Of a DNA stretch of 64,000 nucleotides, positions 1-64,000 are shown one piece after another (position 1 is the stretch's first letter; each line of letters begins with the position of its first letter). Location of the stretch: contig JAKAHC010000006.1 of the NCBI GenBank assembly GCA_021815305.1, positions 62,001 to 126,000 on the forward strand, read 5' to 3'. The DNA is from Deltaproteobacteria bacterium (GTDB taxonomy: Bacteria; Desulfobacterota; Deferrimicrobia; Deferrimicrobiales; Deferrimicrobiaceae). Below the pieces are notes generated by a model, which was given only the letters and a program-made list of their open reading frames with translations, did no database searches and had not been told where the DNA came from. The translations under genes and the position numbers were made by a program.

Positions 1-95
1 CCCGCCCCCGCCACCAGCAGGAGCGGCCCCCCGTCGTGCAGGACGGCGCGCCGCTGGTCGGAGTCGAGGGTGGTGAAGATCGGGTCGTCCAGCAT
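1..95 (-). CDS. UvrD/Rep-type DNA helicase, N-terminus only (partial)
   Basis: Reading the minus strand from an ATG at 95 gives about 31 codons before the window ends. The segment LDSDQRRAV followed by LLLVAGAG is the typical start of a superfamily 1A helicase: the Q-motif-like 'L..QR.AV' and the beginning of the Walker A loop (AGAG, with GKT expected just outside). Members unwind DNA in repair or replication restart. Only the N-terminus is visible, so the subfamily (UvrD, PcrA or another) cannot be told. A weak GAGG lies about 17 bases upstream of the ATG, so the start is tentative. Confidence 0.6.
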   Translation of the reverse strand, partial: MLDDPIFTTLDSDQRRAVLHDGGPLLLVAGA

Positions 96-279
96 CAAGG
101 GCAGGGTGCCGCCTCCGTCGGGAAAGGATCCAGGGTACCGCATTGGGGGATGGCTCAGGAACCCCCTGTGCGCCGATTCCGTTCCGGAAAGGGGGAAATG
201 GGGCACCATCTCCCTTTCCGGGGCATCTATTCCGTGCGGCTTGCTGCGAAACCGCCCACCGTCAAAGAGAGGACCGCGG

Positions 280-1215
280 ATGACCCCGTTTCGCCTGCCC
301 GATGACACGCGGATCGATTCCGCTCGCCTCAAGGTTTCCGCCCGCGCGCAGGCTTTGGCCTTCTACGAGGGAACGCTCGGATTCCACGAGGGGAAACGGG
401 AAGGGCCCGTGTCGTTCCTGTCGGCCGGCGGGGATCTCCCGTATCCGGTCCGGCTGGAGGAGCACCCCGGCGCCGTCCGAAAACCCGGTGGGACCACGGG
501 ATTGTACCACGTCGCCCTCCGCCTTCCCGATCGAAAGGGTCTCGCCCGGGCGGTCGCCCGCCTGCTGACCCTGCGGTATCCGCTGCAGGGGTTCGCCGAT
601 CACCGGGTGAGCGAGGCGGTCTACCTGGCCGACCCGGACGGAAACGGGCTGGAGCTGTATGCGGACCGGCCGCGGGAGACGTGGCAGGCAAAGGGGGGGC
701 AAGTGAGGATGACCACCGATCCGCTGGACGTGGTGAATCTCCTGTCGGAGGCGGAAAACGGGAAATCCCCCGGGGGGATCGCCCCCGGGACGGAGGTCGG
801 ACACGTGCATCTCGCCGTGTCCGACCTCGGCCGTACGGAGCGGTTCTACTCGGAGGTCCTCGGCCTGGCGGTCACCCAGCGCAACCTCCCCGGGGCGCTG
901 TTTTTCTCGGCGGGAGGATACCATCATCACGTCGGCGCGAACGTCTGGGCGGGAACCGACGCTCCCGCACCTCCCCCGGAAACGGCGGGGCTTGCTTCCT
1001 TCACGATCCTGGTGCCCGAGGCAAGGACGGTGCATGTCTTGCGGGAGCGTCTCCTCTCCGCGGGCATGCCCGCGGAACCGGTCCCGGACGATCCCGACGC
1101 GTTGGCCACCCGCGACCCCGACGGCATCGGACTGGAGATCCTTCCGTATCAGCGGGCGGCGGCGATGCCTCGCAGAGCGCCGAGGATCTCAGCAGGGTCC
1201 ATGCGGACGGAGTAG
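280..1215 (+). CDS. VOC family protein (CatE-like, two-module glyoxalase/extradiol dioxygenase fold)
   Basis: A protein of 311 residues built from two vicinal-oxygen-chelate modules. The first (about residues 8-125) has 'LYHVALRLP' and 'YLADPDGNGLELYAD'. The second (about 180-300) has 'VGHVHLAVSDL', 'FYSEVLGL' and 'RDPDGIGLEIL'. The H and E positions are those that normally bind a divalent metal. This layout fits the CatE/catechol-2,3-dioxygenase-like or glyoxalase-related family; the substrate is unknown. I chose the ATG at 280 because AGAGAGGA precedes it by a few bases and homology begins just after. The open frame continues upstream to 70 but that part resembles nothing. The 3' end overlaps the antisense remnant at 1149-1370. 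Confidence 0.8.
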   Translation: MTPFRLPDDTRIDSARLKVSARAQALAFYEGTLGFHEGKREGPVSFLSAGGDLPYPVRLEEHPGAVRKPGGTTGLYHVALRLPDRKGLARAVARLLTLRYPLQGFADHRVSEAVYLADPDGNGLELYADRPRETWQAKGGQVRMTTDPLDVVNLLSEAENGKSPGGIAPGTEVGHVHLAVSDLGRTERFYSEVLGLAVTQRNLPGALFFSAGGYHHHVGANVWAGTDAPAPPPETAGLASFTILVPEARTVHVLRERLLSAGMPAEPVPDDPDALATRDPDGIGLEILPYQRAAAMPRRAPRISAGSMRTE

Positions 1216-1370
1216 TCCGGGGCGCGTTCCCCCACGGAAAGACCGCCGGCCCTTCCTTCCGGCCGGATCCGGTCCACTCCCCTCCCGGGGATCGCTTCCC
1301 CCTCCGGAGGGCGATTTCGGGAGGTCTTGAACTCTTCGACCTGTTCCCGCAACGTCATGGACGTCTCCAT
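1149..1370 (-). pseudogene. possible truncated peroxiredoxin-like (AhpC/TSA) N-terminal remnant
   Basis: A 73-codon frame whose first ~50 residues (MTLREQVEEF, then VGERAPDYSV) resemble the N-terminus of peroxiredoxin-like AhpC/TSA proteins, which typically read '..LREQL..F' followed by 'VGDRAPDF.L'. The catalytic thioredoxin fold that should follow is missing; the frame ends after a short unrelated tail overlapping the VOC gene. This could be a decayed gene, or chance similarity in GC-rich DNA. Confidence 0.3.
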
Positions 1371-1493
1371 TCCGTTCCGCTTGCCGATACGCCGTCGAAA
1401 GGTGAGAATGTCTTACACGATGCCGGATCCTTCCCCTCACGCACCTTTCCGGGCGGACGGCATGGGGCTCTCCCATTGTGAGAGGAGCGGAAA

Positions 1494-2030
1494 ATGAGAA
1501 ACCGGTTGGCGGTATCGCTGGCTTCGGCGCTGTTCCTCTGGGCGGCGTCCTGCATGCCGGCCGCCGCGGAATCCGGCGGTGCGTCCCTCGGCCCCTTCGA
1601 GGTGCTCGGCGGCGGTACCCACTACCTCGACGTCGGGGCGGGGTACTTCAACGTACGGAACCATTTCGACAAACGTTCCCCCGCCGGCAGGATCGAGCTC
1701 CGGATCGGAAAGAAGATCGCCTTCGTCGGACCGGCGGCGGGCCTGGTGGCGAACGACGACGGGGCCCGGTACGGGTACACGGGGATCTACGCGGATTTCG
1801 CGTACGGGAATTTCGTCCTGACGCCCCTCCTGGCGATCGGGGCGTACCACCGGGGAAACAGCGTCGACCTGGGCGGTCCCTTCGAGTTCCGGGAGTCGCT
1901 GGAACTCGCCTACCGGCTCGGCGGCCGTTTCCGGGCCGGGATCTCGCTGGCCCACATCTCGAACGCGAACCTCTACCGGGTGAACCCCGGCCAGCAGGAT
2001 CTCCTCCTCACCCTCGCGATCGGGTTCTGA
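1494..2030 (+). CDS. PagL-like acyloxyacyl hydrolase / lipid A 3-O-deacylase family outer-membrane protein
   Basis: A protein of 178 residues with a signal peptide (about residues 1-26, ending in AAA) followed by alternating amphipathic strands, as expected for a small outer-membrane beta-barrel. The C-terminal section has 'ISLAHISNANLY..NPG', matching the PagL catalytic His-x-Ser-Asn motif, and it ends in an aromatic residue (GF), as barrel proteins do. PagL enzymes remove the 3-O acyl chain of lipid A and remodel lipopolysaccharide. GAGGAGCGGAAA gives a good ribosome site ahead of the ATG. Family membership is well supported; activity is inferred. Confidence 0.8.
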   Translation: MRNRLAVSLASALFLWAASCMPAAAESGGASLGPFEVLGGGTHYLDVGAGYFNVRNHFDKRSPAGRIELRIGKKIAFVGPAAGLVANDDGARYGYTGIYADFAYGNFVLTPLLAIGAYHRGNSVDLGGPFEFRESLELAYRLGGRFRAGISLAHISNANLYRVNPGQQDLLLTLAIGF

Positions 2031-2084
2031 TGCACCGTCCCGCGACCGGCCGCCCGACGAGGGCCCGGAGAGACCCGTGAGACC

Positions 2085-3611
2085 TCACCCGGGGCCGATC
2101 GTGACCGTTTTCTCCCCCCCCCCGCCGTTCCGGACGGTCTTCGCGGCGCGGATCAACAGGGGCAGGAAGACCGAAATCGCCACGATGCCCCACATGACCT
2201 TGCAGAGGGTGGATGCCCAAAGCCCGCCCAGGTCGCCCACGGAAATGATCATCATCTGGCAGAGCGATCGTTCCATGACCGGCCCCAGCACCAGTCCCAC
2301 GATCAGCGGGGCGGGCTCATAACCGTATTTGCGCATGACGTACCCCACGACGCCTGCGCCCAGCATCACCCATACGTCGAAGAGTTGGGAGTTGTCCGCA
2401 TACGTGCCGACGGCGCACATCACCAGGATGACCGGCAGCAGGTATTTCGGGGATACCCGGACGATCTTGGCGAAGATCCCCACCAGCGGCAGGTTGAGGA
2501 TCAGGAGCATGATGTTGCCGAGGTAGAAGCTTCCGATGACCCCCCAGAAGACGTCGGGATGTTCCTTCAGCAAAAAGGGGCCCGGCGTCACGCCGAGCAG
2601 GAGCATCCCCCCGAGCAGGACGGCCGTGGAAGGGGTAAACGGCAGCCCCAGGGAGAGCAACGGGATCATCGCCCCGCCGGCGGCCGCGTTGTTGGCCGAT
2701 TCGGGACCGGCCACTCCCTCGATGGCCCCCTTTCCGAACTTCTCCTTGTCTTTGGAGATCCCGCGTTCCAGGCCGTAGGAGGCGAAGGAAGCCATGGTCG
2801 CCGCGGGCCCCGGCAACAGGCCGATCAGGAACCCCAGCACGGATCCGCGCGCCATGGGACCTACGGACCGCTTCATCTCCTCCCGGTTGGGATAGAGCTC
2901 GCGGAATCTGACGGGCAGAACCTCCATCGGTTTTTCCCCTTCGGCCAGAACGGAGAGGACTTCCGCGATGCCGAAGAGCCCCGTGGTGATGGCGATGAAG
3001 CTCAGCCCTCCCTGGGCGGACTCGATGCCGAACGAAAACCGCTCCAGGCCGCCGATCGGATCGACTCCCACGGCGGAAAGCATCAGGCCGACCATCATCA
3101 GGATCAGGGTGCGGGTACGGGATTTCCCGGTCAGGTTCGACAACAAGGCGATGCCCATCACCGTCAACACGAAATATTCCGCGGGTCCGAAGGCGAGCGC
3201 GGTCCTTGCGAGCAGGGGGGCGAAGAACTGGAGGGCCACCACGCTGAAGGAGCCGGCGACGAACGATCCGATCGCGGCAACCGCAAGCGCGGCCCCGGCA
3301 CGTCCCTTTTTCGCCATCTGGTAGCCGTCCAGGGTCGTGACGACGCTGGCGGGTTCCCCGGGGACGTTGACCAGGATGGAGGTCGTGGAGCCCCCGTACA
3401 TGGACCCGTAATAGATCCCCGCCAGCATGATCAACCCCGCCGTCGGACCGAGCTTCAGCGTCAGCGGAATCGCGATGGCCATGGCCGCCGCGGGACCCAG
3501 GCCCGGAAGCACCCCGATCAGCGTTCCGACGAGCGCGCCGACGAAGCAGGCGAGGACGTTCCCGGGTTGCAGCGCTACCAGGATATAGGACGAAAAGCCC
3601 GACTGGAACAT
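2085..3611 (-). CDS. tctA: tripartite tricarboxylate transporter permease, large subunit TctA
   Basis: A 508-residue polytopic inner-membrane protein of the usual TctA length. It has the conserved N-terminal 'GTLIGVLPGLGPAAAMAIAIP' region (quoted in part: GVLPGLGP) and a symmetry-related 'GLLPGPAATMASF' with 'AGPESANNAAAGG', both hallmarks of the family. With TctB and the periplasmic binding protein TctC it imports carboxylates using an ion gradient. It is the last gene of a minus-strand operon, 17 bases after tctB. The substrate cannot be told from TctA; the catabolic genes upstream suggest a sugar acid or related hydroxy-acid. Confidence 0.92.
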   Translation of the reverse strand: MFQSGFSSYILVALQPGNVLACFVGALVGTLIGVLPGLGPAAAMAIAIPLTLKLGPTAGLIMLAGIYYGSMYGGSTTSILVNVPGEPASVVTTLDGYQMAKKGRAGAALAVAAIGSFVAGSFSVVALQFFAPLLARTALAFGPAEYFVLTVMGIALLSNLTGKSRTRTLILMMVGLMLSAVGVDPIGGLERFSFGIESAQGGLSFIAITTGLFGIAEVLSVLAEGEKPMEVLPVRFRELYPNREEMKRSVGPMARGSVLGFLIGLLPGPAATMASFASYGLERGISKDKEKFGKGAIEGVAGPESANNAAAGGAMIPLLSLGLPFTPSTAVLLGGMLLLGVTPGPFLLKEHPDVFWGVIGSFYLGNIMLLILNLPLVGIFAKIVRVSPKYLLPVILVMCAVGTYADNSQLFDVWVMLGAGVVGYVMRKYGYEPAPLIVGLVLGPVMERSLCQMMIISVGDLGGLWASTLCKVMWGIVAISVFLPLLIRAAKTVRNGGGGEKTVTIGPG

Positions 3612-3628
3612 GGGATCCCGCCTCCTCG

Positions 3629-4120
3629 CTAAAACAGGAATCCTTCAGGGAAGTTCAGCTTCAGCCAGACGATGAACAGAAGGTAGCAGAACACGTCGAT
3701 CCCCAGCGACAGCAGAATGGGTCCCCACCAGCCGCGGGATTCGGAGAGCCTGCTTGCGAAAACGGCGAAGAGGAACGTGGAGACGAAGAAACCGGCCCAT
3801 CGCATCATCAGGATGTAGACGACGAATCCGGCGATCAGGACGAGTGCGGTCCTTTCCCCGGGATTTTCCCGAAAAAACGCTCTGGCCGAAACGGGATCCT
3901 TCCGGGGAGCCTCCCCTTCCTTCGCGCGTTTCCGTCTCCGAAGCGCCTGCGCCAGCTGCCATAGCGACAGGAGCGACAGGAATCCCCCCACCGATACCGG
4001 GAAGACCCCGGGGCCGGGACAAGCCCACGTGTCGAGAGGATACTTCAGCGCGTATCCCAGAAAGCCGAGCCCGAACAAGGTCAGCACCGTGCTGCTCACG
4101 ATCTCTTTCCGTATCGTCAT
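3629..4120 (-). CDS. tctB: tripartite tricarboxylate transporter small permease subunit TctB
   Basis: A protein of 163 residues with four hydrophobic segments and the 'GPGVFPV..G' motif near residue 40 that is typical of TctB. I placed the start at the ATG at 4120 (MTIRKEIV), where homology begins. The frame stays open to 4198, but the extra residues look non-coding. It lies between tctC and tctA in one transcription unit and should form the transporter membrane complex with TctA. Confidence 0.85.
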   Translation of the reverse strand: MTIRKEIVSSTVLTLFGLGFLGYALKYPLDTWACPGPGVFPVSVGGFLSLLSLWQLAQALRRRKRAKEGEAPRKDPVSARAFFRENPGERTALVLIAGFVVYILMMRWAGFFVSTFLFAVFASRLSESRGWWGPILLSLGIDVFCYLLFIVWLKLNFPEGFLF

Positions 4121-4234
4121 CGCAAAGGACCCTCGTGCGGAGAAATGCGCGGCAAGGCGGCCCGGCTGCCGGGTGTCGCCGGCCCCGTGCGCCCCCATCC
4201 CGCGACGGGACGGGGGGGGCGCACGGGAATCGCC

Positions 4235-5224
4235 CTATTTCTTCAGCAGACCGGCGTTACCCATGATTTCCCGGGTATACTGGTCCACTTTGGCGACGAA
4301 CGCCCCGAAGGCCGCCGGATCCCGGTATTGCGGGGTCGATCCGACGGAAGAGGCGAACTCGATCCACTCCTTGCTCTCGACGGCCTTCTTCACCAGGGGG
4401 GCCAGCTTGTCGACCACCGCCTTCGGCGTGCCCTTGGGCGCCGCGATCCCCCGCCACTGGTCGAATTCCAGGTCGATTCCGGATTCCTCCAAGGTCGGCA
4501 CGTCGGGCCAGATGCCGATGCGCTTCGAGCCGCTGACGGCCAGGATACGCACTTCTCCCGCCTTCACCTGGCTGAAGACCTCCGCCGGGTGCTGGCTGGA
4601 CGCCTGGATCTTCCCGCCCATCAGGGACGCGACGGCGATGCCGCTCCCGAAGGGAACGTGGATGACGCGCAGGCCGGCCTTTGCGGCCATCGCCAGCGGC
4701 ACCATGTGCGTGACGCTCCCCATCCCCGAGTTTCCGATCGTGACCTTGCCGGGGTTTTTCTTCACATAGGCGATGAATTCCTTGATGTTCTTCCAGGGGG
4801 CATCCTTGGCGACGGCGATGCACACCGGTTCCGCGCCGATGCCCGCGATGGGCACGAAGTCCCTGTAGTCGAAGGCGATCTGCTTTCTCGCGGCAAGCGT
4901 GTTGATCGCGCCCGAATACCAGATGAGCGTGTACCCGTCGGGCTGGGCCCTGTGCACCTCGTTGTAGGCGATGGCGCCGCCCGCGCCGGTGACGTTGCGC
5001 ACGACCATGGGCTGCCCAAGGTCCCTGGAGATGATCTCCGCCAGCTTCCGGGCCTGGATGTCGGCGGCCGCCCCCGCCGCGAAGGGGTTGATCAGTTCGA
5101 CCGGCTTCACGGGCCATGCGTCCGCCGCCACGGCGGGGGTGCTTCCCCAGGCCGGCAGGACGGCCAGAAGGAACAGGAATGCGGAAATCACGGTTTCGCC
5201 CATCGATCCGACTTTCCTTTTCAT
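4235..5224 (-). CDS. tctC: tripartite tricarboxylate transporter substrate-binding protein (TctC/Bug family)
   Basis: A protein of 329 residues. It starts with a Sec signal peptide (cleavage expected near residue 34, VAADAWP). The Bug-family signatures follow: 'WPVKPVELINPFAAGAAAD', 'NVTGAGGAIAYNEV', 'PDGYTL' and 'DVPTLEESG'. These bind a carboxylate through two ordered waters in the periplasm. It sits between the isomerase gene and tctB. GGAGAAGAAGCG precedes the ATG. The ligand is unknown but should be the compound degraded by the upstream enzymes. Confidence 0.92.
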   Translation of the reverse strand: MKRKVGSMGETVISAFLFLLAVLPAWGSTPAVAADAWPVKPVELINPFAAGAAADIQARKLAEIISRDLGQPMVVRNVTGAGGAIAYNEVHRAQPDGYTLIWYSGAINTLAARKQIAFDYRDFVPIAGIGAEPVCIAVAKDAPWKNIKEFIAYVKKNPGKVTIGNSGMGSVTHMVPLAMAAKAGLRVIHVPFGSGIAVASLMGGKIQASSQHPAEVFSQVKAGEVRILAVSGSKRIGIWPDVPTLEESGIDLEFDQWRGIAAPKGTPKAVVDKLAPLVKKAVESKEWIEFASSVGSTPQYRDPAAFGAFVAKVDQYTREIMGNAGLLKK

Positions 5225-5290
5225 CGCTTCTTCTCCTTTGCGCCGTTTTTTTTCGCCGTATTCCCCTCGTTCCCCGAAACGCAGATCCTC

Positions 5291-6211
5291 CTATACGAAC
5301 GCCCATGCCTCCTTGATCACCCGTTTGGTGTTGGCAAGGATCGCTTCCGACGTTTCCTCCGCGAGCAGGGGCCGCACCTCCGCGCTGAGCACGGGCCGTT
5401 TTTCCGGGTTCAGGAGCTTCAGATCCAGCAGCAGCCGGAAATAGTCCGTGACCTGCGGGGTGTCGGTTTCGCCGCCCGGCATGCCGAAACGGGGCTGCAG
5501 GTCCCCGTAGCCGGGGTGTCTCCTGTCACGGAACGCGCAATTGCCGATATGGAAGTGCATGGGATACTTTTTCACGAGGGGAACCGCCTCCCGGGGATCT
5601 TCCCGCAGAAGCGGGAAATGGGAGAGGTCCGCCAGGACCCCGAAATGGGGGAACTCCCTGTGCAGCGGCTCCGCCACGTCGGCCGCATCCCGGAAATGGC
5701 CGATGAGGAAGCATTTGTCGATGTCGTAGTCGAAGATCTTCATGTAGATCTCCATGGGCCCCTGTTCCTTCGTGTACCGGCAGACTTCCCCCAGGGTATC
5801 GACCAGGATCTTCTTCGCCTCTTCCTTCTTCTCCTCTCCGGGATGTTTGCCGGAGAAGACCCGCATGCAGGTGGCGCCCAGCTGGAACGCCTCGTCGACA
5901 CCGTTCTTCATCGCGTTGATCGCTTTCTTCCTTTCCTTCGGATCGAACGCGTTCATGTCGAGCTTGTTCGTGAACATCCGCGGCTGGTTCGCGTAGCAGA
6001 CCTCCAGGTGCGAGGTCTCGAGGAGCCTGCGCGCCTCGTGCCGCACCTTGGGGTCTTTCATCCACCCCACCTCCACGGCCGTCCAGAAGTCGTCCTCCAC
6101 GATCCTGCGCAACGTCTCCACGATCGGACCTTCCCCCGTCGTGGCCACGGGGAAGGCCTTGAAATGCACGATCCCCAGTTTCATGTACCGGTAAATCGAG
6201 AAATTCTCCAT
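5291..6211 (-). CDS. sugar phosphate isomerase/epimerase family TIM-barrel protein
   Basis: A protein of 306 residues of the xylose-isomerase-like TIM-barrel family (AP endonuclease family 2). Metal-site segments are visible: 'VEVGW' (E, strand 2), 'GVLADLSHFPLL' (D/H), 'HFHIGNCAFRD' (H) and 'LSAEVRP' (E). Members isomerise or epimerise sugars, hydroxypyruvate or inositol derivatives. GGAGAGGAAG ahead of the ATG at 6211 supports the start. An in-frame ATG at 6184 is an alternative. It lies in the LacI-controlled operon between the dehydrogenase and the transporter, so it probably acts in the same pathway. Confidence 0.82.
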   Translation of the reverse strand: MENFSIYRYMKLGIVHFKAFPVATTGEGPIVETLRRIVEDDFWTAVEVGWMKDPKVRHEARRLLETSHLEVCYANQPRMFTNKLDMNAFDPKERKKAINAMKNGVDEAFQLGATCMRVFSGKHPGEEKKEEAKKILVDTLGEVCRYTKEQGPMEIYMKIFDYDIDKCFLIGHFRDAADVAEPLHREFPHFGVLADLSHFPLLREDPREAVPLVKKYPMHFHIGNCAFRDRRHPGYGDLQPRFGMPGGETDTPQVTDYFRLLLDLKLLNPEKRPVLSAEVRPLLAEETSEAILANTKRVIKEAWAFV

Positions 6212-6243
6212 GGCGCCGCTTCCTCTCCGGGCAGAAGTGTCCG

Positions 6244-7368
6244 TCAATGGACCTTTACGACCACCTTGATTGCGTCCTCGATCCTCTCGCGGAAATATCT
6301 GAAGGCTTTCGGGACCTCGTCCAGCGGAAAGGTGTGGGTATGCATGAGCTTCGCCTCGAACCGTTTCTGCGCCATGAGGGATGCGGCCCGGTGGGTCGCC
6401 CGGTTCCCTTCCCCCCGGATGCCGTAGACGTAGATGTTGTTCCGGACCAGCTTGGCCAGGTCCACGGGCACCGGCTGGCCCGGAAAGGCGGCAAGGCAGA
6501 TCCTGCCGCCCCGGTTCACCATGTCCATCGCCTCGTTCAGGGCGTTGGGCGCTCCGGAGCATTCCATCACGTAATGCACCCCTTTCCCGGCGGTGATCCG
6601 TCTCACCGCCTCCACGGGGTTTTCCTTTCCCACGTTGATCGCGTGATCCGCGCCCAGGCGGATTCCCAGGTTCAACCGCGCGTCCCGGGTCCCCGTGAGG
6701 ATCACGGGCGACGCTCCCAGGGCCTTTCCCACCGCCACGCTCATGAGGCCGATCGGGCCCGGCCCGGTGACGACGAGGCTCTCCCCCGAGATCAGGCCCC
6801 CCAGCACGTCGAGGCCGTACATCGCGGTGCCGGCGGTCACGATCAGCGTCGCCTCCTCGTCGCTCATCTCATGAGGCACGTGCACCAGGGTGTTCACGTG
6901 GTTGACGGCGTACTCCGCGAAGCCGCCGTCCGTCGTGAATCCGTTCGCGCGGTGCCCCTTGTCGTGTCCCTCGTAGTTCAGGCCGTAATTGAGGCAGGAC
7001 GTGTACATCCCCATGCGGCATCGCTCGCACTGGCCGCAGCCGGCGTGGATCTCCACCGCCACGCGATCCCCGACACCGTAATCGTCCACGCCCGGGCCCA
7101 GCTTGACCACGGTGCCCATGTACTCGTGCCCCGGCGTGAAATCCTTGTTGAAGGGGAGACCGCCCCGTATCCATGCGGGAAGCCCTTTGGTGATGATCTC
7201 CACGTCGGTCCCGCAGATGGCGACGGCGTCGATCCGCACCAGCACCTCGGCGGGCCCCGGTTCCGGAACCGGCTTTTCCACAAGCCGCAGCCGGTCCGGG
7301 TCGTCGAGCACCCACGCCTTCATGCGTTTCGGAATCGGGTGGACCGTTCCCCGTGCCGGAGCATTCAT
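6244..7368 (-). CDS. zinc-dependent alcohol dehydrogenase (MDR family, threonine/sorbitol dehydrogenase-like)
   Basis: A protein of 374 residues of the medium-chain dehydrogenase family. Catalytic zinc ligands appear as 'ICGTD' and 'PGHEYMG'. The structural zinc lobe is 'CGQCERCRMGMYTSC'. The nucleotide-binding Rossmann segment is 'VVTGPGPIGLMSV'. It should oxidise a secondary alcohol of a polyol or sugar acid with NAD(P)+. Its start overlaps the aldolase stop by four bases (ATGA type), which shows translational coupling. The substrate is not deducible. Confidence 0.88.
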   Translation of the reverse strand: MNAPARGTVHPIPKRMKAWVLDDPDRLRLVEKPVPEPGPAEVLVRIDAVAICGTDVEIITKGLPAWIRGGLPFNKDFTPGHEYMGTVVKLGPGVDDYGVGDRVAVEIHAGCGQCERCRMGMYTSCLNYGLNYEGHDKGHRANGFTTDGGFAEYAVNHVNTLVHVPHEMSDEEATLIVTAGTAMYGLDVLGGLISGESLVVTGPGPIGLMSVAVGKALGASPVILTGTRDARLNLGIRLGADHAINVGKENPVEAVRRITAGKGVHYVMECSGAPNALNEAMDMVNRGGRICLAAFPGQPVPVDLAKLVRNNIYVYGIRGEGNRATHRAASLMAQKRFEAKLMHTHTFPLDEVPKAFRYFRERIEDAIKVVVKVH

Positions 7369-7988
7369 CGTTCGCCTCCGTCGTCCCGGATGTTCCCCGC
7401 AAGGAATGCGACCTTCGCCGTATTCTCCACGAGATCGGCGATGTAGTAGGCGGCCCGGATGTCGGGGCCCAGCGCCAGGATCCCGTGCTCGGCCATCAGC
7501 AGCGCCTTGACGCCGGGGTGTCCGGAGACCCCCCCCTTGACGAATTCGCAGAGCTCCCTGGATCCCGGCGATGCGGATTCGATCACCGGCACCTCTTTCA
7601 GAAGGAGCCGCCCCGAGATGGTGGCCAGGGGAAGCGGTTTCCGCCGGTTGGAAAAGGCCGTCGCATAGGGAGGATGAACATGGGCGATTCCCCCGACATC
7701 CGGACGAAGCCGGTATACCGCAAGATGGAAGCCGGTCTCCTTCGACGGGGTCAGATTCGAGGGATTCTCGAGGATGGCGCCGTCCCGATGGACCAGCAGG
7801 TGGGTTTCGGGTTCCGCATCGGCCAGGGAAACCCCGGATGCGGTGATGAGGACATTCTCCGTTTCGGGGACCCGGAGACTCATGTTTCCCCCGGCTCCGC
7901 CGACGAGATCGCGGTAGAAGGCGCGCTTCGAGAAATCGGTCAGTTCCTTCCGCAGATGGAGCATGGTTTCCGCTTCCCTGGTCATCAT
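7365..7988 (-). CDS. class II aldolase/adducin family protein
   Basis: A protein of 207 residues with the class II (zinc) aldolase fold of L-fuculose-phosphate aldolase. 'GAGGNMSLRVP' is the phosphate-binding loop. 'HVHPPYA' supplies two zinc-binding histidines, 'AEHGILALG' the third, and 'TPSKE' the acid/base region. It should cleave a phosphorylated sugar or decarboxylate a sugar acid phosphate. It sits four bases after the Tm-1-like gene and overlaps the dehydrogenase, so the enzymes are made together. Confidence 0.87.
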   Translation of the reverse strand: MMTREAETMLHLRKELTDFSKRAFYRDLVGGAGGNMSLRVPETENVLITASGVSLADAEPETHLLVHRDGAILENPSNLTPSKETGFHLAVYRLRPDVGGIAHVHPPYATAFSNRRKPLPLATISGRLLLKEVPVIESASPGSRELCEFVKGGVSGHPGVKALLMAEHGILALGPDIRAAYYIADLVENTAKVAFLAGNIRDDGGER

Positions 7989-7992
7989 TTCG

Positions 7993-9231
7993 TCATGTCC
8001 CGCCTTCTTTCATGAATTCGACAAGGCGATCGACGCATGCATCGACGAAGACGGCATCGTTGATGTGGGCGTCGATCTCCTCCACCGCGATACCGCTCCC
8101 GAGATGGGTCTTCAGGGCCTTGAGAAACTCGCGATTCCCGGCTTCGTCATGCAGCGGTCCCCCCGGCGCCCCGTACACAGACCATCCCTTCCGGGGGACG
8201 AACACGGCCGTCGGGCCGACCGAGCCGTTCAACCGCCGCGCCATTTCCTTCCCCGCAAGGGCCATTTCGCCCCGGGACATCTTCACGTTGGCGTTGAAGG
8301 GATTGTGCATATAGATCCTCCTTCTGCGCCACTTCGCGGGAATGGAACCCCTCGTCCCGAAACAGAGATACTCCATCCCCCCCGTGGAGACCACCTGGGG
8401 GATGCCTTTCGCCCCGGCCGCCGTCAACCTTCCGGGTTTGACCGGCATGTAGATCCCCGCACCCACGACCTCTTCCGCGAGCTCATGCGGGGTCAGGTCG
8501 AGCAATCCGTGGATGATTCCCTCCCCGATCAGGTCTTCCATGGCGGACCCTCCGGCCCCCGACGCGTGGAAGGGGATGACCTGGAACCCCCTTCCCCCGA
8601 GAGACCGCACCGCCCGGCTCGCAGCCGCTTCCGTGTTCCCCAGCGCCGTCACCGCGATGGTCCTCTTTCCCGGATCCGTGACGATCCGGCCGCCGTGCTC
8701 CGCCATCCCGATCACCGCCGCCACGGCGTTGGCGAGGACGGAGGCCGTCACCGGATTTTCCCCCCCCAGGAAATCGGCCACCGAGAACACCACCCCGATG
8801 TCCCTGTCCCCGACATAAGGGCGGATGTTTCCCGACGCGACCGTGGAAACGAGGTATTTGGGAAACCCGAAGGGCAACCCTCTCATGGCCATCGCGGAAA
8901 CAGCCGTCCCCTGGTTGCCCCCGAGGCCGATGACGCCGTCGATCCCGCCCTCGGAAAAGAGAAGGGAAAGGAGCGCCGACGCCCCTTTCCCCATCGTTTC
9001 CATGATCCGGCCCCTCTCGCCCGTCCGGACCAGCGCCGGGAGCTCCATGCCGCCCCGGCGGGCGACCTCCTCGTTCGCGATATCCGGGCGAACGAGAGGG
9101 GGGCCGAGTGGCCCGATGTCGACGATCGTCGCGGAATAGCCGAGGGATTCGAGGAGCTTCCTCATGGAAGCCGCCTCTCCCCCCTTGGTGTCCAGGGCCG
9201 CCAGGATGGCGATGTTCCCCTTCCGGGTCAT
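7993..9231 (-). CDS. Tm-1-like ATP-binding (UPF0261) family protein
   Basis: A protein of 412 residues matching the UPF0261 family along its whole length. It has the N-terminal 'ILAALDTKGGEA' motif, 'GVIGLGGNQGTA' in the first half, and 'VSTGGMEYLCFG' plus 'HNPFNANVK' in the C-terminal half. Homologues include the tomato Tm-1 N-terminal domain. Bacterial members often neighbour class II aldolases and transporters and may be kinases or ligases of sugar acids, but their reaction is poorly known. Here it is the second gene of a catabolic operon, 34 bases after the creatininase-like gene. Confidence 0.85.
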   Translation of the reverse strand: MTRKGNIAILAALDTKGGEAASMRKLLESLGYSATIVDIGPLGPPLVRPDIANEEVARRGGMELPALVRTGERGRIMETMGKGASALLSLLFSEGGIDGVIGLGGNQGTAVSAMAMRGLPFGFPKYLVSTVASGNIRPYVGDRDIGVVFSVADFLGGENPVTASVLANAVAAVIGMAEHGGRIVTDPGKRTIAVTALGNTEAAASRAVRSLGGRGFQVIPFHASGAGGSAMEDLIGEGIIHGLLDLTPHELAEEVVGAGIYMPVKPGRLTAAGAKGIPQVVSTGGMEYLCFGTRGSIPAKWRRRRIYMHNPFNANVKMSRGEMALAGKEMARRLNGSVGPTAVFVPRKGWSVYGAPGGPLHDEAGNREFLKALKTHLGSGIAVEEIDAHINDAVFVDACVDRLVEFMKEGGT

Positions 9232-9265
9232 ATCCGCACGGGTTCCAAAGGGTTGCCTCTCCCGC

Positions 9266-10159
9266 CTATCCTCTCCAGAAACGGCCGGGCCAGTCCCTTT
9301 TCCCGTCGGGCACCTTGAAGTCGAACTTCTTCACTTCCTCGAGAAAGGCGGCCAGGTGGTCGCTGATGCGCTCGAAGACCGCATTCCCCTGCTCCACGCT
9401 GGAACGCAGCGGGTTCCCGATCGTGGCCGTGTCCGAATATTCGTGGTGGAGCATCGGAACGAAGATGTTCTCCGAGCCCTGGAAGATAACCGTGTTGGTG
9501 CCGTCCCGCTTCGAAAAGGCCGGGCCCATCCACGCCGGGGCGTGCGCCCGGTCCGCCTTCGCGCGCTCCATGAAGATCGACCCCTCGTCGATCCCCTTCT
9601 CTTTCATGTACGCCATGCAGGTGGAGGTTTCCAGCTCTCCCGCGTGCCAGCCGGGGGTTTCCTCGGCGGGGCCCGTCATCAGGTCGGCGACGACGGCGCA
9701 CTCCCTCTCCGTGGGGGTCTTGTAGTAGGCGCAGAAGCAACCCGTTTCGGCCCGGAGGGTGCGTAGCGCCTCCCCCTGCGCCCCCATGTTGGTGCCGTGG
9801 TGAGAGACGTACACCAGCTTGTTGAACCCGGCGAAGATCAGGCTGCGGCCGATGGAGTAAATCACATCCCGGTAGATCTCGGCGGGGAAGGAGATGCTGC
9901 CGGTCCCCCATCCGGCCTCCCCCATATGGTGGGGGGACAGGCCGAAAGGCAGCAGCGGGGAGTAGAGCACCCCGGCTTTCACCGCCGCCCTCTCCACGCT
10001 CCCCATGGTCGTGTAGGAATCGACCCCCAGGGGCACATGGTGGCCGTGCTTCTCGCAGCTCCCGACCGGGATCATCACCGTGTCGTTGCCCGCTTTCAGA
10101 TAGTTGGCCACGTCGGTCCAGGGCAACTCCAACAGGTCGTACTTCTTCAACTCCGACAT
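9266..10159 (-). CDS. creatininase family amidohydrolase
   Basis: A protein of 297 residues of the creatininase fold. Metal and active-site motifs are 'GSCEKHGHHVPLGVDS' (E, H, D), 'YVSHHGTN' (in place of the usual NGHGGN) and 'WHAGELETS'. Family members hydrolyse cyclic amides or formamides (creatininase, FAPy deformylase, mycofactocin peptidase). It is the first gene of the LacI-controlled operon, which suggests that the pathway opens with hydrolysis of a lactam or amide, or a lactone by analogy. That role is inference. AAGGAGAAACAAG precedes the ATG. Confidence 0.85.
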   Translation of the reverse strand: MSELKKYDLLELPWTDVANYLKAGNDTVMIPVGSCEKHGHHVPLGVDSYTTMGSVERAAVKAGVLYSPLLPFGLSPHHMGEAGWGTGSISFPAEIYRDVIYSIGRSLIFAGFNKLVYVSHHGTNMGAQGEALRTLRAETGCFCAYYKTPTERECAVVADLMTGPAEETPGWHAGELETSTCMAYMKEKGIDEGSIFMERAKADRAHAPAWMGPAFSKRDGTNTVIFQGSENIFVPMLHHEYSDTATIGNPLRSSVEQGNAVFERISDHLAAFLEEVKKFDFKVPDGKRDWPGRFWRG

Positions 10160-10210
10160 CTTGTTTCTCCTTTTCGTTTTCTCTCCGATGCGGCGGATTC
10201 GGAGGGTTCA

Positions 10211-10226
10211 TGGAAAACCTTTTCCG
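10211..10226. promoter_or_regulatory. probable LacI-family operator ahead of the catabolic operon
   Basis: TGGAAAACCTTTTCCG is a near-palindrome that differs at only two positions from the perfect copy at 11285-11300. It lies about 52 bases upstream of the creatininase-like start, where it could block transcription of the operon running down to tctA. The central pyrimidine-purine step and A-tract arms are typical of LacI/GalR sites. Confidence 0.7.
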
Positions 10227-10232
10227 CGGAGA

Positions 10233-11264
10233 TCATCTCGGAACCTTCGGATTATCAAAACGAATTTGCGGATTCCTGACGGTAGACTCCCTGACCAGGA
10301 GCTTTGTCGGGAACACCTTCCTCTTTTCGAATTTGCTTCCGGAAAGGAGCCCGACCAGCATCTTCATGGAGGCGGCGCCGATGTCCTGGATGGGGATTTC
10401 GACCGTCGTCAGGGGGGGATCGAAGTAGGAGCTCAAAGGGACGTTGTCGAACCCCACCACCGCCAGATCCTCAGGAACCGAAAACCCCGCCTCTTTCGCC
10501 GCCTTGATGGCCCCGAACGCCATCTGGTCGTTGGCGGAAACAATGGCCGTCGGCCTTTCCTTTCCTTTCAGGAGCGTTTTCGCCATGAGATACCCGCTCT
10601 TCGGGTTCCAGCTCCCCGGACGGACAAACTTCTCGTTGAACGGCAACCCGTTCTGTGCCAAGGCGTTCCGGTAACCCGTCAGGCGGTCCAACGATGTCGT
10701 CGATCCGTCGGACCCGCCGATGAAACCGATTTCCCTGTGGCCGAGGCCGATCAGGTGCCGGACGGCCTGCGCCGCCCCCCCCATGTTGTCCGCCATGACC
10801 GCGGGAAAATCCACTTCATGGCGGCCTATAACGACAACCCGTTCTTTCAGTTCCCTCAGGATGGAGAGAGTTTCGTAGCCGGTGATGATCCCTCCGCTGA
10901 AGATGACCCCGTCGGCCGATTTCTCCCTCAGGAGATAAATGGACCGGATGATCCCTTCCTGTTTCCCGTCCGTATTCTGGAGTGTAACCGAATACCCCGC
11001 CTTGTCGGCCACATTCTGGATGCCCCGAACGATTTCCGCGTAATAGGGGTTGGAAATATCGGGGATGAGGATCCCGATGGTCAAGGTCTTTTTCATGTGC
11101 AGCCCTTTGGCAAGGGCGTTGGGCCGGAAATCCAGTTCCCTGACGACGCTCAGCACCCTTTCGCGGGTCGCGGGATGGACTTTATGGGAATTATTATTTA
11201 TTACACGGGATACCGTGGTGATGGAAACATTGGCTTTCCGAGCGACATCCGTGATCTTGGCCAT
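10233..11264 (-). CDS. LacI/GalR family transcriptional regulator
   Basis: A protein of 343 residues. The N-terminal HTH is 'ITDVARKANVSITTVSRVIN' with the hinge helix 'RPNALAKGL', followed by a periplasmic-binding-protein-like effector domain (GILIPDISNPYYAEIV, then VVGFDNVPLSSYFDPPLTTV, quoted in parts). It should repress the adjacent minus-strand catabolic/TTT operon until a pathway intermediate binds. Matching palindromes lie both upstream of itself and upstream of the creatininase-like gene, which implies autoregulation and operon control. Confidence 0.93.
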   Translation of the reverse strand: MAKITDVARKANVSITTVSRVINNNSHKVHPATRERVLSVVRELDFRPNALAKGLHMKKTLTIGILIPDISNPYYAEIVRGIQNVADKAGYSVTLQNTDGKQEGIIRSIYLLREKSADGVIFSGGIITGYETLSILRELKERVVVIGRHEVDFPAVMADNMGGAAQAVRHLIGLGHREIGFIGGSDGSTTSLDRLTGYRNALAQNGLPFNEKFVRPGSWNPKSGYLMAKTLLKGKERPTAIVSANDQMAFGAIKAAKEAGFSVPEDLAVVGFDNVPLSSYFDPPLTTVEIPIQDIGAASMKMLVGLLSGSKFEKRKVFPTKLLVRESTVRNPQIRFDNPKVPR

Positions 11265-11284
11265 GCAACCGTTCCCGTCGGGTA

Positions 11285-11300
11285 TGGAAAACGTTTTCCA
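11285..11300. promoter_or_regulatory. perfect 16-bp palindromic LacI-family operator
   Basis: TGGAAAACGTTTTCCA is a perfect palindrome with a central CG, the form usually bound by LacI-family dimers. It starts 21 bases upstream of the regulator's ATG (11264), consistent with autorepression. Confidence 0.8.
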
Positions 11301-11446
11301 GACCTTAAACCCGGACGGGGGCGGTTGTCAAGATCCGTTTTCCCCTCTTCCGTCTCACGACGCGTACCCGCGAAACGTCGTCCTTTTCCCTCCGGTTTTT
11401 CCGGGGACGGTACGGCTCTCTCCGGGTGAGGAAGGCGGCGAGGAGC

Positions 11447-14400
11447 TTACGGCGTGACTTCCACCGGGCCCGGAGAGGACGGAGGTTTCGCTCCATGCCC
11501 GAAGAACCGCTCCGTGAAGCGCGACAGCCAATCGGCAAGATCCTCGAAGATCGTGTAGAAGATCGGCACGTAGATCAGTGTCAGGAACGTGGAGACCATC
11601 AACCCGCCGATGGCGACCACCGCCAGGGGGGAGAGGCGCTCCAGGCCGATCGCCCGCTCCATGGCGATCGGCAGCATGCCGACGGCCGTGCCGAAGGCGG
11701 TCATCAGGATCGGCCGCGTGCGGACCCGGACGCTTCCTTTCAGCGCCTCGATGGTGGTGGCCCCTTTCCTCCGGGCGACATCGATGAAGTCGATCAGCAG
11801 GATCGAGTTTTTCACCACGATTCCCGCCAGGAGGATCATGCCCATGAACGCCGCCGTGGACTGGTGCTTGCCCGTGAGCAGCATGGACCAGATCGCGCCG
11901 ATCAGCGCCAGCGGAATGGCGGTCATGATGGTCAGCGGGTGGACGAATGACCTGAAGGCCGGCACGAGGGAGAAGTAGAGAAGCACCATGCCGATCATCA
12001 ATGCCGATGTCAGAGCGGCGAAAGACTCCGCCCCCTGCCTGGCGTCTCCCTCCTGGGAGATGGAATACCCCGGCGGAAGTTTCAGCCCGGCAAGCGCCCT
12101 GCCCACGTTCGCCATGATATGGGAGACCGCCGCCTTTTCCCGGTACCCGAAGACATCGATCGTGTTCCGCATGTCCTGCCGGGTAAGCAGCATCGGGACG
12201 TAGGACGTGGTGATGCTTCCGAGGGCCGCAAGGGGGACTTGCCCCAACGGAGTGCGCACCGTGAATTGAGACATGCCGGCGATGCTGTCGCGTCCGGACG
12301 CATCGAATCTTGCCCGGATGAGAAAACCGTCCTCCCCGGCGATCCGGAAGATGGAGGCGACCCCGCCCTGGACCGACGCCTGCACCTGGGCGGCGATCTC
12401 CCGCGGCGAGATGCCGTACACGGCGCACTTCTCCCGGCTGGCGAGGAAGTTCACCTCTTTCTTGTCCGCGGTCCAGGAAAGGGAAACCGACTTGAGTCCC
12501 CCAACGTTCTCCAGCCTGCGCCGGACCTCCCGGCCGATGCCGGACAGCACCTGCGGATCGGGCCCGCTCACCATCACGTCCACCGCGGACCGGATCGACG
12601 AAAGAGGGGTGGCGCCGTAGTCGAAGACATCCACCGTCTTCATCCCGGGGATGGCGAGGAACTTCCTGCGCATGTCGCCCTCGATCTCCCAAATGGACTG
12701 TTTGCGGTGGAAGCGGTCGACCAGGTTGACGGTGATGTTCCCCTGCTGGGGGTTCCTGCCGCTGCCGAAGGAGACCACCGACGGTTCCGAACCGAGGGTG
12801 GAGCTGATGGAGACCACCCCCTCCTCCCGCCGGATGATCTCCTCCATCCGGGAGAGAATGGCGTCGGCCTGGCGCAGCGAAGAGTTGCTGTCCGCCTCGA
12901 AGTTGATCTTCACGATGCCCGTATCCATGGGAGGCATGACGTCCTGGCCGACCAGCGGTTTGACGAACTTGCCGCTCACGGCGAGGATCACGAAGGCGAC
13001 GAGGATGAAGACGAAGCGATGCCGCAGGGCAAAACCCAGGGATCCGACGAAGAAATCGCGGATCGCGTTGACGAAGCGGTCGCTCCCTTTCCGGACAAAG
13101 GCCTCGAACCGGTTTTCCCGGGCGTTTCTTTTCAGGATGTACGGCGCCAGGATCGGGATGATGGTCACCGATACGACATAGGAGGCGATCAGCGCGATGG
13201 TCAGCGAGAGGGAAAGGGGCCTGAGCACGGTCTGGACGTACCCGCCGATGAAGATGATCGGCACCAGCACCACCACCGTGGCGTAGGTGCCGGAAAAGAT
13301 GGCGAGCATCACCTCTTCGGTGCCGCCCGCCACCGGTTCGGTCAGGTCCTTCCCGGATTCTCGGTAGTGCCGTTCGATGTTTTCGATCACCACGATGGCG
13401 TCGTCCAGGAGCATCCCCACCGCCAGGATGACCCCGGTCAGGGTCACCATGTGGAACTCGAAGCCGAACAGCCACATGAAGGCGAAGGTGATGAGATAGG
13501 TGAACGGGATGGAGATGGCGCACAGAAACATCGTCCGGAAGTTCCCCAGAAAAAGGAAGATGACGATCATGGTGATCACGATCGCCTCCCGCAGCGCCCC
13601 GAGCATGTTTTCCACGCTCCGGTCGATCAGGTCCTTCTGGGTGTAGCTCACCGCGAAATGGATGAACGGATACTCCCGCGCCAGGCGCGGGATGTCGGAC
13701 TCGGCGGACCGGATGGCGTCCAGGGTATGGCCGTTCTGGGACCGCAGGATGTTGATCCCGATCGCCTCCTCCCCGTTGCCGTGGTAGGCCGACTGGGGCT
13801 CCTGCACCCCCGCCCGGACCCGGGCCACGTCCCGCAAGTGGACCGTCCCCCCCTCCTTCCGGGCGATCACCAGGTCGTTCAGTTCTTCCGGATTCCGGAT
13901 CTCGCCTGCGGTCTTGAACAGATACTGCCCGTCTCTCCGGAGGATCAACCCCTGCGGGATGTTCCGGTTCTGGGCCGCCAGCGCTCCGAGGACGTCTCCG
14001 ATGCTCACCCCGAACCGGTCGAGGCGGTCCGGATCGATGGAGACTTCCACCTCCGGCTGGTTGGCGCCGAAAACCTCCACGTTGGCCACGTCGGGCAGCC
14101 GCAGCAGCTCCTCCTTGATCGGGTTGTCGGCCAGTTCGCGGATCTTTCGCAGGTCCGCAGGGTACCCCGCCGCGGGGGTAAGGGAAAGGGTCATGGTCGG
14201 CTGGGTCGCCTGGCTGATCTTGAAGATCTGCGGCGGGCGGATCCCCTGGGGAAACCGGGCGGCCACCTTGCTCAACGCGTTGGCGACGTCGGTCGCGGCG
14301 GCGTCGAGCCCCTTGTCGTACTCGAACTCGGCGGTGACGACCGACACCTCGTCCTTGGAGGTGGACGTGACCCGCCGGACCCTGTCGATGGCGGAGACCT

Positions 14401-14608
14401 CCTTCTCGATCGTCCGGGTGATGTCCGATTCCACATCGTTGGAGGCGGCCCCCGGCATGACCGTGATCACGCTGATCTGGGGGCGGTCCGTATCGGGAAA
14501 AAGGTTGAACGGCATCCGGTGATACCCGATGCCCCCCACGACCGCAAGGAGGAGAACCACCGAAAGGACAAGGTGCGGCTTCCTGACGTACCGCTCCACG
14601 AACCTCAC
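11447..14608 (-). CDS. efflux RND transporter permease (inner-membrane pump)
   Basis: A protein of 1053 residues, the usual RND length, with twelve predicted membrane helices and two large periplasmic loops. Transmembrane helix 4 carries the acidic pair in 'GMLLDDAIVVIEN', which relays protons in this family. The periplasmic-end loop 'PDTDRPQISV' near residue 40 is also typical. It should export hydrophobic compounds from the periplasm together with the adaptor and TolC proteins encoded just upstream. The ATG overlaps the adaptor stop by four bases. It looks closer to the multidrug (HAE-1) type than to metal pumps, so the substrate is unknown. Confidence 0.92.
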   Translation of the reverse strand: MRFVERYVRKPHLVLSVVLLLAVVGGIGYHRMPFNLFPDTDRPQISVITVMPGAASNDVESDITRTIEKEVSAIDRVRRVTSTSKDEVSVVTAEFEYDKGLDAAATDVANALSKVAARFPQGIRPPQIFKISQATQPTMTLSLTPAAGYPADLRKIRELADNPIKEELLRLPDVANVEVFGANQPEVEVSIDPDRLDRFGVSIGDVLGALAAQNRNIPQGLILRRDGQYLFKTAGEIRNPEELNDLVIARKEGGTVHLRDVARVRAGVQEPQSAYHGNGEEAIGINILRSQNGHTLDAIRSAESDIPRLAREYPFIHFAVSYTQKDLIDRSVENMLGALREAIVITMIVIFLFLGNFRTMFLCAISIPFTYLITFAFMWLFGFEFHMVTLTGVILAVGMLLDDAIVVIENIERHYRESGKDLTEPVAGGTEEVMLAIFSGTYATVVVLVPIIFIGGYVQTVLRPLSLSLTIALIASYVVSVTIIPILAPYILKRNARENRFEAFVRKGSDRFVNAIRDFFVGSLGFALRHRFVFILVAFVILAVSGKFVKPLVGQDVMPPMDTGIVKINFEADSNSSLRQADAILSRMEEIIRREEGVVSISSTLGSEPSVVSFGSGRNPQQGNITVNLVDRFHRKQSIWEIEGDMRRKFLAIPGMKTVDVFDYGATPLSSIRSAVDVMVSGPDPQVLSGIGREVRRRLENVGGLKSVSLSWTADKKEVNFLASREKCAVYGISPREIAAQVQASVQGGVASIFRIAGEDGFLIRARFDASGRDSIAGMSQFTVRTPLGQVPLAALGSITTSYVPMLLTRQDMRNTIDVFGYREKAAVSHIMANVGRALAGLKLPPGYSISQEGDARQGAESFAALTSALMIGMVLLYFSLVPAFRSFVHPLTIMTAIPLALIGAIWSMLLTGKHQSTAAFMGMILLAGIVVKNSILLIDFIDVARRKGATTIEALKGSVRVRTRPILMTAFGTAVGMLPIAMERAIGLERLSPLAVVAIGGLMVSTFLTLIYVPIFYTIFEDLADWLSRFTERFFGHGAKPPSSPGPVEVTP

Positions 14609-15768
14609 GGTTTTCCCTCCGCCTGCGCCACGGGTTGCCCCGCCCCGGCCGGCGTGACCCGGCTCCCCTCCACCAGGGTGAGCAGTTTGTTTTCCTGCGC
14701 AACCGCCAACCGGTCACCGGCATGCAGCTCCCCCCTGACCGCCGCCTTGCCGCTTCCCGCGCCGAGGAACTCGACCGGAAGGAGATGGACGACGCCGTCC
14801 CGGACCCGGTAAACCACCGGTCCCCTGGGGCCCGTAACCACGGCTTGCTCCGGGACGATAAGACCCTTGATCCGGCGGACCACCAGGTCCATGCCGACCG
14901 TCGCATCCGAGGGGAGGTTGAACGGCGCGGACTTTGTGACCACCTCCACCGTGGCCAGCATGCTCTTGCCCAGCGCGGGGTAGACCCGGTTGACGGCGGC
15001 CTCGATGCGCCGGTCGCCGTCTCGAAGATGGACCGGAGTCCCCGGGCGGATCCGGGCCAGCTCCTCCTGGGGCACCTGGGCCAGTACCTTGTACGGCGAT
15101 CGCTTCTCGATCGTCAGGATCGGTTTCCCCGGCACCGCGAGGTCTCCCGGCTCGTTCCAGCGCCGGGAAACCACCCCGTCGAACGGTGCGGCGAGGCGGG
15201 CGTACCCCGCCTGCGTCCGGGCCACGGCGGTGTTCATGGCAAGACCTTTCAGGCTCTCCTCGTACGCATCCGCGGCCGCCTTCGCGCTGTCTCGGGCCGC
15301 GCGCGAGCGGTCCAGCGCCTCCTGGGAAATGGCCCCGGCTTTCTGCAACGTCACGTCGCGCTCGTAGACGGACTTCTGCGTCCCGTAGACGCTTTGCGCC
15401 CCGGCCAGCTTCCGGCGTGTGGACAGGAGCTCGGCGTTCACCGCGACAATCCGGTCGGCAAGCTCCCGGTCGTCGATCGTGACGAGTCCCTCGCCCCGGC
15501 GCACGGCATCTCCCTCCCGCTTGGCGATGGCCAGGATGTTTCCCGAGATGCGCGACGAGATGTCGCTCCGGGTGAAGGGAACGATCGTCCCCAAGTAATG
15601 CACGGCGACCTCCAGATCGCCTTCGGAAACCGGGGCGACTTCCACGGCGGGAGGGGGGGTCTGCGGCTTCGCCAACCGGGCGATCTCCCCCTGCTTCTTC
15701 TTTACGAGCGCGATTCCTCCGACGACCAGGAGGACCGCAACCAGGATAAAAATGACGATGCGTTTCAT
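14605..15768 (-). CDS. RND efflux periplasmic adaptor subunit (membrane fusion protein)
   Basis: A protein of 387 residues. It has an N-terminal membrane anchor (about residues 4-22), a biotinyl-lipoyl-like module split around an alpha-helical hairpin (about 95-180), and beta-barrel and membrane-proximal domains. 'ISGNILAIAKREGDAVRRGE' is the lipoyl-like signature and 'YARLAAPFDGVVSRRWNEPG' closes it. It links the pump to TolC. Both ends overlap neighbours by four bases, so the three pump genes are translationally coupled. Confidence 0.92.
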   Translation of the reverse strand: MKRIVIFILVAVLLVVGGIALVKKKQGEIARLAKPQTPPPAVEVAPVSEGDLEVAVHYLGTIVPFTRSDISSRISGNILAIAKREGDAVRRGEGLVTIDDRELADRIVAVNAELLSTRRKLAGAQSVYGTQKSVYERDVTLQKAGAISQEALDRSRAARDSAKAAADAYEESLKGLAMNTAVARTQAGYARLAAPFDGVVSRRWNEPGDLAVPGKPILTIEKRSPYKVLAQVPQEELARIRPGTPVHLRDGDRRIEAAVNRVYPALGKSMLATVEVVTKSAPFNLPSDATVGMDLVVRRIKGLIVPEQAVVTGPRGPVVYRVRDGVVHLLPVEFLGAGSGKAAVRGELHAGDRLAVAQENKLLTLVEGSRVTPAGAGQPVAQAEGKP

Positions 15769-17087
15769 TTCAGGTACTCCTCCAGGGTGCCGGTGGCCCT
15801 GCGGTAGGCGACCATGGCCGCGTTATAGTCGTACAACGCCTGGGTGTAGTTGGCCGCGGCCGTGACATCGGCCGCCTGGGAAAGGAGCAGGTCCGCCATC
15901 GTCCCGGCGCCGCTTCCGTATTTCAACCGTTCGATGCGGAACGACTCGTCGGCCTGGGCCACGGCCTTTTGCGCCGTGTCGATCCGGCTGCCGCTGTCGG
16001 CAAGCGAGGCAAGGGCGGACCGGATGTCAAGCCGGATCCGGGAATCGACGGCCGCGAGCCTTTCCTTCGCTTTTTCCCGCCCGATCCGGTCGCGGGCCAG
16101 GTCGGCCCGTATCGACTTGTCGAACAACGGGAGATTCAGGGTGATCCCCACCGACCAGTTCGCCTCCTGGTACCAGGGGTGGAACCCGACCTGGTCGATA
16201 TACCCCGCCGACGCCGAGAGCGAGGGGAGGAGTTTTCCGAAGGTGATCCTCTCCACGGCCACCGCCTCCTTCACGCCCCCGGCGGCCACCAGGTATTCGG
16301 GCCTTCGGACATGGGCTTCCGCAATACCGGACGGGAAATCGGCGCGGAGCGCCGGACGGGAAAGGGGATCGGACAGGACCAGCGGGTCCGGGCTCTCTCT
16401 AATTTCCTCCCCCATGAGGAAACGAAGCGTCGCTTCCAGGGTCGACAGGCTCTCCTCCAGGGTCAGGAGCCGCTGCCGTTCGTTGGCAAGCTGCACCTCC
16501 ACCTTCAACAGATCCACAGGGGCCGCTCTGCCCACGTCCACGAGCAGCCGGATGTTCCGCTCCTGCTCCTTTAGCGCCGCGACCGAGGCGCGCTCCGATT
16601 CCCGGAACGCCGTGAGCTGGAGGATCTTGTTATACGTGTTCACGGTGTCCGCGATCAGGTCGTTCCGCGTCAGATCGGCGGCATGTTCCCGGATCTCCTT
16701 CCGGATCTTCGCCAGTTCGACGCCCCTGGCGATCCGGCCGCCCTGATACAACGGCACGGTCAGGGTCGGCCCCCACGAAGCGAACGCATCGCTGAAACGG
16801 GGAGCGAGCGCCGAGGATTGCGCGGGGATATACGGAAACGCGTCCTGCCGGAAAACCTGGGTCGCATCGAAGGAGAGCCGGGGATAGCGGCGCCCTTCCG
16901 CGCTTTCGACCCCTCGTTCCGAAGCGCTTGCCGCGAGCCGGGTTTCCTTGAGCGAGGGGTTCCCTGCCAGCGCAGCGCGCAGGCACTCCCGAAGAGTCAA
17001 CCCGTCCCCGCGCGCCGGCGCCGCCGCGGCGGACAGGACCGCCAACCCGAGGATCCCCGGGACAATGACAATCATGACCTTCCTCAT
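15765..17087 (-). CDS. TolC family outer-membrane efflux protein
   Basis: A protein of 440 residues. It has a signal peptide (ending near ARG at about residue 26), then two repeats of long amphipathic helices plus barrel strands, typical of TolC ('LTLRECLRAALAGNPSLKET'; later 'TVPLYQGGRIARG' and 'LNLPLFDKSIRADLARDRI', quoted in part). I chose the ATG at 17087 because it begins the signal peptide and follows GGGGAAAGGGG; the frame is open to 17246 without homology. It is the first gene of the RND operon, and the order tolC-adaptor-pump differs from the common adaptor-first order. Confidence 0.9.
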   Translation of the reverse strand: MRKVMIVIVPGILGLAVLSAAAAPARGDGLTLRECLRAALAGNPSLKETRLAASASERGVESAEGRRYPRLSFDATQVFRQDAFPYIPAQSSALAPRFSDAFASWGPTLTVPLYQGGRIARGVELAKIRKEIREHAADLTRNDLIADTVNTYNKILQLTAFRESERASVAALKEQERNIRLLVDVGRAAPVDLLKVEVQLANERQRLLTLEESLSTLEATLRFLMGEEIRESPDPLVLSDPLSRPALRADFPSGIAEAHVRRPEYLVAAGGVKEAVAVERITFGKLLPSLSASAGYIDQVGFHPWYQEANWSVGITLNLPLFDKSIRADLARDRIGREKAKERLAAVDSRIRLDIRSALASLADSGSRIDTAQKAVAQADESFRIERLKYGSGAGTMADLLLSQAADVTAAANYTQALYDYNAAMVAYRRATGTLEEYLK

Positions 17088-17184
17088 CGTTGCCCCTTTC
17101 CCCATGCGTGTCTTTTCCGTGAAGGCGGCGAATGTCCCTTGCGGCCTTCGTTGCGGGCCATCCCCCCTCCCGGCTTGCGATTTC

Positions 17185-18318
17185 TCACAGCAGGGCGTTG
17201 AACAGATACCCCACGACGAGGATCCCGACCCCGACGATCCCCGCAAAGGCGGCGATCAGGCGGACCTTCAGGACCTTGCGGAGGATGATCATCTCCGGGA
17301 GGGACAACCCGATGACGGACATCATGAAGGCGAGCACCGTCCCCAGCGCCGCTCCCTTGCCCAGAAGCGCCTGCACGATCGGGATGATTCCCGCCGCGTT
17401 CGAGTACATGGGAATGCCGATGAGCACGGCCAGCGGCACCGACCACCACGCCCCCGCTCCCATGATCCCGGCCATGAAGTTCTCCGGCACATATCCGTGG
17501 ATCCCCGCGCCCACCGCGATCCCGGCCAGAACGTACGGCCAGACCTTTCCGACGATGTCCCGGACCGCGTCGATCCCGGATTGGATGCGGTCCCGCCAGG
17601 AAACCTTCGGGGTCCCGCCTCCTTCCCCCCCTCCCGCCGTCGCAGCGTAGACCCACTCCTCGACGTACCCCTCCATCCCCAGGCGGCCGATGACCCATCC
17701 GGATACCATGGCGATGACCAGCCCCGTGCCCATGTAGAGCGCGGCGACCCGCCATCCGAACAGGCCGTAGAGAAGGACGAGGGCGATCTCGTTGACCATC
17801 GGGGCGGAGACCAGGAAGGAAAACGTCACCCCGAGAGGCACGCCGGAGGTGACGAACCCGATGAAGAGCGGAACCGCGGAACAGGAGCAGAAAGGGGTGA
17901 CGATTCCCAGGAGCGCGGCCAGCACGTTCCCGGCGGACTCCCTCCTGCCGGCGAGGATCCGGCGCGCCCTCTCCGGCGTGAAGAAGGAGCGCACGACCCC
18001 GACCGCGAAAACGACCAGCGCGAGGAGCATGAGGACCTTCGGCGCCTCGAAGACGAGGAACTCCACGGCGGACGTCAGCCGCCGCCCCGGCGGCAGGGCC
18101 AACAGGGAGAAGGTGAACCACTTCGCAAACGGGGAAAGGGACCGGTACACCAGCCACCAGGTTCCCAGGGCAAGCAACCCGATGCCGGAATATTCCGCGA
18201 GCGTCCGGGACCGGTCATCCCCCGCCGGAACCGCGCCTTCCGCCGTTCCCCCCCCCTCTCCGCACGCCCCTCCCGGCACGGTCCCGCCGGCGGCCTTCCC
18301 TCCGCAACCCCCGCTCAT
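17185..18318 (-). CDS. UPF0718/DUF318 permease (ArsP-like, copy 1)
   Basis: A protein of 377 residues with about eight membrane helices. Conserved segments include 'GIVTPFCSCSAVPLFIGF' with its CSC motif, 'SAPMVNEIALVLL' and 'IPMYSNAAGIIPI'. This family includes ArsP, an exporter of trivalent organoarsenicals, and related metal(loid) permeases. The N-terminus (MSGGCGGK) is cysteine- and glycine-rich and poorly conserved. It forms an operon with a thioredoxin-like protein and an ArsR-type regulator. A close paralogue sits at 36102-37163; the two proteins are nearly identical over their C-terminal third. Confidence 0.85.
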   Translation of the reverse strand: MSGGCGGKAAGGTVPGGACGEGGGTAEGAVPAGDDRSRTLAEYSGIGLLALGTWWLVYRSLSPFAKWFTFSLLALPPGRRLTSAVEFLVFEAPKVLMLLALVVFAVGVVRSFFTPERARRILAGRRESAGNVLAALLGIVTPFCSCSAVPLFIGFVTSGVPLGVTFSFLVSAPMVNEIALVLLYGLFGWRVAALYMGTGLVIAMVSGWVIGRLGMEGYVEEWVYAATAGGGEGGGTPKVSWRDRIQSGIDAVRDIVGKVWPYVLAGIAVGAGIHGYVPENFMAGIMGAGAWWSVPLAVLIGIPMYSNAAGIIPIVQALLGKGAALGTVLAFMMSVIGLSLPEMIILRKVLKVRLIAAFAGIVGVGILVVGYLFNALL

Positions 18319-18560
18319 GGCGTATCGCCGCGCAGGAGGAGGGATCGGACCTCGTCCACCGTCGGCACCTTTCCGGAAATCCTCACCTTCCCGTCGATGG
18401 CCACCGCCGGGGTCATCATCACCCGGTACGTCATGATCTCCCGGATATCCTCGACCTTCCGGATCGTGGCGTCGGCACCCGCCTGCTCGACGGCCTGCCG
18501 GACGATCTCGGTCGTCTGCCGGCACTTCGCACATCCCGTTCCAAGGATCTCGATCTTCAT
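18315..18560 (-). CDS. thioredoxin-family small redox protein (CxxC, TM0996/MTH895 type)
   Basis: An 81-residue protein with the thioredoxin-like fold: 'ILGTGCAKCRQT' carries the CxxC redox pair and 'VMMTPAVAIDGKV' the cis-proline loop. Such proteins often accompany ArsP-like permeases and ArsR regulators and may reduce or hand over metal(loid)s. It overlaps the permease start by four bases. It is similar to the protein at 44358-44594. Confidence 0.85.
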   Translation of the reverse strand: MKIEILGTGCAKCRQTTEIVRQAVEQAGADATIRKVEDIREIMTYRVMMTPAVAIDGKVRISGKVPTVDEVRSLLLRGDTP

Positions 18561-18575
18561 GCGCCTTCCTCCGGA

Positions 18576-19007
18576 TTATTTCGTTCCGACCGCCTCTTCC
18601 GACGGAGCGGGGCAACATGCCGATGCCCTGCCCCTCGGGAGGGTCATCCCCCGTTCGCAGATGGTCGCGGGCCCCAGTCGCCGGGCCAGCGCCTCCCTTT
18701 CGCGGTCCCGCCGCACCACCGGGTCGTCGTTGAGCCACCCGCGGAGGGTCTGGAGCATCTTCCGCGCGTAGGGGGCGCCATTGGACCCGTCCAGGGAGTA
18801 GTGCACCCACTTCCCTTCCTTTCGCTCCTTGACCAGCCCGGCCATCTTCAGGAGAAAGAGATGCTTCGAGATCGTGGACTGGTTGAGCCCGATGACGGCG
18901 ATGAGCTGGCAGACGCACATCTCGCCGCCCTCGAGGAGCTTCAGGATCCGCGCGCGGGTGGGGTCGGCCACCGACTTCAGCACCATCTCGTAATCGCGAA
19001 ACGACAT
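18576..19007 (-). CDS. ArsR/SmtB family transcriptional regulator (copy 1)
   Basis: A protein of 143 residues with a winged-helix domain: 'SVADPTRARILKLLEGGEMCVCQLIAVIGLNQSTISKHL' (quoted in parts: ADPTRARILKLL and CVCQLIAV). The CVC cysteines in the recognition region match the As(III) site of ArsR (CxC). A C-terminal extension has further cysteines (ACC). The start at 19007 follows GAGGAGG. It should repress the thioredoxin-permease genes until arsenite binds. The protein at 41935-42366 is a close paralogue. Confidence 0.9.
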   Translation of the reverse strand: MSFRDYEMVLKSVADPTRARILKLLEGGEMCVCQLIAVIGLNQSTISKHLFLLKMAGLVKERKEGKWVHYSLDGSNGAPYARKMLQTLRGWLNDDPVVRRDREREALARRLGPATICERGMTLPRGRASACCPAPSEEAVGTK

Positions 19008-19017
19008 CCCGGCCTCC

Positions 19018-19041
19018 TCATATGGACAATTGACTATATGA
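19018..19041. promoter_or_regulatory. imperfect 24-bp palindrome, candidate ArsR operator
   Basis: The 24 bases starting TCATATGGAC and ending ACTATATGA form a dyad with only a few mismatches around a central AATT. The dyad starts 11 bases upstream of the arsR-like ATG at 19007. ArsR proteins bind AT-rich dyads of this length in their own promoters, so autoregulation is likely. Confidence 0.55.
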
Positions 19042-19210
19042 GATATTATCACGAAGGCGGAAACGTTTCAATGAGGGAGTTCTTCCGCACGGGGAAGATC
19101 GACGCGGAGGATCGGAAATGCGGCGGGGAAAACGGTCCGGGGGTCCCGCGTCTTGCCGGATGCGCCGGGCGTGGCGTAGTTCCGGCCGCGAGAGCGAAGC
19201 GCGAAAGGGG

Positions 19211-21889
19211 CTACGACCTGCCCGCGTCGAGGATCTCCCGCACCTTCCGGAGCAGGTCGTTCGGAAGGAACGGCTTCTGGAGGAAGCGGAAACCCGGCCG
19301 GCCGCCGCCGCTTTCGATGCCGTTTCCCTCCGTGTAGCCGGACATGAAAAGCACGTTCATGCCGGGTCTTTCGTCCTGCAAGCGGATCGCCAGCTCGCGG
19401 CCGCCCATCACGGGCATGACCAGGTCCGTGATGAGCAGATCGACAGGCTCCCTGCGCTCCTCGAAAAGGCGCAACCCCTCCCTCCCCTCGTCGGCGGAGA
19501 GCACCCGGTACCCCTTCCCGGAGAGGACGTCCACGACAAGGTCCCGTACCGCCTTCTCGTCCTCCACCACGAGGATGGTCTCCCTGCCGCCCAAGGAATC
19601 ACGGGATGCCTCCGTTTCCCCGGCCTTCGCGGTTTCCTCGGCGGTCCGCGGGAAATACACCCGGAACGTCGTGCCCGCTCCGACCACGCTCTCCACGTCG
19701 ATGTACCCGTTGCTCTGCTTGACGATCCCGTAGACGGTGGCCAGGCCCAGTCCCGTTCCCTTTCCGACCTCCTTGGTCGTGAAGAAAGGCTCGAAGATGC
19801 GGGAGATCGTCTGGCTGTCCATCCCGCATCCCGTGTCACGGACCGTGAGCGCCACGTATTGCCCTGCGTTCACCCCCTCGTGGCTCCGCACGAAAGACTC
19901 GTTCAGCGTCACGTTGGCGAGGGACAGGGAAAGCGACCCCACGCCCGGCATCGCGTCCCGGGCGTTCACCGCGAGGTTCATGACCACCTGCTCGACTTGC
20001 GACGGATCGGCATGCACCTTCCAGAGGCCGGGCCCGGCGGTCGTGACCAGAACGATGTCCTCTCCGATCAGGCGCTGAAGCATCTTCTCGATTCCGGAGA
20101 CGACTTCGCCCAGGTCGATCACCTTCGGATGAAGCACCTGCTTCCTGCTGAACGCGAGGAGCTGGCTGGTGAGCAAGGTGGCCCGGTTTCCCGCCTTGCC
20201 GATCTCCTCGAGGGCCCGCCGCTCCGGATCGGCGGGGGAGTGCTGGGCAAGCAGGAGCTCGCTGTACCCCGTGACCACCGTCATCAGGTTGTTGAAGTCG
20301 TGGGCGATCCCCCCCGCGAGCCTGCCGACCGCCTCCATTTTCTGCGACTGGCGCAGTTGGTCCTTCAGGCTCCTGTGTTCGGTGATGTCCTTGTTCAGAC
20401 CGATCATGCGCGTCACGCGGCCGTCCGCATCCCGGAGCACGATCGCGTGGGATTCCATGTACCTCACCTTGCCGTCCGGCTGAACGATGCGGAACTCCAC
20501 TTCGTGTTCCTTCTCTCCCCGGAGGGCCGATTGGAGGTCCGCCATGAAGACGGAGCGGTCTCCGGGGTGCAGCCGTTCTCCCCACGCTTCCAGGCCGGCC
20601 GGAAACGCGTCCTCCGGTATGCCGTACTGCTCGAACATCCTGCCGTCCCAGAGCAGCCTGTCGGACCGCACGTCCCATTCCCAAATGCCCCAGTGCCCGG
20701 CGTTCGCGGCAAGCTGAAGCCGACGTGTGGTGTCCCGGAGGGCCTCCTCCGTGCGCTTGAGCTCCGTGATATCGTGCGCCACTCCGCGGACCACGGGCTC
20801 CGGCACTCCCACCGTGCGCAACGTGTTGTTGTATTCCCAGATGCGTTTCTCTCCCTTGCGGGTCTGGACGAGCAGCATGCCGTGCGACTCGCCGCACTCC
20901 CGGATCTTTTCCAGGTACGCCTCGAATTCCCCGCGCACTTCCGGCGCCAGGATGTCGGCCAGATTCATCCGCAGGAGTTCCTCCGGGGCGTAGCCGAGGA
21001 TGTTCGCCGCCGAGGGGTTCGCGGAGAGGATCTTCCCCGACAGGTCGTGCGTGCAGATGAGGGCTTTCCCGTGGTCCACGAGGTCCCGATACCGGTCCTC
21101 GCTCTCCCGCAGCTTCCGCTCGGCCCGTTCGCGGCCGTCGAGATGTTTTCGCACTTTCGACCCGCCGTAGCCGATCCCCGCGAGACCGAAGAGCCACAAG
21201 CCGGCATGCAGGAAGATCCCCGTTCTTATCCCCCCCCGCTTTCTGGCGCGGATCGGCGCAAGCGGCACCATGACGCTGATCCCGCCGTGGAGGTCGCCCA
21301 CCTTGTATCCCTGTTTCGCGTGGCATTTGAGGCAATCCTTCTCCGTGAGGAACGGCCGCATCATGCGCAAGAAGGCCTCGCCCTTGATCGTTTCGACCGA
21401 GCTGACCTCGCGTTCTCCCCGGTGCAGGGACCGGAGAGCCCCGGATTCCCAGGAGTCGGGAAGATTTCGGGGGCGGATCGCCCGCAAGCCCGTGATGTGC
21501 CCCCGGAACCCGTACTGGTCTCGTCTTTCCTCCTCCACCTGGCGCGTCATGTAGGCATGGTCCAGCAGCGTGAGGAGGCGGCCCGAAGGGGTCCGGACAT
21601 CGCGTTCCGGGATGTCCGACAGGTACGGATTCGGCAGGGTGTTCTTCGTCACGGGGGCGTAGACGCCCCCGTTCTGGACAGACCACCGGCGGTATGCGAG
21701 GTCCTTGTTGAACGTGACCCGGGCTTCCGATTTCGCCTGTTCCACAACGAACTTCCGACTCGCCCTGATGCTCATGTACAGGGAAAACAAGACGATTGCC
21801 GTCCAGAGGGCCATCAGGGCCAGGACGAAAGGCATGACGCGGAGGCGGGGGGGCTGGATGCCCGAAAAGGATCCATGGGGTTGGGACAT
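19211..21889 (-). CDS. hybrid sensor histidine kinase with periplasmic DUF3365-like CxxCH domain
   Basis: A protein of 892 residues. A membrane helix at about 18-40 leads to a periplasmic domain (about 41-210) resembling DUF3365/Tll0287. That domain carries C186-L-K-C189-H190, a heme c attachment motif. A second helix follows at about 222-245. Two PAS domains (about 265-375 and 390-505) precede the HisKA dimerisation helix with the phospho-accepting His in 'GGIAHDFNNL', then a HATPase_c domain ('DTGCGMD', 'GTGLGLATV') and a C-terminal receiver ('VVEDEK', phosphate-accepting Asp in 'ITDLVMPVMGG'). It probably senses redox state or a heme ligand. No separate response regulator is adjacent. The Tn7-like end begins about 140 bases upstream of its start. 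Confidence 0.92.
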   Translation of the reverse strand: MSQPHGSFSGIQPPRLRVMPFVLALMALWTAIVLFSLYMSIRASRKFVVEQAKSEARVTFNKDLAYRRWSVQNGGVYAPVTKNTLPNPYLSDIPERDVRTPSGRLLTLLDHAYMTRQVEEERRDQYGFRGHITGLRAIRPRNLPDSWESGALRSLHRGEREVSSVETIKGEAFLRMMRPFLTEKDCLKCHAKQGYKVGDLHGGISVMVPLAPIRARKRGGIRTGIFLHAGLWLFGLAGIGYGGSKVRKHLDGRERAERKLRESEDRYRDLVDHGKALICTHDLSGKILSANPSAANILGYAPEELLRMNLADILAPEVRGEFEAYLEKIRECGESHGMLLVQTRKGEKRIWEYNNTLRTVGVPEPVVRGVAHDITELKRTEEALRDTTRRLQLAANAGHWGIWEWDVRSDRLLWDGRMFEQYGIPEDAFPAGLEAWGERLHPGDRSVFMADLQSALRGEKEHEVEFRIVQPDGKVRYMESHAIVLRDADGRVTRMIGLNKDITEHRSLKDQLRQSQKMEAVGRLAGGIAHDFNNLMTVVTGYSELLLAQHSPADPERRALEEIGKAGNRATLLTSQLLAFSRKQVLHPKVIDLGEVVSGIEKMLQRLIGEDIVLVTTAGPGLWKVHADPSQVEQVVMNLAVNARDAMPGVGSLSLSLANVTLNESFVRSHEGVNAGQYVALTVRDTGCGMDSQTISRIFEPFFTTKEVGKGTGLGLATVYGIVKQSNGYIDVESVVGAGTTFRVYFPRTAEETAKAGETEASRDSLGGRETILVVEDEKAVRDLVVDVLSGKGYRVLSADEGREGLRLFEERREPVDLLITDLVMPVMGGRELAIRLQDERPGMNVLFMSGYTEGNGIESGGGRPGFRFLQKPFLPNDLLRKVREILDAGRS

Positions 21890-22029
21890 CCGGAGAACTC
21901 CCTTCCCTGCGAAAGGCCACCGTGCGAAACCGTAACAGTCGGTACTATCGGCGATTCAGGAGGGAATCTTCAAGGATGATTCACTTGGAAATCCCCGGGG
22001 ATGGACGACCGACTAAGGTATCGGATGCC

Positions 22030-22165
22030 AATAAAGTTGTTACCGCAAGGTCGGGCAACTGATTGATTTTCCGTTGCGCCCGCTGGGGCCTATTCCCGTA
22101 TAGTTTTTACATTTCCCGCAAAGTCCATCAAAGTTCTTACATTCCGTGACAATAAAGTTCTTACA
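22030..22165 (+). repeat. array of four TnsB-type binding repeats; one end of the Tn7-like element
   Basis: Four 15-bp direct repeats read AATAAAGTTGTTACC (22030-22044), CGTATAGTTTTTACA (22097-22111), ATCAAAGTTCTTACA (22127-22141) and AATAAAGTTCTTACA (22151-22165). The last is preceded by GAC, giving GACAATAAAG, which is also the core of TnsB-binding sites in canonical Tn7 ends. In Tn7 such sites read from the terminus inward, so the terminus should lie just left of 22030 with the element extending rightwards. No clean 5'-TGT terminus is seen; the bases 18 before the first AAAG core read TATCGG. Confidence 0.72.
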
Positions 22166-22212
22166 GGCAGCAACCCCGGGACCGGAAGCCAACGGAAAGA
22201 TTGGCGGGTAGA

Positions 22213-22246
22213 CGTGCCAGAAATCATGATTTCCTCGTCCGGCACG
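22213..22246. promoter_or_regulatory. nested inverted repeat, operator- or hairpin-like
   Basis: A perfect 14-bp palindrome GAAATCATGATTTC (22220-22233) is flanked by CGTGCC (22213-22218) and its complement GGCACG (22241-22246). It lies between the transposon-end repeats and the DUF429 gene. It may be a regulator site for the cargo gene or a structural part of the end. No other copy was noticed. Confidence 0.4.
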
Positions 22247-22377
22247 ATATTGACGAAAAGTGCCGACATATTTCCAAGAAGCAATTTATCATACATATAA
22301 ACCTATTGGTCTGAGTGCTGGGTCGTACCTTGGTTGGGAATGGCCTAAGGGACCGGGCATCTGTCGAGGAACTGTGG

Positions 22378-23178
22378 ATGACCACCATTCTTGGGATCGA
22401 CGCCGCGTGGACAGCAACCGAGCCCAGCGGCGTCGCGCTTGTCACGTCGGACCGCCACGGTTGGCGATGCATCGCTATCGCACCAAGTTACGACGAATTC
22501 TATTCACTCTCTCGCGGGCGTCCGGTCACGTGGATAGATGGGACATCGAACGGCAGCCCCCCAAACGTCCCACATCTCCTCAGGGCAGCACAAAGACTTT
22601 CGAGATCGGAAATTGACCTCATTGCCGTTGATATGCCCGTCGCGACCGTACCGATTGTTGGCCGACGCGTAGCTGATAGAGCCATCTCGACTGCTTTCGG
22701 CAGGCGTGGCTGCTCCACACACTCCCCAAACCTATCCCGGCCTGGAGCACTCGGCGCACGGCTGATGCGGGATCTTGCGTCTGCAGGTTACTCGCTCGCC
22801 ACTAGCACAACAAAAACTGGCACCGTACCAATAACCATCGAGGTGTACCCACACCCTGCGCTTCTTGCACTGCTGGGGCGGAGTTATCGCATTCCCTACA
22901 AGGTCGGAAACTCCACCCGATATTGGCCTAAAGTTTCGATAGCTCAGCGCAAGCAAAACCTCCTGGCCGAGTTCCAAGCAATCTACTCGGTGCTTGCGCA
23001 CAGTCTCGGTGCCACGGGAGTACCACTTGCGCTTGCATCATCTGTGACGGCACTATCTCATCTGAAACGGTTTGAAGATGCCCTTGATGCGTTAATTTGC
23101 GCTTGGGTTGGTACACGTTACATCGCCGGTGCGGCGGTGCCCTACGGAGATGGAACGTCTGCGATTTGGGTTCCCTAG
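22378..23178 (+). CDS. DUF429 domain protein (cargo)
   Basis: A protein of 266 residues resembling DUF429: 'ILGIDAAWT' at the start, an RNase H-like strand with an acidic residue, then 'DLIAVDMPVA' and a late 'FEDALDALICAWVG' with acidic residues that could complete a metal site. The reaction is unknown. The start at 22378 follows GAGGAACTGTGG; the longer frame from 22315 has no matching residues. It sits just inside the Tn7-like end, on the opposite strand to the tns operon, where passenger genes are common. Confidence 0.72.
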   Translation: MTTILGIDAAWTATEPSGVALVTSDRHGWRCIAIAPSYDEFYSLSRGRPVTWIDGTSNGSPPNVPHLLRAAQRLSRSEIDLIAVDMPVATVPIVGRRVADRAISTAFGRRGCSTHSPNLSRPGALGARLMRDLASAGYSLATSTTKTGTVPITIEVYPHPALLALLGRSYRIPYKVGNSTRYWPKVSIAQRKQNLLAEFQAIYSVLAHSLGATGVPLALASSVTALSHLKRFEDALDALICAWVGTRYIAGAAVPYGDGTSAIWVP

Positions 23179-23270
23179 CGATCGCTGAAATCAGGTTGCA
23201 GCCGAAGTGCAGGCTTTGTTGTCCCGAAGATGTCGGTCGTCCTGACAGCGATCCGAGGTCCTTAAATTTG

Positions 23271-23744
23271 ATGTCTCCGTCGACCCTCTTTTTCATGGAA
23301 CTTGAGAAGGAATGCAGGGCCGTAGCCTTGTTTCGAGAAGTCGTGGAGCACGTCCATGGGGACCTTTCCAGCCGAAACTATGCAGTCGGAGTTTCTATGT
23401 CCGGCGATCGTCGTTCTAGCATCTCTTGGGATCACTCCAATGGACGGGGGGTCGTACATATCGATCCGCGCGCAAGTTCTTTAGACCGTCCGCATGACGC
23501 AATCTGGGACCTCCTCCATGAGTGGGGACACGCCATTGATGGGCCCCCACCCATTGGCTACGAGCCCAAGCGGGACGAATTTACGCTCGGGCGTGAAATT
23601 GCGGCCTGGAATTACGGTTGGTCTCACGCGTCAGAGCGGTACGCCAAGCTTGTTCCTTATGAGCCGAATTTCCGGCGACGCCAAGAAGAGCTTTTAATTT
23701 CGTACCGGAATTATCCTGGGGTTATACGGGATCCGCAGATATAG
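23271..23744 (+). CDS. hypothetical protein with HEWGH zinc-site motif (cargo)
   Basis: A 157-residue protein I do not recognise. 'DLLHEWGHAID' at about residues 82-92 is an HExxH-type zinc-binding motif like those of small metalloproteases, including ImmA/IrrE-like ones. An upstream acidic/aromatic segment 'VVHIDPRA' fits the strand that precedes such a helix. It lacks an HTH. The start at 23271 is chosen because the segment from there matches a single domain and GAGGTCC lies about ten bases upstream. Its end overlaps the oppositely oriented gene at 23722-23967 by 23 bases. Confidence 0.55.
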   Translation: MSPSTLFFMELEKECRAVALFREVVEHVHGDLSSRNYAVGVSMSGDRRSSISWDHSNGRGVVHIDPRASSLDRPHDAIWDLLHEWGHAIDGPPPIGYEPKRDEFTLGREIAAWNYGWSHASERYAKLVPYEPNFRRRQEELLISYRNYPGVIRDPQI

Positions 23745-23967
23745 AATATTTGCAGGAGGCGACCCGTTCCGTGCCTGGGGGAAAAACCCGTGAGCGGAGG
23801 CTGCATCGCGCAATGACTGATCGGTAGTCCTTTGCCCCGTGCATCTTGGCGACGGCTTCAAGTGCATGGGTATGTTTGATCTCGATTCCGCCTGCGCGCA
23901 AGAACATGCGCAGGCGTCTGGCCTGCTCCTTGTACTGCTTGATTGTAGGGATACCATTGAGTTTCAT
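23722..23967 (-). CDS. small protein with glyoxalase-superfamily-associated helical domain (cargo)
   Basis: An 81-residue protein. 'YKEQARRLRMFLRAGGIEI' then 'HTHALEAVAKMHGAKDYRS' matches the short helical domain annotated as 'glyoxalase superfamily protein', often found on mobile elements, in which a conserved 'LE..A...G..dW..L' motif recurs. Function is unknown. CACGGAGGCTCTCTGA precedes the ATG and gives a plausible ribosome site. The C-terminal part is poorly conserved and overlaps the neighbouring gene on the other strand. Confidence 0.5.
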   Translation of the reverse strand: MKLNGIPTIKQYKEQARRLRMFLRAGGIEIKHTHALEAVAKMHGAKDYRSVIARCSLRSRVFPPGTERVASCKYSISADPV

Positions 23968-24013
23968 TCAGAGAGCCTCCGTGATTCTTTGTCTCCAAGT
24001 TCCCGAGGGCGGA

Positions 24014-25834
24014 CTACGATACGAGTTCTTCCACCAATTTCGCCAACGGGGGTGTGAGATTCTTTTCCCTCAAGCCCGTAAGTTTTAACAGGGCCCAAGA
24101 CTTCAGCGGCAGACCTCTCTCAGGTGCAATGACGGCGGCCCGCCTGAGACGTCTTGCCCGGAAGTCCTCGACAGACTCCTCTAACTCGCGCAGTGCAGCG
24201 GCGCACATTGGCAACCATTCCTTTTTTTTCCATGTGAGTCGGCTGAGTTTTGCATGTTTGATGATCCCCTCACGCGATGCTCGTTTGAGTGGGACGCTTT
24301 CACGGAGTTCTTTCGCGGCGGATCTTAGACTCTCGACTAGGCTCCGGTCTCTGGCCTCCCAATCTATACGGGACCGATTGCACGTCGCGCGGACGAACCG
24401 TCGAGACTCAGAAAATAGCCATTCCGAATCGTGTCGGCGAAGTCGATCGTAGAGTTTTGAATTAAGCGTTCGTGCCTTATCCCGGCTCCTGCCGGGCACT
24501 TGTTCCAGTAATGCATGCCATTCTTTACGCCAACCGAGAATTATCTCCTGGTCCACGTCGTTTCTACCTCTCTTGGTTCTCCCTTCTAAAAAATTATCGA
24601 TGGTTCCTTGAGATACACCCAACGCCTGGGATGCCGCACGCTTGGAAAGTCCAGATTCAATCAGATCCTTTGCTTTCTTCGCCCAGGTGGGACCGTAAAG
24701 CACCATCTTGTCGATGACAGGGGATTCTCCATTTATCGTTCTGAACGAAAAACGAAATCCGCAAGGACAACAAGCAGACGCGACGGGCCTCCCATCGCAA
24801 TCAGGTCTCACCCATATGGAGCGGATGGACTTTTCAGTGTCTTGATCACAATACGGATTCGGGCACTTCCATGGCGCATGGCCGAATGGATGGGAAAGCT
24901 TGCCATTCGCCGGCGTCTCTTCGAAAAACACTTGGAGGAGCGCGTGTTGAACGGGATGATGGTTTCTAGTGCGTGTCCGGAAGGTTTCTCTTAGCCAATT
25001 GGTGTCCACCCCCAGATAGACGTCGCATTCGATCGCGTTGAGAAATTCACGTCCGAAGAAGTCGACAAATGATTGTTCAAGTTTCCCCTGGTTAAGGATT
25101 TTGCAGTATGCGTGAAAACGTTCTCCTCTAAAACCAACATTCATTGCAGCCTCTCGGTACTGGCTTTTCCTGTCGTCGCAACTCCACCGGTTCTCCTTTC
25201 TTAGAAGGAAGTCCTCGCATCTTCGGGCAATCTTCCAGGCGTTGATCAAAAATCCATTCGACAACTCTAGCCGCGAACCATCCGGGTTATGCGTGGCTTC
25301 TGTCGCGTCGATGAAATCCCACAAACCAATCGGTCGATACGGAACGGCACTATTAGCCAGCATGCGCTTGTGATCTATACATACAAGAACCCCGGGTAGC
25401 TGGTGGGTTCGACGCCAATAGGTTTCACTCCATAGTTCGAAATCTTGCGAGACGCACTCTGGGCAATACCGTAGGAATTGGGGAATCCGAACACGGCTAC
25501 GGTTGATTCCCAGCCTCGAATGCAACCCCATCCCGCTGTCGGATACGAGTGCTTCCAGCGCTCTTGTCTTCACCGTTTCATTCGCAAAATACGTGTAATA
25601 AGGAAACAACGTATACCTCTCTGCGATTTCCTCCGCGGTCAATCCCCATAACGCCGCCGCATTCTCGGCAAAGTAGCCGAGTGAGGAGGGCAAGTCGACT
25701 TGAGCCCTGGAACCGCGTCTTCCAAATAGTTCTTCGACGCCAGCGCCCCTTGCCCCTCCGATGTGCGCGAAGTATCGCGCTATGATGCTGTAAAACAGTT
25801 CGTCCGGGTATGGCTTCGGCAGATAGCTCAGCAT
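24014..25834 (-). CDS. tnsD: TniQ/TnsD-family target-selection protein
   Basis: A protein of 606 residues. The N-terminal TniQ domain opens 'YLPKPYPDELFYSIIARYFAH', with residues 'GRRG' soon after. A zinc knuckle follows: 'YCPECVSQDF' then 'HQLPGVLVCIDH'. A second zinc-ribbon segment is 'WKCPNPYCDQD' with 'ACCPCGFRF'. An HTH-like segment 'SKRAASQALGVSQGTIDNFL' lies near residue 395. The size and two zinc modules are closer to TnsD than to short TniQ. TnsD proteins bind a fixed attachment site and recruit TnsC. It overlaps tnsC by seven bases and is last in the operon. The target site is not evident. Confidence 0.85.
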   Translation of the reverse strand: MLSYLPKPYPDELFYSIIARYFAHIGGARGAGVEELFGRRGSRAQVDLPSSLGYFAENAAALWGLTAEEIAERYTLFPYYTYFANETVKTRALEALVSDSGMGLHSRLGINRSRVRIPQFLRYCPECVSQDFELWSETYWRRTHQLPGVLVCIDHKRMLANSAVPYRPIGLWDFIDATEATHNPDGSRLELSNGFLINAWKIARRCEDFLLRKENRWSCDDRKSQYREAAMNVGFRGERFHAYCKILNQGKLEQSFVDFFGREFLNAIECDVYLGVDTNWLRETFRTRTRNHHPVQHALLQVFFEETPANGKLSHPFGHAPWKCPNPYCDQDTEKSIRSIWVRPDCDGRPVASACCPCGFRFSFRTINGESPVIDKMVLYGPTWAKKAKDLIESGLSKRAASQALGVSQGTIDNFLEGRTKRGRNDVDQEIILGWRKEWHALLEQVPGRSRDKARTLNSKLYDRLRRHDSEWLFSESRRFVRATCNRSRIDWEARDRSLVESLRSAAKELRESVPLKRASREGIIKHAKLSRLTWKKKEWLPMCAAALRELEESVEDFRARRLRRAAVIAPERGLPLKSWALLKLTGLREKNLTPPLAKLVEELVS

Positions 25835-27462
25835 GCGGCGGCTCCTCCACCAACACCGGCAATGATGCCGGCCTGGCGAAGCGCATCATGGCCGTTGCCG
25901 TTCTTTCCGTTTCCGTCCACGACCGCCTTCAAACGATTCGCAAGCGGCGGGACGGTCGCCTTGTCGGTTTTGGCGCCCCCGTTTCCACTTTTCGTCTTCG
26001 CGGTGGCCGCCCCGGCGACACCGGCCGATCGCAGTATGAAGCCAACGGCTTCGAGGCAAGTCTTCAGACCCTGTCGTTCGAAGGCGTCGTCCACCAGTTT
26101 CTTGGCCGCGCTTTCCTCCGTGCCCAAGTCGACGAGCGCCGATACCGCTCTCGTCTTTTCCGCTATGGCTTGCGTCTGCGATTCGGCCTTCGCCGCCTGA
26201 AGCAGGGCGAGTTGGGCATCCCTATCGACATCCTGACCCAGAGACTTCAGGCCGTTCGTAAGCAGGTCCTCGTATTTACTGATCTTTTTCTCGTCCTTGG
26301 AGCGGAGGGCGTCAAGCATGGGCGCAAGCAACCGGAACTTCTGCTTCGCCACCTTGCGGAGAAGCTCATCCGTGAGGGTTTCGGTCCCGGTACGGATAGC
26401 CTCGATCTGCGAAAGTTGGAACAGCCTCACCACCAGGGCGGTGACGCCCTGGGTTTCGTCGTAGAGAACGCTTTTCAGGACGGGGGAGAGTTCGACCGGC
26501 TTTTTCGTCCACTGATACTCCCACATACCCTCGACGAAGTGCTCCCACTCCTTCCCTTCACCGAAGGCATCCCAGATCGCGCCCCCCATGTCGCTGACGC
26601 GCCGCGCTTCGCGGAAGACCCCGTTCAATAGGGCAAGCCCCCGCGGCGTTCCGATCGTGACGTACGGGATCTTGACTTCGTTCGATAGCGTGACGAAAAA
26701 ATTGAGCATCTTCTCCTGGCCGACGCCGCTGGCAAGTAGCAGATTCTGGACTTCGTCCATAACGAGGAGACCGAGATGATGTGTAACGGCGACGCGGGCC
26801 ACATGTCCGATGAGTTCGTCGACGGTTTTAGCGCCCTTGAACGCCTGGCGCCATTTCGAGCCGAGAAGCTCGTCCACCTTGTCGAGGATCGCCAGTAGGA
26901 ATTGCTTGAGGCTTCCGTCCAAGGGACAGTCGATCTTGAGCCAGCAGATCTGGAAGAACCCGTGCTCCTTGTGGTACAGCACCTGCGGGGAAAAGGCGAG
27001 CGCCCGTTCGATTGCAGTGGATTTCCCGACTCCCGATACACCGAACAACGCAATGCTCGGGGCGGTGGAACGCCTGGTTGGCGAGATCGTAAGAATTTCA
27101 CCGCCCATGGCACGACGGTAGTACTCCTTCATCTTCTTGCTGTGTCCGGGATCCAGCGGGTTGCGGGAGGTGTATCCTGCCCGAATGAGAAGGCCGATCT
27201 GTTCGACGAGCCCGAAATGTTTAGGCAGGGGTTCGACGTACTCGTCGAGCCGTAAAACACATTGCATCCGGGTTTCCTTGGGTAGTTGGCGTTCCCCGGC
27301 GCTAATATGCGGATAACGTCCAAACGCCTTCATCACGTCCTTGGCCGCGCGGAACGGCGGCAGCGCCTCGATAAGCGGGTTGCCCGCATGCTCCGGCAGA
27401 TCGGCCGGTCGGTAGATCGCCTCCGGCCAGTTGATTGTCTCAACCACGGGCTTCGTGCTCAT
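25828..27462 (-). CDS. tnsC: TnsC-type AAA+ ATPase regulator of transposition
   Basis: A protein of 544 residues. Walker A is 'FGVSGVGKSTAIE' and Walker B 'LLVMDEVQNLL', followed by sensor-type 'YVTIGTPRG'. The N-terminal segment ('HFGLVEQIGLLIRAGYTSRNP') and long lysine- and alanine-rich C-terminal tail resemble Tn7 TnsC, which links the target protein to the TnsAB transposase. The ATG at 27462 follows GCAGGAGGAACCG. It overlaps tnsB by 23 bases and tniQ by seven, as expected for one coupled operon. Confidence 0.9.
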   Translation of the reverse strand: MSTKPVVETINWPEAIYRPADLPEHAGNPLIEALPPFRAAKDVMKAFGRYPHISAGERQLPKETRMQCVLRLDEYVEPLPKHFGLVEQIGLLIRAGYTSRNPLDPGHSKKMKEYYRRAMGGEILTISPTRRSTAPSIALFGVSGVGKSTAIERALAFSPQVLYHKEHGFFQICWLKIDCPLDGSLKQFLLAILDKVDELLGSKWRQAFKGAKTVDELIGHVARVAVTHHLGLLVMDEVQNLLLASGVGQEKMLNFFVTLSNEVKIPYVTIGTPRGLALLNGVFREARRVSDMGGAIWDAFGEGKEWEHFVEGMWEYQWTKKPVELSPVLKSVLYDETQGVTALVVRLFQLSQIEAIRTGTETLTDELLRKVAKQKFRLLAPMLDALRSKDEKKISKYEDLLTNGLKSLGQDVDRDAQLALLQAAKAESQTQAIAEKTRAVSALVDLGTEESAAKKLVDDAFERQGLKTCLEAVGFILRSAGVAGAATAKTKSGNGGAKTDKATVPPLANRLKAVVDGNGKNGNGHDALRQAGIIAGVGGGAAAC

Positions 27463-29644
27463 CGGTTCCTCCTGCGCGTTCGGCGCGGTTCGTTTTGAGG
27501 ATCTCCAGAGAGTCTGACTCCTCCTGGTCCTCGGGCAGCTCGTAGGGAGCGGTTGCTGGGTCGTTCGCCGGCGGACGTTTAGACTGTGTCTCGTCCATAA
27601 CGAATTTCTCGCTCTCCCGTTGTGCGACCTTCTCATCCGTACGGCTTTCGCGGATGCCCGAGGTTCGCTCGGCTTTGCTCCGGGTATCGGCGCCCAGGGC
27701 CTTCAGCTCTTTCTCAGCCTTCTGCTTGATATCCGCCATCTCGTGGTTACGCCCGATCCGCTTAGCCCGGCGACCGTCCGCTCCCGCGCCGATATTGACC
27801 TTGTTCTGTTCTCCAAGCTCTTCGACCTCGAAGATCGACTTGCCCTGGAATTCGACGCTCTGCTTAAGCAGGGTGCATTCTTCGTAACCCTTTAGGCATT
27901 CCTTGCTGTGCACGTCGCGCAGGTAGACCGTCCCCATATCGCGCGGGTCGAAGGATACATCCACCTTCCATTCCTTTCGGCGCGCCATGGCGAACCAGTC
28001 TTCACGCAACGCCGTCGGGGACGAGTAGTATCCTCCCTTGAAGAAAATTCCGTGGGATGTGATCTTGGCCTTCTCCATCGGCATTACGTTGAGCATCATT
28101 TCCTCGACGCTGATACGTTTGAGCGCTCCGCTGAGATGTCTGATCCCCCAGTTCCACAATTCGACCGGCGTCGGCTCCAAGCCCTCCACGATCATCCTGG
28201 CGGGCGGAACATATTTTTTTATCGGTTCGTTGTTGTGCTCGATCACGGCATGGACGACGAGCTGAGTGAACTCCGCGAGGTTCAGGGTCGCGTTGAGGCG
28301 GTAATCCGGCGCGCCGCGCTCCCCGGAATCGGCCTCCACGTAGCCCGGCGTGAACTGTTTGAATATGGCCGGAACGATCCCGAACCGGCGCTCCACGAGT
28401 GCCTTGAGGTCCGGCCGCCCGGGGCTTGCGTTCTCGATGTCGATCCTCAGTTTGTCGACTATGTTCTTCCCCAGCTCCACGCTTGCGAGCTCGCCTCTAT
28501 CGGCGAGTATCCGTTTCGGTGCTTCGTAAGACGGCCACTCCTCCTCGTCGATGTCCAGCCCGATCCGGCGGCAGAAATCGGCTTTCGACGTCACCATATT
28601 GACCAAGACCATCATGGCTCCGACCCAGGACGGTCCCTCGAATCCGACATAGACGCCGGTGATGAGGCGGCTGAAGACGTCGATCGCGAAGTAGATGACA
28701 GGCCGGCCGACGATGCGTCGACGGTCGAACTGGGAGACGAGGTAAACATCGGCCACGGTCGCGTCGACCTGGAATCGGTCGCCGGGTCCCTGGACGTCGC
28801 CGGTGTTCGTGCCGAGCAAGCTCCTTTCGTTTAGGTCCCAGTTTTTCTGGCCACCGCGACGGATTCTGCGACTCTGATACGATTCGTCGTTTTCCAGGAA
28901 ATGGCGGAACTGGCGTAGGGTGGGCCGCTCATTCTCCGGCACCTGGACGACAAATTTCTTGCCGTTGTCGTCGACAAGGCGGTGCGAGTAGTAGAGGTCG
29001 ATGATCTTGTCGTACGCCTTCTCCATAGAAACGTCCTTCCGGCGCAGATAAAAGTCCACCCCGGATTTCAGCTTCTTACGGACATCGTCGTTCACGCCCA
29101 TACCGGTTCCGGGGGTGATCCGGCGCTTACGTCCGGCCTTCGCCAGTCCCTCGAAATTACGCTCTTTCCCACGATGGCCGCACTTGTGGTAATCCGTCCC
29201 GAGCGCGGTGTAGGTCATCCCCCGCTTCCAGAACACCTTCAGGAGGGCGGAAAGCGTCTGGCGCGTCGTCTGGCAGTCCCCAAGCCGCTTCCTGATGAGC
29301 TGCGCCCGCACACGAGGGATGAATACCGCAGCCTCGTTCTCGCCCCGTACCAGAGGCTCGATAAGCCGGTACCGCTTCTCATGCCGCTTCGCGGCTTCCG
29401 TATCGGTCTCATGCATGCCTATGCGATTCGCCGCCCACTTGTCGTCGAGCTCGACGGCCAACTCTCCCCTCTCAAACCGTTCCTCCAGTACGGCGGTAGG
29501 GATCGGATATGGCCAGGAGTCGTCGCTGGTGTTGATGAGCCAGCAACGACCGCCGGACCTGTCGACGTGAAGCAGCCTGTCGATGGCGCCGTTCGCCGTG
29601 TCCCGGAGCAGCATCCTTTCCGCAAGCACTAGCTGGCTACGCAC
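27440..29644 (-). CDS. tnsB: TnsB-type DDE transposase (intact catalytic triad)
   Basis: A protein of 734 residues. The RNase H-like core has 'FQVDATVADVYLVS' (first D), 'RILADRGEL' (second D) and 'DLKALVERRFG' (E) with 35 residues between the last two, the classical DD(35)E. A Mu-type C-terminal beta domain follows, then a charged tail that in Tn7 contacts TnsC. TnsB binds the end repeats and joins 3' ends to target DNA. GC content matches its operon neighbours. It overlaps tnsA by eight bases. Confidence 0.93.
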   Translation of the reverse strand: MRSQLVLAERMLLRDTANGAIDRLLHVDRSGGRCWLINTSDDSWPYPIPTAVLEERFERGELAVELDDKWAANRIGMHETDTEAAKRHEKRYRLIEPLVRGENEAAVFIPRVRAQLIRKRLGDCQTTRQTLSALLKVFWKRGMTYTALGTDYHKCGHRGKERNFEGLAKAGRKRRITPGTGMGVNDDVRKKLKSGVDFYLRRKDVSMEKAYDKIIDLYYSHRLVDDNGKKFVVQVPENERPTLRQFRHFLENDESYQSRRIRRGGQKNWDLNERSLLGTNTGDVQGPGDRFQVDATVADVYLVSQFDRRRIVGRPVIYFAIDVFSRLITGVYVGFEGPSWVGAMMVLVNMVTSKADFCRRIGLDIDEEEWPSYEAPKRILADRGELASVELGKNIVDKLRIDIENASPGRPDLKALVERRFGIVPAIFKQFTPGYVEADSGERGAPDYRLNATLNLAEFTQLVVHAVIEHNNEPIKKYVPPARMIVEGLEPTPVELWNWGIRHLSGALKRISVEEMMLNVMPMEKAKITSHGIFFKGGYYSSPTALREDWFAMARRKEWKVDVSFDPRDMGTVYLRDVHSKECLKGYEECTLLKQSVEFQGKSIFEVEELGEQNKVNIGAGADGRRAKRIGRNHEMADIKQKAEKELKALGADTRSKAERTSGIRESRTDEKVAQRESEKFVMDETQSKRPPANDPATAPYELPEDQEESDSLEILKTNRAERAGGTDEHEARG

Positions 29645-30470
29645 GGGCGTTCCTCCCGAACATCGGATTCACGGCGAAGGATGAGGCCGGACGATCCTGG
29701 AGCTTGCCGGCCGAGAGATCTGCCGTCAGCACCTTCCGCGCTAACAGGTGGCGAAGGAACGTGAGACCGGTTCCGGGCGTGAGCCCTAATGCGGAATCGA
29801 ATTCTTGGCAGATGCACCACATCGGCGCGTTGGGCGCCCCAAGAATCGAGTCCACGAAGCGCGATGAGAGAGCGGCGGTATGAACCGGATCTCCCAGGCA
29901 ACTTTCGTCGAAGCACGGGAAGATCCATTCGAGGTTCCGACCGACGGGAGTTTTGACCTCTTTTTCCGTGACGAGCCTCCACTCGACGCCGCGCTCTTCC
30001 AGATAGATGCGCTCGATCTCCAGCTTTTCGAGGACACGGCCGTTGTCGAGTTCGGATGCCTGCTTGACGGCGCTGGCCTTCAGCGTCTGTAGACTTCCTG
30101 TATATAAGGTAAGCAGGAAGTCCGTGGTCATGACGATGGGTACCCGGGAATGCGGGTCCACCGGGTGCTTGACGCCGAGAGAATCCGCGATCCGGCCGGT
30201 GCCCTCGCGATCGAGGAGGGGGAATTGCTCGCGGATGTCGACCACGGTGTCGTCCCACCAGAAGTGCAGGAAAGCGAAATACTCGGTGTCCGACAGGAAG
30301 TGGTGCACACGCGTGGTCTTCGGGCAATAAACCCTGTGCACCCGGCCGAGTGACGGCACGTCGTTCGTGCGCAGCCACGGCTTGTACCCTGCCCCTTGCC
30401 CCTGGCCGCGCCCTTCCTTGAGGTACGTCCGGATACGGGCCTCCGTTATGCCGTATTTTTTCCGTGCCAT
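29637..30470 (-). CDS. tnsA: TnsA endonuclease
   Basis: A protein of 277 residues with the TnsA N-terminal restriction-endonuclease-like fold: 'HHFLSDTEYFAFL' (E), 'VVDIREQFPLLD', 'PIVMTTDFLLT' (D) and 'ASAVKQASEL' (the Q/K region). The C-terminal winged-helix-like part follows. TnsA cuts the 5' ends so that the element leaves its donor completely; its presence predicts cut-and-paste rather than replicative movement. The gene starts four bases after the TniB-like gene. Confidence 0.88.
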   Translation of the reverse strand: MARKKYGITEARIRTYLKEGRGQGQGAGYKPWLRTNDVPSLGRVHRVYCPKTTRVHHFLSDTEYFAFLHFWWDDTVVDIREQFPLLDREGTGRIADSLGVKHPVDPHSRVPIVMTTDFLLTLYTGSLQTLKASAVKQASELDNGRVLEKLEIERIYLEERGVEWRLVTEKEVKTPVGRNLEWIFPCFDESCLGDPVHTAALSSRFVDSILGAPNAPMWCICQEFDSALGLTPGTGLTFLRHLLARKVLTADLSAGKLQDRPASSFAVNPMFGRNARA

Positions 30471-30474
30471 GACC

Positions 30475-31527
30475 CTACTCGGCGGTCCGAACCACGTCGA
30501 TGAATTCGACGCCCAAGTTACTGTATCTGTCTCTTTTCGGACGAATGCGGACGCCCGCAGCAGTTGTCATCTTAAAGATCGGCTGCATTGTACGCAGACC
30601 TTCGGCCAGCTCTTGCACATCGGTCCGGAATGAATGCTGGCGCCCGCTTCCCATTCGCGCTTTCTCCGCCACCCCCCAGCGTTCTTCGTACACATTGGTC
30701 AGATGGTCCAGGGTGATTTTTTCCGCACCTTCCTGGAGGGCGAGAATCGCCGCCTTTCGGACAAGTACCATCACGTCTCCGACAACACCTTTTGTGGCGT
30801 GGTGGATCCGTAGCGCCGTCCCCCGGGAAGATAAGCCTGAGCGGGAATCGAGGGGCAGCATTTCGTCCAGAAAACCCAGGAACGTCCGGAACTCGTTTTC
30901 CTGCTCCTCCGGTCCCCAGCCGAACGGCTCCAAGATCATCCGCGAGAATCGCCTCGCGAACTGGTCGTTTGCATGGAGGATGTCGTCGGACTCTGGTGTC
31001 CCCATGGCGACCATGGGTACGCCTGTGTGAACCACGAGGCTTTTCAGCCAGTCGACGGCAATCTGGGCCTGGCGCCGGTCTATGCGGTAAACGTGTTGGA
31101 TCTCGTCCAAGATGATCATCTCGACGCCACGGTCCGCAAGCGACTCAAAAAGCCTGTACGTCTGGTTGTCGATGGACCCTTGGGAGGGATTCGGTACGCC
31201 GAGGTCGTAAAGGAGGCGTGTGGCGATGCTCTTCACGCCCGGGATAGCCGGGACGACCGAGGTAAGGACGCGGATCACGGTCCCTCGTTCTGTCACCCGC
31301 CTCGGGAATTTCGCCACATAAGAAGTGGCAACGGTCGTTTTCCCCGCCCCGGTCGGCGCTGTCAGGAACAGGCACTGGGGTTCCACAGAGCGTCGGAACG
31401 ATTTGTGACACTCGGAGAACCTCGTCAAGATTTTTTTTAGCTGAGGATGGAGTATGAATATCTTCTCGGCCACCTTGATCCGTTCATCGATAGACATCTT
31501 TGAGAAGCGGTTTCCGTTCGCGCTCAT
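30475..31527 (-). CDS. tniB: TniB-like AAA+ ATPase (second transposition ATPase)
   Basis: A protein of 350 residues. Walker A 'LTAPTGAGKTTVA', Walker B 'MIILDEIQHVYRIDR' and sensor 1 'VPMVAMGTPES' are intact. The architecture matches TniB of Tn5053/Tn402-type elements rather than TnsC, being shorter with no long tail. Its ATG overlaps the stop of the TniA-like gene by one base (TAATG). Having a second regulator ATPase in the same operon as tnsC is unusual; it probably partners the TniA-like protein upstream. Confidence 0.87.
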   Translation of the reverse strand: MSANGNRFSKMSIDERIKVAEKIFILHPQLKKILTRFSECHKSFRRSVEPQCLFLTAPTGAGKTTVATSYVAKFPRRVTERGTVIRVLTSVVPAIPGVKSIATRLLYDLGVPNPSQGSIDNQTYRLFESLADRGVEMIILDEIQHVYRIDRRQAQIAVDWLKSLVVHTGVPMVAMGTPESDDILHANDQFARRFSRMILEPFGWGPEEQENEFRTFLGFLDEMLPLDSRSGLSSRGTALRIHHATKGVVGDVMVLVRKAAILALQEGAEKITLDHLTNVYEERWGVAEKARMGSGRQHSFRTDVQELAEGLRTMQPIFKMTTAAGVRIRPKRDRYSNLGVEFIDVVRTAE

Positions 31528-33398
31528 TATTTCCCCTCCTTTCGGGATAAGCAGTTGTTGGTTTCCAATGCGCTCGACTTTAGAACGTCTTCGTCTTTCA
31601 ACTCAGTTCTCGTGTGGCTGCGCGTACCTGCGGTAACGGAGCTTGAGACAACACGCTTTGGTACCCTACGGCGCTTCTCCAACATCGCGCCTTGACCAAC
31701 CTCCGCATGGTTCAGGTATCGGACCAGCACCTGCCTGTACGCATTCCTTTTCGCCTGTGCCTGCCCGCGCGTGACGATCTCCACGATTCTTCGCTTAGCC
31801 CGGACCAGGTGCACAGCGCTGGCCTTTTCAAAGGCCTGACGCCGGGCAGATTCCATGACGACCCTGTGCTGCGATAGCGTTAGTCCCCGCGTGTACGCCC
31901 GGTTGACCGCTGGGACCGTGATGACAGTGCCTTTCGCCGCGTCGAAGACATGAATAAGCGACAAGTCAGTTGGGTCGAATTTGACCCTGACCCTCTCGCC
32001 CTTTCTCATTCCGCGCCAAAGGGGCGCAAGCCCCCCACTGTTGTAAAAAAGTCCGTGGAGTTTGATGCCCGAGCGGGAGATGACGCGCTCCTCTGTCACT
32101 TGAAGGAGGATTTCAAGTTCCTCAGGTCTCGGCGGCAGGGCAGGTGGGTGTGCTTCGATGCCCCGCTTCCAGACAATTGCGGGGATCTGCTTCGTCTCCG
32201 GATGCAGCCGCTGGTTGTAGTGGTCGACGATGTAGATGTGCAGGAGTTCGTCGATAGTGCGCATGTCGATGACGGTGCGCTTTTCCGCATGGTCGTCAGC
32301 GTTCTCGGGATGGTCGGAGAACGTCGTCCCCAACTGCAGGTGGGGTAACAACTCGTTGAAATTACGGAACTGCCGCTCGACAGCGCCCTTCCAGTAAACC
32401 CGCCGGACGGGAGCATACTCGATGAGGATGCCCAACCGGTTACAAGCATCTTCGAAATGCTTGCTGTGGAACTCCCTCCCGTTTGCAACAACGACCGCTT
32501 CCGGAAGACCATGGGCGTCCCAACTACGCACAACGCTCAGGTATCGGACTTTTACGCCCGACTTGGGCGCGATAGCGTGGAAGAGGCATCGCATTACGGC
32601 GAGATAACTGGGCGGTTCCAAGCTCAGGTAGATCCCCAAGCAGCACCCGGAGTAGAGATCGATGGCGATGGAGAGCCATGGCCGCCCGAGCGGCATCCCC
32701 ATCTTTGAGTCAACTACCAATACGTCGAGCTGGGTGTGGCCGATCTCCACACGCTCCAGAGGTCGCGTAGGGGTCAGCCTCAGCTTGGCGACCTTCGCCC
32801 GCGGGACCGCGGTCCCTTTTCGGTTGCGGGCCGCCAGCCATTTGCGTTTGTTAAGCCTACGTACTTCACGGCGGACGCTGTAATAACTTGGAGGTATCAA
32901 CTCGTCGTCGGGGGACCTGAACCTATTTGCCTCGTGAATCCTTAATATAATGGATATCCACGCGGTCCTTATACTTGTCCTCCGGGGAGACAGGTACTGC
33001 TCTACAACGATGTCCCCGATGATTTTGAGGACTTCGGGATGGATTCGCCGGTGCCAGTTCCCCCTGTTGCGAACGAGAGGAATTAAGCTTCGTATATTTC
33101 CACCAGATGCCACGAACCTCCGGTACCAGCGACAGAGGGTCTTTCGGGAAGGCGGGTTGACGTCGCCTATGGCTAGCGCGACTTCCTTTGTTAACCGCCG
33201 AAGCCCTTTGAACTTTCTTCCGGAGTCGATCCGCTGTCGAATCGCATCTATGTACTTGTATCGACGCTGAACCTCCGGTCGACATTCCTCCGGTACCTCC
33301 GTGAATTCTGAAGGAAGGCGCTTGTCCCCTTGATGGGATGGTTCCTCCAAGTTGGTTTCGGGAAATGCGAGCGACAGTTGTTGGTCGGCTCTTGTCAT
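31527..33398 (-). CDS. tniA: TniA/Mu-type transposase with substituted catalytic aspartates
   Basis: A protein of 623 residues from the ATG at 33398, chosen for AAGGAGGAAAGGAAG; an ATG at 33512 is an alternative, with AGGAGG 14 bases away. An N-terminal HTH region, an rve-type core, and a Mu C-terminal domain ('SRSGIKLHGLFYNSGGLAPL', 'VRVKFDPTDLSLIHVFD') are all present. Where relatives have 'EIDHT' this has 'VEIGHTQLD' (Gly220, GGC at 32739-32741). Where they have 'DNGKEF' this has 'VVANGREF' (Ala305, GCA at 32484-32486). Glu341 ('KGAVERQF') is kept, 35 residues after Ala305. The frame is intact yet the enzyme should not cut or join DNA. It leads the tniB-tnsABC-tniQ operon. Confidence 0.85.
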   Translation of the reverse strand: MTRADQQLSLAFPETNLEEPSHQGDKRLPSEFTEVPEECRPEVQRRYKYIDAIRQRIDSGRKFKGLRRLTKEVALAIGDVNPPSRKTLCRWYRRFVASGGNIRSLIPLVRNRGNWHRRIHPEVLKIIGDIVVEQYLSPRRTSIRTAWISIILRIHEANRFRSPDDELIPPSYYSVRREVRRLNKRKWLAARNRKGTAVPRAKVAKLRLTPTRPLERVEIGHTQLDVLVVDSKMGMPLGRPWLSIAIDLYSGCCLGIYLSLEPPSYLAVMRCLFHAIAPKSGVKVRYLSVVRSWDAHGLPEAVVVANGREFHSKHFEDACNRLGILIEYAPVRRVYWKGAVERQFRNFNELLPHLQLGTTFSDHPENADDHAEKRTVIDMRTIDELLHIYIVDHYNQRLHPETKQIPAIVWKRGIEAHPPALPPRPEELEILLQVTEERVISRSGIKLHGLFYNSGGLAPLWRGMRKGERVRVKFDPTDLSLIHVFDAAKGTVITVPAVNRAYTRGLTLSQHRVVMESARRQAFEKASAVHLVRAKRRIVEIVTRGQAQAKRNAYRQVLVRYLNHAEVGQGAMLEKRRRVPKRVVSSSVTAGTRSHTRTELKDEDVLKSSALETNNCLSRKEGK

Positions 33399-33530
33399 CT
33401 TCCTTTCCTCCTTGTCCCGTCCGTGTCTACCAGAGATCTCACTCACCGGTCGGGTCGCTGTGGTTTTTTCCAGAAAGCGTCGCGCCATTTCGTTTCTTGT
33501 TGTCGTCTGCATTTCGCTTCCGTCATCCTC

Positions 33531-33601
33531 CTTATTCGGGCCATGCCCGATGATGGAGTCAGTGTAGTGTATGACTATATCTAAAGTCAAGCAAATAATA
33601 G
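33531..33601 (-). promoter_or_regulatory. promoter P1 of the transposition operon with repressor box (repeat copy 1)
   Basis: A ~70-bp block almost repeated at 33724-33792. On the minus strand it contains the box CTATTATTTGCTTGACTTTA (33582-33601), which includes a -35 TTGACT, then an 18-base spacer and TACACT as -10. A TCGGGC/GCCCGA hairpin-like dyad follows. It points into the tniA operon. The sequence upstream of the -35 is conserved in three places near the repressor gene, as expected for an operator. Confidence 0.65.
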
Positions 33602-33723
33602 CGGTACGATAAACTATTTTGCAAGGTATTAAGTAGGAATAATCCGCAGTAAGGGTATTGCCTAATATACTGGGCAAATCCGTTTAGTTCGCTCAGCTCA
33701 CCTGCATTCACTTTCCTCACCCC

Positions 33724-33792
33724 CCTTTCGGGCCATGCCCGATGACGGAGTCAGTATAGGTTATAACGCATCTTAGGTCAAGTCAATAATAG
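33724..33792 (-). promoter_or_regulatory. promoter P2 with repressor box (repeat copy 2)
   Basis: Second copy of the block. The box CTATTATTGACTTGACCTAA (33773-33792, minus strand) contains TTGACC, a 17-base spacer and TATACT, a near-consensus sigma-70 promoter. The TCGGGC dyad and a following AATGCAG are also duplicated, so the leader and the first codons of an upstream start were probably copied in tandem. It also reads toward the transposition operon. Confidence 0.65.
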
Positions 33793-33879
33793 TTATATAG
33801 CGAACTTGGTGGGCGTCGTGAGACATCTCGTTGAAAAAATGCAGGGAATAGAAAGGGAAGAGACTGGAACTACGACGGG

Positions 33880-34626
33880 CTAAAGACCTCTAAACACCCA
33901 AACGACTCGACCGATGACCGACGAGGGGTGGGCTCGCAGGTCGACGAAAATTGGATCCTCCCCCCCATGTTTAAGGTCGTGGAGGGCGATCATGCTTTCA
34001 TTTACCTCCAGACGGCATAGGCGCACCGCGTCCTCAAGCCGGACCGCATAGACGCTTTCCGCAATCACCGGCATTTGGGGTTGTGGCCGGTCGCTCCGGT
34101 CGATGCATATGGTATCCCCGATGTAAAAATGCGGTTTCATCGAATCATCTTCGATAAGGACACATATGGTATCGTTATCCTCCTTCTCGGTAGATGCTTT
34201 CGGGAGGAAGAGCTTCATCGCCCACGCCTGGGATTCCGTTATGAGCCCGGAGAGAAGGGTAGTCTCCCTGCGTGCAAGATCGAAGTCGTTTGAGTTCTGT
34301 GACCGCAATGATGGATGATCGTCCTCTTTTCTCCTGAGGTCCCTCAGAAAGACTCTTTTCAACACAACGCTTTCCGTTACAGGGCCATCCTGAGCGGGGA
34401 TCGTCCGGTAAAATTCGCCTGGTTCCACTCCAAGAGCAGTGGAGAGTTTTCGTAGCGTCTGAGGCCCCACGCCGGTCCTGCCACATTCGATCTGGCTCAC
34501 CATTGCTTGGTACCGCCACCCCACCTCCTCCTTCAACTTTTTCTGGGACCACCCTTTCGCCTTTCGGAGGCGTTGAATGTTCCAAGCAACAGTTCTCATC
34601 ATTTCGGGATCCCGATTTTTCCCCAT
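33880..34626 (-). CDS. XRE-family repressor with S24/LexA-type C-terminal domain
   Basis: A protein of 248 residues. The N-terminal Cro/CI HTH is 'IQRLRKAKGWSQKKLKEEVG' followed by 'YQAMVSQIECGRTGVGPQTL'. The C-terminal peptidase S24-like domain has 'IEDDSMKPHFYIGDTI' with the usual Ser. At the place where LexA-type proteins have the catalytic Lys (V-K-R-L) it reads 'RLCRL', so self-cleavage may be lost. It should repress the transposition operon and itself: three matching boxes overlap promoters at 33582, 33773 and 34708. Confidence 0.85.
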   Translation of the reverse strand: MGKNRDPEMMRTVAWNIQRLRKAKGWSQKKLKEEVGWRYQAMVSQIECGRTGVGPQTLRKLSTALGVEPGEFYRTIPAQDGPVTESVVLKRVFLRDLRRKEDDHPSLRSQNSNDFDLARRETTLLSGLITESQAWAMKLFLPKASTEKEDNDTICVLIEDDSMKPHFYIGDTICIDRSDRPQPQMPVIAESVYAVRLEDAVRLCRLEVNESMIALHDLKHGGEDPIFVDLRAHPSSVIGRVVWVFRGL

Positions 34627-34707
34627 ATCCGCCTCTCAAGCCTCTTGCCTGTCGTGGGAAATGCAGATGTTTATTTGTACGCTATTCATTATGGAAAGGA
34701 GAGGTGC

Positions 34708-34727
34708 CTAAGTCAAGACCAAAATAG
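34708..34727 (-). promoter_or_regulatory. repressor-gene promoter with third copy of the operator box
   Basis: The minus strand reads CTATTTTGGTCTTGACTTAG, matching the boxes at 33582-33601 and 33773-33792. It supplies the -35 TTGACT. A 17-base spacer leads to CATAAT. Position 82 bases upstream of the repressor ATG fits autoregulation. An AATAG/CTATT inverted pair extends the dyad to 34738. Confidence 0.6.
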
Positions 34728-34922
34728 CATATAACTATTCGTCGGCAGAAGCATCGCGATGCTAACCGTCCCAGCGCTCGATTGCAGTCGGTAGCAACGG
34801 CAGGACACCCGTGCGATCCAAATATACAAAGGCTGCGAGAACAATCAGTACACACCCGGAATGCGGAATTATCGGCGGAGAGGGTTCAAGGATTTTTTAG
34901 AGGGGCTACGGGGTTGATGTGT

Positions 34923-35180
34923 TCAACTTGTCACGAAAGCAACCTCCAACGCCCACCGGTCACGTCCCCGAATAGTCGATCCCTTCGGCCACCGACTGTC
35001 CTGGAACTCGGACCAAGGAACGATCCGTAGCGACCCATCCGGCGTATCTTTGTGTGGGAAGGAATCGGCGAAATAGAGATTTTTTCTGGCAATCGCAACG
35101 AGAACTGCATAATGCCGCACCGACACCAAGGAGACAATGCTGATGCCCTTGAAGGATTGCGACTTATGAAGGCGATCGCC
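34923..35180 (-). pseudogene. possible C39-like cysteine peptidase C-terminal fragment
   Basis: A frame with no clear start contains 'VSVRHYAVLVAIARKNLYFAD' followed by 'LRIVPWSEFQDSRW' (quoted in parts). This resembles the C-terminal half of C39-type peptidase domains, in which 'GHYAVVVG' provides the catalytic His and 'YFADP' the Asp. The Cys-bearing half is missing, so it is probably a remnant. Short length keeps confidence low. Confidence 0.3.
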
Positions 35181-35193
35181 AAGATTATGCCGG

Positions 35194-35391
35194 TTATCGT
35201 TTCTTGCGAGGTTCGACCTGCTCGACAAGGTAACCCAATCGCTCAAGCTCTTTCGTGACCAGGTAACGAACAGCACTGGAGAGGCTTCGTTCCTCTTTCT
35301 GGCAGTATTTCTCCAATGCCTCCGCGAGGACACCGGTCAACCGAAGTCCCAAGGAGCGCTCTTTATTCATCATGATACGATTGTTAGACAT
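35194..35391 (-). CDS. small ribbon-helix-helix-like protein
   Basis: A 65-residue protein. 'SLGLRLTGVLAEALEKYCQKEERSLSSAVRYLVTKEL' (quoted in part: RLTGVLAEALEKYCQKEE) has the beta-helix-helix pattern of Arc/CopG-type DNA-binding antitoxins, with a basic tail EPRKKR. No ribosome-site-rich start is obvious; ATG at 35391 or 35373 could serve. A toxin partner is not visible next to it. It could regulate a lost neighbour or be an element-encoded regulator. Confidence 0.5.
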   Translation of the reverse strand: MSNNRIMMNKERSLGLRLTGVLAEALEKYCQKEERSLSSAVRYLVTKELERLGYLVEQVEPRKKR

Positions 35392-35536
35392 TTCATCTTG
35401 ACATGCAATATGTTTTTATGCTTAAAATGTTGCACAAATGAATGTCGACCCTCAAAATGGAAATTTCGAGGGTCGATCCGAGGAGGAGATATGGCAACCC
35501 CGAGACCTGACCGTCAAACTACCGGAGGTGAAAATT

Positions 35537-35692
35537 ATGTGGTGCCCAGAGTGTTGCGGAATAATGAGGGTGGTCGACGACGGTTCGGGTAACCCTTGGT
35601 GGGAATGCCCGGTTTGTCGAAGTACGCTGGATTACGAACGGGAAGATGAAGGACCGTTGATCGACGGCCAGGAGGACAAATTGGAATCTTAG
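35537..35692 (+). CDS. small zinc-ribbon protein
   Basis: A 51-residue protein starting at an ATG preceded by GGAGGTGAAAATT. Two CxxC knuckles, 'WCPECCG' and 'ECPVCRS', separated by about 20 residues, form a single zinc ribbon. The acidic C-terminus (DYEREDEGPL) is typical of small zinc-ribbon proteins of unknown role. The longer frame from 35438 reads through this ribosome site and is unlikely. Confidence 0.55.
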   Translation: MWCPECCGIMRVVDDGSGNPWWECPVCRSTLDYEREDEGPLIDGQEDKLES

Positions 35693-35737
35693 AAGAGAGT
35701 TTCCGCCTACACCTTCCTCATCTTCCCCACAACTGAC

Positions 35738-35801
35738 CTTGCCAACATTTGCGCGATCTTTTGACATATTATGCGCACGATTTGTCAGGTTATGTGCGAC
35801 C
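35738..35801. repeat. three tandem ~21-bp imperfect repeats (iteron-like)
   Basis: Units at 35738-35758, 35760-35780 and 35781-35801 share the pattern TTTGaCAtaTTATGcGC. On the minus strand they read as (T)GCGCATAATATGTCAAA-type units. A 21-bp period equals two DNA turns, as in binding arrays for recombinases, transposases or replication initiators. TGTCA/TGACA cores recall Tn5053/TniA-type transposon ends. They sit 33 bases before the 163-bp repeat. The bound protein is unknown. Confidence 0.55.
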
Positions 35802-35834
35802 CGACAACAGGTCTCGGGTTGCATAATTCCTTGC

Positions 35835-35997
35835 TGTTAACCGACCTGCAAGTTTGACCCGGATCGGCGTCCAACCTTGACCCATAGTGAAGCCGGGAAA
35901 TTATTATAGGCAACAGATGATTACGGTCCGAAAGGGTGGGTCAGAGTTGGACGCTGATAACGCCCATAAGCGGGTCATTTTTCAAAGCCGATCTACA
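35835..35997. repeat. 163-bp TG...CA repeat, copy 1 (left flank of the metal-resistance block)
   Basis: Starts TGTTAACC and ends GATCTACA. It matches 49547-49708 at about 90 % by eye, in the same orientation. Inside, TGACCC/GGGTCA motifs recur in opposite orientations (TTTGACCC, CTTGACCC, then GGGTCAGA, GGGTCATT), so the unit is loosely palindromic, like fused IS21-type ends or a MITE. No matching flanking duplication was seen. The two copies bracket 13.5 kb of metal-resistance genes. Confidence 0.75.
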
Positions 35998-36101
35998 TCT
36001 ATCCGGTGTGGGGGGAGTTGCTGACTTCGAAAGACTGAGTTGCTGATGCCGTCCGCACCGGGAACGGTGCCTGGAGGTTTTCGCGCTGGATGCGGCCTCT
36101 G

Positions 36102-37163
36102 TTACAACAGCGCGTTGAACAGGTACCCCACGATCAGGATCCCCAAGCCCACGATCCCCGCGAACGTGGCGATCAGCCGGACCTTGAGCACCTTTCGCAG
36201 GATGATCATCTCGGGCAGGGATAACCCGATGACGGCCATCATGAAGGCCAGCACGGTCCCGAGCGCCGCCCCTTTGCCGAGCAGCGCCTGGACGATGGGG
36301 ATGATCCCGGCCGCGTTCGAATACATCGGGATACCGATCAGGACCGCCAGGGGAACGGACCACCAGGCGCCCGCGCCCATGATCCCGGCCATGAAATTCT
36401 CCGGGACATACCCGTGGATGCCGGCACCGACGGCGATCCCGACCAGGACGTAGGGCCATACCTTGCCTACGATGTCCCGAACGGCTTCGAGCCCGTATCG
36501 GACCCGGTCCCGCCAGGTGAGGCGCTGGTCGTCCCCGACGCTGTCCGCACCCCCAATCGCCTCATAGACCCACCCTTCCACGTACCGCTCCATCCCGAGA
36601 CGCCCGATCACCCAGCCGGATACCATCGCGATCACGAGCCCCGTCACGAGGTAGATCGCGGCGATCTTCCACCCGAACAGGCCGTACAGGAGCACAAGCG
36701 CGACCTCGTTGACCATCGGAGCCGAGACGAGGAAGGAGAACGTCACGCCGAGAGGAACGCCGGAGGTGACGAATCCGATGAAGAGAGGCACTGCGGAGCA
36801 GGAGCAGAAAGGCGTCACGATGCCGAGCAACGCGGCGAGCACGTTCCCCGCCGACTCCCGGTTACCGGCGAGGATTCGGCGAGCCCGCTCCGCCGTGAAG
36901 AACGAGCGGAGGACCCCGACGCCGAAGACCACGAGGGTCAGCAGGAGAATGACCTTCGGACCGTCATAGATGAAGAACTCGACGGCCGCCCCGACCCTCG
37001 AAACGGGGTCCAATGAAAGGACGGAATATGTGACCCACTTCGCGAACGGCAGCAGGTTGCGGTAGAGCAGCCACCAGAACAGAAGGAGAAGCCCGCCGGG
37101 CAGCAGGTATCCAAGCGCGAACGAACGATCATTCGGCGAGGAAATGTCGCGGGAAGTCGTCAC
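36102..37163 (-). CDS. UPF0718/DUF318 permease (ArsP-like, copy 2)
   Basis: A protein of 353 residues and a close paralogue of 17185-18318. The cores 'GIVTPFCSCSAVPLFIGF', 'SAPMVNEVALVLLYGLFG' and the final ~110 residues are almost the same, but the N-terminus differs and lacks the Cys/Gly-rich leader. About eight membrane helices. It is the last gene of the ars operon, ten bases after the universal-stress gene, which supports a role in metal(loid) export. Confidence 0.85.
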   Translation of the reverse strand: MTTSRDISSPNDRSFALGYLLPGGLLLLFWWLLYRNLLPFAKWVTYSVLSLDPVSRVGAAVEFFIYDGPKVILLLTLVVFGVGVLRSFFTAERARRILAGNRESAGNVLAALLGIVTPFCSCSAVPLFIGFVTSGVPLGVTFSFLVSAPMVNEVALVLLYGLFGWKIAAIYLVTGLVIAMVSGWVIGRLGMERYVEGWVYEAIGGADSVGDDQRLTWRDRVRYGLEAVRDIVGKVWPYVLVGIAVGAGIHGYVPENFMAGIMGAGAWWSVPLAVLIGIPMYSNAAGIIPIVQALLGKGAALGTVLAFMMAVIGLSLPEMIILRKVLKVRLIATFAGIVGLGILIVGYLFNALL

Positions 37164-37173
37164 GATGTCCTCC

Positions 37174-38052
37174 TTAAGGATGCCCCGGCACTACGAGTAC
37201 AGGGACCGTGGACCGATGGACCACGTGGTTCGCCACCCGCCCGAGGAACGCCTCTGCCATATACCCCCGCCCCTGGCTGCCGATGACGACCATGCTGTGC
37301 CCACCCTTTCGGATCTTCTCCACGATCAGTGGGCCTGGCCGGCCGAACTCCACCTCCTTGCGCACAATGCTTCTCCCCCACTCCACGAGCCGCTTTTCGA
37401 GTCCATCCAACCTCTCCATGTCGATCCGGTTGAATTCATCCAGACGATGGACGAGATGAGGGTGGATTCGTGCCTGGTCCTGCACGTGGAAAAGGGTCAC
37501 CTCCTGCGGGCGGGCGTGCGCCACGATGTGCTCCAGGTAATGGAAGGCCCGCTCGGCGGATCCGGAAAAATCGGTGGCGAACAGGGGGTGGCGGAAGAAG
37601 TCGCCGGAGAGCACGTCGCACTTCTTCTCCCCGCCCTCTTCTTCGAGGATGGTGATCGGGAGAAGCAGGACCGGCTTCTCCGCCAGTTGCAGCAGGCGAT
37701 GGACCACACTCCCCAGGAGAATGTCCTTCACGAGAGATTCTCCGTGCGTTCCGGTCACGATCAGGGAAATGTCCGCCTTCTTGGCGAACTGGTTAATTTC
37801 GTACGCGGGATCCCCCATGGGGATTTCCAGGCGCGTCCGGAACCCCATCTCCATGAGTCGTTTTTCTTTATCCTTGAGGAGCGGTTCGATGAAGCTTTTC
37901 ATCGAGAGGTACAGTCCCCCCACATCCCGGATGTTCATCACGTGAATGAGGGTTACGCTTTCCGCCCCCGCCCCCCGAAGAGGACCCATGCAGCGCAGGA
38001 GTGCAATCGATGCTGGGGACAGGTCCATGGCGATCAACAGGTTCTTGAACAT
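37174..38052 (-). CDS. universal stress protein (tandem UspA domains)
   Basis: A protein of 292 residues with two UspA domains. The first ('LLIAMDLSPASIALL', then 'IVTGTHGES..DILLGSVVHRLL') and the second ('PLFATDFSGSAERAF', 'VVIGSQGRGYMAEAFLGRVA', quoted in parts) each end in an ATP-binding-type G-rich loop. The ATG at 38052 follows GGGAGGCTGAG. Usp proteins are often co-transcribed with ACR3 in arsenic operons and may help cope with the stress. Confidence 0.88.
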   Translation of the reverse strand: MFKNLLIAMDLSPASIALLRCMGPLRGAGAESVTLIHVMNIRDVGGLYLSMKSFIEPLLKDKEKRLMEMGFRTRLEIPMGDPAYEINQFAKKADISLIVTGTHGESLVKDILLGSVVHRLLQLAEKPVLLLPITILEEEGGEKKCDVLSGDFFRHPLFATDFSGSAERAFHYLEHIVAHARPQEVTLFHVQDQARIHPHLVHRLDEFNRIDMERLDGLEKRLVEWGRSIVRKEVEFGRPGPLIVEKIRKGGHSMVVIGSQGRGYMAEAFLGRVANHVVHRSTVPVLVVPGHP

Positions 38053-38077
38053 CTCAGCCTCCCTTTCCGGAGCGGGA

Positions 38078-39168
<1,091 letters not shown>

Positions 39169-39172
<4 letters not shown>

Positions 39173-39396
39173 CCGCAGCAGCCCCCGCCCTTGCGCCCCA
39201 TCATCATCCCCATCACGGAGATCATGTTCGCCATCGGCTCGCCGCAATCCTCCGTCATCAGGGAAAACATCTCCCGGATCCGCTTCGGGTCGCCCATCAT
39301 GCCCTCGCAGAACTCCGGCATGATCTGCCGAAGCACGGCCATCTGGTCTTCCTTCGAAAGCGCCTTGAACTGCGTCGTGAACTCCTTCGCCTTCAT
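39169..39396 (-). CDS. small Met/Cys-rich protein in the ars operon
   Basis: A 75-residue protein I do not recognise by function. It is helical, with a methionine-rich tract 'MISVMGMMMGRKGGGCCG' that ends in a vicinal Cys pair. Both ends overlap neighbours by four bases (ArsA stop, ACR3 start), so expression is coupled. The terminal CC could bind As(III) or Cu(I) and pass it to the pump; this is inference. Confidence 0.75.
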
Positions 39397-41273
39397 TTCG
39401 CCCCTCCTTCGATTCCCGCCGCCGTCTCCAGAACGGCGAGTGCGATGTTTTCCATCCCGAGCAACTCCCTGCCCACCCGGTCCAAGGCATCCTTGCCCGC
39501 GGGCTCCGACGGCAGCATGGGAACCTTGAAGATCGGCAACCGGAACGTCTCCTCCGCCACCTTGAGATAGTGCTGCTGCATGAAGTACCGCGACATGGAG
39601 AAGGGGGACGTACAGTCGTCCTCTTCGAGAATAAAATTAGCGATGACGCCCTGCACCTCGATGCCGGATTCCTTCAGGTCTTCGGCCGCCCGTTTCGCCT
39701 CGAAGATCGGGGTGTACTCCGGGTAGATCACGAGGAGGAAGGTCGTCGCCCGGGGATCCTTCAGACGCCGGACGAGCGCGTCGAGCTTCCCCTTGGCGCC
39801 GGTCGCACCGGCGTCGTCCTTCCGGACGGCCACCATCATCTCGACCTGCCGTGCGTAGTCGTACGGCAGCTCAAGAAGCCGCAAGGTATGTCCCGTGGGG
39901 GCGGTGTCGAGGACCACAATGTCGAAATCGTTCCGCTCCACCAGGCCGGAGAACTCCTCGAAGACCGCCATCTCTTCCGTGCAGGGGGATTCCAGCTCCT
40001 CCTTTACAACGGCAAGCATCTCGCCGGTGTGGCCGGACGCGGCCGCCTGGGAGAGGATCTTCGCCTTGTACGCCTCGACACTCTCCTTCTGATCGATGCG
40101 GACGGCGAACAGCCCGGGGTAGCCCGGGACGGGACGCGCATCACTTGACACATCCGCCGAAAGGACCGACCCGATGTGGGCCGCCGGGTCGGTGGTCGCC
40201 AGAAGGATCCGCTTCCCCTCCCGCGCCAGGCGCGCCGCCAGGGCGCACGCCGCGACGGTTTTCCCGACCCCTCCCTTGCCGGTCAGGACGACCGTCTTGC
40301 TTCCGGTCGCGCCTGTCACCATCATCCGCAGTTCGTGCGCAGGAGAAAATCCTGTGTAAGGGCGGGTGCCCGTGAACCCGCCGTGGAGGAAATCGTTCTT
40401 CCCGTCGAATGCGATGGCGGCGAACCGCCCCAGAGCGGAAAGGCCCTTCACTTCCCCCCCCTGAAGGGGCACCTCGATGCAAGGTCGGTCAATCTTCCCG
40501 GAAAGACGGCGGACCTGCTCCCGCTGGGACGATGCCTGGGTGGCGAACCGCCCCCCCGCCCCGGCCGGGATCACCCCGTTCGCGACGATCCGGAAGTTGC
40601 CGATCCCGAGCGTACGGAGTTCTTCCCGGGCCCGGAGCAGCTCGTCCACGGAGGTCCGTTCCGGACGGCAGACCAGCGTGAACTCCGTCTCCCTGGGGTT
40701 CCGGAGCGCGGCGATGGCGTGGTCGTATTTCGCCTTGGCCCCCTGCAGGGAGGCGACCGGACCGATGCAAGTCTGGCCATTGCCCTGCGCGGCCTCCTCG
40801 ATATGGCGGGACCAATCCACCGGGAGCTCAAGCAGTCGGAGCGTGTGGCCCGTGGGCGCGGTGTCGAAGACGACGTGGTCGAATTCCGTGTCATTGAGAA
40901 AATCGGTAAACCGATCGAACGAGGCTATCTCGACCGTGCAGGCACTTCGGAACTGTTCTTCGAGAACCTTCATGGCGTCGGGAGGAAGGACGGCGCGCAA
41001 GGGTGCCAGCGCGCGCTCCCCGTACTCTTTCGTGGCGGTATCCGGATCGATTTCGAGCGCGAACAGGTTCGGCGCGATCTCGGTGACCCGGGGGCCGATG
41101 GGGCGTTCGAAGACGTCAGCCAGGTTGCTGGCCGGGTCCGTGGAGACGATCAGGGTCCGTTTTCCCGCCTGCGCCGTGCGCACGGCCGTGGCCGCCGCAA
41201 GAGTGGTTTTACCCACCCCTCCCTTGCCGGAAAAGAACGTGTATTTGTGCATCAGTCCAGGTATCCCCTTCAT
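39393..41273 (-). CDS. arsA: arsenite-transporting ATPase ArsA (two fused nucleotide-binding halves)
   Basis: A protein of 626 residues, the length of the duplicated ArsA. Each half has a deviant Walker A: 'FFSGKGGVGKTTLA' near residue 14 and 'VLTGKGGVGKTVAACA' near 325. Each also has the signal-transduction motif 'DTAPTGHTLRLLELP'. ArsA drives the membrane transporter using ATP. The ATG at 41273 follows GGAGGAATAA; an internal ATG at 41252 is possible. It lies between the zinc-ribbon gene and the small Met-rich gene. Confidence 0.93.
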   Translation of the reverse strand: MKGIPGLMHKYTFFSGKGGVGKTTLAAATAVRTAQAGKRTLIVSTDPASNLADVFERPIGPRVTEIAPNLFALEIDPDTATKEYGERALAPLRAVLPPDAMKVLEEQFRSACTVEIASFDRFTDFLNDTEFDHVVFDTAPTGHTLRLLELPVDWSRHIEEAAQGNGQTCIGPVASLQGAKAKYDHAIAALRNPRETEFTLVCRPERTSVDELLRAREELRTLGIGNFRIVANGVIPAGAGGRFATQASSQREQVRRLSGKIDRPCIEVPLQGGEVKGLSALGRFAAIAFDGKNDFLHGGFTGTRPYTGFSPAHELRMMVTGATGSKTVVLTGKGGVGKTVAACALAARLAREGKRILLATTDPAAHIGSVLSADVSSDARPVPGYPGLFAVRIDQKESVEAYKAKILSQAAASGHTGEMLAVVKEELESPCTEEMAVFEEFSGLVERNDFDIVVLDTAPTGHTLRLLELPYDYARQVEMMVAVRKDDAGATGAKGKLDALVRRLKDPRATTFLLVIYPEYTPIFEAKRAAEDLKESGIEVQGVIANFILEEDDCTSPFSMSRYFMQQHYLKVAEETFRLPIFKVPMLPSEPAGKDALDRVGRELLGMENIALAVLETAAGIEGGAK

Positions 41274-41335
41274 CGATTGGCGTTATTCCTCCACCTGACT
41301 TCTCACCCGCAGCGACCGCCGCGGCCAGGGGGGCA

Positions 41336-41521
41336 TCACCCACCCGGGGCGGGCGCTCCACCTCCACCCCCGCCCCCGACGGAGAAGCCGAACAGTTGTT
41401 GCTCCACCTTCGCGCTTCCACAAACCGGACAGCGGGGCTTCCACGTGTCTTTCTCCCGGATGGACATCCGGATCTCGAACGGACGGCCGCAGGCGCGGCA
41501 CAGGTACGCATAGGTCGGCAT
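41336..41521 (-). CDS. FmdB-family zinc-ribbon protein
   Basis: A 61-residue protein: 'MPTYAYLCRACGRPFEI' and 'RCPVCGSAKVEQQLFGFS' are the two CxxC knuckles of the FmdB/CxxC_CXXC_SSSS family. A Gly/Pro-rich tail follows. The family is thought to be regulatory or to bind metal, with no proven reaction. It is placed directly against arsD (one base apart) in the arsenic operon, which is a frequent arrangement. Confidence 0.82.
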   Translation of the reverse strand: MPTYAYLCRACGRPFEIRMSIREKDTWKPRCPVCGSAKVEQQLFGFSVGGGGGGGAPAPGG

Positions 41522-41821
41522 CTACATCCCCTCCCGGGTGACCTGGTCATATGTCGGGTATTTCCCCTTGCAGACGACCTTCCCGTCGAGCAGAGCGACC
41601 GGGAGGACCTCCTGCCCTTCCCGAGTCAGCAGGTCGACCACCACCGGATTCGACATGAATCGTTGCGGGACCTGATTGATCGCGAGCCGCTCGACGACGA
41701 CCCCCACTTTCTTCCAGCGGAGGATGTCCTCCTGAAGTTTCGCGAGAGCGGGATCGGGCGCGGGACCGCAGACCCCTGTCGGGCAACACAGCGGCGGCTC
41801 GTAAATTTCCAGCCTCCTCAC
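41522..41821 (-). CDS. arsD: ArsD arsenite metallochaperone
   Basis: A 99-residue protein starting at a GTG (41821) behind a strong AAGGAGGAACGAA; the longer ATG at 41851 would bury this ribosome site. 'EPPLCCPTGVCGP' carries the Cys12-Cys13-Cys18 set that binds As(III), and a thioredoxin-like fold follows. ArsD hands arsenite to ArsA and can act as a weak repressor. First gene of the minus-strand ars operon. Confidence 0.92.
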   Translation of the reverse strand: MRRLEIYEPPLCCPTGVCGPAPDPALAKLQEDILRWKKVGVVVERLAINQVPQRFMSNPVVVDLLTREGQEVLPVALLDGKVVCKGKYPTYDQVTREGM

Positions 41822-41893
41822 TTCGTTCCTCCTTGTTCCCGAATCCCACAAACGGGTAGGATGGTGACCATGGATATTATTTGCCCGAAGCGG

Positions 41894-41920
41894 TATAATG
41901 TCAATTCGTTAGTTGTCGAA
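41894..41920 (+). promoter_or_regulatory. arsR promoter -10 and candidate ArsR dyad in the divergent ars intergenic region
   Basis: TATAAT at 41894-41899 is a perfect -10 for the plus-strand arsR. It is followed at once by TGTCAATTCGTTAGTTGTCG, a region with TGTCaA/TTgtCG half-sites. The spot lies between divergent arsD (41821) and arsR (41935), where one ArsR dimer could control both directions. No good -35 was identified. Confidence 0.5.
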
Positions 41921-41934
41921 ATGGAGGAAGTCAC

Positions 41935-42366
41935 ATGAGCATGCGCGTATACGAAACCGCCATGAAGGCCGTCGCCGACCCGACCCGGGTCCGAATCCTC
42001 AAGATCCTGGAGGGAGGAGAGTTGTGCGTCTGCCAGATCATCGCGGTCATCGCCTTGGGCCAATCCACGATCTCGAAGCACCTATTCCTCCTTCGGGCCG
42101 CAGGGTTGATCAAGGACCGCCGGGATAAGAAGTGGATCCACTACTCCCTCGACGGAAAAAGCGAAAACCCTTACGTCGCCACGCTTCTCCGGAATATCCG
42201 GAAATGGCTGAACGACGATCCGCTCATTCTGAAGGATCGGGAAAGGGCCGCCATGGCGAGGGATATCGGGCCGGTCGTGATCTGCGAACGTGGCATGGCC
42301 CTACCCGGCCGTAAGACTGTACGGTGCCGCCCCTCGTCCGGCAAAGAAGCAACCGCCGTCCGTTAA
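41935..42366 (+). CDS. arsR: ArsR family arsenic-responsive repressor (copy 2)
   Basis: A 143-residue winged-helix protein: 'AVADPTRVRILKILEGGE', 'LCVCQIIAVIALGQSTISKHLFL' (quoted in part: CVCQIIAVIALGQ). The CVC pair in the DNA-recognition helix region forms the As(III) site. It is closely similar to 18576-19007, including the 'VICERGMALP' tail. ATGGAGGAAGTCAC precedes the start. It is divergent from arsD-arsA-ACR3 and followed by the ArsC fusion, so it should control both. Confidence 0.93.
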   Translation: MSMRVYETAMKAVADPTRVRILKILEGGELCVCQIIAVIALGQSTISKHLFLLRAAGLIKDRRDKKWIHYSLDGKSENPYVATLLRNIRKWLNDDPLILKDRERAAMARDIGPVVICERGMALPGRKTVRCRPSSGKEATAVR

Positions 42367-42392
42367 GGACCTGATCGGGAAAGGATCTCGGG

Positions 42393-43109
42393 GTGAAACC
42401 GCGCATTGAAGTCCTCTATTTCTCCGGTTGCCCCCATTCGGAGGAAGCCCTCCGAATGACCCGGAAGGTCGTGAACCGAATACTTCCAGGCCAGGGGGTC
42501 GAGTCGATCATCGTGGGGACCGAAGAGGAGGCCAGGACCAGGGAATTTCTCGGATCGCCCTCCATTCGGATCGACGGGATTGACATCGAAGGGCGCAGAG
42601 GAGATTTCCAGGGGATGGCGTGCCGGGTGTATGAAGGGGTTACAGGGGTCCCTCCCGAGTGGATGATCGAGGCTGCGCTACTTCGGGCAATCCGTCCGCG
42701 ACATATCCTGTTCCTATGCGTCGCCAACTCCGCTCGAAGCCAAATGGCCGAAGGGATCGCACGTTCCCTCGCCCCGGCAGGAGTTCGGGTATCGTCTGCG
42801 GGATCGGCTCCGTCGGTCGTCCGCCCGCAGGCCGTGCGGGTCCTCAAGGAGAGCGGCATCGATATCTCGGGCCATAAGTCCAAGGGCTTTGACGCCATCG
42901 AAGCATCTACCGTAGACGCGGTGATCACCCTTTGCGCCGAGGAGGTGTGCCCGGTGTTTCTCGGGAAGGCCATGCGCCTTCACTGGAGACTGCCGGACCC
43001 CGCAGTAGAGAACGGGAACGAAGAAAGCAAGTTGGCAGCATTCCGTAAGGTCCGGGACGAGCTGAAACGTCGTCTGGAACTCCTGTTCCGCGGCTGGAGC
43101 GAACCCTGA
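42393..43109 (+). CDS. arsC: thioredoxin-like domain fused to ArsC-type (LMW phosphatase) arsenate reductase
   Basis: A protein of 238 residues from a GTG. Residues 1-95 ('IEVLYFSGCPHSEEALRMT', 'SPSIRIDGIDIEG') match the small thioredoxin-like family also seen at 48031-48345. Residues 103-235 are a low-molecular-weight phosphatase fold with P-loop 'CVANSARSQMAE' (C-x5-R) and 'SAGSAPSVVRPQAV', as in thioredoxin-coupled ArsC; the later Cys ('LCAEEVCPVF') fits the redox relay. It should reduce arsenate to arsenite for ACR3. The fusion could supply its own electron carrier or bind the metal(loid). Confidence 0.83.
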   Translation: MKPRIEVLYFSGCPHSEEALRMTRKVVNRILPGQGVESIIVGTEEEARTREFLGSPSIRIDGIDIEGRRGDFQGMACRVYEGVTGVPPEWMIEAALLRAIRPRHILFLCVANSARSQMAEGIARSLAPAGVRVSSAGSAPSVVRPQAVRVLKESGIDISGHKSKGFDAIEASTVDAVITLCAEEVCPVFLGKAMRLHWRLPDPAVENGNEESKLAAFRKVRDELKRRLELLFRGWSEP

Positions 43110-43116
43110 TCTCTCC

Positions 43117-43809
43117 TCAAAGTATCTCGAAGATATAGACCAGCGAGTAGTAGACCCCCACGGCGATGAAGATCGCCCCCGTGATCCGGCGCGCCCAGAG
43201 CTCCACTCGCGTCAACTTCCGGAACAGTGCCCCTATCGACTTGGCCCCGAAGGCGATCATCATCGCGATGACGATCACCGGCAGCCCTGTTCCCGCCCCG
43301 TACATCAGGGGGTACAGCACGCGCGATCCATCCTTCACGGAGAGGGGGATCAGGCTCCCGAAGAACAGCGCGGCGGAGACCGGGCAGAACGAGAGTGCGA
43401 ACAGGAACCCGAGGAGCCCGGCCCCCCACACCCCCCCCTTTCCCGCGCGTTCCCGCATCCTTTCCCCCACTCCCCCGCCTGCAAGGTTGAATCGGAGAAG
43501 TTCGAGGAGCACCATCCCGACCAGAATGAGGACGGGGCCCAGGATCCTGTTCATGTATTTCTGCAGAAAGACGGAAAGCTGCGGGGCGGACAGGAGGCTG
43601 GCGACCAGCGCCATCCCCAGGCCCAGATAGGCCAGCATCCTGCCGAGGACATAGAAAATACCGGACAACGCCACCCGCGGAGCGCTCGTGAACTGCTTTC
43701 CGATGAACGAAACCGCCGCGATGTTGGTGGCCAGGGGGCACGGGCTGATGGAAGTCAGGATCCCCAACCATAACGCGGAAGCCACGCCCAGGAAGGCGGC
43801 GTCGATCAT
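43117..43809 (-). CDS. ArsG-like permease (DsbD/CcdA-type membrane protein)
   Basis: A protein of 230 residues with six membrane helices of the cytochrome c biogenesis/DsbD type: 'TSISPCPLATNIAAVSFI' and 'FALSFCPVSAALFFGSLI' hold the paired membrane Cys-Pro. Databases place such proteins with ArsF-like neighbours as ArsG, tied to efflux of aromatic arsenicals in Shewanella. Its start overlaps the ArsF-like stop by four bases. It may instead carry electrons across the membrane. Role is inferred from family and context. Confidence 0.72.
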   Translation of the reverse strand: MIDAAFLGVASALWLGILTSISPCPLATNIAAVSFIGKQFTSAPRVALSGIFYVLGRMLAYLGLGMALVASLLSAPQLSVFLQKYMNRILGPVLILVGMVLLELLRFNLAGGGVGERMRERAGKGGVWGAGLLGFLFALSFCPVSAALFFGSLIPLSVKDGSRVLYPLMYGAGTGLPVIVIAMMIAFGAKSIGALFRKLTRVELWARRITGAIFIAVGVYYSLVYIFEIL

Positions 43810-44330
43810 GTGCTTTTCAGGAAGCCGGACACCCCGTCCCGGACGTAGGGGATGAACTCCCGTTCGGAGTCAAGGAGCGTCCACACCTTTTCCATGTTCT
43901 TCCACCGGACCTGCCGCCCGTCCCGGATCGCCACGAGAATCAGGGACTGGCTGGACAACTGGTACTCCGCGATGAAGTGCCGGTTTGATGCCTCGTCGAC
44001 GTTCACTTCCCGGAACTGGAGCCGCCCGGACTTAAGCTCCTCGGGAAACCCCTCCGTGACGGCCTTCCGGGACAGGGCTTCGATCTTCACGCAGGAGGCG
44101 CACCGGAACTTTCCGTGGAAATAGTACGCGATCACCGTCGGATCCTGTGCGAGCGGCTGACCTGAGGATCCGTTTTCCGCTCCACCCTCCGCGGCACGCG
44201 CGGGAACGGCCGATCCGGTGGACGATGCGACAATGGAAGACGATCGCTTCGATTCCTTCGCGACGAGGAAAACGACGCTCGCGATCACGAAGGCGAGCAG
44301 TGCGAACGTGGCAATGGTTTTAATCTTCAC
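43806..44330 (-). CDS. ArsF-like periplasmic thioredoxin-fold protein
   Basis: A protein of 174 residues with an N-terminal membrane anchor (about 7-24), a low-complexity linker (SSTGSAVPARAAEGG) and a thioredoxin-like domain with 'YYFHGKFRCASCVKIEALS' (CxxC). This matches proteins annotated as nitrophenyl compound nitroreductase subunit ArsF. It is coupled to the ArsG-like gene and follows a CxxC thioredoxin-like gene. Probably a redox partner of the membrane protein; the nitro-reducing role is family-based only. Confidence 0.7.
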   Translation of the reverse strand: MKIKTIATFALLAFVIASVVFLVAKESKRSSSIVASSTGSAVPARAAEGGAENGSSGQPLAQDPTVIAYYFHGKFRCASCVKIEALSRKAVTEGFPEELKSGRLQFREVNVDEASNRHFIAEYQLSSQSLILVAIRDGRQVRWKNMEKVWTLLDSEREFIPYVRDGVSGFLKST

Positions 44331-44357
44331 CGCTATTCTCCCGATGACTCGACCGGT

Positions 44358-44594
44358 TCAGTTCGACAATATCTTCCGGAGTTCGTCAGCGGACGGGATC
44401 TTCCCGGACACCTTGACCTTACCGTCAACCGCCAGTGCAGGAGTCATCATCACGCCGAAAGACATGATGGCAGTGATGTCCGTGACCTTTTCCAGTTTGT
44501 AATCGATCCCGAGGTTTTTCGCGGCATCCTCGGTTGCCTCCGCGAGTTTTTTGCACTTGGGACATCCCGTGCCAAGGATCTGCAATGTCTTCAT
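44358..44594 (-). CDS. thioredoxin-family small redox protein
   Basis: A 78-residue protein: 'ILGTGCPKCKKLAEATEDAA' with CxxC and 'GVMMTPALAVDGKVKVSGKI'. It is a paralogue of 18315-18560, and belongs with the ArsF/ArsG-like genes just downstream (27 bases). In this position it may correspond to the ArsE-type partner. It likely transfers electrons or arsenite in the cytoplasm. Confidence 0.83.
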   Translation of the reverse strand: MKTLQILGTGCPKCKKLAEATEDAAKNLGIDYKLEKVTDITAIMSFGVMMTPALAVDGKVKVSGKIPSADELRKILSN

Positions 44595-44604
44595 CGGGTT
44601 CTCC

Positions 44605-45003
44605 TCAGTCCACTCCCATCCGGGAGAGTTGTGCGCGGATTTCCTCGTATCCCAGAGGCCCTATCTTCTTCAGAACGATTTTCCCCTTCGGGTCGATAAA
44701 CACGAGGGTCGGAATCAATTCCACTTCGTACCGGGACGTAAGCGCCTGCTCCTTGCCGACGTTGACCATCCGGATGATCACCTTGTCCCCGTACGATTCC
44801 CGAATATCATTCAGGGTGGCCGCCTGCTTCTTGCACTGCTGGCAAAATCCCAGGCCGAAATCCGCGATCACCACCTTCCGTCCGGATTTCGCCAGAGTGA
44901 CGAGTTCGTCCTCGGAAACCGCGGAGGCCCACAGGGGATATCCCGCGGTAATGCAGAAAATGATTATGCATACCGCTTGGAAGACAAAACCGGTCTTCCT
45001 CAA
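44605..45003 (-). CDS. thioredoxin-family protein with signal peptide
   Basis: A protein of 132 residues from a TTG at 45003 with GGGAGGATTCA just before it; no ATG gives a better start. Signal peptide or anchor at about 5-25 ('VFQAVCIIIFCITAGYPLWA'). The thioredoxin domain has 'ADFGLGFCQQCKKQ' (CxxC) and the cis-Pro loop 'VELIPTLVFIDPKG'. It should be a periplasmic disulfide or electron carrier, in line with the ArsF/ArsG-like membrane pair downstream. The frame upstream of the TTG is decayed DNA (see 45091-45497). Confidence 0.72.
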   Translation of the reverse strand: MRKTGFVFQAVCIIIFCITAGYPLWASAVSEDELVTLAKSGRKVVIADFGLGFCQQCKKQAATLNDIRESYGDKVIIRMVNVGKEQALTSRYEVELIPTLVFIDPKGKIVLKKIGPLGYEEIRAQLSRMGVD

Positions 45004-45090
45004 TGAATCCTCCCAACGCAGATATAAGGGAATGATCCTACGAATATCGATGATTGTCAATTCGATGTTTGACGATATTAAAGGGACAAT

Positions 45091-45354
45091 ACTTCTGACG
45101 CGGAAGACATCCCTCATATCGTTCTGCGGCAAGCCGACGAATATCGAATCCACAGCTTTCTGCCAGCGCTTCTTATCCTCTCTCGCATACTGGTTATGAT
45201 CCGCCCCACTCTCCACTCCCCCACCTGGAAGTTCCGCACGCGGCTCGTTGAAGTCCCCATACAGAATACGCGGTAATGTGCTTGGTCCTGCCATCCGCCT
45301 GGCGACTGCCCTTAGGGTGTCGATTTTCTTCCACCCGATATTGGCACCAGGTGG
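45091..45354 (-). pseudogene. endonuclease/exonuclease/phosphatase family remnant
   Basis: In frame with the preceding CDF remnant runs 'IGWKKIDTLRAVARRM', 'RILYGDFNEPRAEL' and 'RWQKAVDSIFVGL', which match the DNase I-like EEP superfamily. 'GDFNEP' is the metal-binding GDFN motif. The N-terminal half and catalytic His region are absent, and no start codon exists. It appears joined to the CDF remnant by a deletion or recombination. Confidence 0.6.
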
Positions 45355-45497
45355 CACATGAACCGCGTCCGACAGCAAGGAGAGGGAGCCGAACAGAATC
45401 CCCCCCCCGAGATCTCAAGAACCAGCGTGACGGCGGACAGAAGGATTGCGAGGAGAAGCCCCCCCTCCGCATTCGTTCGTATCGTAGTCTCCGCCAC
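45355..45497 (-). pseudogene. cation diffusion facilitator N-terminal remnant with poly-G frameshift
   Basis: From ATG 45497 the frame reads 'LLLAILLSAVTLVLEISGG', the first helix of a CDF metal exporter. At a run of nine C (45400-45408; G on this strand) the frame breaks; one extra G would continue into 'ILFGSLSLLSDAVHV', the second helix with its metal-binding Asp/His. The remaining ~250 residues are missing. This is a broken Zn/Cd/Co exporter at the edge of the ars block. Confidence 0.6.
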
Positions 45498-45500
45498 GGT

Positions 45501-46258
45501 TCAACCTCCCGCCAGTTTCCAAGCCATCTGCGCAGCGATGACATACAGGATGATGCCGATCGTCTTCTTCACCTGGCCGGCGGCAAGCTTCTTCTGCATC
45601 AGCCATGCCCCGAGAAGAGATCCCGCGATGGATCCGGCGGCCGTCCAGGCCAGCAGGTGGCCATCCATGCCCCCGATGGATGCCTTCCCCAGAAACCCGC
45701 TCAGCGAAGAGAAGATCACGATGAATGCGGTAGTGGCGGACGCTTTCTTGGGATCGAACCCGAGTCCTACCAGCGCCGGAACGATGATATTGCCGCCTCC
45801 GACCCCGAGGAGACCGCCGACATAGCCCGCGGCGCCACCGACGGCCGCGCCGTACCCCGCGGCCCTCCCGGCGGCGATCCGGGCCTCATGGGGTTTCGCC
45901 CGATAGAACAACATCATGGAGGCAGCGAACAGCAGGAACCCCACGAAGAGCCCCTTGAGCAGAGGCACCGGCAGGTAGGCGCTGGACCAGGCCCCCAACG
46001 GGGACAGGACCGTGGCTACGATCAGTATGGGCACCGCCGCACGGAAGTCGACCATCCCCGCCGGGACGAACCGCAGGCAGGCGAAGAACATCGCCAGGGC
46101 GTTCAGGAGAAGGGCAGTGGCCATGGCGGTGTGCAAACCGATCCCCAGGGAGAGGAAGATCGGGATCAATATGAACGCGGCCCCAACCCCCGCGACCGTC
46201 AGTACCGTCGTGAACGCGAACGTGACCGTACCGGCGATCAGGTACACCGTTCCCGCAT
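45501..46258 (-). CDS. TSUP (TauE/SafE) family membrane protein
   Basis: A protein of 252 residues with about eight helices. The internal repeat motif 'VAGVGAAFILIPIFLSLG' and 'GLLGVGGGNIIVPALVGLG' marks the TSUP/DUF81 family of sulfite, sulfonate or organic anion permeases. The ATG at 46258 (MDAGTVYL) starts the first helix. It follows the FmdE-like gene by 12 bases and lies within the metal block; substrate unknown. Confidence 0.85.
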
Positions 46259-46270
46259 CCATGGCGATCG

Positions 46271-46873
46271 CTACTTTTGATACCCCGAGCAGGGGATGCA
46301 TACCAGCGCATCTCCCTGGATCCGGAGCTTGTCCGTGAAAACAAGCTCGCCGCACCTGGCGCACGGCTTCGCGTCGAAGAGTCCCTTTTTTTTCGGAAAC
46401 GGATAATCGACGACCGGGCCGATCGCCAGGAATTTCTCCTCCGGGAGTCCCGCGATTCTTTCCACGAGGGGATCCGTGATCTTCGGGTCGATGTCCTGGG
46501 GAGGAACGCCCGCCTTGCGCTGGCTCACGAACGGACCATCGAGCGCGGCCCGGAAAAATTCCGGTTTCAGGGAAACGCGCACCGCTTTCTGCCTCCGGAC
46601 GTCGATCAGGGTAAAGGCCATCTTGTGATAACTCAGTTTCTCGATGTTGGCCTTTCCGTAAGTGCACCCGGTGGCCACCATGATGCCGTCCAGGAAACAG
46701 CCCGCCGCGTGCCCTTCCCCCGTTTCGCTGACCGCATGGAGTTCCTTGTCCTGGGACCGCTCGACTCCAAGGACCCGCATGGCGGCCACCCCCGCCCGCA
46801 ATCCCATCGGCATGGCCGGGCATTTGTGCCCGTGAAACTTGAGCCCCGACGTCAACAGTTCCGCGTCAAACAT
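46271..46873 (-). CDS. FmdE-family protein with C-terminal zinc ribbon
   Basis: A protein of 200 residues. The FmdE domain (about 1-140) begins '[19 protein letters not shown]' and includes '[19 protein letters not shown]', with the Cys/His set that binds metal. The C-terminal zinc ribbon is 'PCARCGEL' and 'VCIPCSG'. In methanogens FmdE is linked to the molybdenum/tungsten formylmethanofuran dehydrogenase, but bacterial single copies have no known reaction. AAGGAGGACGTC precedes the ATG and a strong palindrome lies 20 bases upstream. Confidence 0.85.
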
Positions 46874-46892
46874 GACGTCCTCCTTGGTGATT

Positions 46893-46910
46893 TATTCTGA
46901 CATCAGAATA
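46893..46910. promoter_or_regulatory. inverted repeat upstream of the FmdE gene, likely CRP/FNR-type operator
   Basis: TATTCTGACATCAGAATA has two perfect 8-base arms around a CA spacer. It lies 20 bases ahead of the FmdE-like ATG and 62 bases after the end of the LexA-CRP fusion gene, its most likely binder. Its form resembles a short CRP/FNR dyad. Confidence 0.6.
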
Positions 46911-46971
46911 TATTTCCCGGCCCGGTGGCGCATTGATCGGACGCAAGAACCGGTCGATTTTAGGGGAGAAA

Positions 46972-47913
46972 TTACAGGCGGGCGGGGGAAGATGCGTTCC
47001 GCAAGGATTGCGGGTCGAGCACTTGGAACCGGCCCCGCCCCAGGCGGCGGATCACCCCCGATTCCGCCAGCTCCGTGACGGCGCGGGAGAAGCTCTCCGG
47101 GGTGATCCCGAGGGCCCGGGCGAACTCCCCGGAAGGGACCGGGAGAGACACGATCGTCGTGGTTCCGCGGTCGCCCTCTTGCAGCAGGGCGGCCAGGGCG
47201 GCCGCCACGCGGGGAAGCGCTCCACGGGCCGAGAGGACCTCGATCCGGTCGAACGCTTCCCGAAGGCGGCGTCCCAGGAAGGAGAAGAGCGGCATCGCCA
47301 CTTCCGGAGCCTCGCGGATGGCCCTGAGAAACTCCCCCCTGGACATGGCCTTCGCGCGGACGTCGTCGACGGCCTCCGCCGTCGCGGGATAGGGCCTCCC
47401 ATCCAGGAACGGCAGGAACCCGAACAGTTCGCCCGGTCCGAACAGGTACAGTGCGGCGGTGGCGCCGCTTGGCAACGTCCGGTAGATCTTGACATTTCCG
47501 GATTCGATCGCCACGACCATGGAGGCCGGCTCCCCGGCGTGCCACAGAACCGTTCCGGCCGGGAACCGGTGCACCCGGAAATATCGTGCAAGCGCCTTGA
47601 AAGCTTCTTTCGCCTCCCCCGAGAAGGATGGGAGAGTTTGCAGAGGAGGACGAGCGGTACGATCACCTCGGCTCGCCGCTTCCCTCCCCGCATCGGTCAA
47701 GCGCAGTCCGCGGGCCAGGCGGGAAGGAACGAGCAACCCCTTGCGGGAAAGGGCTTGGACGTGGTCCCGGACCGTACCCGGCGCGCGCCAGCCCAGGGCG
47801 GCGGCGATCTCCCGGTAGGTCGGCTGGGAACCCCCTTCCGATTCGCATTTCAGGAGATGGTCAAGGATCCTTCGCTGGGGTGGAGTCGGGTCGGAGGAAG
47901 GGTGCCGGACCAT
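46972..47913 (-). CDS. LexA-type HTH fused to CRP/FNR-type sensor regulator
   Basis: A protein of 313 residues. Residues 8-65 ('PTPPQRRILDHLLK', 'PTYREIAAALGWRAPGTVRD') match the LexA DNA-binding winged helix. Residues 105-215 form a cyclic-nucleotide-like beta barrel ('GTVLWHAGEPASMVVAIESG', 'GPGELFGFLPFLDGRPYPAT'). Residues 225-300 form the CRP HTH ('VPSGEFARALGITPESFSRA'). Two DNA-binding modules flank one sensor. There is no Arg-x-Ser cAMP site and few Cys, so the ligand is unknown. Probably controls the FmdE-TSUP genes. Confidence 0.82.
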   Translation of the reverse strand: MVRHPSSDPTPPQRRILDHLLKCESEGGSQPTYREIAAALGWRAPGTVRDHVQALSRKGLLVPSRLARGLRLTDAGREAASRGDRTARPPLQTLPSFSGEAKEAFKALARYFRVHRFPAGTVLWHAGEPASMVVAIESGNVKIYRTLPSGATAALYLFGPGELFGFLPFLDGRPYPATAEAVDDVRAKAMSRGEFLRAIREAPEVAMPLFSFLGRRLREAFDRIEVLSARGALPRVAAALAALLQEGDRGTTTIVSLPVPSGEFARALGITPESFSRAVTELAESGVIRRLGRGRFQVLDPQSLRNASSPARL

Positions 47914-48030
47914 GGATCGAGGATACTCCCCACATTTGTATGGAGCAAGGGCGGGTCCGTAATCTCATCTCCGGATACGGGGTCTCCCTGATCTACCGCG
48001 ACGCCAGGGTGGACGGAGCAACCGCGTGGC

Positions 48031-48345
48031 TCATATTTGGCTCGCGGACCGGAGCGCATCTGCCAGCCACTCTTCCGGTGGCACCCCGACCGTCTTTCCC
48101 TGCACGGTATACGTCCTGCAACCGAAGAACGGTGGATCATCTTCCCGGCCCGGTTCGATGTCTCTCCCGTTCACGCGGATCGATGGCGATCCGAGGAAGC
48201 GTTGGGTGATGGCTGTTTCGACATCCTGAACGTCGATGGGAACGACCTGTGCCTCAATTCCCTCTCGGGTTAGGATGCGACGGACCATCTCATTCGCGGG
48301 AGCATGGTTCGGGCAACCGTCGAAATAGAGCAGTTCCACCTTCAT
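48031..48345 (-). CDS. thioredoxin-like small protein (same family as the ArsC fusion N-terminus)
   Basis: A 104-residue protein: 'ELLYFDGCPNHAPANEMVRR', then 'SPSIRVNGRDIEPG' and 'GCRTYTVQGKTVGVPPEEWL'. A single N-terminal Cys (GCPN) replaces CxxC. The family often sits beside MerT or ArsC and may carry Hg(II)/As(III) or electrons. GGAAGGAGGGAAACG precedes the start, which overlaps the MerTP stop by four bases. Confidence 0.75.
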   Translation of the reverse strand: MKVELLYFDGCPNHAPANEMVRRILTREGIEAQVVPIDVQDVETAITQRFLGSPSIRVNGRDIEPGREDDPPFFGCRTYTVQGKTVGVPPEEWLADALRSASQI

Positions 48346-48968
48346 CGTTTCCCTCCTTCCTTTTTAATCATTGACGGGAATCCTGCCTTCGTTGTGGCAT
48401 CCACCAACCGCTCCACGGATATCCGAGTCGGATCGTAGGTGACCACGGCTTGCGGCGGGATCGATGTCACCAGCGCAACCTTGACCCCGTCGACCCGAGT
48501 CAGGCTCTTCTTCACCGTCACCGCGCAGGCGGCACACGTTATGTTCTGAACAGACAAGGTCACCTGCCGCGTGGCCGTTGATCCGCCGGTTTCTCCCGCG
48601 AACGCATAGGGGATGATGTAAGGCAGGAAAAGAAGCCCAAGAACGAAAACAGCGACGACCCAGAGAAGGATCCTGTTCCTCCTCCCGGTCTCAGGCCGGC
48701 CGGCATCCCCTGGGCAACACGGTTCTTTCTTCGGTTTCCGGTAAACCTTCAGAAAAGCCAGTCCGAGGAAAATCAGCGTGGCGGCGGTCCAGAATGGCCT
48801 GTATTTTTCCATCGCCGTCAGATTGCCGACCCATGCGCCACCGATCCCAAAAGCCAACAGGAGAAGCGGCCCCAAACAGCATACGGAGGCCCCCACCGCC
48901 GAGGCGACGGCTCCGATGAGTCCCCATCTGGGGCCAGTGTCGTTTCGCACTTCGCTATCGGTATTCAC
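48342..48968 (-). CDS. merT: MerTP: mercuric transport protein with fused HMA (MerP-like) domain
   Basis: A protein of 208 residues from a GTG. The N-terminal MerT-like part has 'VGASVCCLGPLLLLAFGIGG' with the vicinal Cys pair in helix 1 and a second pair 'PCCPG' in the loop. A third helix precedes a heavy-metal-associated domain 'LSVQNITCAACAVTVKKSL' (CxxC). It takes Hg(II) through the inner membrane. It overlaps merR by four bases. No mercuric reductase (MerA) lies in the window, so the route may differ or be incomplete. Confidence 0.87.
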   Translation of the reverse strand: MNTDSEVRNDTGPRWGLIGAVASAVGASVCCLGPLLLLAFGIGGAWVGNLTAMEKYRPFWTAATLIFLGLAFLKVYRKPKKEPCCPGDAGRPETGRRNRILLWVVAVFVLGLLFLPYIIPYAFAGETGGSTATRQVTLSVQNITCAACAVTVKKSLTRVDGVKVALVTSIPPQAVVTYDPTRISVERLVDATTKAGFPSMIKKEGGKR

Positions 48969-49423
48969 TTCCGGGCTCCTTTCCTATTCACGGCTGCCTT
49001 TATCGCTGCAGGAGGTGTCCGATTTCCCTCTTCGAGTGCTTCGATGATCGGGCATTCGCCTGTTGAACTTCGGCTCCCGCAGGCGGCGATGAGTTTGTCT
49101 AGGGCCCGCCTCATTCCCCTGAGTATTTCGATCCTATCCTCGATATCTGTGATCTTTGCTTCCGCATGCTTCCTGACCTGGTTGCAACTCCTGGCCGAAT
49201 CGACGCGCAGGGAGAGAAGTTCCCGGATCTCCCGAAGTGAGAACCCGAGCGCCTTGGAGCGCTGGATGAAGATGATTCTCTTTGTGGTATCCGGCGGGTA
49301 ACGTCGGAATCCGACCCCGGGACGCTCAGGCTGGGGGACCAGCCCCTCCCGTTCATAGAACCGGATGGTCTCTACTCCCACCCCGCATGCTCTGGCCACC
49401 TGTCCGATCGTAGGTGATGTCAT
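48965..49423 (-). CDS. merR: MerR family, mercury-type regulator
   Basis: A protein of 152 residues. The HTH 'TIGQVARACGVGVETIRFYE' and 'RYPPDTTKRIIFIQRSKALG' are of the MerR type. The three Hg-binding cysteines are in place: 'SARSCNQV', 'AACGSRSS' and 'GECPIIEAL'. The ATG at 49423 follows GAGGCGAGGACCGGGAG; the frame is open to 49585 with no homology. Transcribed with merTP in one direction, it should repress and, with Hg(II), activate that promoter. Confidence 0.88.
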   Translation of the reverse strand: MTSPTIGQVARACGVGVETIRFYEREGLVPQPERPGVGFRRYPPDTTKRIIFIQRSKALGFSLREIRELLSLRVDSARSCNQVRKHAEAKITDIEDRIEILRGMRRALDKLIAACGSRSSTGECPIIEALEEGNRTPPAAIKAAVNRKGARK

Positions 49424-49458
49424 CTCCCGGTCCTCGCCTCTTTCATAGGTAAGATGCA

Positions 49459-49482
49459 CCCCGTACCATACTACGGAGTCAA
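49459..49482 (-). promoter_or_regulatory. mer-type promoter with MerR dyad
   Basis: On the minus strand TTGACT (-35, 49477-49482) runs directly into CCGTAGTATGGTACGG, a CCGTA/TACGG dyad as in mer operators, where MerR binds within a 19-20 base spacer. The -10 is weak (around CATCTT). It faces merR-merTP. Confidence 0.6.
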
Positions 49483-49546
49483 GGGGTCGGGAAAATACCA
49501 GGAGATGCTTCGAACCATGGTTATATTTGGATTTTCGTTTCTCGCT

Positions 49547-49708
49547 GTTAACCAGCCTGCAAGTTTGACCCGGATCGGCGTCCAACCATGACCCATAGAG
49601 AAGCCGGGATATATTTATAGGTAACAGATGATTACGGTTCGAAAGGGTGGGTCAGTGTTGGACGTTGATAACGCCCGAAAACGGGTCATTTTTCAAAGCC
49701 GATCTACA
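49547..49708. repeat. 163-bp TG...CA repeat, copy 2 (right flank of the metal-resistance block)
   Basis: Starts TGTTAACC and ends GATCTACA like copy 1 at 35835-35997, same orientation, with differences mainly in the AT-rich middle. The internal GGGTCA/TGACCC pattern is the same. It ends where the reading frame of a truncated XRE gene begins, so its insertion may have broken that gene. Confidence 0.75.
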
Positions 49709-49945
49709 GTCTCAGGGTGGTTGAGTGGCAAGGCGCGGCCGGAGACCAAGAACCTGACCGCCCTCTGCCGTTATTTCGGCCTTCCCGCCGGCACGGACCT
49801 GGAAGCCGAGCCGCTTTTCCTGTCGCCGCTTCCCTTGGGGGAGTCTCAGCGGAAACGATGGCTCCACGAGCGGATCGACCAAATGGACGCCGCCGCCCTC
49901 CAGGACATTTTTTCACTATTGGCGAGTATGCTGGCGGAGCGCTGA
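49709..49945 (+). pseudogene. XRE-type regulator, 5'-truncated by the repeat
   Basis: Frame reading 'VSGWLSGKARPETKNLTALCR' (quoted in part) then 'YFGLPAGTDLEAEPLFL' and a helical end 'QMDAAALQDIFSLLASML'. The first part equals HTH helices 3-5 of a Cro/CI domain; helices 1-2 are missing and replaced by repeat DNA. A start inside the repeat (49628) could still give a 105-residue product, but the DNA-binding domain would be incomplete. Confidence 0.55.
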
Positions 49946-49978
49946 GGACAGCGCCACTTTATTTGAGAGAATGGATTT

Positions 49979-50938
49979 TCAGCGCTGTAGTGGCTCGATG
50001 AAAATAGACCAATAGTATCCCGCGGCCTCCTCCGGGGTCTTCTGTTCCTTCCCAGCGCTTGAGTGAAACGCCATCCCCATTGGTTTCAGGAAGAGAGCGT
50101 AGCCGTCGTCGGTTACGGACAAGGATTCGTTGTAGCTGTTGTCCCCGAGGTCGGAAGACGAATACAGGATGCCGTCCATCAGGGAAGTACGCCCCCCAAA
50201 CCAAATCCGGCAGCGCGCCCTTTCTTTCCCCTGCACGTACACTTTTGCCGAGAAATGATTGGCGTCGATCCTCCGGAAATTCGTCTCGACTCCAGGATTC
50301 GCCGTTTTCACGTCGGATAGCGACTCCTTGAAATGGTCCGCGATGGATTCGAATGCGTCCTCGATGAACCGGTCCTTCTCGAAGTCGGAGAAGGATTTCT
50401 TCAGGCGGAGACCTCCCGAAGGTGCCACGGAAGTTGGTCCCGGTTGAACCATTCCGGATCCAGCCGGCTGTTTCGTGGCTTCCGTCGCCTCGGCAGTCCC
50501 ACCGAGTTCCGCCACGACATCTCGGATTGCCTTTGCGACCTCATGGAACCCTTCGTCCCGATCCGCGAATTTCGTGATCGGCTGGCCGTCCCGCGGGACA
50601 GCTTTAAGATCTCCGAAGGGTGCACCATGCCAGTCGCAAACACGAAGAATCACGGGAATAACCCGCGCCGAACCCTCACGGTGCCTTTCCATCGCTCGGG
50701 CCAGTTCCCGATCGTAACAATAATCCGAAGCCAAGAAGTCGGGGCTGACCAACAGGAGGAAGACGTCGGCGGCCTCCAGGTTCTCGCTGATCTCCTTGTG
50801 GATGTCCTTGCCGGCGCCGATCCGCCGATCATGCCAGACGCGGATGATCCCTTGACGTTTGAGCAGTGCGAGGTGAACCTCCAACCTCTCCCGGAATTCG
50901 TCGTCTTTGTGCGAATAGGAAATGAAGATGTCGAGCAT
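49979..50938 (-). CDS. TIR-domain protein, putative NAD-cleaving defence effector
   Basis: A protein of 319 residues. The TIR domain (1-135) has 'DIFISYSHKDDEFRERL', 'LLLVSPDFLASDYCYDRELA' with the Glu that is catalytic in TIR NADases, and a final 'VIPVILRVCDW'. The C-terminal domain (about 185-319), with 'FSDFEKDRFIEDAFESIA' and 'GRTSLMDGILYSSSDL', is unfamiliar and may sense the trigger. Start at 50938 follows GAGGATGTCTC. It is 32 bases behind a membrane protein gene and last in a possible five-gene operon with the SIR2 genes. Confidence 0.82.
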   Translation of the reverse strand: MLDIFISYSHKDDEFRERLEVHLALLKRQGIIRVWHDRRIGAGKDIHKEISENLEAADVFLLLVSPDFLASDYCYDRELARAMERHREGSARVIPVILRVCDWHGAPFGDLKAVPRDGQPITKFADRDEGFHEVAKAIRDVVAELGGTAEATEATKQPAGSGMVQPGPTSVAPSGGLRLKKSFSDFEKDRFIEDAFESIADHFKESLSDVKTANPGVETNFRRIDANHFSAKVYVQGKERARCRIWFGGRTSLMDGILYSSSDLGDNSYNESLSVTDDGYALFLKPMGMAFHSSAGKEQKTPEEAAGYYWSIFIEPLQR

Positions 50939-50970
50939 GAGACATCCTCTATTAGGCGCTGTCGGGCTCA

Positions 50971-51624
50971 TCATCTTGATTGCCCGGAAGAGGGTATCGC
51001 AGCACCTGCAGCGGTTGCATTCTTATATTCTGGATCTAACGTATTGAAAACCATTCCACCTTCGCATACTTTCGTTCTTATGATGTCGCCATCACGCAAG
51101 ACGCGGAGATCTTGTGATTTTAGCTCAATTTTGGACTTTTCTACCATGGATGCAATGGGCTTCGTTAATGTTTTTTTACTCGCATCCCAACCTATCCCAT
51201 AGGTGTATTTAATATTGAACTTTCCCTCAGGCAAATTCTTTAGGGTGTATTCCTTCCCTGACGGGATATAGATAAGCCTTTCATTATTGGCATCACTCAA
51301 TATCTTAATTATCAGGTCGTATTCTGTCTTGTTTTGAAGGCTATACGTACAAGTCCCGCCGAGTAGGTCGTTCTTAATCTCTTCTGGGACTTTAGGTGTT
51401 GTGTCTGTCGGAACGGCAAGCTTCTCGGCCTTTGGCGATTTATTCTTCGGGAGGTTAACCCGCTTCCTGATGGTTTTATCGTAATCTTGGATCTTCGCTT
51501 GAATGTTATCGGAATGAATGTCCGGCGTCCTTTTCCCCATCGTGTACTGATGTATCTGTATGCTTGACCATATCAGGCCCGCGAGTGCCGACAAAAAGAC
51601 GACGATCTTCGGTAAGTATTTCAA
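50971..51624 (-). CDS. membrane-anchored protein of unknown function
   Basis: A protein of 217 residues I do not recognise. One membrane helix (about 5-24), then a lysine-rich linker and an extracytoplasmic region with a beta-rich segment ('TCTYSLQNKTEYDLIIKILS', 'SGKEYTLKNLPEGKFNIKY'), possibly a PEGA/carboxypeptidase-regulatory-like fold. GC content is far lower than the host genes. It overlaps the lipoprotein stop by four bases and precedes the TIR gene. Confidence 0.65.
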   Translation of the reverse strand: MKYLPKIVVFLSALAGLIWSSIQIHQYTMGKRTPDIHSDNIQAKIQDYDKTIRKRVNLPKNKSPKAEKLAVPTDTTPKVPEEIKNDLLGGTCTYSLQNKTEYDLIIKILSDANNERLIYIPSGKEYTLKNLPEGKFNIKYTYGIGWDASKKTLTKPIASMVEKSKIELKSQDLRVLRDGDIIRTKVCEGGMVFNTLDPEYKNATAAGAAIPSSGQSR

Positions 51625-52298
51625 TCGGCTCTATAACCTTCATATAGTATTTCTCTTACTGCAATAAGTGCACGGCCGTTATCTACTACATGGTACAATG
51701 CGATCTCTTTTGAAATTGACTTATCTTTGGCAATGAATGTTACGGAGATTCCGTTCCCATGATGTCGACCTGCTTGCATTATTATGTCTGGAGTTGTCTC
51801 GCGCCTTGTCTTAAGTACAATATCACCAAAATAATCTATCGCCTTTATTGCCTCCGATGCCTCATATGTTTTTAGGTTTCTCGTGGAATCCATAAGTTTG
51901 TTGTCAACGAAACTGATCATACCAAGTTCAATTTGATCGCTAATCTTATTTCGCGCCACTAAGTAGTCCTCTACGGTGAGCTTAGTAACAGATCCACCTG
52001 TGTTATGAGATGGTATACTATACTCTCTAATCTTTGTCAGCCTTATGCCAGAATATAGCTGTGCCAGAACGTCTTGTTTCCGAATCCCTACATATAGATG
52101 AAGGTCATCGTACGACACGGCAAAAAGAAATTTATCTTGGTATTGCCTTGCTTTGTCTCTCTCGGATTTCTCCGCTATTTCCTTATTTAGGTCATCCGCT
52201 ATCCGACTAAACGCTGTTCCACATGCTTGAAGAGAGAGAATTGAAAACAGAATTAGCAATACTATCTGAAAATTTTGGATGGAAACACGCAACCACAT
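51621..52298 (-). CDS. lipoprotein of unknown function
   Basis: A protein of 225 residues from ATG 52298. A hydrophobic leader ends in the lipobox 'LSLQAC', giving a lipid-anchored Cys. The mature part is unrecognised, with 'FLFAVSYDDLHLYVGIRKQD' and 'IIMQAGRHHGNGISVTFIAK'. Low GC, like the next gene. It lies 45 bases after the large SIR2-associated gene and is coupled to the membrane protein gene. Confidence 0.65.
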   Translation of the reverse strand: MWLRVSIQNFQIVLLILFSILSLQACGTAFSRIADDLNKEIAEKSERDKARQYQDKFLFAVSYDDLHLYVGIRKQDVLAQLYSGIRLTKIREYSIPSHNTGGSVTKLTVEDYLVARNKISDQIELGMISFVDNKLMDSTRNLKTYEASEAIKAIDYFGDIVLKTRRETTPDIIMQAGRHHGNGISVTFIAKDKSISKEIALYHVVDNGRALIAVREILYEGYRAD

Positions 52299-52343
52299 GT
52301 TGTTAACACCTTCGGTTGGCGGCCTGACCATCTTCACTCCTCT

Positions 52344-54740
52344 TCATAACTGTGTAAATCCATACCTCCGTAGGTACTCCGCAAGTCGCCTAAACGCTTT
52401 GGTATCCCTTTGGTCAGGCGCGTATTCCCCGATATATCTTAAACATTTCTCTAATTCCTGTGGCGGGTGTCTCTCGTTCTCATCCACGATAGCATCCAGC
52501 AATTTGAGCGCATCCTTCGGGTAGCATTGACAAATATCGGTTTGGGCAAGGTCACGGGCTACGAGATCATAGCTCTCAGATTGCACTAATAATTCGAGTA
52601 CCTTGCTGACAGCATCGGAAAATGATTCGCCTGCTGCCACACACACCTGCGCCAAGGAAACCGAGGCGCTTGCCGAACGATAGGATGCCGATTTTGGCCA
52701 TATCTTCGCAACAAACGGTTTAACTCGGTGCTGCCAGTAATCAGCTCGCTTATTGCCTGCATCACGCAGTGCCCTAACAATAAATCGCGCCGCAGCATCT
52801 ACACCCTTTGTGGGCAATTTTGAGAATGCACCTCTTAGGTCGTTGACTGAGAAAACATCCTTAAACTCCAATATAGACAGCGTGAACAACGACGCATACT
52901 GCGTGTCGTGTTTTCCAAGATCGTTGTAGTGATCAGCCGTTTCGAGGAAAAACGGCTTCATACTTACGATCAGCGGTTCGTATAAACGCGGTGCCCACAG
53001 GAATCCCTCCCAAACCGCACGTGCTTCCGTTTTGTCCTTGTTCCAATCGAAGAAAGGCAAAAGGTTCATGGTCGTCCATTCCGGATCAACCCGGAACAAT
53101 GCAACAAGGTGGGCGCCCAAGATCACTCTGCCATGCCTATATGCCGGTATGCCGTGCTCCACTAAGCGGTCGAGTCGCTTCTTCACTGCTGGCGGGTAGC
53201 GACCAGCATCGACGGGCTTCATCCGATACCACAAGTGGATTAGGGCTTCAGTAACCTGCCCAACAGGATGATTGATCGCTCTCGACACCGGGTCATCGTT
53301 TTCCGCGGAACTCTCGCTTGCAGCCCCGCCTATTATCCGGTCGACCAACAAGTAGAAAGTGTTGTCATCCAGACTCACATACTTCGAGGCTGCTTGCAGC
53401 CACGAGCTTAACGTGTGTCGGACATCAGTAATAAACGACTCGGGTGCTTGTGCCAATATGGGCGCCAAATATTTCCAAGCATCTTGAAATAATTTCTCAT
53501 CGGCAAAGATCTGCAAAGCCTCACGCCAGGTATCGCTGGGCCACTCGCCAATTTTCACCAGGTAAAGCAACGCATAAATGGCACGCCGACTGTCGGCACG
53601 GCAACGATCGCGCCAATCGTCTTCGTACCATACGTCAGACTTTGGACGCTCAATTAAAGCCTTCACCAGTGGTTTGAGCAATTTCGGGAGGACAACTCGT
53701 CGCCGCCATTCATCCCCAGTTCCAGACCACACTGGGAACTCGTCCCGCTCATCAGGCTCGATCTTCCATTCCGGATGCAGTGCGGATAATCGCTGTCGCT
53801 CAAGTTCCGCCGATGCGGAGAGATGACTCCCTGCATTTCGACATTTCTCCAATCTCAGCCATACTTCACGGTCGATAATGCGCTGGAAACGATCTGGCTC
53901 GACATCATCTTTGAACATCACCGGTGGCGGCCCCGACAATATGGCATCGAATAACTTCTCGGCCTTCTTGGCCTCCAATTTCGGCGCAAGAAAGACCAAA
54001 AGCCGTATAGCTTCTCTTTGGGTCTCCGGTGACCAGAGCCACCACGCTTGATCAGATAAGAGCAACGCTAAGCCTTCGTCCTCCGGCACAAGCGGTGAGT
54101 TGGCCGCAGCAAAGAAGCTCAGTCTACGGAACACGGGATAGGCAATTCCGCGCCAGCGCTTAAGTTCAAGACGGGCCTTTTCGGGCTCGCGTGCCGCAGT
54201 CTCCAGCCAGGCATCACGACAAAGTTCGATCAGTACAGTCCACTCACGATAATGCGTGTTCTGCGGGTGGTCGCCGATCGAGGGTTGGGATGAGTAAGAG
54301 CCATCGTGTTTATCATCAGCCTCTCCGAGTTCGCGCATTAGATCACAAACGTCACGCAGCACCCCGGTCAGGTCTGGGAGAAGATCGACCAAAGCCGCCT
54401 GCCATTCGGGAAGCCGAGACAGTCCTTCGAGAGGGGTGTGAACGTGATCACCCGCACGAAGAACGATTTCCCAATCAACGAAATCTTTTATACACGGTTC
54501 CCGACTTTCCTCCGGGATGGGCTCTCCAGCGACCGGCCAATGAAACGGTTCCCGCAGGCGTACCATTGGCCGCAGGAGTACCATGAGTTCCATACGGAGC
54601 AAAGGATTCCAGCCGTTTCTCTTAAACCGCAATACCCAGTCGAGAAAATCAAAACCTGAGATACGCGTGGCAACAACACGGTTGGACAAAAACAAACGCC
54701 ACACGGCAGCCAGAGATTTAGGGAGGGCGCCTTTGCTCAC
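52344..54740 (-). CDS. C-terminal helical half of a split SIR2-family defence protein
   Basis: A protein of 798 residues from a GTG that overlaps the SIR2 stop (GTGA). From 'LPKSLAAVWRLFLSNRVV' on it matches what in other genomes is the C-terminal part of one ~1250-residue SIR2-family protein. Segments include 'PFHWPV', 'VDWEIVLRAGDHVH', 'LWSPETQREAIRLLVFLAP' and 'WKIEPDERDEFPVW'. It is mostly alpha-helical repeats with no catalytic motif. The linker normally joining the two halves appears shortened. Confidence 0.72.
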   Translation of the reverse strand: MSKGALPKSLAAVWRLFLSNRVVATRISGFDFLDWVLRFKRNGWNPLLRMELMVLLRPMVRLREPFHWPVAGEPIPEESREPCIKDFVDWEIVLRAGDHVHTPLEGLSRLPEWQAALVDLLPDLTGVLRDVCDLMRELGEADDKHDGSYSSQPSIGDHPQNTHYREWTVLIELCRDAWLETAAREPEKARLELKRWRGIAYPVFRRLSFFAAANSPLVPEDEGLALLLSDQAWWLWSPETQREAIRLLVFLAPKLEAKKAEKLFDAILSGPPPVMFKDDVEPDRFQRIIDREVWLRLEKCRNAGSHLSASAELERQRLSALHPEWKIEPDERDEFPVWSGTGDEWRRRVVLPKLLKPLVKALIERPKSDVWYEDDWRDRCRADSRRAIYALLYLVKIGEWPSDTWREALQIFADEKLFQDAWKYLAPILAQAPESFITDVRHTLSSWLQAASKYVSLDDNTFYLLVDRIIGGAASESSAENDDPVSRAINHPVGQVTEALIHLWYRMKPVDAGRYPPAVKKRLDRLVEHGIPAYRHGRVILGAHLVALFRVDPEWTTMNLLPFFDWNKDKTEARAVWEGFLWAPRLYEPLIVSMKPFFLETADHYNDLGKHDTQYASLFTLSILEFKDVFSVNDLRGAFSKLPTKGVDAAARFIVRALRDAGNKRADYWQHRVKPFVAKIWPKSASYRSASASVSLAQVCVAAGESFSDAVSKVLELLVQSESYDLVARDLAQTDICQCYPKDALKLLDAIVDENERHPPQELEKCLRYIGEYAPDQRDTKAFRRLAEYLRRYGFTQL

Positions 54741-56080
54741 ACCCGGTCCTCGATCAACATTTGTAGACGTGGGTGTAATTTGGCTCCGTTGCGTAGCACC
54801 CATGCCAGCACTTCGGGCTTGTCGAGATGACGAACCAGCCACCGTGCCAACTGCAACATTACTTCGTCCCAAGCTCCGGTGTTTCCGTCAAAATCAATAA
54901 GCGACATCCATGGACCCAATTCATACGGCGTTCGCCGGCGCAACAGGCTGAAAGCCATATTGTCCTTGCCGCCTGGGATGGGAGAGATCCCAAAACGAGG
55001 TAAATCATTTGGCCTATACCGCATCTCATCAAACACCACCAGCCATTCAATGGGAGGAGCGGGTTCAAGATCTGCAAAGGTCTTGGCCGGCACTCCCGAT
55101 GGCTCGGACAACGCCCAGAGTACCCTCTCAACCTGACCATCATCCTTGATACTGGATGGGAGCGCTCCGGCTTCGCGTGTGATGATCGAACACTTGCCCG
55201 ATAAACCATCTCTATAGACCCCAGCCCAAGCTTGTAGGGTCTGGTGCAGCAACGCGTGTCCCTTACGCCCTCGATACTCGCGGTAAAGAATTGGAGTTAC
55301 TCCCTTCGCACGCCATTCCTGCCGCCTTATGTCTTCCTTGCCAGCCTCGAAACTACCGATTGCAAAGACCTCCGGAGCCGTTTCACCCATCATGCGATCC
55401 GCCGAGAGAGCATCCACCATGTAGCGCATTACCGGATCGTTGATGCTGTACCCAACAAAACAGACTGTGTATCCGCGGAATAGTTCGGTGACGAAACGAC
55501 TGGCCCAACGCTCAGTCAGATATGCAAGTCCGAAATCTCCACTGGAGACCACAAGTTGATTGAGAGCTTGCGGGTCTGGCACTTTAGACAGCAGGCCATG
55601 AAGATATACGATGCCGTTCCACCTGCTTTTCTTAGGAATCGGCAGGAGAGGTGCTGCGCAACTTGGAAGGCCGGGATCTATGTAAGCAAATATGCGGTCG
55701 AAGTTGGTGGTAACCAGCCGCAAGTTGCCGTCGTTATTTTTTGCGAGAGATAGCAGAGCCCGGTGTGTATCCGTTGCCCCTTTGCGAGAGAAATCAGGTT
55801 GCAGTATCTCTGCAATATAGCCACGCACCAGGGTTCGACTGTTCACGCGGCGCTCAAGCAGATCAATTACTCCGTCGAAACGTTTTTCTTTCAATGCAGC
55901 CTGTTCATCCGGGGAAGGCATCTCCCCGAGTTTGTCGTACAGTTGCTCAACCAAACCTCCAAATCCGGGCAATCCCGCTGGATAGGAGATGCCTGATCCG
56001 CAGAAAAACACCACCTTGCCATCTTCGTGGGCTTGGATCAGGTGGTCGGGGACATTTGGACCGGTCTTGATAAACCTCAC
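54737..56080 (-). CDS. SIR2-family NADase-like protein, N-terminal half
   Basis: A protein of 447 residues. SIR2 fold: 'VFFCGSGISYPAGLPGFGGL' (NAD loop), 'RLVTTNFDRIF' (catalytic Asn), 'GIVYLHGLLS' (His) and 'TVCFVGYSINDPVMRYMVDA'. Such SIR2 domains in defence systems deplete NAD after phage sensing. The last ~120 residues belong to the linker region of longer homologues. It ends in TGA at 54737 and the next gene begins inside that stop, so the pair probably acts as a split protein. The DISARM methylase lies 198 bases upstream. Confidence 0.82.
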   Translation of the reverse strand: MRFIKTGPNVPDHLIQAHEDGKVVFFCGSGISYPAGLPGFGGLVEQLYDKLGEMPSPDEQAALKEKRFDGVIDLLERRVNSRTLVRGYIAEILQPDFSRKGATDTHRALLSLAKNNDGNLRLVTTNFDRIFAYIDPGLPSCAAPLLPIPKKSRWNGIVYLHGLLSKVPDPQALNQLVVSSGDFGLAYLTERWASRFVTELFRGYTVCFVGYSINDPVMRYMVDALSADRMMGETAPEVFAIGSFEAGKEDIRRQEWRAKGVTPILYREYRGRKGHALLHQTLQAWAGVYRDGLSGKCSIITREAGALPSSIKDDGQVERVLWALSEPSGVPAKTFADLEPAPPIEWLVVFDEMRYRPNDLPRFGISPIPGGKDNMAFSLLRRRTPYELGPWMSLIDFDGNTGAWDEVMLQLARWLVRHLDKPEVLAWVLRNGAKLHPRLQMLIEDRV

Positions 56081-56278
56081 TAGTCAGATTGCCTCATGGA
56101 TTCTTCGATTTAGCATTGTCTGCAGCTTTGTATTTTCGCAACCCGTTCCTTCAAAGTATTGGGAACGAATATCTCATTAGAATACAGCTAGATACACCTG
56201 TTGTTATGTTTGTTGGCTCTTCGTGGAGACGAGAGGGGTAAATCCTTATCCGCCATGCCGATCATATATGCGAACATC

Positions 56279-57325
56279 CTACCTTCCGTTCAGCAAAAAT
56301 TTCGCCAAGTGAAAAGCAAGGTTGACCGGCACTGCATTTCCGACAAGCTTCGCGGCATCGTTCTGCATACCCACATGGAATACGTAATTATCGGGAAAGG
56401 TTTGCAGTGCGGCCGCTTCCCGGATAGAGATCGCGCGATCCTGTTCCGGATGCCCGTATCGCCCGTTCGAGTAACTGTTGCATCGGGTCGTAAGAGTCGG
56501 CGCCGGGGCATCCCACTTCATCCTGCCGTAGACATCGAAAAACCCCCCGTGCCCGTAGTGCCCGAAGTTCTTCCTCGAAGGCGGCCTGAGGCGCATGGTA
56601 ACGGACCTCAAATCCCCTCCATCCTTGGGCACGGCGCGTATCCTTTCCAGGTTTTTCGTTTCAAGCTTCGCGGCCCAGTGATTCGGGACATCGTCCCTTC
56701 TTTCACCAGCGAAGAGTGGAGGGAAATTCCCAATCGCTTCCCGAACGACAGGTTGCGCGCCGGCCGTCGGGCCGTCCGGTACTTTAACGACGTTTCTTAC
56801 CCTCGATGCCATGATGACAAGTCGCCAGCGATTTTGTGGAACATCGAAATCCGCCGCGTTGACAACCCCTACGTCGGACTTGTAACCACAAGCAGAGAGG
56901 CTCTTCAGGAACTTTTTGATGATCCGCTTCCCTTTCGTAGAACTCTCTAACTGCGGCACGTTTTCGCAAAGGACGTATTCCGGCTTGAATACCAATACGT
57001 AGCCCAAGAATACGTTTAGAAGGTTTGTATCCGGATGTTTCTTTACCCCGGACTTACGGACTTTCGAGAACGGCTGACACGGCGCACATGCAGCAAATAT
57101 GACCGGCCGATTGTGTTTCTTTTCAAGAGCACGTGTAATCCTCGTGCGAAGGTTCGTGCGAACATCCGCACATTCAAAGGGAACTCCGTTGTTTTTCTCG
57201 TAGGTATCCTTGCAAATAGGATCGATGTCGACGCCGAGACGGACGTCAACGCCGGCCTTTAGGAGCCCGGCGGTCATTCCACCACATCCGCAGAAGAAAT
57301 CTATGCCGACAAATCGTTTGCTCAT
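56279..57325 (-). CDS. drmMII: DISARM class 2 cytosine-5 DNA methyltransferase DrmMII
   Basis: A protein of 348 residues. Motif I 'DFFCGCGGMTAGL', IV 'CAPCQPFSKV' (catalytic Cys), VI 'LCENVPQL', VIII 'QNRWRLVIMAS' and X 'LVGNAVPVNLA' are complete. It marks host DNA so DISARM spares it. The ATG at 57325 overlaps the drmC stop by four bases (ATGA), with GAAGAG just upstream. Last gene of the operon. Confidence 0.93.
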   Translation of the reverse strand: MSKRFVGIDFFCGCGGMTAGLLKAGVDVRLGVDIDPICKDTYEKNNGVPFECADVRTNLRTRITRALEKKHNRPVIFAACAPCQPFSKVRKSGVKKHPDTNLLNVFLGYVLVFKPEYVLCENVPQLESSTKGKRIIKKFLKSLSACGYKSDVGVVNAADFDVPQNRWRLVIMASRVRNVVKVPDGPTAGAQPVVREAIGNFPPLFAGERRDDVPNHWAAKLETKNLERIRAVPKDGGDLRSVTMRLRPPSRKNFGHYGHGGFFDVYGRMKWDAPAPTLTTRCNSYSNGRYGHPEQDRAISIREAAALQTFPDNYVFHVGMQNDAAKLVGNAVPVNLAFHLAKFLLNGR

Positions 57326-58173
57326 GGCCATCTCTTCGCCGATCGCGCCATGATTGCTTCGAGAAACGCATGAACCGGTTTGGCATCGGACCCTTGCAGG
57401 AATACGCCAATTTCGATGGTTCTTTCCATGCTTGAAGCCGTAAGATTTGCGCTGCCTATGTAGACTTCCTCGCCGCCGTCTCGCGATATGACTTTCGCAT
57501 GGGAAACGGGGGAATCCTCTTCGAGATTCGCGTCGTAAAGACATAAGTTTTCGCCGTTTCCGGTGGAGATGGCCACAAGACCATCCAGCACCATACGATT
57601 TCGTTGTCCTTCGGACAGATGCCGGGAGATGAAAGAGACCCTCACTCCTTGGCGAAGGGAATATTCTAGGGACTGCAATAACGTCGCAAACCCCGTTTCG
57701 TCTATGAACGGAACCATGACGTATAGTTCAGATTGTGCTTCGGAGATTAGGCGTCGCATCCCAAGGGCGGTGTTCTCGAAGTAGCGGTAAAACCCCTCCA
57801 TGTCGCGTAGCGGTCCGGGGATCGTCGCGGCAATCCGGAAACGAACATCCTTTGCATACATTTCCTTCATGTGCGGGATTGCCCCCAGGATTGCCTTTGT
57901 GTCCGAGACGAGCGAGTCCATCTTCTTCGATATCGGGCTCCACAGCCTCGAATTGAGAGGTGCTCCCTCTCCTGAAATCTGGATCAACGCCCCGCATTTT
58001 TGCGCGATGGATATGATGCTTAAAACCCCTTCTTTGTTTAGGGTCGGGAATTCGGATGCAACGGTACCGAAAGACGTGGAACCGGACGGTGGGTTCAATA
58101 CCGCCCGTAACTTCTCGGCGTCGATGCCGGCTCCTTCACACAGCAAAGCAAGGTCAAGCTCCGGAGGCTTCAT
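57322..58173 (-). CDS. drmC: DISARM phospholipase D-like protein DrmC
   Basis: A protein of 283 residues. One PLD motif is clear: 'SHAKVISRDGGEEVYIGSAN' (HxK-x4-D, then GSxN). The N-terminal ~110 residues are helical. 'ELYVMVPFIDETGF' opens the PLD domain. Its ATG shares one base with the drmB stop (TAATG). DrmC is core to DISARM, though dispensable in some hosts. Confidence 0.9.
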   Translation of the reverse strand: MKPPELDLALLCEGAGIDAEKLRAVLNPPSGSTSFGTVASEFPTLNKEGVLSIISIAQKCGALIQISGEGAPLNSRLWSPISKKMDSLVSDTKAILGAIPHMKEMYAKDVRFRIAATIPGPLRDMEGFYRYFENTALGMRRLISEAQSELYVMVPFIDETGFATLLQSLEYSLRQGVRVSFISRHLSEGQRNRMVLDGLVAISTGNGENLCLYDANLEEDSPVSHAKVISRDGGEEVYIGSANLTASSMERTIEIGVFLQGSDAKPVHAFLEAIMARSAKRWP

Positions 58174-60068
58174 TAGGGTGTCCAGAAACCCTTCGGGCCG
58201 AACAGGTATTCCCTGCTCATCCCTCGATTGAAATAGGAGCAGGCCATCTCACCAAGGTGCATGCACGCATGGCACGAACTGTTCCACTGTTCCCGGCACA
58301 CGGGGTCGTAAACGCATTGCCTGGTAAAGGGGTCCAGTTTCGTTTTTTCAATCAGGGCAAGAAGTTCCTCCTCGTAGAGGGTCGTCAAACCGCCCAGATT
58401 GAACATCGTGTTGGAGTTGTAGATGACGGCGGCGCCGATTCTCGGGAAAAGGTATTCGGCCAGTCCCGTCCTATCGATTCCAGCAAGACTTGACGCAGTG
58501 CGTATGAACATGTGCGACATCGTATGGATAAGGCCAAAAACGGCTTTTGTTGTTTCGTTCATTCCTTCACGAGTTACGAATCGATCGACTCCGCCGACAT
58601 TCACCAACATCCACAATCTCGCGTCCTGTTCCGTCGACGGAAATGGGTCTACCTTCCCCGGAAACATACTCTCCAGCCACTGCAAAAGCCGCAAAGGCGC
58701 GATCCTAAGGAAAATCGCTTCGGTTTCGGCTGCTCGGACGAATACCGGTGTCTTGTCGTTCAGGGATTTCTTTTCCCCCCGCAATGCCTGGAATTTGTTG
58801 AATCGTGTTTTCAGAACTTCATCACCCATTCGGGATTCCGGTTCGAAACTTACCCGCGTGTATCCGAACACTGCGGTAAGGATCGGAAAATTCTCGATCA
58901 GACGGATTTCCTTGATGCCGGCACCCCTGTATAGATCACTGACGTAATCGAACGATGCACCACAACCGGGTCGCCGTCTTTCCGCTTCTTCCCGCACTTC
59001 GTCCAATCCCCGGAATTTCCTAGTCCCTCGCAATTTTACGTATTCGAAGAGTTCGTTGAACGTCTCATCGGACAATCCGTATTTCGTTGAATCCCCGGGA
59101 GATTCCTTGCGCCCGGCGGCAAGCCTTTCCATTGCCTCCGCAGCGTCGAGTAGTTTCTTCCTCTCCGGCCCATCGGGCAGTCCGGATGCCATTTGCCTCA
59201 CTTGCTGAGCCATGCTCTCCTGAGGATCTTTGCCGACATCAACTCCTTCGAGCAGTTCGCTGGTTGTATAGGAATCCCGAAGATAGGACTCGACGAGTAT
59301 GCGCGCACGGTCGGGATGCGTCAGGAGACTTCTCACGTCCTCAGTCCCAACGTTGACCTTCGTGATGTGGTGAGAGTAGTAGGCCGCGTTGGCACGATGC
59401 GGGATGGCCCGCATCATTGTGCTTCTCCTGGAAGCGGGTTCCTCGCCCTTTTCCTCGGCTCCCGGTTCCTGTTTGCAGAATTCACAAGTTCTGTTGATCG
59501 GTCTCAGTTCCGTGTTGCAGTCCTTGCACACCCATCGGAAGTCCCTTGCGGTTTGGCTTTCCCGGAAATCAAGAACGACCCTTGAAGGGCTTACCCCGTG
59601 GTTCGGACAAGTCGGAACCCAAAGAGCCTTGATGTTTCCGCAGTGGTGAACAAGCACGTGGTAGATCTGAATGAGCCTGCCGCCACAAAAGCGGCACGTC
59701 CTGTTGCCGGATTTGGAGAGGAATTGTTTCGGATCGGGATAAGAGAACGCGGAACGGCATTTCCGGCACTCGAACGTGAGCGGGTAGACGTTAAACAGGA
59801 CGCCCTGCGGGGTGCCGAACGCGAAGAGCTTCGGATTGAAGGTGTCCGCGATTTTTAGTGTCGAATGTTCTCCCCACGGGCGGATGTATTCCCTGATCTC
59901 CTCAAGAATTCTTCTTTTGTCGATCTTTTCCTCAATGTCCGTGTCGATATGCACCTCGGCAACCTTACAAATACAACTTCCCCGGTCATAGTCGAAGGTG
60001 GCATCGGGAAGGTAGTTAAACAGGACCTGACCAAGCCCCCGAGTCATGAATCGTTTGTCACTGCTCAT
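58173..60068 (-). CDS. drmB: DISARM protein DrmB (DUF1998)
   Basis: A protein of 631 residues. Zinc knuckles occur at 'CRKCRSAF' with 'CRFCGG', and 'CKDCNTEL' with 'CEFCKQ'. The DUF1998 domain lies near the C-terminus: 'IGAAVIYNSNTMFNLGGLTT' and the Cys-rich 'SSCHACMHLGEMAC'. DrmB partners the DrmA helicase to block unmodified DNA. The ATG at 60068 follows GGAGGGACCTGTCG and overlaps drmA by 11 bases. Confidence 0.92.
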   Translation of the reverse strand: MSSDKRFMTRGLGQVLFNYLPDATFDYDRGSCICKVAEVHIDTDIEEKIDKRRILEEIREYIRPWGEHSTLKIADTFNPKLFAFGTPQGVLFNVYPLTFECRKCRSAFSYPDPKQFLSKSGNRTCRFCGGRLIQIYHVLVHHCGNIKALWVPTCPNHGVSPSRVVLDFRESQTARDFRWVCKDCNTELRPINRTCEFCKQEPGAEEKGEEPASRRSTMMRAIPHRANAAYYSHHITKVNVGTEDVRSLLTHPDRARILVESYLRDSYTTSELLEGVDVGKDPQESMAQQVRQMASGLPDGPERKKLLDAAEAMERLAAGRKESPGDSTKYGLSDETFNELFEYVKLRGTRKFRGLDEVREEAERRRPGCGASFDYVSDLYRGAGIKEIRLIENFPILTAVFGYTRVSFEPESRMGDEVLKTRFNKFQALRGEKKSLNDKTPVFVRAAETEAIFLRIAPLRLLQWLESMFPGKVDPFPSTEQDARLWMLVNVGGVDRFVTREGMNETTKAVFGLIHTMSHMFIRTASSLAGIDRTGLAEYLFPRIGAAVIYNSNTMFNLGGLTTLYEEELLALIEKTKLDPFTRQCVYDPVCREQWNSSCHACMHLGEMACSYFNRGMSREYLFGPKGFWTP

Positions 60069-63000
60069 CGACAGGTCCCTCCGTCGAACCCGAGTCGACT
60101 TCTCCGCCACACAACCGATCCTTCAGAAGCAACTCGAATAACTCCGCGTTCCTGCCGCTGCTGGAAGGATAGAACTTCACCTCCTGGTCCGTGTCCCTGA
60201 GACTGCGCATGGCAGCCCAGCCCCGTCGTTTTCCGATCCAACCGCCATTCGCCCGGAGACCGTTGAAGAACATTTTGACCTTTCCGGAAATAATTGAGAC
60301 AAACTCCCCGGAACGCTGCCTGCCGGCACCGTAATATGTGATCATCTTTTCCGTGAGCCCCTGCTCGCTGAGCGGTGGGGTGCTCGCATGGATCGCTTTC
60401 TCCGTATTCAGCTTCCTCCCCAGGGTTCTTGCAGCGCTATTGATGATATGGCCGACGATGATCCCGCTAAAGGTTTTCTCGATGCTGAACTTGGACCAAC
60501 GGTTGATCGCCGCTGGTTCGACAAGCCGTTCCAAATACTCGTGATACTTCCGGAAGAAGTGATAATGGCTCCGATCGCGTTCACGCGCGGGGGCAAAGCA
60601 CACGAGAACTATTCCCGGCAACTTGCGTCCAACGCGGCTAGACGCCTGGATGTATTCCGACGTCATCCGGGGCATCCCGAAAAAGGGGATGAAATTGAAG
60701 CGTTCCACGTCGACGCCGTGGGAGATCATGCTGGTAGCAACAACCGATCGTATGCGCTTCCAATAATCCGGTTCCAGCAGATCGAACTTTTCTATCCGGT
60801 CCATGACGTTGGTTATTTTCTCCGAGGTCGTTCCGCCGGAGAGCACCTCGCCTACCAGTTCCGGGAGGTCCTTCTCCTTAAGGTATGTGCCGATTTGAGC
60901 ATCGAGGGATTCCGCCATCTGGTCGCCTGACTTTTTCGTCAAGACGTACGATAGGCTGATTTCGTACTGGTCCAGGAAGGACGGCACCGACGCCTCATCG
61001 AGAACGCCGCGCAAACCGGCGGTGTCGAGGAATTCCCCCGGCGATTTTTTCCGGATTTCGGATATCTCACGGTGAAAGTACCAGAGCAACTGAACCATGG
61101 CGTTAATGTGCGTCAACCCGTGAGGATTGACCCCTATGAAGAGACGTGACAGCAGATCCGGGTTTGTCTGAGCGAAGAACGTCTGTTCGTAGCTTGGACC
61201 AGGCGTAGGGAATCGACGGCCGCGGCGAAGGTAGAGGTGCTCGACGTGGCGCTCGTATTCTTCGATTGTGGCCGTCGCGGCAATCGTCTTCCAGGGATAT
61301 TTCGAACCGGGGACCTCCCGCTGCATTTCCATGATTGCCGTCTCGTAGTGGGAGTCGAAAGCACCGAGGTCTTCCTTAAGAAGGTGCAACTCGTCTTGCA
61401 CGTGTAGCGATGGAACCGGGTCCTTGATCGGAAGTTTACTGATTAACTTGGTGTGACATCCGTGGGCCCCGCACTTGTCTTCAGGAACATAGCCGTGGGT
61501 GGGGCAGTAAGCACGCGTCCATCCCAACAGGTTTCCGAATCGAAGCTGTGAGCCGAATACGGCAAGTTTGTCTACCGTGCCGACGACAACGCTCGGAAGG
61601 TGTCGGTAGAGCTCGTGATCGACGATGTAAATGGGAAGAACCCCGCAGGATGGGCATACGTGTTGGAGGGACCAAAGATTTTGGTTGAATTCCATGTGCA
61701 CATCCCGGCTACCGCATCCCGGGTTGGGACATTCGAAGATTTTTTGATATTTTTTAGTTTTAGCATCGTCTTCAATTTGCCGAAGGTCTTCCGGCTTGAT
61801 TTCGTTCGGTGAACCCTGCGATCCGATCCAATGGCCAACGGTGAAATGTTCTCCGGGGATCTTTTCCGCGGACCGTATCCGGTTTGCCGCCGCAACCGCT
61901 TTGACGATCCGCTGGAACTGCTGAAGGGAAAGGAGCCGTAACGGAAACCGATATAGGGCCGTTACCCCGCGTTCCCTTCCCCGGAGACGATCGAAAAAAA
62001 GAGCAAACACCGTCAAACCCAAGTAGGCTTCCGTTTTGCCGCCACCGGTGGGAAACCAGATGACGTCCGTAAAATCCCACTCTTCGGCCAAAGCGTACTT
62101 TTCGTACTCTCTTCCGACGACGGAGGGGAGCAAGGACACGATGAAAACGATTTGGAAAAGACGCCACCGGTCCCGGCCAATGGGAGCACCCAATAAACGG
62201 AATGTCATGTTCATCAGCCGGAAGGCACGCATAACCGCTGGTTGCTCAAGGCAACCGATTCCGCGTTCGAACCTGTTCGTCTCTTGCTGGAACAACTCCC
62301 TATCTCTAAGAAACTCCTTGTATTCCTCCTCGCCGCCGGGAAGGTTGGCCTTAAGATCCCTGCCCCGTCTATCCCATTCCGTTTCATCGTACGCGCGCAT
62401 TGCCTTCGCGATTCTGCCCAGAAGAGCTACGCAGCCGGTTCCTTCGCAATCGGCGAATGTTGGTTCGATACCGGCAAGATCCCGGTGATCGAATCTCCGC
62501 TGCTCGTACGTCGGCATGGCTTCGGTCGAGAGAATCCGGAGACCGCCACCGTCCGATAAATCGCAGTTGATAGTACAGTTCACTCCGGAACCGTACATTC
62601 GCCTGTTGAATCGGTAACTCTTCGGTAGCGACGGAAATTCGTAAGGCAGGACGATTCCTTCCTTTATATTCACGTTAAACCCGGCGTCGAAGATTGCCTC
62701 CTCGTAAATCCTGGCTATACCGAAAGGATCGGGGTTGGGACTCCTGTTGACCAAAGCAACGCAAACATCCCAGATACCGTCGTTCAACATCGTTGCCGAA
62801 AGCATGAGAGACACCCGTATGTCCGGGATCGCCGGTTCACCGCGAAGATCCGCGATGAACTTGGTGAAGACTTCTTCGGATTCCAAATCTTCTTTTCTGA
62901 CTGCGTAATTGGCTGTTCCCTTATAGACTCCAGGAATCTCTGCCGCCGCCGATCTGCCGTATTCCACCGGAAATGAAATGGCTTTCCCCGGTATGTCCCC

Positions 63001-63426
63001 GAGACGGAACTCCACTGGCTCTATCTTCAAGTGCATCCGGCGAAACATGGGCATGAGTTCGGATGCTTTGCGTCCTGCCCGTATCGCCGGGTCCGAGAAC
63101 CGCTTTTGCCTGGAAAAATCAGGGAACACACGGACGAATATTACGAATCGGGGACTTACGGCGATCCGAGTGTCCTTCCCGCCGCGCAGGAGAAAATGCA
63201 TTTGCATCGAAATCGGGTCGAGCCGCGAGAGGAAATCCTCGGCATTGGACAGAATCTCGTCTTCTTGCTCGCCGCCGGGAGCGAGACGCCCGATGAAGAA
63301 TATTTTCCTGGGCCGATCGGGCCAGACTAACTCGCAATCCGGTCCCGTTCCGGCGCCGGACTCGCGAATGCGGTTGGCTAAATATTTTACGAATATGTCC
63401 CCGGCCTTATTGAAATCAGCGCACAT
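60058..63426 (-). CDS. drmA: DISARM helicase DrmA
   Basis: A protein of 1122 residues. SF2 helicase motifs: Walker A 'WFPTGGGKTEAYLG', DExx 'QDELHLLKEDLG', motif III 'TIAATATIEEY' and motif VI 'QASSRVGRKLPG'. A Cys pair set 'CPNPGCGSRD'/'CPSCG' sits between motifs I and II. The DrmAB complex loads on DNA with a 5' end and is activated by unmethylated phage DNA. The ATG at 63426 overlaps drmE by 11 bases; upstream residues of the open frame are not conserved. Confidence 0.93.
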   Translation of the reverse strand: MCADFNKAGDIFVKYLANRIRESGAGTGPDCELVWPDRPRKIFFIGRLAPGGEQEDEILSNAEDFLSRLDPISMQMHFLLRGGKDTRIAVSPRFVIFVRVFPDFSRQKRFSDPAIRAGRKASELMPMFRRMHLKIEPVEFRLGDIPGKAISFPVEYGRSAAAEIPGVYKGTANYAVRKEDLESEEVFTKFIADLRGEPAIPDIRVSLMLSATMLNDGIWDVCVALVNRSPNPDPFGIARIYEEAIFDAGFNVNIKEGIVLPYEFPSLPKSYRFNRRMYGSGVNCTINCDLSDGGGLRILSTEAMPTYEQRRFDHRDLAGIEPTFADCEGTGCVALLGRIAKAMRAYDETEWDRRGRDLKANLPGGEEEYKEFLRDRELFQQETNRFERGIGCLEQPAVMRAFRLMNMTFRLLGAPIGRDRWRLFQIVFIVSLLPSVVGREYEKYALAEEWDFTDVIWFPTGGGKTEAYLGLTVFALFFDRLRGRERGVTALYRFPLRLLSLQQFQRIVKAVAAANRIRSAEKIPGEHFTVGHWIGSQGSPNEIKPEDLRQIEDDAKTKKYQKIFECPNPGCGSRDVHMEFNQNLWSLQHVCPSCGVLPIYIVDHELYRHLPSVVVGTVDKLAVFGSQLRFGNLLGWTRAYCPTHGYVPEDKCGAHGCHTKLISKLPIKDPVPSLHVQDELHLLKEDLGAFDSHYETAIMEMQREVPGSKYPWKTIAATATIEEYERHVEHLYLRRGRRFPTPGPSYEQTFFAQTNPDLLSRLFIGVNPHGLTHINAMVQLLWYFHREISEIRKKSPGEFLDTAGLRGVLDEASVPSFLDQYEISLSYVLTKKSGDQMAESLDAQIGTYLKEKDLPELVGEVLSGGTTSEKITNVMDRIEKFDLLEPDYWKRIRSVVATSMISHGVDVERFNFIPFFGMPRMTSEYIQASSRVGRKLPGIVLVCFAPARERDRSHYHFFRKYHEYLERLVEPAAINRWSKFSIEKTFSGIIVGHIINSAARTLGRKLNTEKAIHASTPPLSEQGLTEKMITYYGAGRQRSGEFVSIISGKVKMFFNGLRANGGWIGKRRGWAAMRSLRDTDQEVKFYPSSSGRNAELFELLLKDRLCGGEVDSGSTEGPVDEQ

Positions 63427-64000
63427 AGAGTTTCCCCGCCGTCGAGTTGGGTACCTCGAACGTTTCGTCCGACACGCTTTCCACAACTTCCTTTACGACC
63501 GATTCCCTTACCGCAGCTATGTCCAAGTTGTATTTTTCGAGAAGATCGTCGATTTCGGGCCGATCGTCCGTCGCCGACCTGTATAGGAATGCGTTCACGG
63601 CCTTGGCATACTGCTGATAGACGGTTCTGAGTCTCCGCGCGGACGAGTCAACCATCTCGCGAATGGTCCCCCCAGGGTCTTCAATTTCGAAGACTTTGAA
63701 GATCCGTCCGAGATTATCGGGTTCCCTTGGCGCCATTACCTTCCCGCGAATCCAAGAGGCGACCGTCGGTTCGACAACCGTAGTGCCTAACTTTGAAAGT
63801 CGCCTGTGCACCTCGGCGTACGACAGGCCCGAATCCCGAAATACCATGTTCAACCTTCGGTGGTATCCCTGGATAAACCCCGCGGCCACCGTGTACTCCG
63901 GGGATTTTCGGATTTCGTCCAGCATCAAGTCGTAAATTGTCCGGCTCTGGGCGTGGTCGATGAATACGACAACATCCCCTTTAACGAGATCCTTGGCCTT
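63416..64000 (-). CDS. drmE: DISARM protein DrmE, C-terminal part (runs off window)
   Basis: An open frame on the minus strand crosses the window end: 'KAKDLVKGDVVVFIDHAQSR' continues without a stop into 'YTVAAGFIQGYHRRLNMVFR' and ends 'STAGKLYVR' at 63416. 'GDVVVF' followed by a helical domain fits the end of DrmE. The order drmE-A-B-C-MII is that of class 2 DISARM, which is the main reason for the name. About 195 residues are visible; internal TTG/ATG codons near 63928 are not its start. Confidence 0.75.
   Translation of the reverse strand, partial: KAKDLVKGDVVVFIDHAQSRTIYDLMLDEIRKSPEYTVAAGFIQGYHRRLNMVFRDSGLSYAEVHRRLSKLGTTVVEPTVASWIRGKVMAPREPDNLGRIFKVFEIEDPGGTIREMVDSSARRLRTVYQQYAKAVNAFLYRSATDDRPEIDDLLEKYNLDIAAVRESVVKEVVESVSDETFEVPNSTAGKLYVR

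Follow-up and report, generated by a model that had tools for sequence, protein, structure and literature searches.

The window analysed is a stretch of 64,000 nt on contig C13 (positions 62001-126000), part of a draft genome of 2.77 Mb (features in Table 1). Four direct copies of an 18 nt repeat lie 137 bp upstream of the start of a kinase ORF. Its core 10-mer, GACAATAAAG, occurs 28 times in the window when up to two mismatches are allowed, against 26.4 occurrences expected, and is by itself no proof of anything; the full 18-mer is significant. A weight matrix was made from the four copies alone and scanned across 81 kb of the contig. Its eight best matches (scores 24.5-29.3) were these four copies and four inverted copies at contig positions 130247-130349, the next best scoring 14.5. 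When 20 Markov sequences of equal length were scanned, their top scores had a mean of 13.8 and a maximum of 20.4.

The window ends at C13:126000, so this second array falls 4.4 kb past it on the same contig. Its sites start at C13:130247, 130292, 130312 and 130332 (spacing 45/20/20), and the outer 20 bp, TATCGGATGCCAATAAAGTT, are identical and inverted at both ends of the element. The edges lie at window position 22019, a few bases before the first repeat, and at C13:130356, giving a length of 46,338 bp. Two features that mark Tn7-like elements, inverted TnsB-site arrays at both ends and a 5 bp target duplication on either side (TAAGG), are present. An earlier note on this DNA, made from the window alone, had read the repeats as a Tn7-style end of an element to their right, possibly exceeding 42 kb, and had proposed extending the contig to find inverted copies; the matrix and the inverted partner array back this reading, both edges have been located, and the metal and DISARM blocks, which it took for cargo, lie inside them.

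Table 1. Features of the window, with positions counted from its first nucleotide.
Feature	Position	Strand	Remarks
Kinase ORF	19211-21889	-	
Target duplication TAAGG, left copy	22014-22018	.	right copy at C13:130357-130361, outside the window
Left terminal inverted repeat	22019-22038	+	element edge at 22019
Left-end array, four TnsB-type sites	22026-22164	+	22026-22043, 22093-22110, 22123-22140, 22147-22164; spacing 67/30/24
DUF429 protein, candidate defence gene (PDC-S44)	22315-23178	+	
TnsD, predicted target selector	24014-25834	-	TniQ and TnsD domains
TnsC, AAA+ ATPase	25828-27636	-	domain; 50% identical to G063 TnsC
TnsB transposase	27440-29644	-	D-D-E retained; best match among solved structures is E. 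coli Tn7 TnsB
TnsA endonuclease	29637-30470	-	domain
TniB*, short ATPase of TnsC type, paired with TnsB*	30475-31527	-	
TnsB*, second TnsB homologue without both catalytic Asp	31527-33512	-	G, A, Glu kept; likely start ATG at 33512, though the open frame extends to 33677
Duplicated promoter-like segment with palindrome	33535-33792	-	copies 33535-33601 and 33727-33792; palindromes at 33536 and 33728
HTH and S24-peptidase repressor-like protein	33880-34626	-	upstream of the tns operon
Metal cargo	36105-49585	.	ArsP, Usp, SBF transporter, ArsA, ArsR, LMW phosphatase/ArsC-like, thioredoxins, DsbD-like, TauE, CRP-like, MerT-HMA, MerR
TIR protein	49979-50974	-	ThsB model match
Dsr1	52344-56080	-	two overlapping frames
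DISARM drmMII, drmB, drmA	56279-63486	-	
DISARM drmE	63416-64000	-	truncated at the window end, extending to C13:128043 beyond it

The right edge lies 25 nt from the stop codon of glmS (C13:130382-132211), a gene recognised from its complete translation and from relatives with 72-88% identity. In an E. coli chromosome that carries Tn7 the gap is 25 nt as well (NZ_CP033762, glmS ending at 2975 and Tn7 starting at 3001), and 33 of 39 nt at the 3' end of glmS agree with E. coli. Insertion about 25 nt past the stop codon in one fixed orientation, the mark of the glmS group, is thus seen here, with orientation judged from the site spacing only. Since the gap is that of Tn7, the element is classed in the Tn7 family, as a new member that occupies the canonical attTn7. 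It had been suggested that the target was one upstream of the kinase, not familiar as a TnsD target, but the position of the opposite end beside glmS rules out a new kinase-associated target. The kinase is just the far-side neighbour, and would have lain downstream of glmS before insertion.

Empty sites were surveyed in 24 genomes of the family, of which 21 gave a glmS match (22 loci in total). None of the other glmS loci in these genomes has this kinase adjacent, only weak domain matches of 22-34% being present in three loci. None of the 24 offered an uninterrupted locus in which glmS adjoins the kinase, so the empty site is reconstructed from the duplication. The earlier note had named the same repeats upstream of this kinase in genomes lacking tns genes as evidence against its reading, and none were seen in the family survey, although one genome (G099) carries a solo right end at glmS and no TnsB was found in it. 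In two genomes (G306, locus L033, and G179, locus L038), different repeats, AATAAAGT..GACACC, stand just after glmS and are perhaps the ends of another Tn7-like element; they gave no match to the matrix of the 46,338 bp element.

The tns operon runs toward the left end in the order TnsB*, TniB*, TnsA, TnsB, TnsC and TnsD. The set expected of a Tn7-like element, a TnsB with D-D-E, TnsC and a TniQ/TnsD protein, is present inside the boundaries, together with TnsA. The best match of TnsB is the structure of Tn7 TnsB (7pik, E=1e-103), with which it also groups in the tree (E. coli Tn7 TnsB, support 100/100). The claim that the repeats go with a very different TnsB was therefore overstated, as the site-matched TnsB is this one and the divergent homologue is TnsB* of the same operon. 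No TnsE was detected among the element proteins scanned with Pfam, a set without the small ORFs, and Pfam scans of the element proteins gave no cas genes. In the promoter-like segment ahead of TnsB*, the two copies are 88% and 83% alike in two blocks and each holds the palindrome TCGGGCCATGCCCGA, the upstream copy leading into a frame of four codons. The arrangement suggests that tns may be regulated by the S24-type repressor, the promoter-like sites and the repeated palindrome.

The cargo comprises a block of metal genes, with an SBF transporter that we take to be ACR3-like, and a block of defence genes. Models for Dsr1 cover 1-453 and about 480-1273 of the two frames, which may reflect a frameshift in this copy, a genuinely split gene or an error in the sequence. 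Among the scanned proteins, neither drmC nor ThsA was identified. Two AT-rich genes without a clear match to a Pfam or PADLOC family separate the TIR gene from Dsr1 (minus strand, 50971-52337; 217 and 238 aa, G+C 0.41-0.44). The G+C fraction is 0.644 and 0.666 in the flanks, 0.575 in tns, 0.618 in the metal block and 0.529 in the defence block. Defence cargo on Tn7-like elements is well described (PMC8649781).

A sibling element of about 20.3 kb is present in genome G063 (C11, about 233.55-253.88 kb; L074/L075). It shares the site motif, a closely similar spacing (67/31/24 and 44/20/20 versus 67/30/24 and 45/20/20 here) and the order and position of tnsABCD (TnsA 47%, TnsB 48%, TnsC 50%, TnsD 31%), but lies 11 nt past the stop codon of a response-regulator gene, not at glmS, is flanked by a GAGGG duplication, and is without TnsB*-TniB*. 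In G099, which belongs to another genus of the same family, the solo right end has the same terminus and is separated from the preceding glmS by 26 nt; no left end was found in that genome. This family of elements has thus probably visited glmS here more than once. The E. coli Tn7 (L073) likewise occupies attTn7 with its tightly spaced end beside glmS, has TnsB sites with a CAATAAAGT core 10 nt from the edge, and encodes homologues of TnsA and TnsB (tnsC is cut in L073 and tnsD is not in the comparison). In contrast to Tn7, the tns genes here are at the end far from glmS with tnsD outermost, the scanned proteins include no TnsE, there is an extra TnsB*-TniB* pair, and the cargo is another. The termini also differ (TATCGG here, TGTGGG in Tn7). 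Tn7-like termini typically begin with TGT, which we treat as typical and not as defining; both ends of the present element read TATC, as does that in G099, and the sibling in G063 reads TGTC.

Judged from sequence, the repeats almost certainly form the left end of a transposon of the Tn7 family, complete and 46,338 bp long, inserted at the glmS attTn7. Against this stand the TATC termini and the failure to find an uninterrupted relative in the family survey. The confidence covers the transposon and its target and does not extend to the role of TnsB*-TniB*. By analogy with Tn7, TnsD would bind the conserved 3' end of glmS and TnsC would bridge, site-bound TnsB would cut and join the 3' ends and TnsA would cut the 5' ends, and the element would enter attTn7 as a simple insertion with its tightly spaced end toward glmS. 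It is unlikely that the island once moved in this manner and is now immobile: all four core genes have open frames, TnsB keeps its D-D-E, and the edges and duplication are exact, even if the element comes from a draft genome, its relative in G099 is reduced to a solo right end, and left-end sites 2 and 3 score lower (24.5 and 25.0) than sites 1 and 4 (28.5 and 28.5), the equivalent second site of the sibling being weaker still (12.3). That the repeats belong to the host, as regulatory or extragenic ones with a chance likeness to Tn7 sites, is a reading that the chance-level frequency of the 10-mer core would allow, but it is extremely improbable in view of the inverted partner array, the terminal repeat, the 5 bp duplication, the attTn7 geometry and the same array in the sibling.

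A Tn7 relative inserted at glmS with cargo is ordinary; only the extra TnsB*-TniB* pair, which leads the tns operon ahead of tnsA, departs from the textbook, and it is because of this pair alone that the element is regarded as a variant. TnsB* matches solved TnsBs over about 500 residues (PseTnsAB, 30jv, E=3.6e-71; Tn6677 TnsB, 9y7b, E=5.7e-57), and its AlphaFold model is poor (mean pLDDT 39.9). Its catalytic positions are occupied by Gly313, Ala398 and the retained Glu434 (numbering of the 716 aa frame), G-A-E where an active TnsB has D-D-E, and TnsB* should not be capable of catalysis by the D-D-E mechanism. The triad is D-D-E in 30 of the 31 other aligned rows and N-D-E in the remaining, degenerate one (L023), so a loss like that of TnsB* is not seen among the aligned relatives. 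In the tree, TnsB* stands beside TnsBs of cyanobacterial plasmids (98/93), far from the element's own TnsB. Among the matches listed, the nearest to TnsB* (38-42%) and TniB* (38-40%) belong to plasmid elements of Allocoleopsis and Nostoc with the order tnsA-tnsB-tniB-tniQ, which keep D-D-E, tnsA and tniQ, whereas here a G-A-E protein and its partner precede the tnsABCD of another element. By eye, the C-terminus of a Calothrix TnsB homologue (L014, 9743-12250) resembles a TniQ-type zinc region and may mark a TnsB-TniQ fusion. Another relative, 34% identical to TnsB* and with D-D-E (L059, G557 C22), has a match that crosses one TGA near its end.

Orthologues of TnsB* were sought in two overlapping draws from the phylum (297 and 395 genomes), in the classes of G063 (277 genomes), of G223 (12) and of the present genome (26), among 72,556 plasmid records (best 40 of 4,886 matches), and in a scan of genome contigs with a single query sequence that reaches close relatives only (9 loci). 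No second TnsB*-TniB* was found in the phylum, class, plasmid or contig searches, identity being at most 42% among the matches listed; absence from the contig scan is weak evidence because of its one query and narrow reach. Two scans of viral contigs gave no relatives of TnsB*. Relatives of the canonical TnsB (E<=1e-60) occur in 16 other genomes, four of which also have a match in the TnsB* search: in G223 this is the canonical TnsB itself, in G063 one match is at the canonical TnsB and one on another contig, in G547 it is on another contig, and in G419 it is megabases away from the canonical gene. Searches of open-licence papers, among them PMC10293859, PMC11406308 and PMC8649781, brought up no TnsB described as catalytically dead, and none at the head of a tnsABCD operon.

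The favoured reading, to which we give about an even chance, makes the pair a passenger without function: a piece of a different Tn7-like element would have been captured upstream of tnsA and have lost its catalytic residues since nothing required them. Consistent with this are the failure to find a second example, the absence from TnsB* of the C-terminal DLSGWDVSIGLP tail that its two nearest relatives of full length, those of Allocoleopsis and Nostoc N6, have in common, and the lack of cyanobacterial-type binding sites in the window (0 matches versus 0.98 expected). The pair also has no TnsA of its own before it, while in Allocoleopsis, Nostoc N6, Calothrix, Aeromonas, Pseudomonas, Acinetobacter and Niallia the TnsB homologue directly follows a TnsA or endonuclease gene (six annotated plasmid relatives with such a named gene, plus Niallia). 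Less easily reconciled with a passenger are the two intact frames and their tight junctions: TnsB* and TniB* overlap, and with a gap of 4 bp between TniB* and tnsA, expression of tnsABCD probably relies on promoters ahead of TnsB*. At 11 columns invariant in 25 relatives (a count that omits six rows, namely four of the Tn7 clade, one fragment and one degenerate), TnsB* differs at exactly two, both of them the catalytic Asp. In a closer set of eight it deviates in 9 of 52 columns, where relatives with D-D-E deviate in 0-12, and so does not appear generally decayed; TniB* retains 9 of 10 invariant columns, among them the Lys and Asp-Glu of the ATPase.

We regard as rather doubtful a further possibility, a working accessory module in which TnsB* would have lost catalysis and kept its fold and DNA binding, have its own ATPase and be co-expressed with tnsABCD, acting as an extra target selector (for example, toward rival Tn7-like ends) or as a block against rivals. 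If TnsB* is active at all, our best guess is that it binds DNA as the partner of TniB* and in this way influences target choice or keeps out a related rival element. Such a module, if true, would parallel TnsF, described in PMC10293859 as a catalytically dead recombinase co-opted as a target selector in Tn6022.

The analysis fixes at base resolution the boundaries of a 46 kb mobile island for defence and metal resistance. The canonical attTn7 is in use in this host lineage, where one relative keeps a trace of the same element, and TnsB* offers a concrete candidate, open to testing, for a new route by which dead enzymes may be recruited to Tn7-like elements.

Follow-up and report, generated by a model that had tools for sequence, protein, structure and literature searches.

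The locus and the resident element

The locus described here, contained in a window of 64,000 nucleotides from a Deltaproteobacteria bacterium, falls in a Tn7-like transposon of 46,338 bp, referred to below as the resident element. In its operon, two further genes, tniA2 and tniB2, stand ahead of the resident tnsA.

22014..22018, left copy of the 5-bp target-site duplication TAAGG (right copy beyond the window, contig C13 130357-130361)
22019..22164, plus strand, left-hand end of the resident transposon, with the terminus TATCGGATGCC and four sites of the CAATAAAGTTCTTAC type
24014..25834, minus strand, resident tnsD (TniQ and TnsD domains)
25828..27462, minus strand, resident tnsC
27440..29644, minus strand, resident tnsB of canonical Tn7 type, D-D-E intact
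29637..30470, minus strand, resident tnsA
30475..31527, minus strand, tniB2 (tnsC2), an AAA+ ATPase
31527..33398, minus strand, tniA2 (tnsB2*), a TnsB-type DDE transposase, dead by sequence

The resident TnsA, TnsB, TnsC and TnsD frames are unbroken, and TnsD likely selects the glmS target. The termini of the element, TATCGGATGCCAATAAAGTTNTTAC, are bordered by the repeat TAAGG, and the repeats TGTAAGAACTTTATTG (CAATAAAGTTCTTACA in the other direction) mark its inverted ends, at window 22029-22165 and on contig C13 at 130291-130346, and occur nowhere else in the genome. Outside the window, the right end is found 25 bp past the glmS stop, which agrees with the insertion of Tn7 some 20 bp past glmS (PMC2918618). 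Every feature by which such an element is recognised was found, namely TnsABCD, inverted ends with site arrays, a 5-bp duplication and insertion past the glmS stop. The order TnsABCD, a TnsD domain, a 5-bp duplication and a position 25 bp past glmS are common to it and E. coli Tn7, as is the pattern of its sites, which cluster at the end nearer glmS and are spaced out at the opposite end. It differs from E. coli Tn7 in that the right end is not adjacent to tnsA, which is preceded by a foreign tnsB-tnsC pair, and that no TnsE was found in the operon. A right end just upstream of tniA2, assumed in a first search for terminal repeats, was discarded, as only a promoter duplication lies there and the true ends were recognised through the CAATAAAGTTCTTAC arrays. 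No Cas genes were detected among the window proteins scanned, which represent part of the element's ORFs.

The nearest related core lies in genome G087, with identities of 47-50% for TnsA, TnsB and TnsC and of 31% for TnsD. It begins with tnsA, as do six other TnsABC elements, and none of the seven inspected carries tniA2-tniB2 at this place. Furthermore, no second tniA2-tniB2-tnsABC operon was present in the genomes of the same phylum or the GTDB contigs searched, and peptide patterns retrieved no close TniA2 orthologue from genome or viral contigs. An apparent tandem with a second dead TnsB in Methylorubrum (L056) was rejected: the upstream match is not a TnsB frame, and a TnsA-like protein is encoded there.

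A TnsB-type protein devoid of its catalytic aspartates

The tniA2 frame comprises 623 codons without any break, and an in-frame extension upstream reaches a longer start, ATG 33512, backed by a ribosome-binding site of its own (AAGGAGG). Three codons define its catalytic condition.

32739..32741, minus strand, codon 220, GGC (Gly) where relatives have their first catalytic Asp
32484..32486, minus strand, codon 305, GCA (Ala) where relatives have their second catalytic Asp
32376..32378, minus strand, codon 341, GAG, the retained catalytic Glu

Some 85 homologues from related loci were aligned with TniA2. Asp occupies both the first and the second catalytic positions wherever a row has letters (two rows are truncated ahead of the first), Glu occupies the third in all of them, and the Gly and Ala of TniA2 are found in none. 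The best PDB match is PseTnsAB of a type I-F CAST (E 2.8e-71), whose two aspartates align with G220 and A305; Tn6677 TnsB and ShCAST TnsB are further solved relatives. Codons, alignment and structural match concur with the first-pass annotation, which had read a DD(35)E protein with both aspartates replaced and E341 kept, residues 305 and 341 being separated by 35 residues. Its remark that GCA is not one step away from Asp also holds, two base changes being required from either Asp codon. Within the alignment, no other acidic residue takes their place: D225 and D230 fall outside the conserved EIDHT motif.

The protein matches Mu-transpos_C and, below the curated cut-off, rve. An AlphaFold model built on 29 sequences gives about 90 pLDDT for most of the RNase H domain, and the mapping of this fold that had been called for returns a predicted structure resembling solved TnsB and MuA, in which the RNase H fold is intact as modelled. 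Two DNA-binding domains, the RNase H fold and the Mu-C barrel of the TnsB/TniA family are all present, and the triad reads G220, A305 and E341 where the family has D-D-E. By its sequence, TniA2 is catalytically dead, a TnsB/TniA member by descent and not an active transposase. No second transposase copy of its type is present in the same genome, and the resident TnsB keeps all three catalytic residues, a point that the initial annotation had not covered.

Nor had that annotation recorded that both extremities of TniA2 are missing. The N-terminal domain with which its relatives begin (about 90 aa, GLHxxxxGREYxI...) is absent, and where close relatives have a short terminal motif with Trp (for example GWDVSIGLP), TniA2 terminates in LKSSALETNNCLSRKEGK; neither was found to survive in another frame. 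In ShCAST TnsB, TnsC is bound by a C-terminal hook of 15 residues, without which transposition no longer occurs (PMC9371665). By analogy, the Trp tail of the close relatives would be the counterpart of this hook, in which case TniA2 lacks the TnsC hook of its family. This weakens the proposal, made at first reading, that TniA2 offers TniB a docking site.

The operon junction and its promoters

The stop codon of tniA2 overlaps the start of tniB2 (TAATG), with a strong Shine-Dalgarno sequence, AAAGGAGGGG, ahead; the undamaged frame and its coupling to tniB2 are as first annotated. TniB2 retains the Walker residues K63 and D141-E142, and is altered at 6 of 23 family-invariant residues. Its gene ends 4 bp from the resident tnsA, whose own Shine-Dalgarno sequence is weak. 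Upstream of tniA2 lie the following features.

33535..33601, minus strand, promoter-like TTGACT-18-TACACT with the palindrome TCGGGCATGGCCCGA, reading into tniA2
33727..33792, minus strand, second copy of promoter and palindrome TCGGGCATGGCCCGA, 192 bp upstream of the first
33880..34626, minus strand, HTH/peptidase S24 repressor gene

The repressor would act on the palindrome TCGGGCATGGCCCGA. The upstream copy of the promoter-operator block runs into a short ATGCAG frame with a stop within a few codons. Between the tniA2 leader and tnsA, a consensus scan of that strand, from which unusual promoters escape, gave no promoter-like site reading towards tnsA.

A second transposon family with ends beside gyrB

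TniA2 does not belong with the transposase that it precedes. It is closest to the TnsB of cyanobacterial and acidobacterial TnsA-TnsB-TnsC-TniQ elements (38-44%, the nearest homologue being 44% identical) and to CAST I-F TnsB, whereas the resident TnsB is closest to that of E. coli Tn7, and the two are only 26% identical to each other. In the relatives of tniA2 the gene order is tnsA-tnsB-tnsC-tniQ, and the ends of four of them consist of TGT followed by CATAAnnTGAAA sites about 21 bp apart. An end of this kind remains upstream of tniA2.

35737..35806, minus strand, end A of the tniA2-type transposon: TGTCGGGTCGCACATAACCTGACAA and then two weaker sites, interior towards tniA2

Its terminus, TGTCGGG, is located at 35806, 2.3 kb upstream of tniA2. 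A site matrix built from the relatives' sites has its best match in 84 kb, on both strands, precisely in this end (at 35780), with a score that none of 20 shuffles reaches, and the full end pattern is matched at end A with zero matches in 100 shuffles; the second and third sites are degenerate. Across the 131 kb of contig C13 that were examined, and at the beginning of C1, no end facing it was detected, and tblastn found neither tnsA2 nor tniQ2 nearby. Of a complete second transposon, which would have two facing ends, tnsA and tniQ, one end alone is thus present here. Just outside end A, four repeats of 19-22 bp (GGGTCA...), in both orientations, occupy window 35842-35993 and are perhaps ends of an insertion sequence.

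The sole other end of this type in the genome, end B (contig C13 155759-155830), carries three perfect sites and lies 11 bp past gyrB. Both ends look cognate to TniA2, which would be their putative ligand judging from the sites. In five proteobacterial relatives with transposase genes of their own (L029, L033, L039, L040 and L041), an end of the tniA2 family likewise lies 9-14 bp past gyrB, and in L040 the facing end is found at 20005, about 17 kb away. The 3' end of gyrB is therefore probably the attachment site of the tniA2-type family. Solo arrays of the same end type also stand directly behind gyrB in further species of the family to which the window belongs (L112, L129, L126 and L127), two of them much like end B; a TniA2-type TnsB was not found in these genomes at E 1e-10, although they are drafts in which mobile elements are easily missed. 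In other species, gyrA directly follows gyrB. Among the papers listed in a literature search, none joined Tn7-like elements and gyrB, and the presence of tniA2-type ends beside this gene in several phyla points to it as an attachment site. Altogether, tniA2-tniB2 is a foreign remnant of a second Tn7-family transposon.

Decay or selection

If the eight losses of invariant residues in TniA2 are all taken as drift, a neutral model implies about 163 substitutions and 5 stops; none is seen, with a probability of no stop of 0.01 for tniA2 and 0.0025 for tniA2 and tniB2 together. It rises to 0.11 when just the four clearest radical losses are counted. These values omit indels, the inclusion of which would reduce them further. 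A neutral frame is, on these grounds, unlikely.

Apart from the two aspartates, 7 of 44 near-invariant sites are changed in TniA2, against 4.3 +/- 1.7 expected from its branch length; the true count of such losses is 5-7, since G193R may reflect an alignment shift and P592T falls in a disordered tail. The TniA2 and TniB2 branches are each about twice as long as those of their sisters. Where the catalytic domain is most conserved, radical losses concern two of the three catalytic residues only. Constraint outside the two aspartates is thus about normal for the branch length, as in a protein still under selection. The lack of stops, together with non-catalytic losses near expectation, implies that either the frame is selected or its death is very recent. 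Nevertheless, selection on the frame need not be selection on the protein, since tniA2-tniB2 is the translated leader of tnsABCD, and the frame may be retained merely because tnsA-tnsD are read through it.

A proposed capture at the head of an operon

The explanation that we place highest, giving it about an even chance, is that tniA2-tniB2 persists at the head of the resident operon as its leader, translated yet unable to move, with residual, non-cutting DNA binding. The pair would be the surviving core of a gyrB-homing Tn7-family transposon once located upstream of the resident tnsA, and a deletion would have fused the two elements. The foreign family, end A upstream and the ends beside gyrB together lead us to this capture and fusion of a second core as a leader 4 bp from tnsA. 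The tniA2 promoter, probably controlled by the repressor, would now drive tnsABCD, and tnsA, dependent on read-through, would be translated with the aid of tniB2. Devoid of a partner and of a pair of ends to move, the captured TnsB would have lost both catalytic aspartates, the N-terminal domain and the tail, while its frame would be retained chiefly for its part as translated leader of a still functional operon. Any leftover activity would be to bind DNA, without cutting it, at the ends that were once its own (A, and B next to gyrB). In favor of this proposal are the family mismatch between TniA2 and the resident TnsB, the persistence of end A while tnsA2, tniQ2 and a facing end are absent nearby, the 4-bp junction, the coupled stop and start, the lack of an intervening promoter-like site and a frame that does not behave as neutral. 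It is drawn from one genome, and the non-catalytic constraint, close to that of a selected protein, speaks against it, as selection on a leader only would let the fold drift.

That same constraint would be accounted for by a repurposed end-binding protein, which we consider possible but second in rank. Here, the dead TnsB2 would bind the sites of its family and, with TnsC2, repress transcription or block related elements, for instance at the gyrB site, leaving ends A and B uncut. The DNA-binding domains and RNase H fold predicted as intact, the retained Walker residues of TniB2, the three perfect sites of end B in the same genome and the confinement of radical losses at the most conserved catalytic-domain sites to two catalytic residues are consistent with such a role, for which the catalytically inactive TnsF, in which a Tn7-like element has put a dead recombinase to new use, provides a precedent (PMC10293859). 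However, the N-terminal domain is gone, as is the tail matching the TnsC hook needed for ShCAST transposition (PMC9371665), the second and third sites of end A are degenerate and no conserved second example was found. A more particular version, in which TnsB2 and TnsC2 would occupy end B from within the resident transposon and bar rival gyrB-homing transposons from that site or from cutting ends A and B, appears improbable. The first annotation had proposed a dead transposase kept for another task. This stands in that the protein is dead by sequence, folded by prediction and poorly explained by neutral decay; evidence of a conserved second task did not emerge, and the search for the Gly and Ala changes in similar operons, which it had suggested, gave neither a second operon nor a homologue with them.

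Plain recent decay, in which an orphan tniA2 would have gathered point mutations and, as yet, no stop or frameshift, comes third and is rather unlikely. It would fit the absence nearby of partner genes and a second end, the greater departure of both tniA2 and tniB2 from family invariants than in close relatives, and the more lenient of the neutral estimates, obtained from the four clearest losses. If all losses are drift, the low probabilities given above for the gene and for the pair argue against it, and three base changes have accumulated in two catalytic codons while about 970 codons show no damage to the frame. As to a structural role, inactive TniA2 protomers might join the resident TnsB in a tetramer, given that two of the four protomers are structural in the ShTnsB strand-transfer complex (PMC9527255); but the mere 26% identity, the quite different binding sites of the two families and the fact that the resident's relatives manage without TniA2 make this very improbable.

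Relation to known systems and cargo

TniA2 is homologous to PseTnsAB of CAST I-F and to the cyanobacterial and acidobacterial TnsB over the two DNA-binding domains, the RNase H domain and the Mu-C barrel, and its end sites are arrays of the CATAAnnTGA type found in those families' elements. Unlike these proteins, it is without both aspartates, the N-terminal domain and the Trp tail, and tnsA, tniQ and the second end are missing. Faure et al. (PMC10293859) marked Tn7-like loci with additional tnsC-tnsB genes nearby and described TnsF, an inactive tyrosine recombinase that has taken on targeting. TnsF of Tn6022 and TniA2 are both inactive derivatives of recombinase-type enzymes carried by a Tn7-like element; the former derives from a tyrosine recombinase and has a shown targeting role, whereas the latter is a DDE protein for which, from its sequence, a role is only a candidate. 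Mobile elements nested in Tn7-like transposons were reported by Benler et al. (PMC8649781), and the present case is similar, except that the nested element itself belongs to the Tn7 family and its core forms the 5' part of the host element's operon. No description of a catalytically dead TnsB inside the operon of another Tn7-like element was found in the open-licence literature searched. The locus constitutes a concrete case of one Tn7-family transposon whose operon is headed by the core of another, the cutting activity of the passenger having been removed, and makes it testable whether Tn7-like elements can convert a rival's transposase into a regulator or an immunity protein.

Among the cargo of the Tn7-like element, translations read by eye revealed an arsenic-resistance-like set (window 36102-46823) with a permease, an ArsA-like ATPase, an ArsR-like regulator and a reductase-like protein. 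Two related permease genes have the same orientation, one outside the transposon (17185-18918) and one inside (36102-37163). Finally, a stretch of defence cargo (window 49979-63486) encodes a ThsB-type TIR protein, a DISARM-like methyltransferase, DrmB and DrmA, as well as a protein that matches only the C-terminal two thirds of Dsr1.
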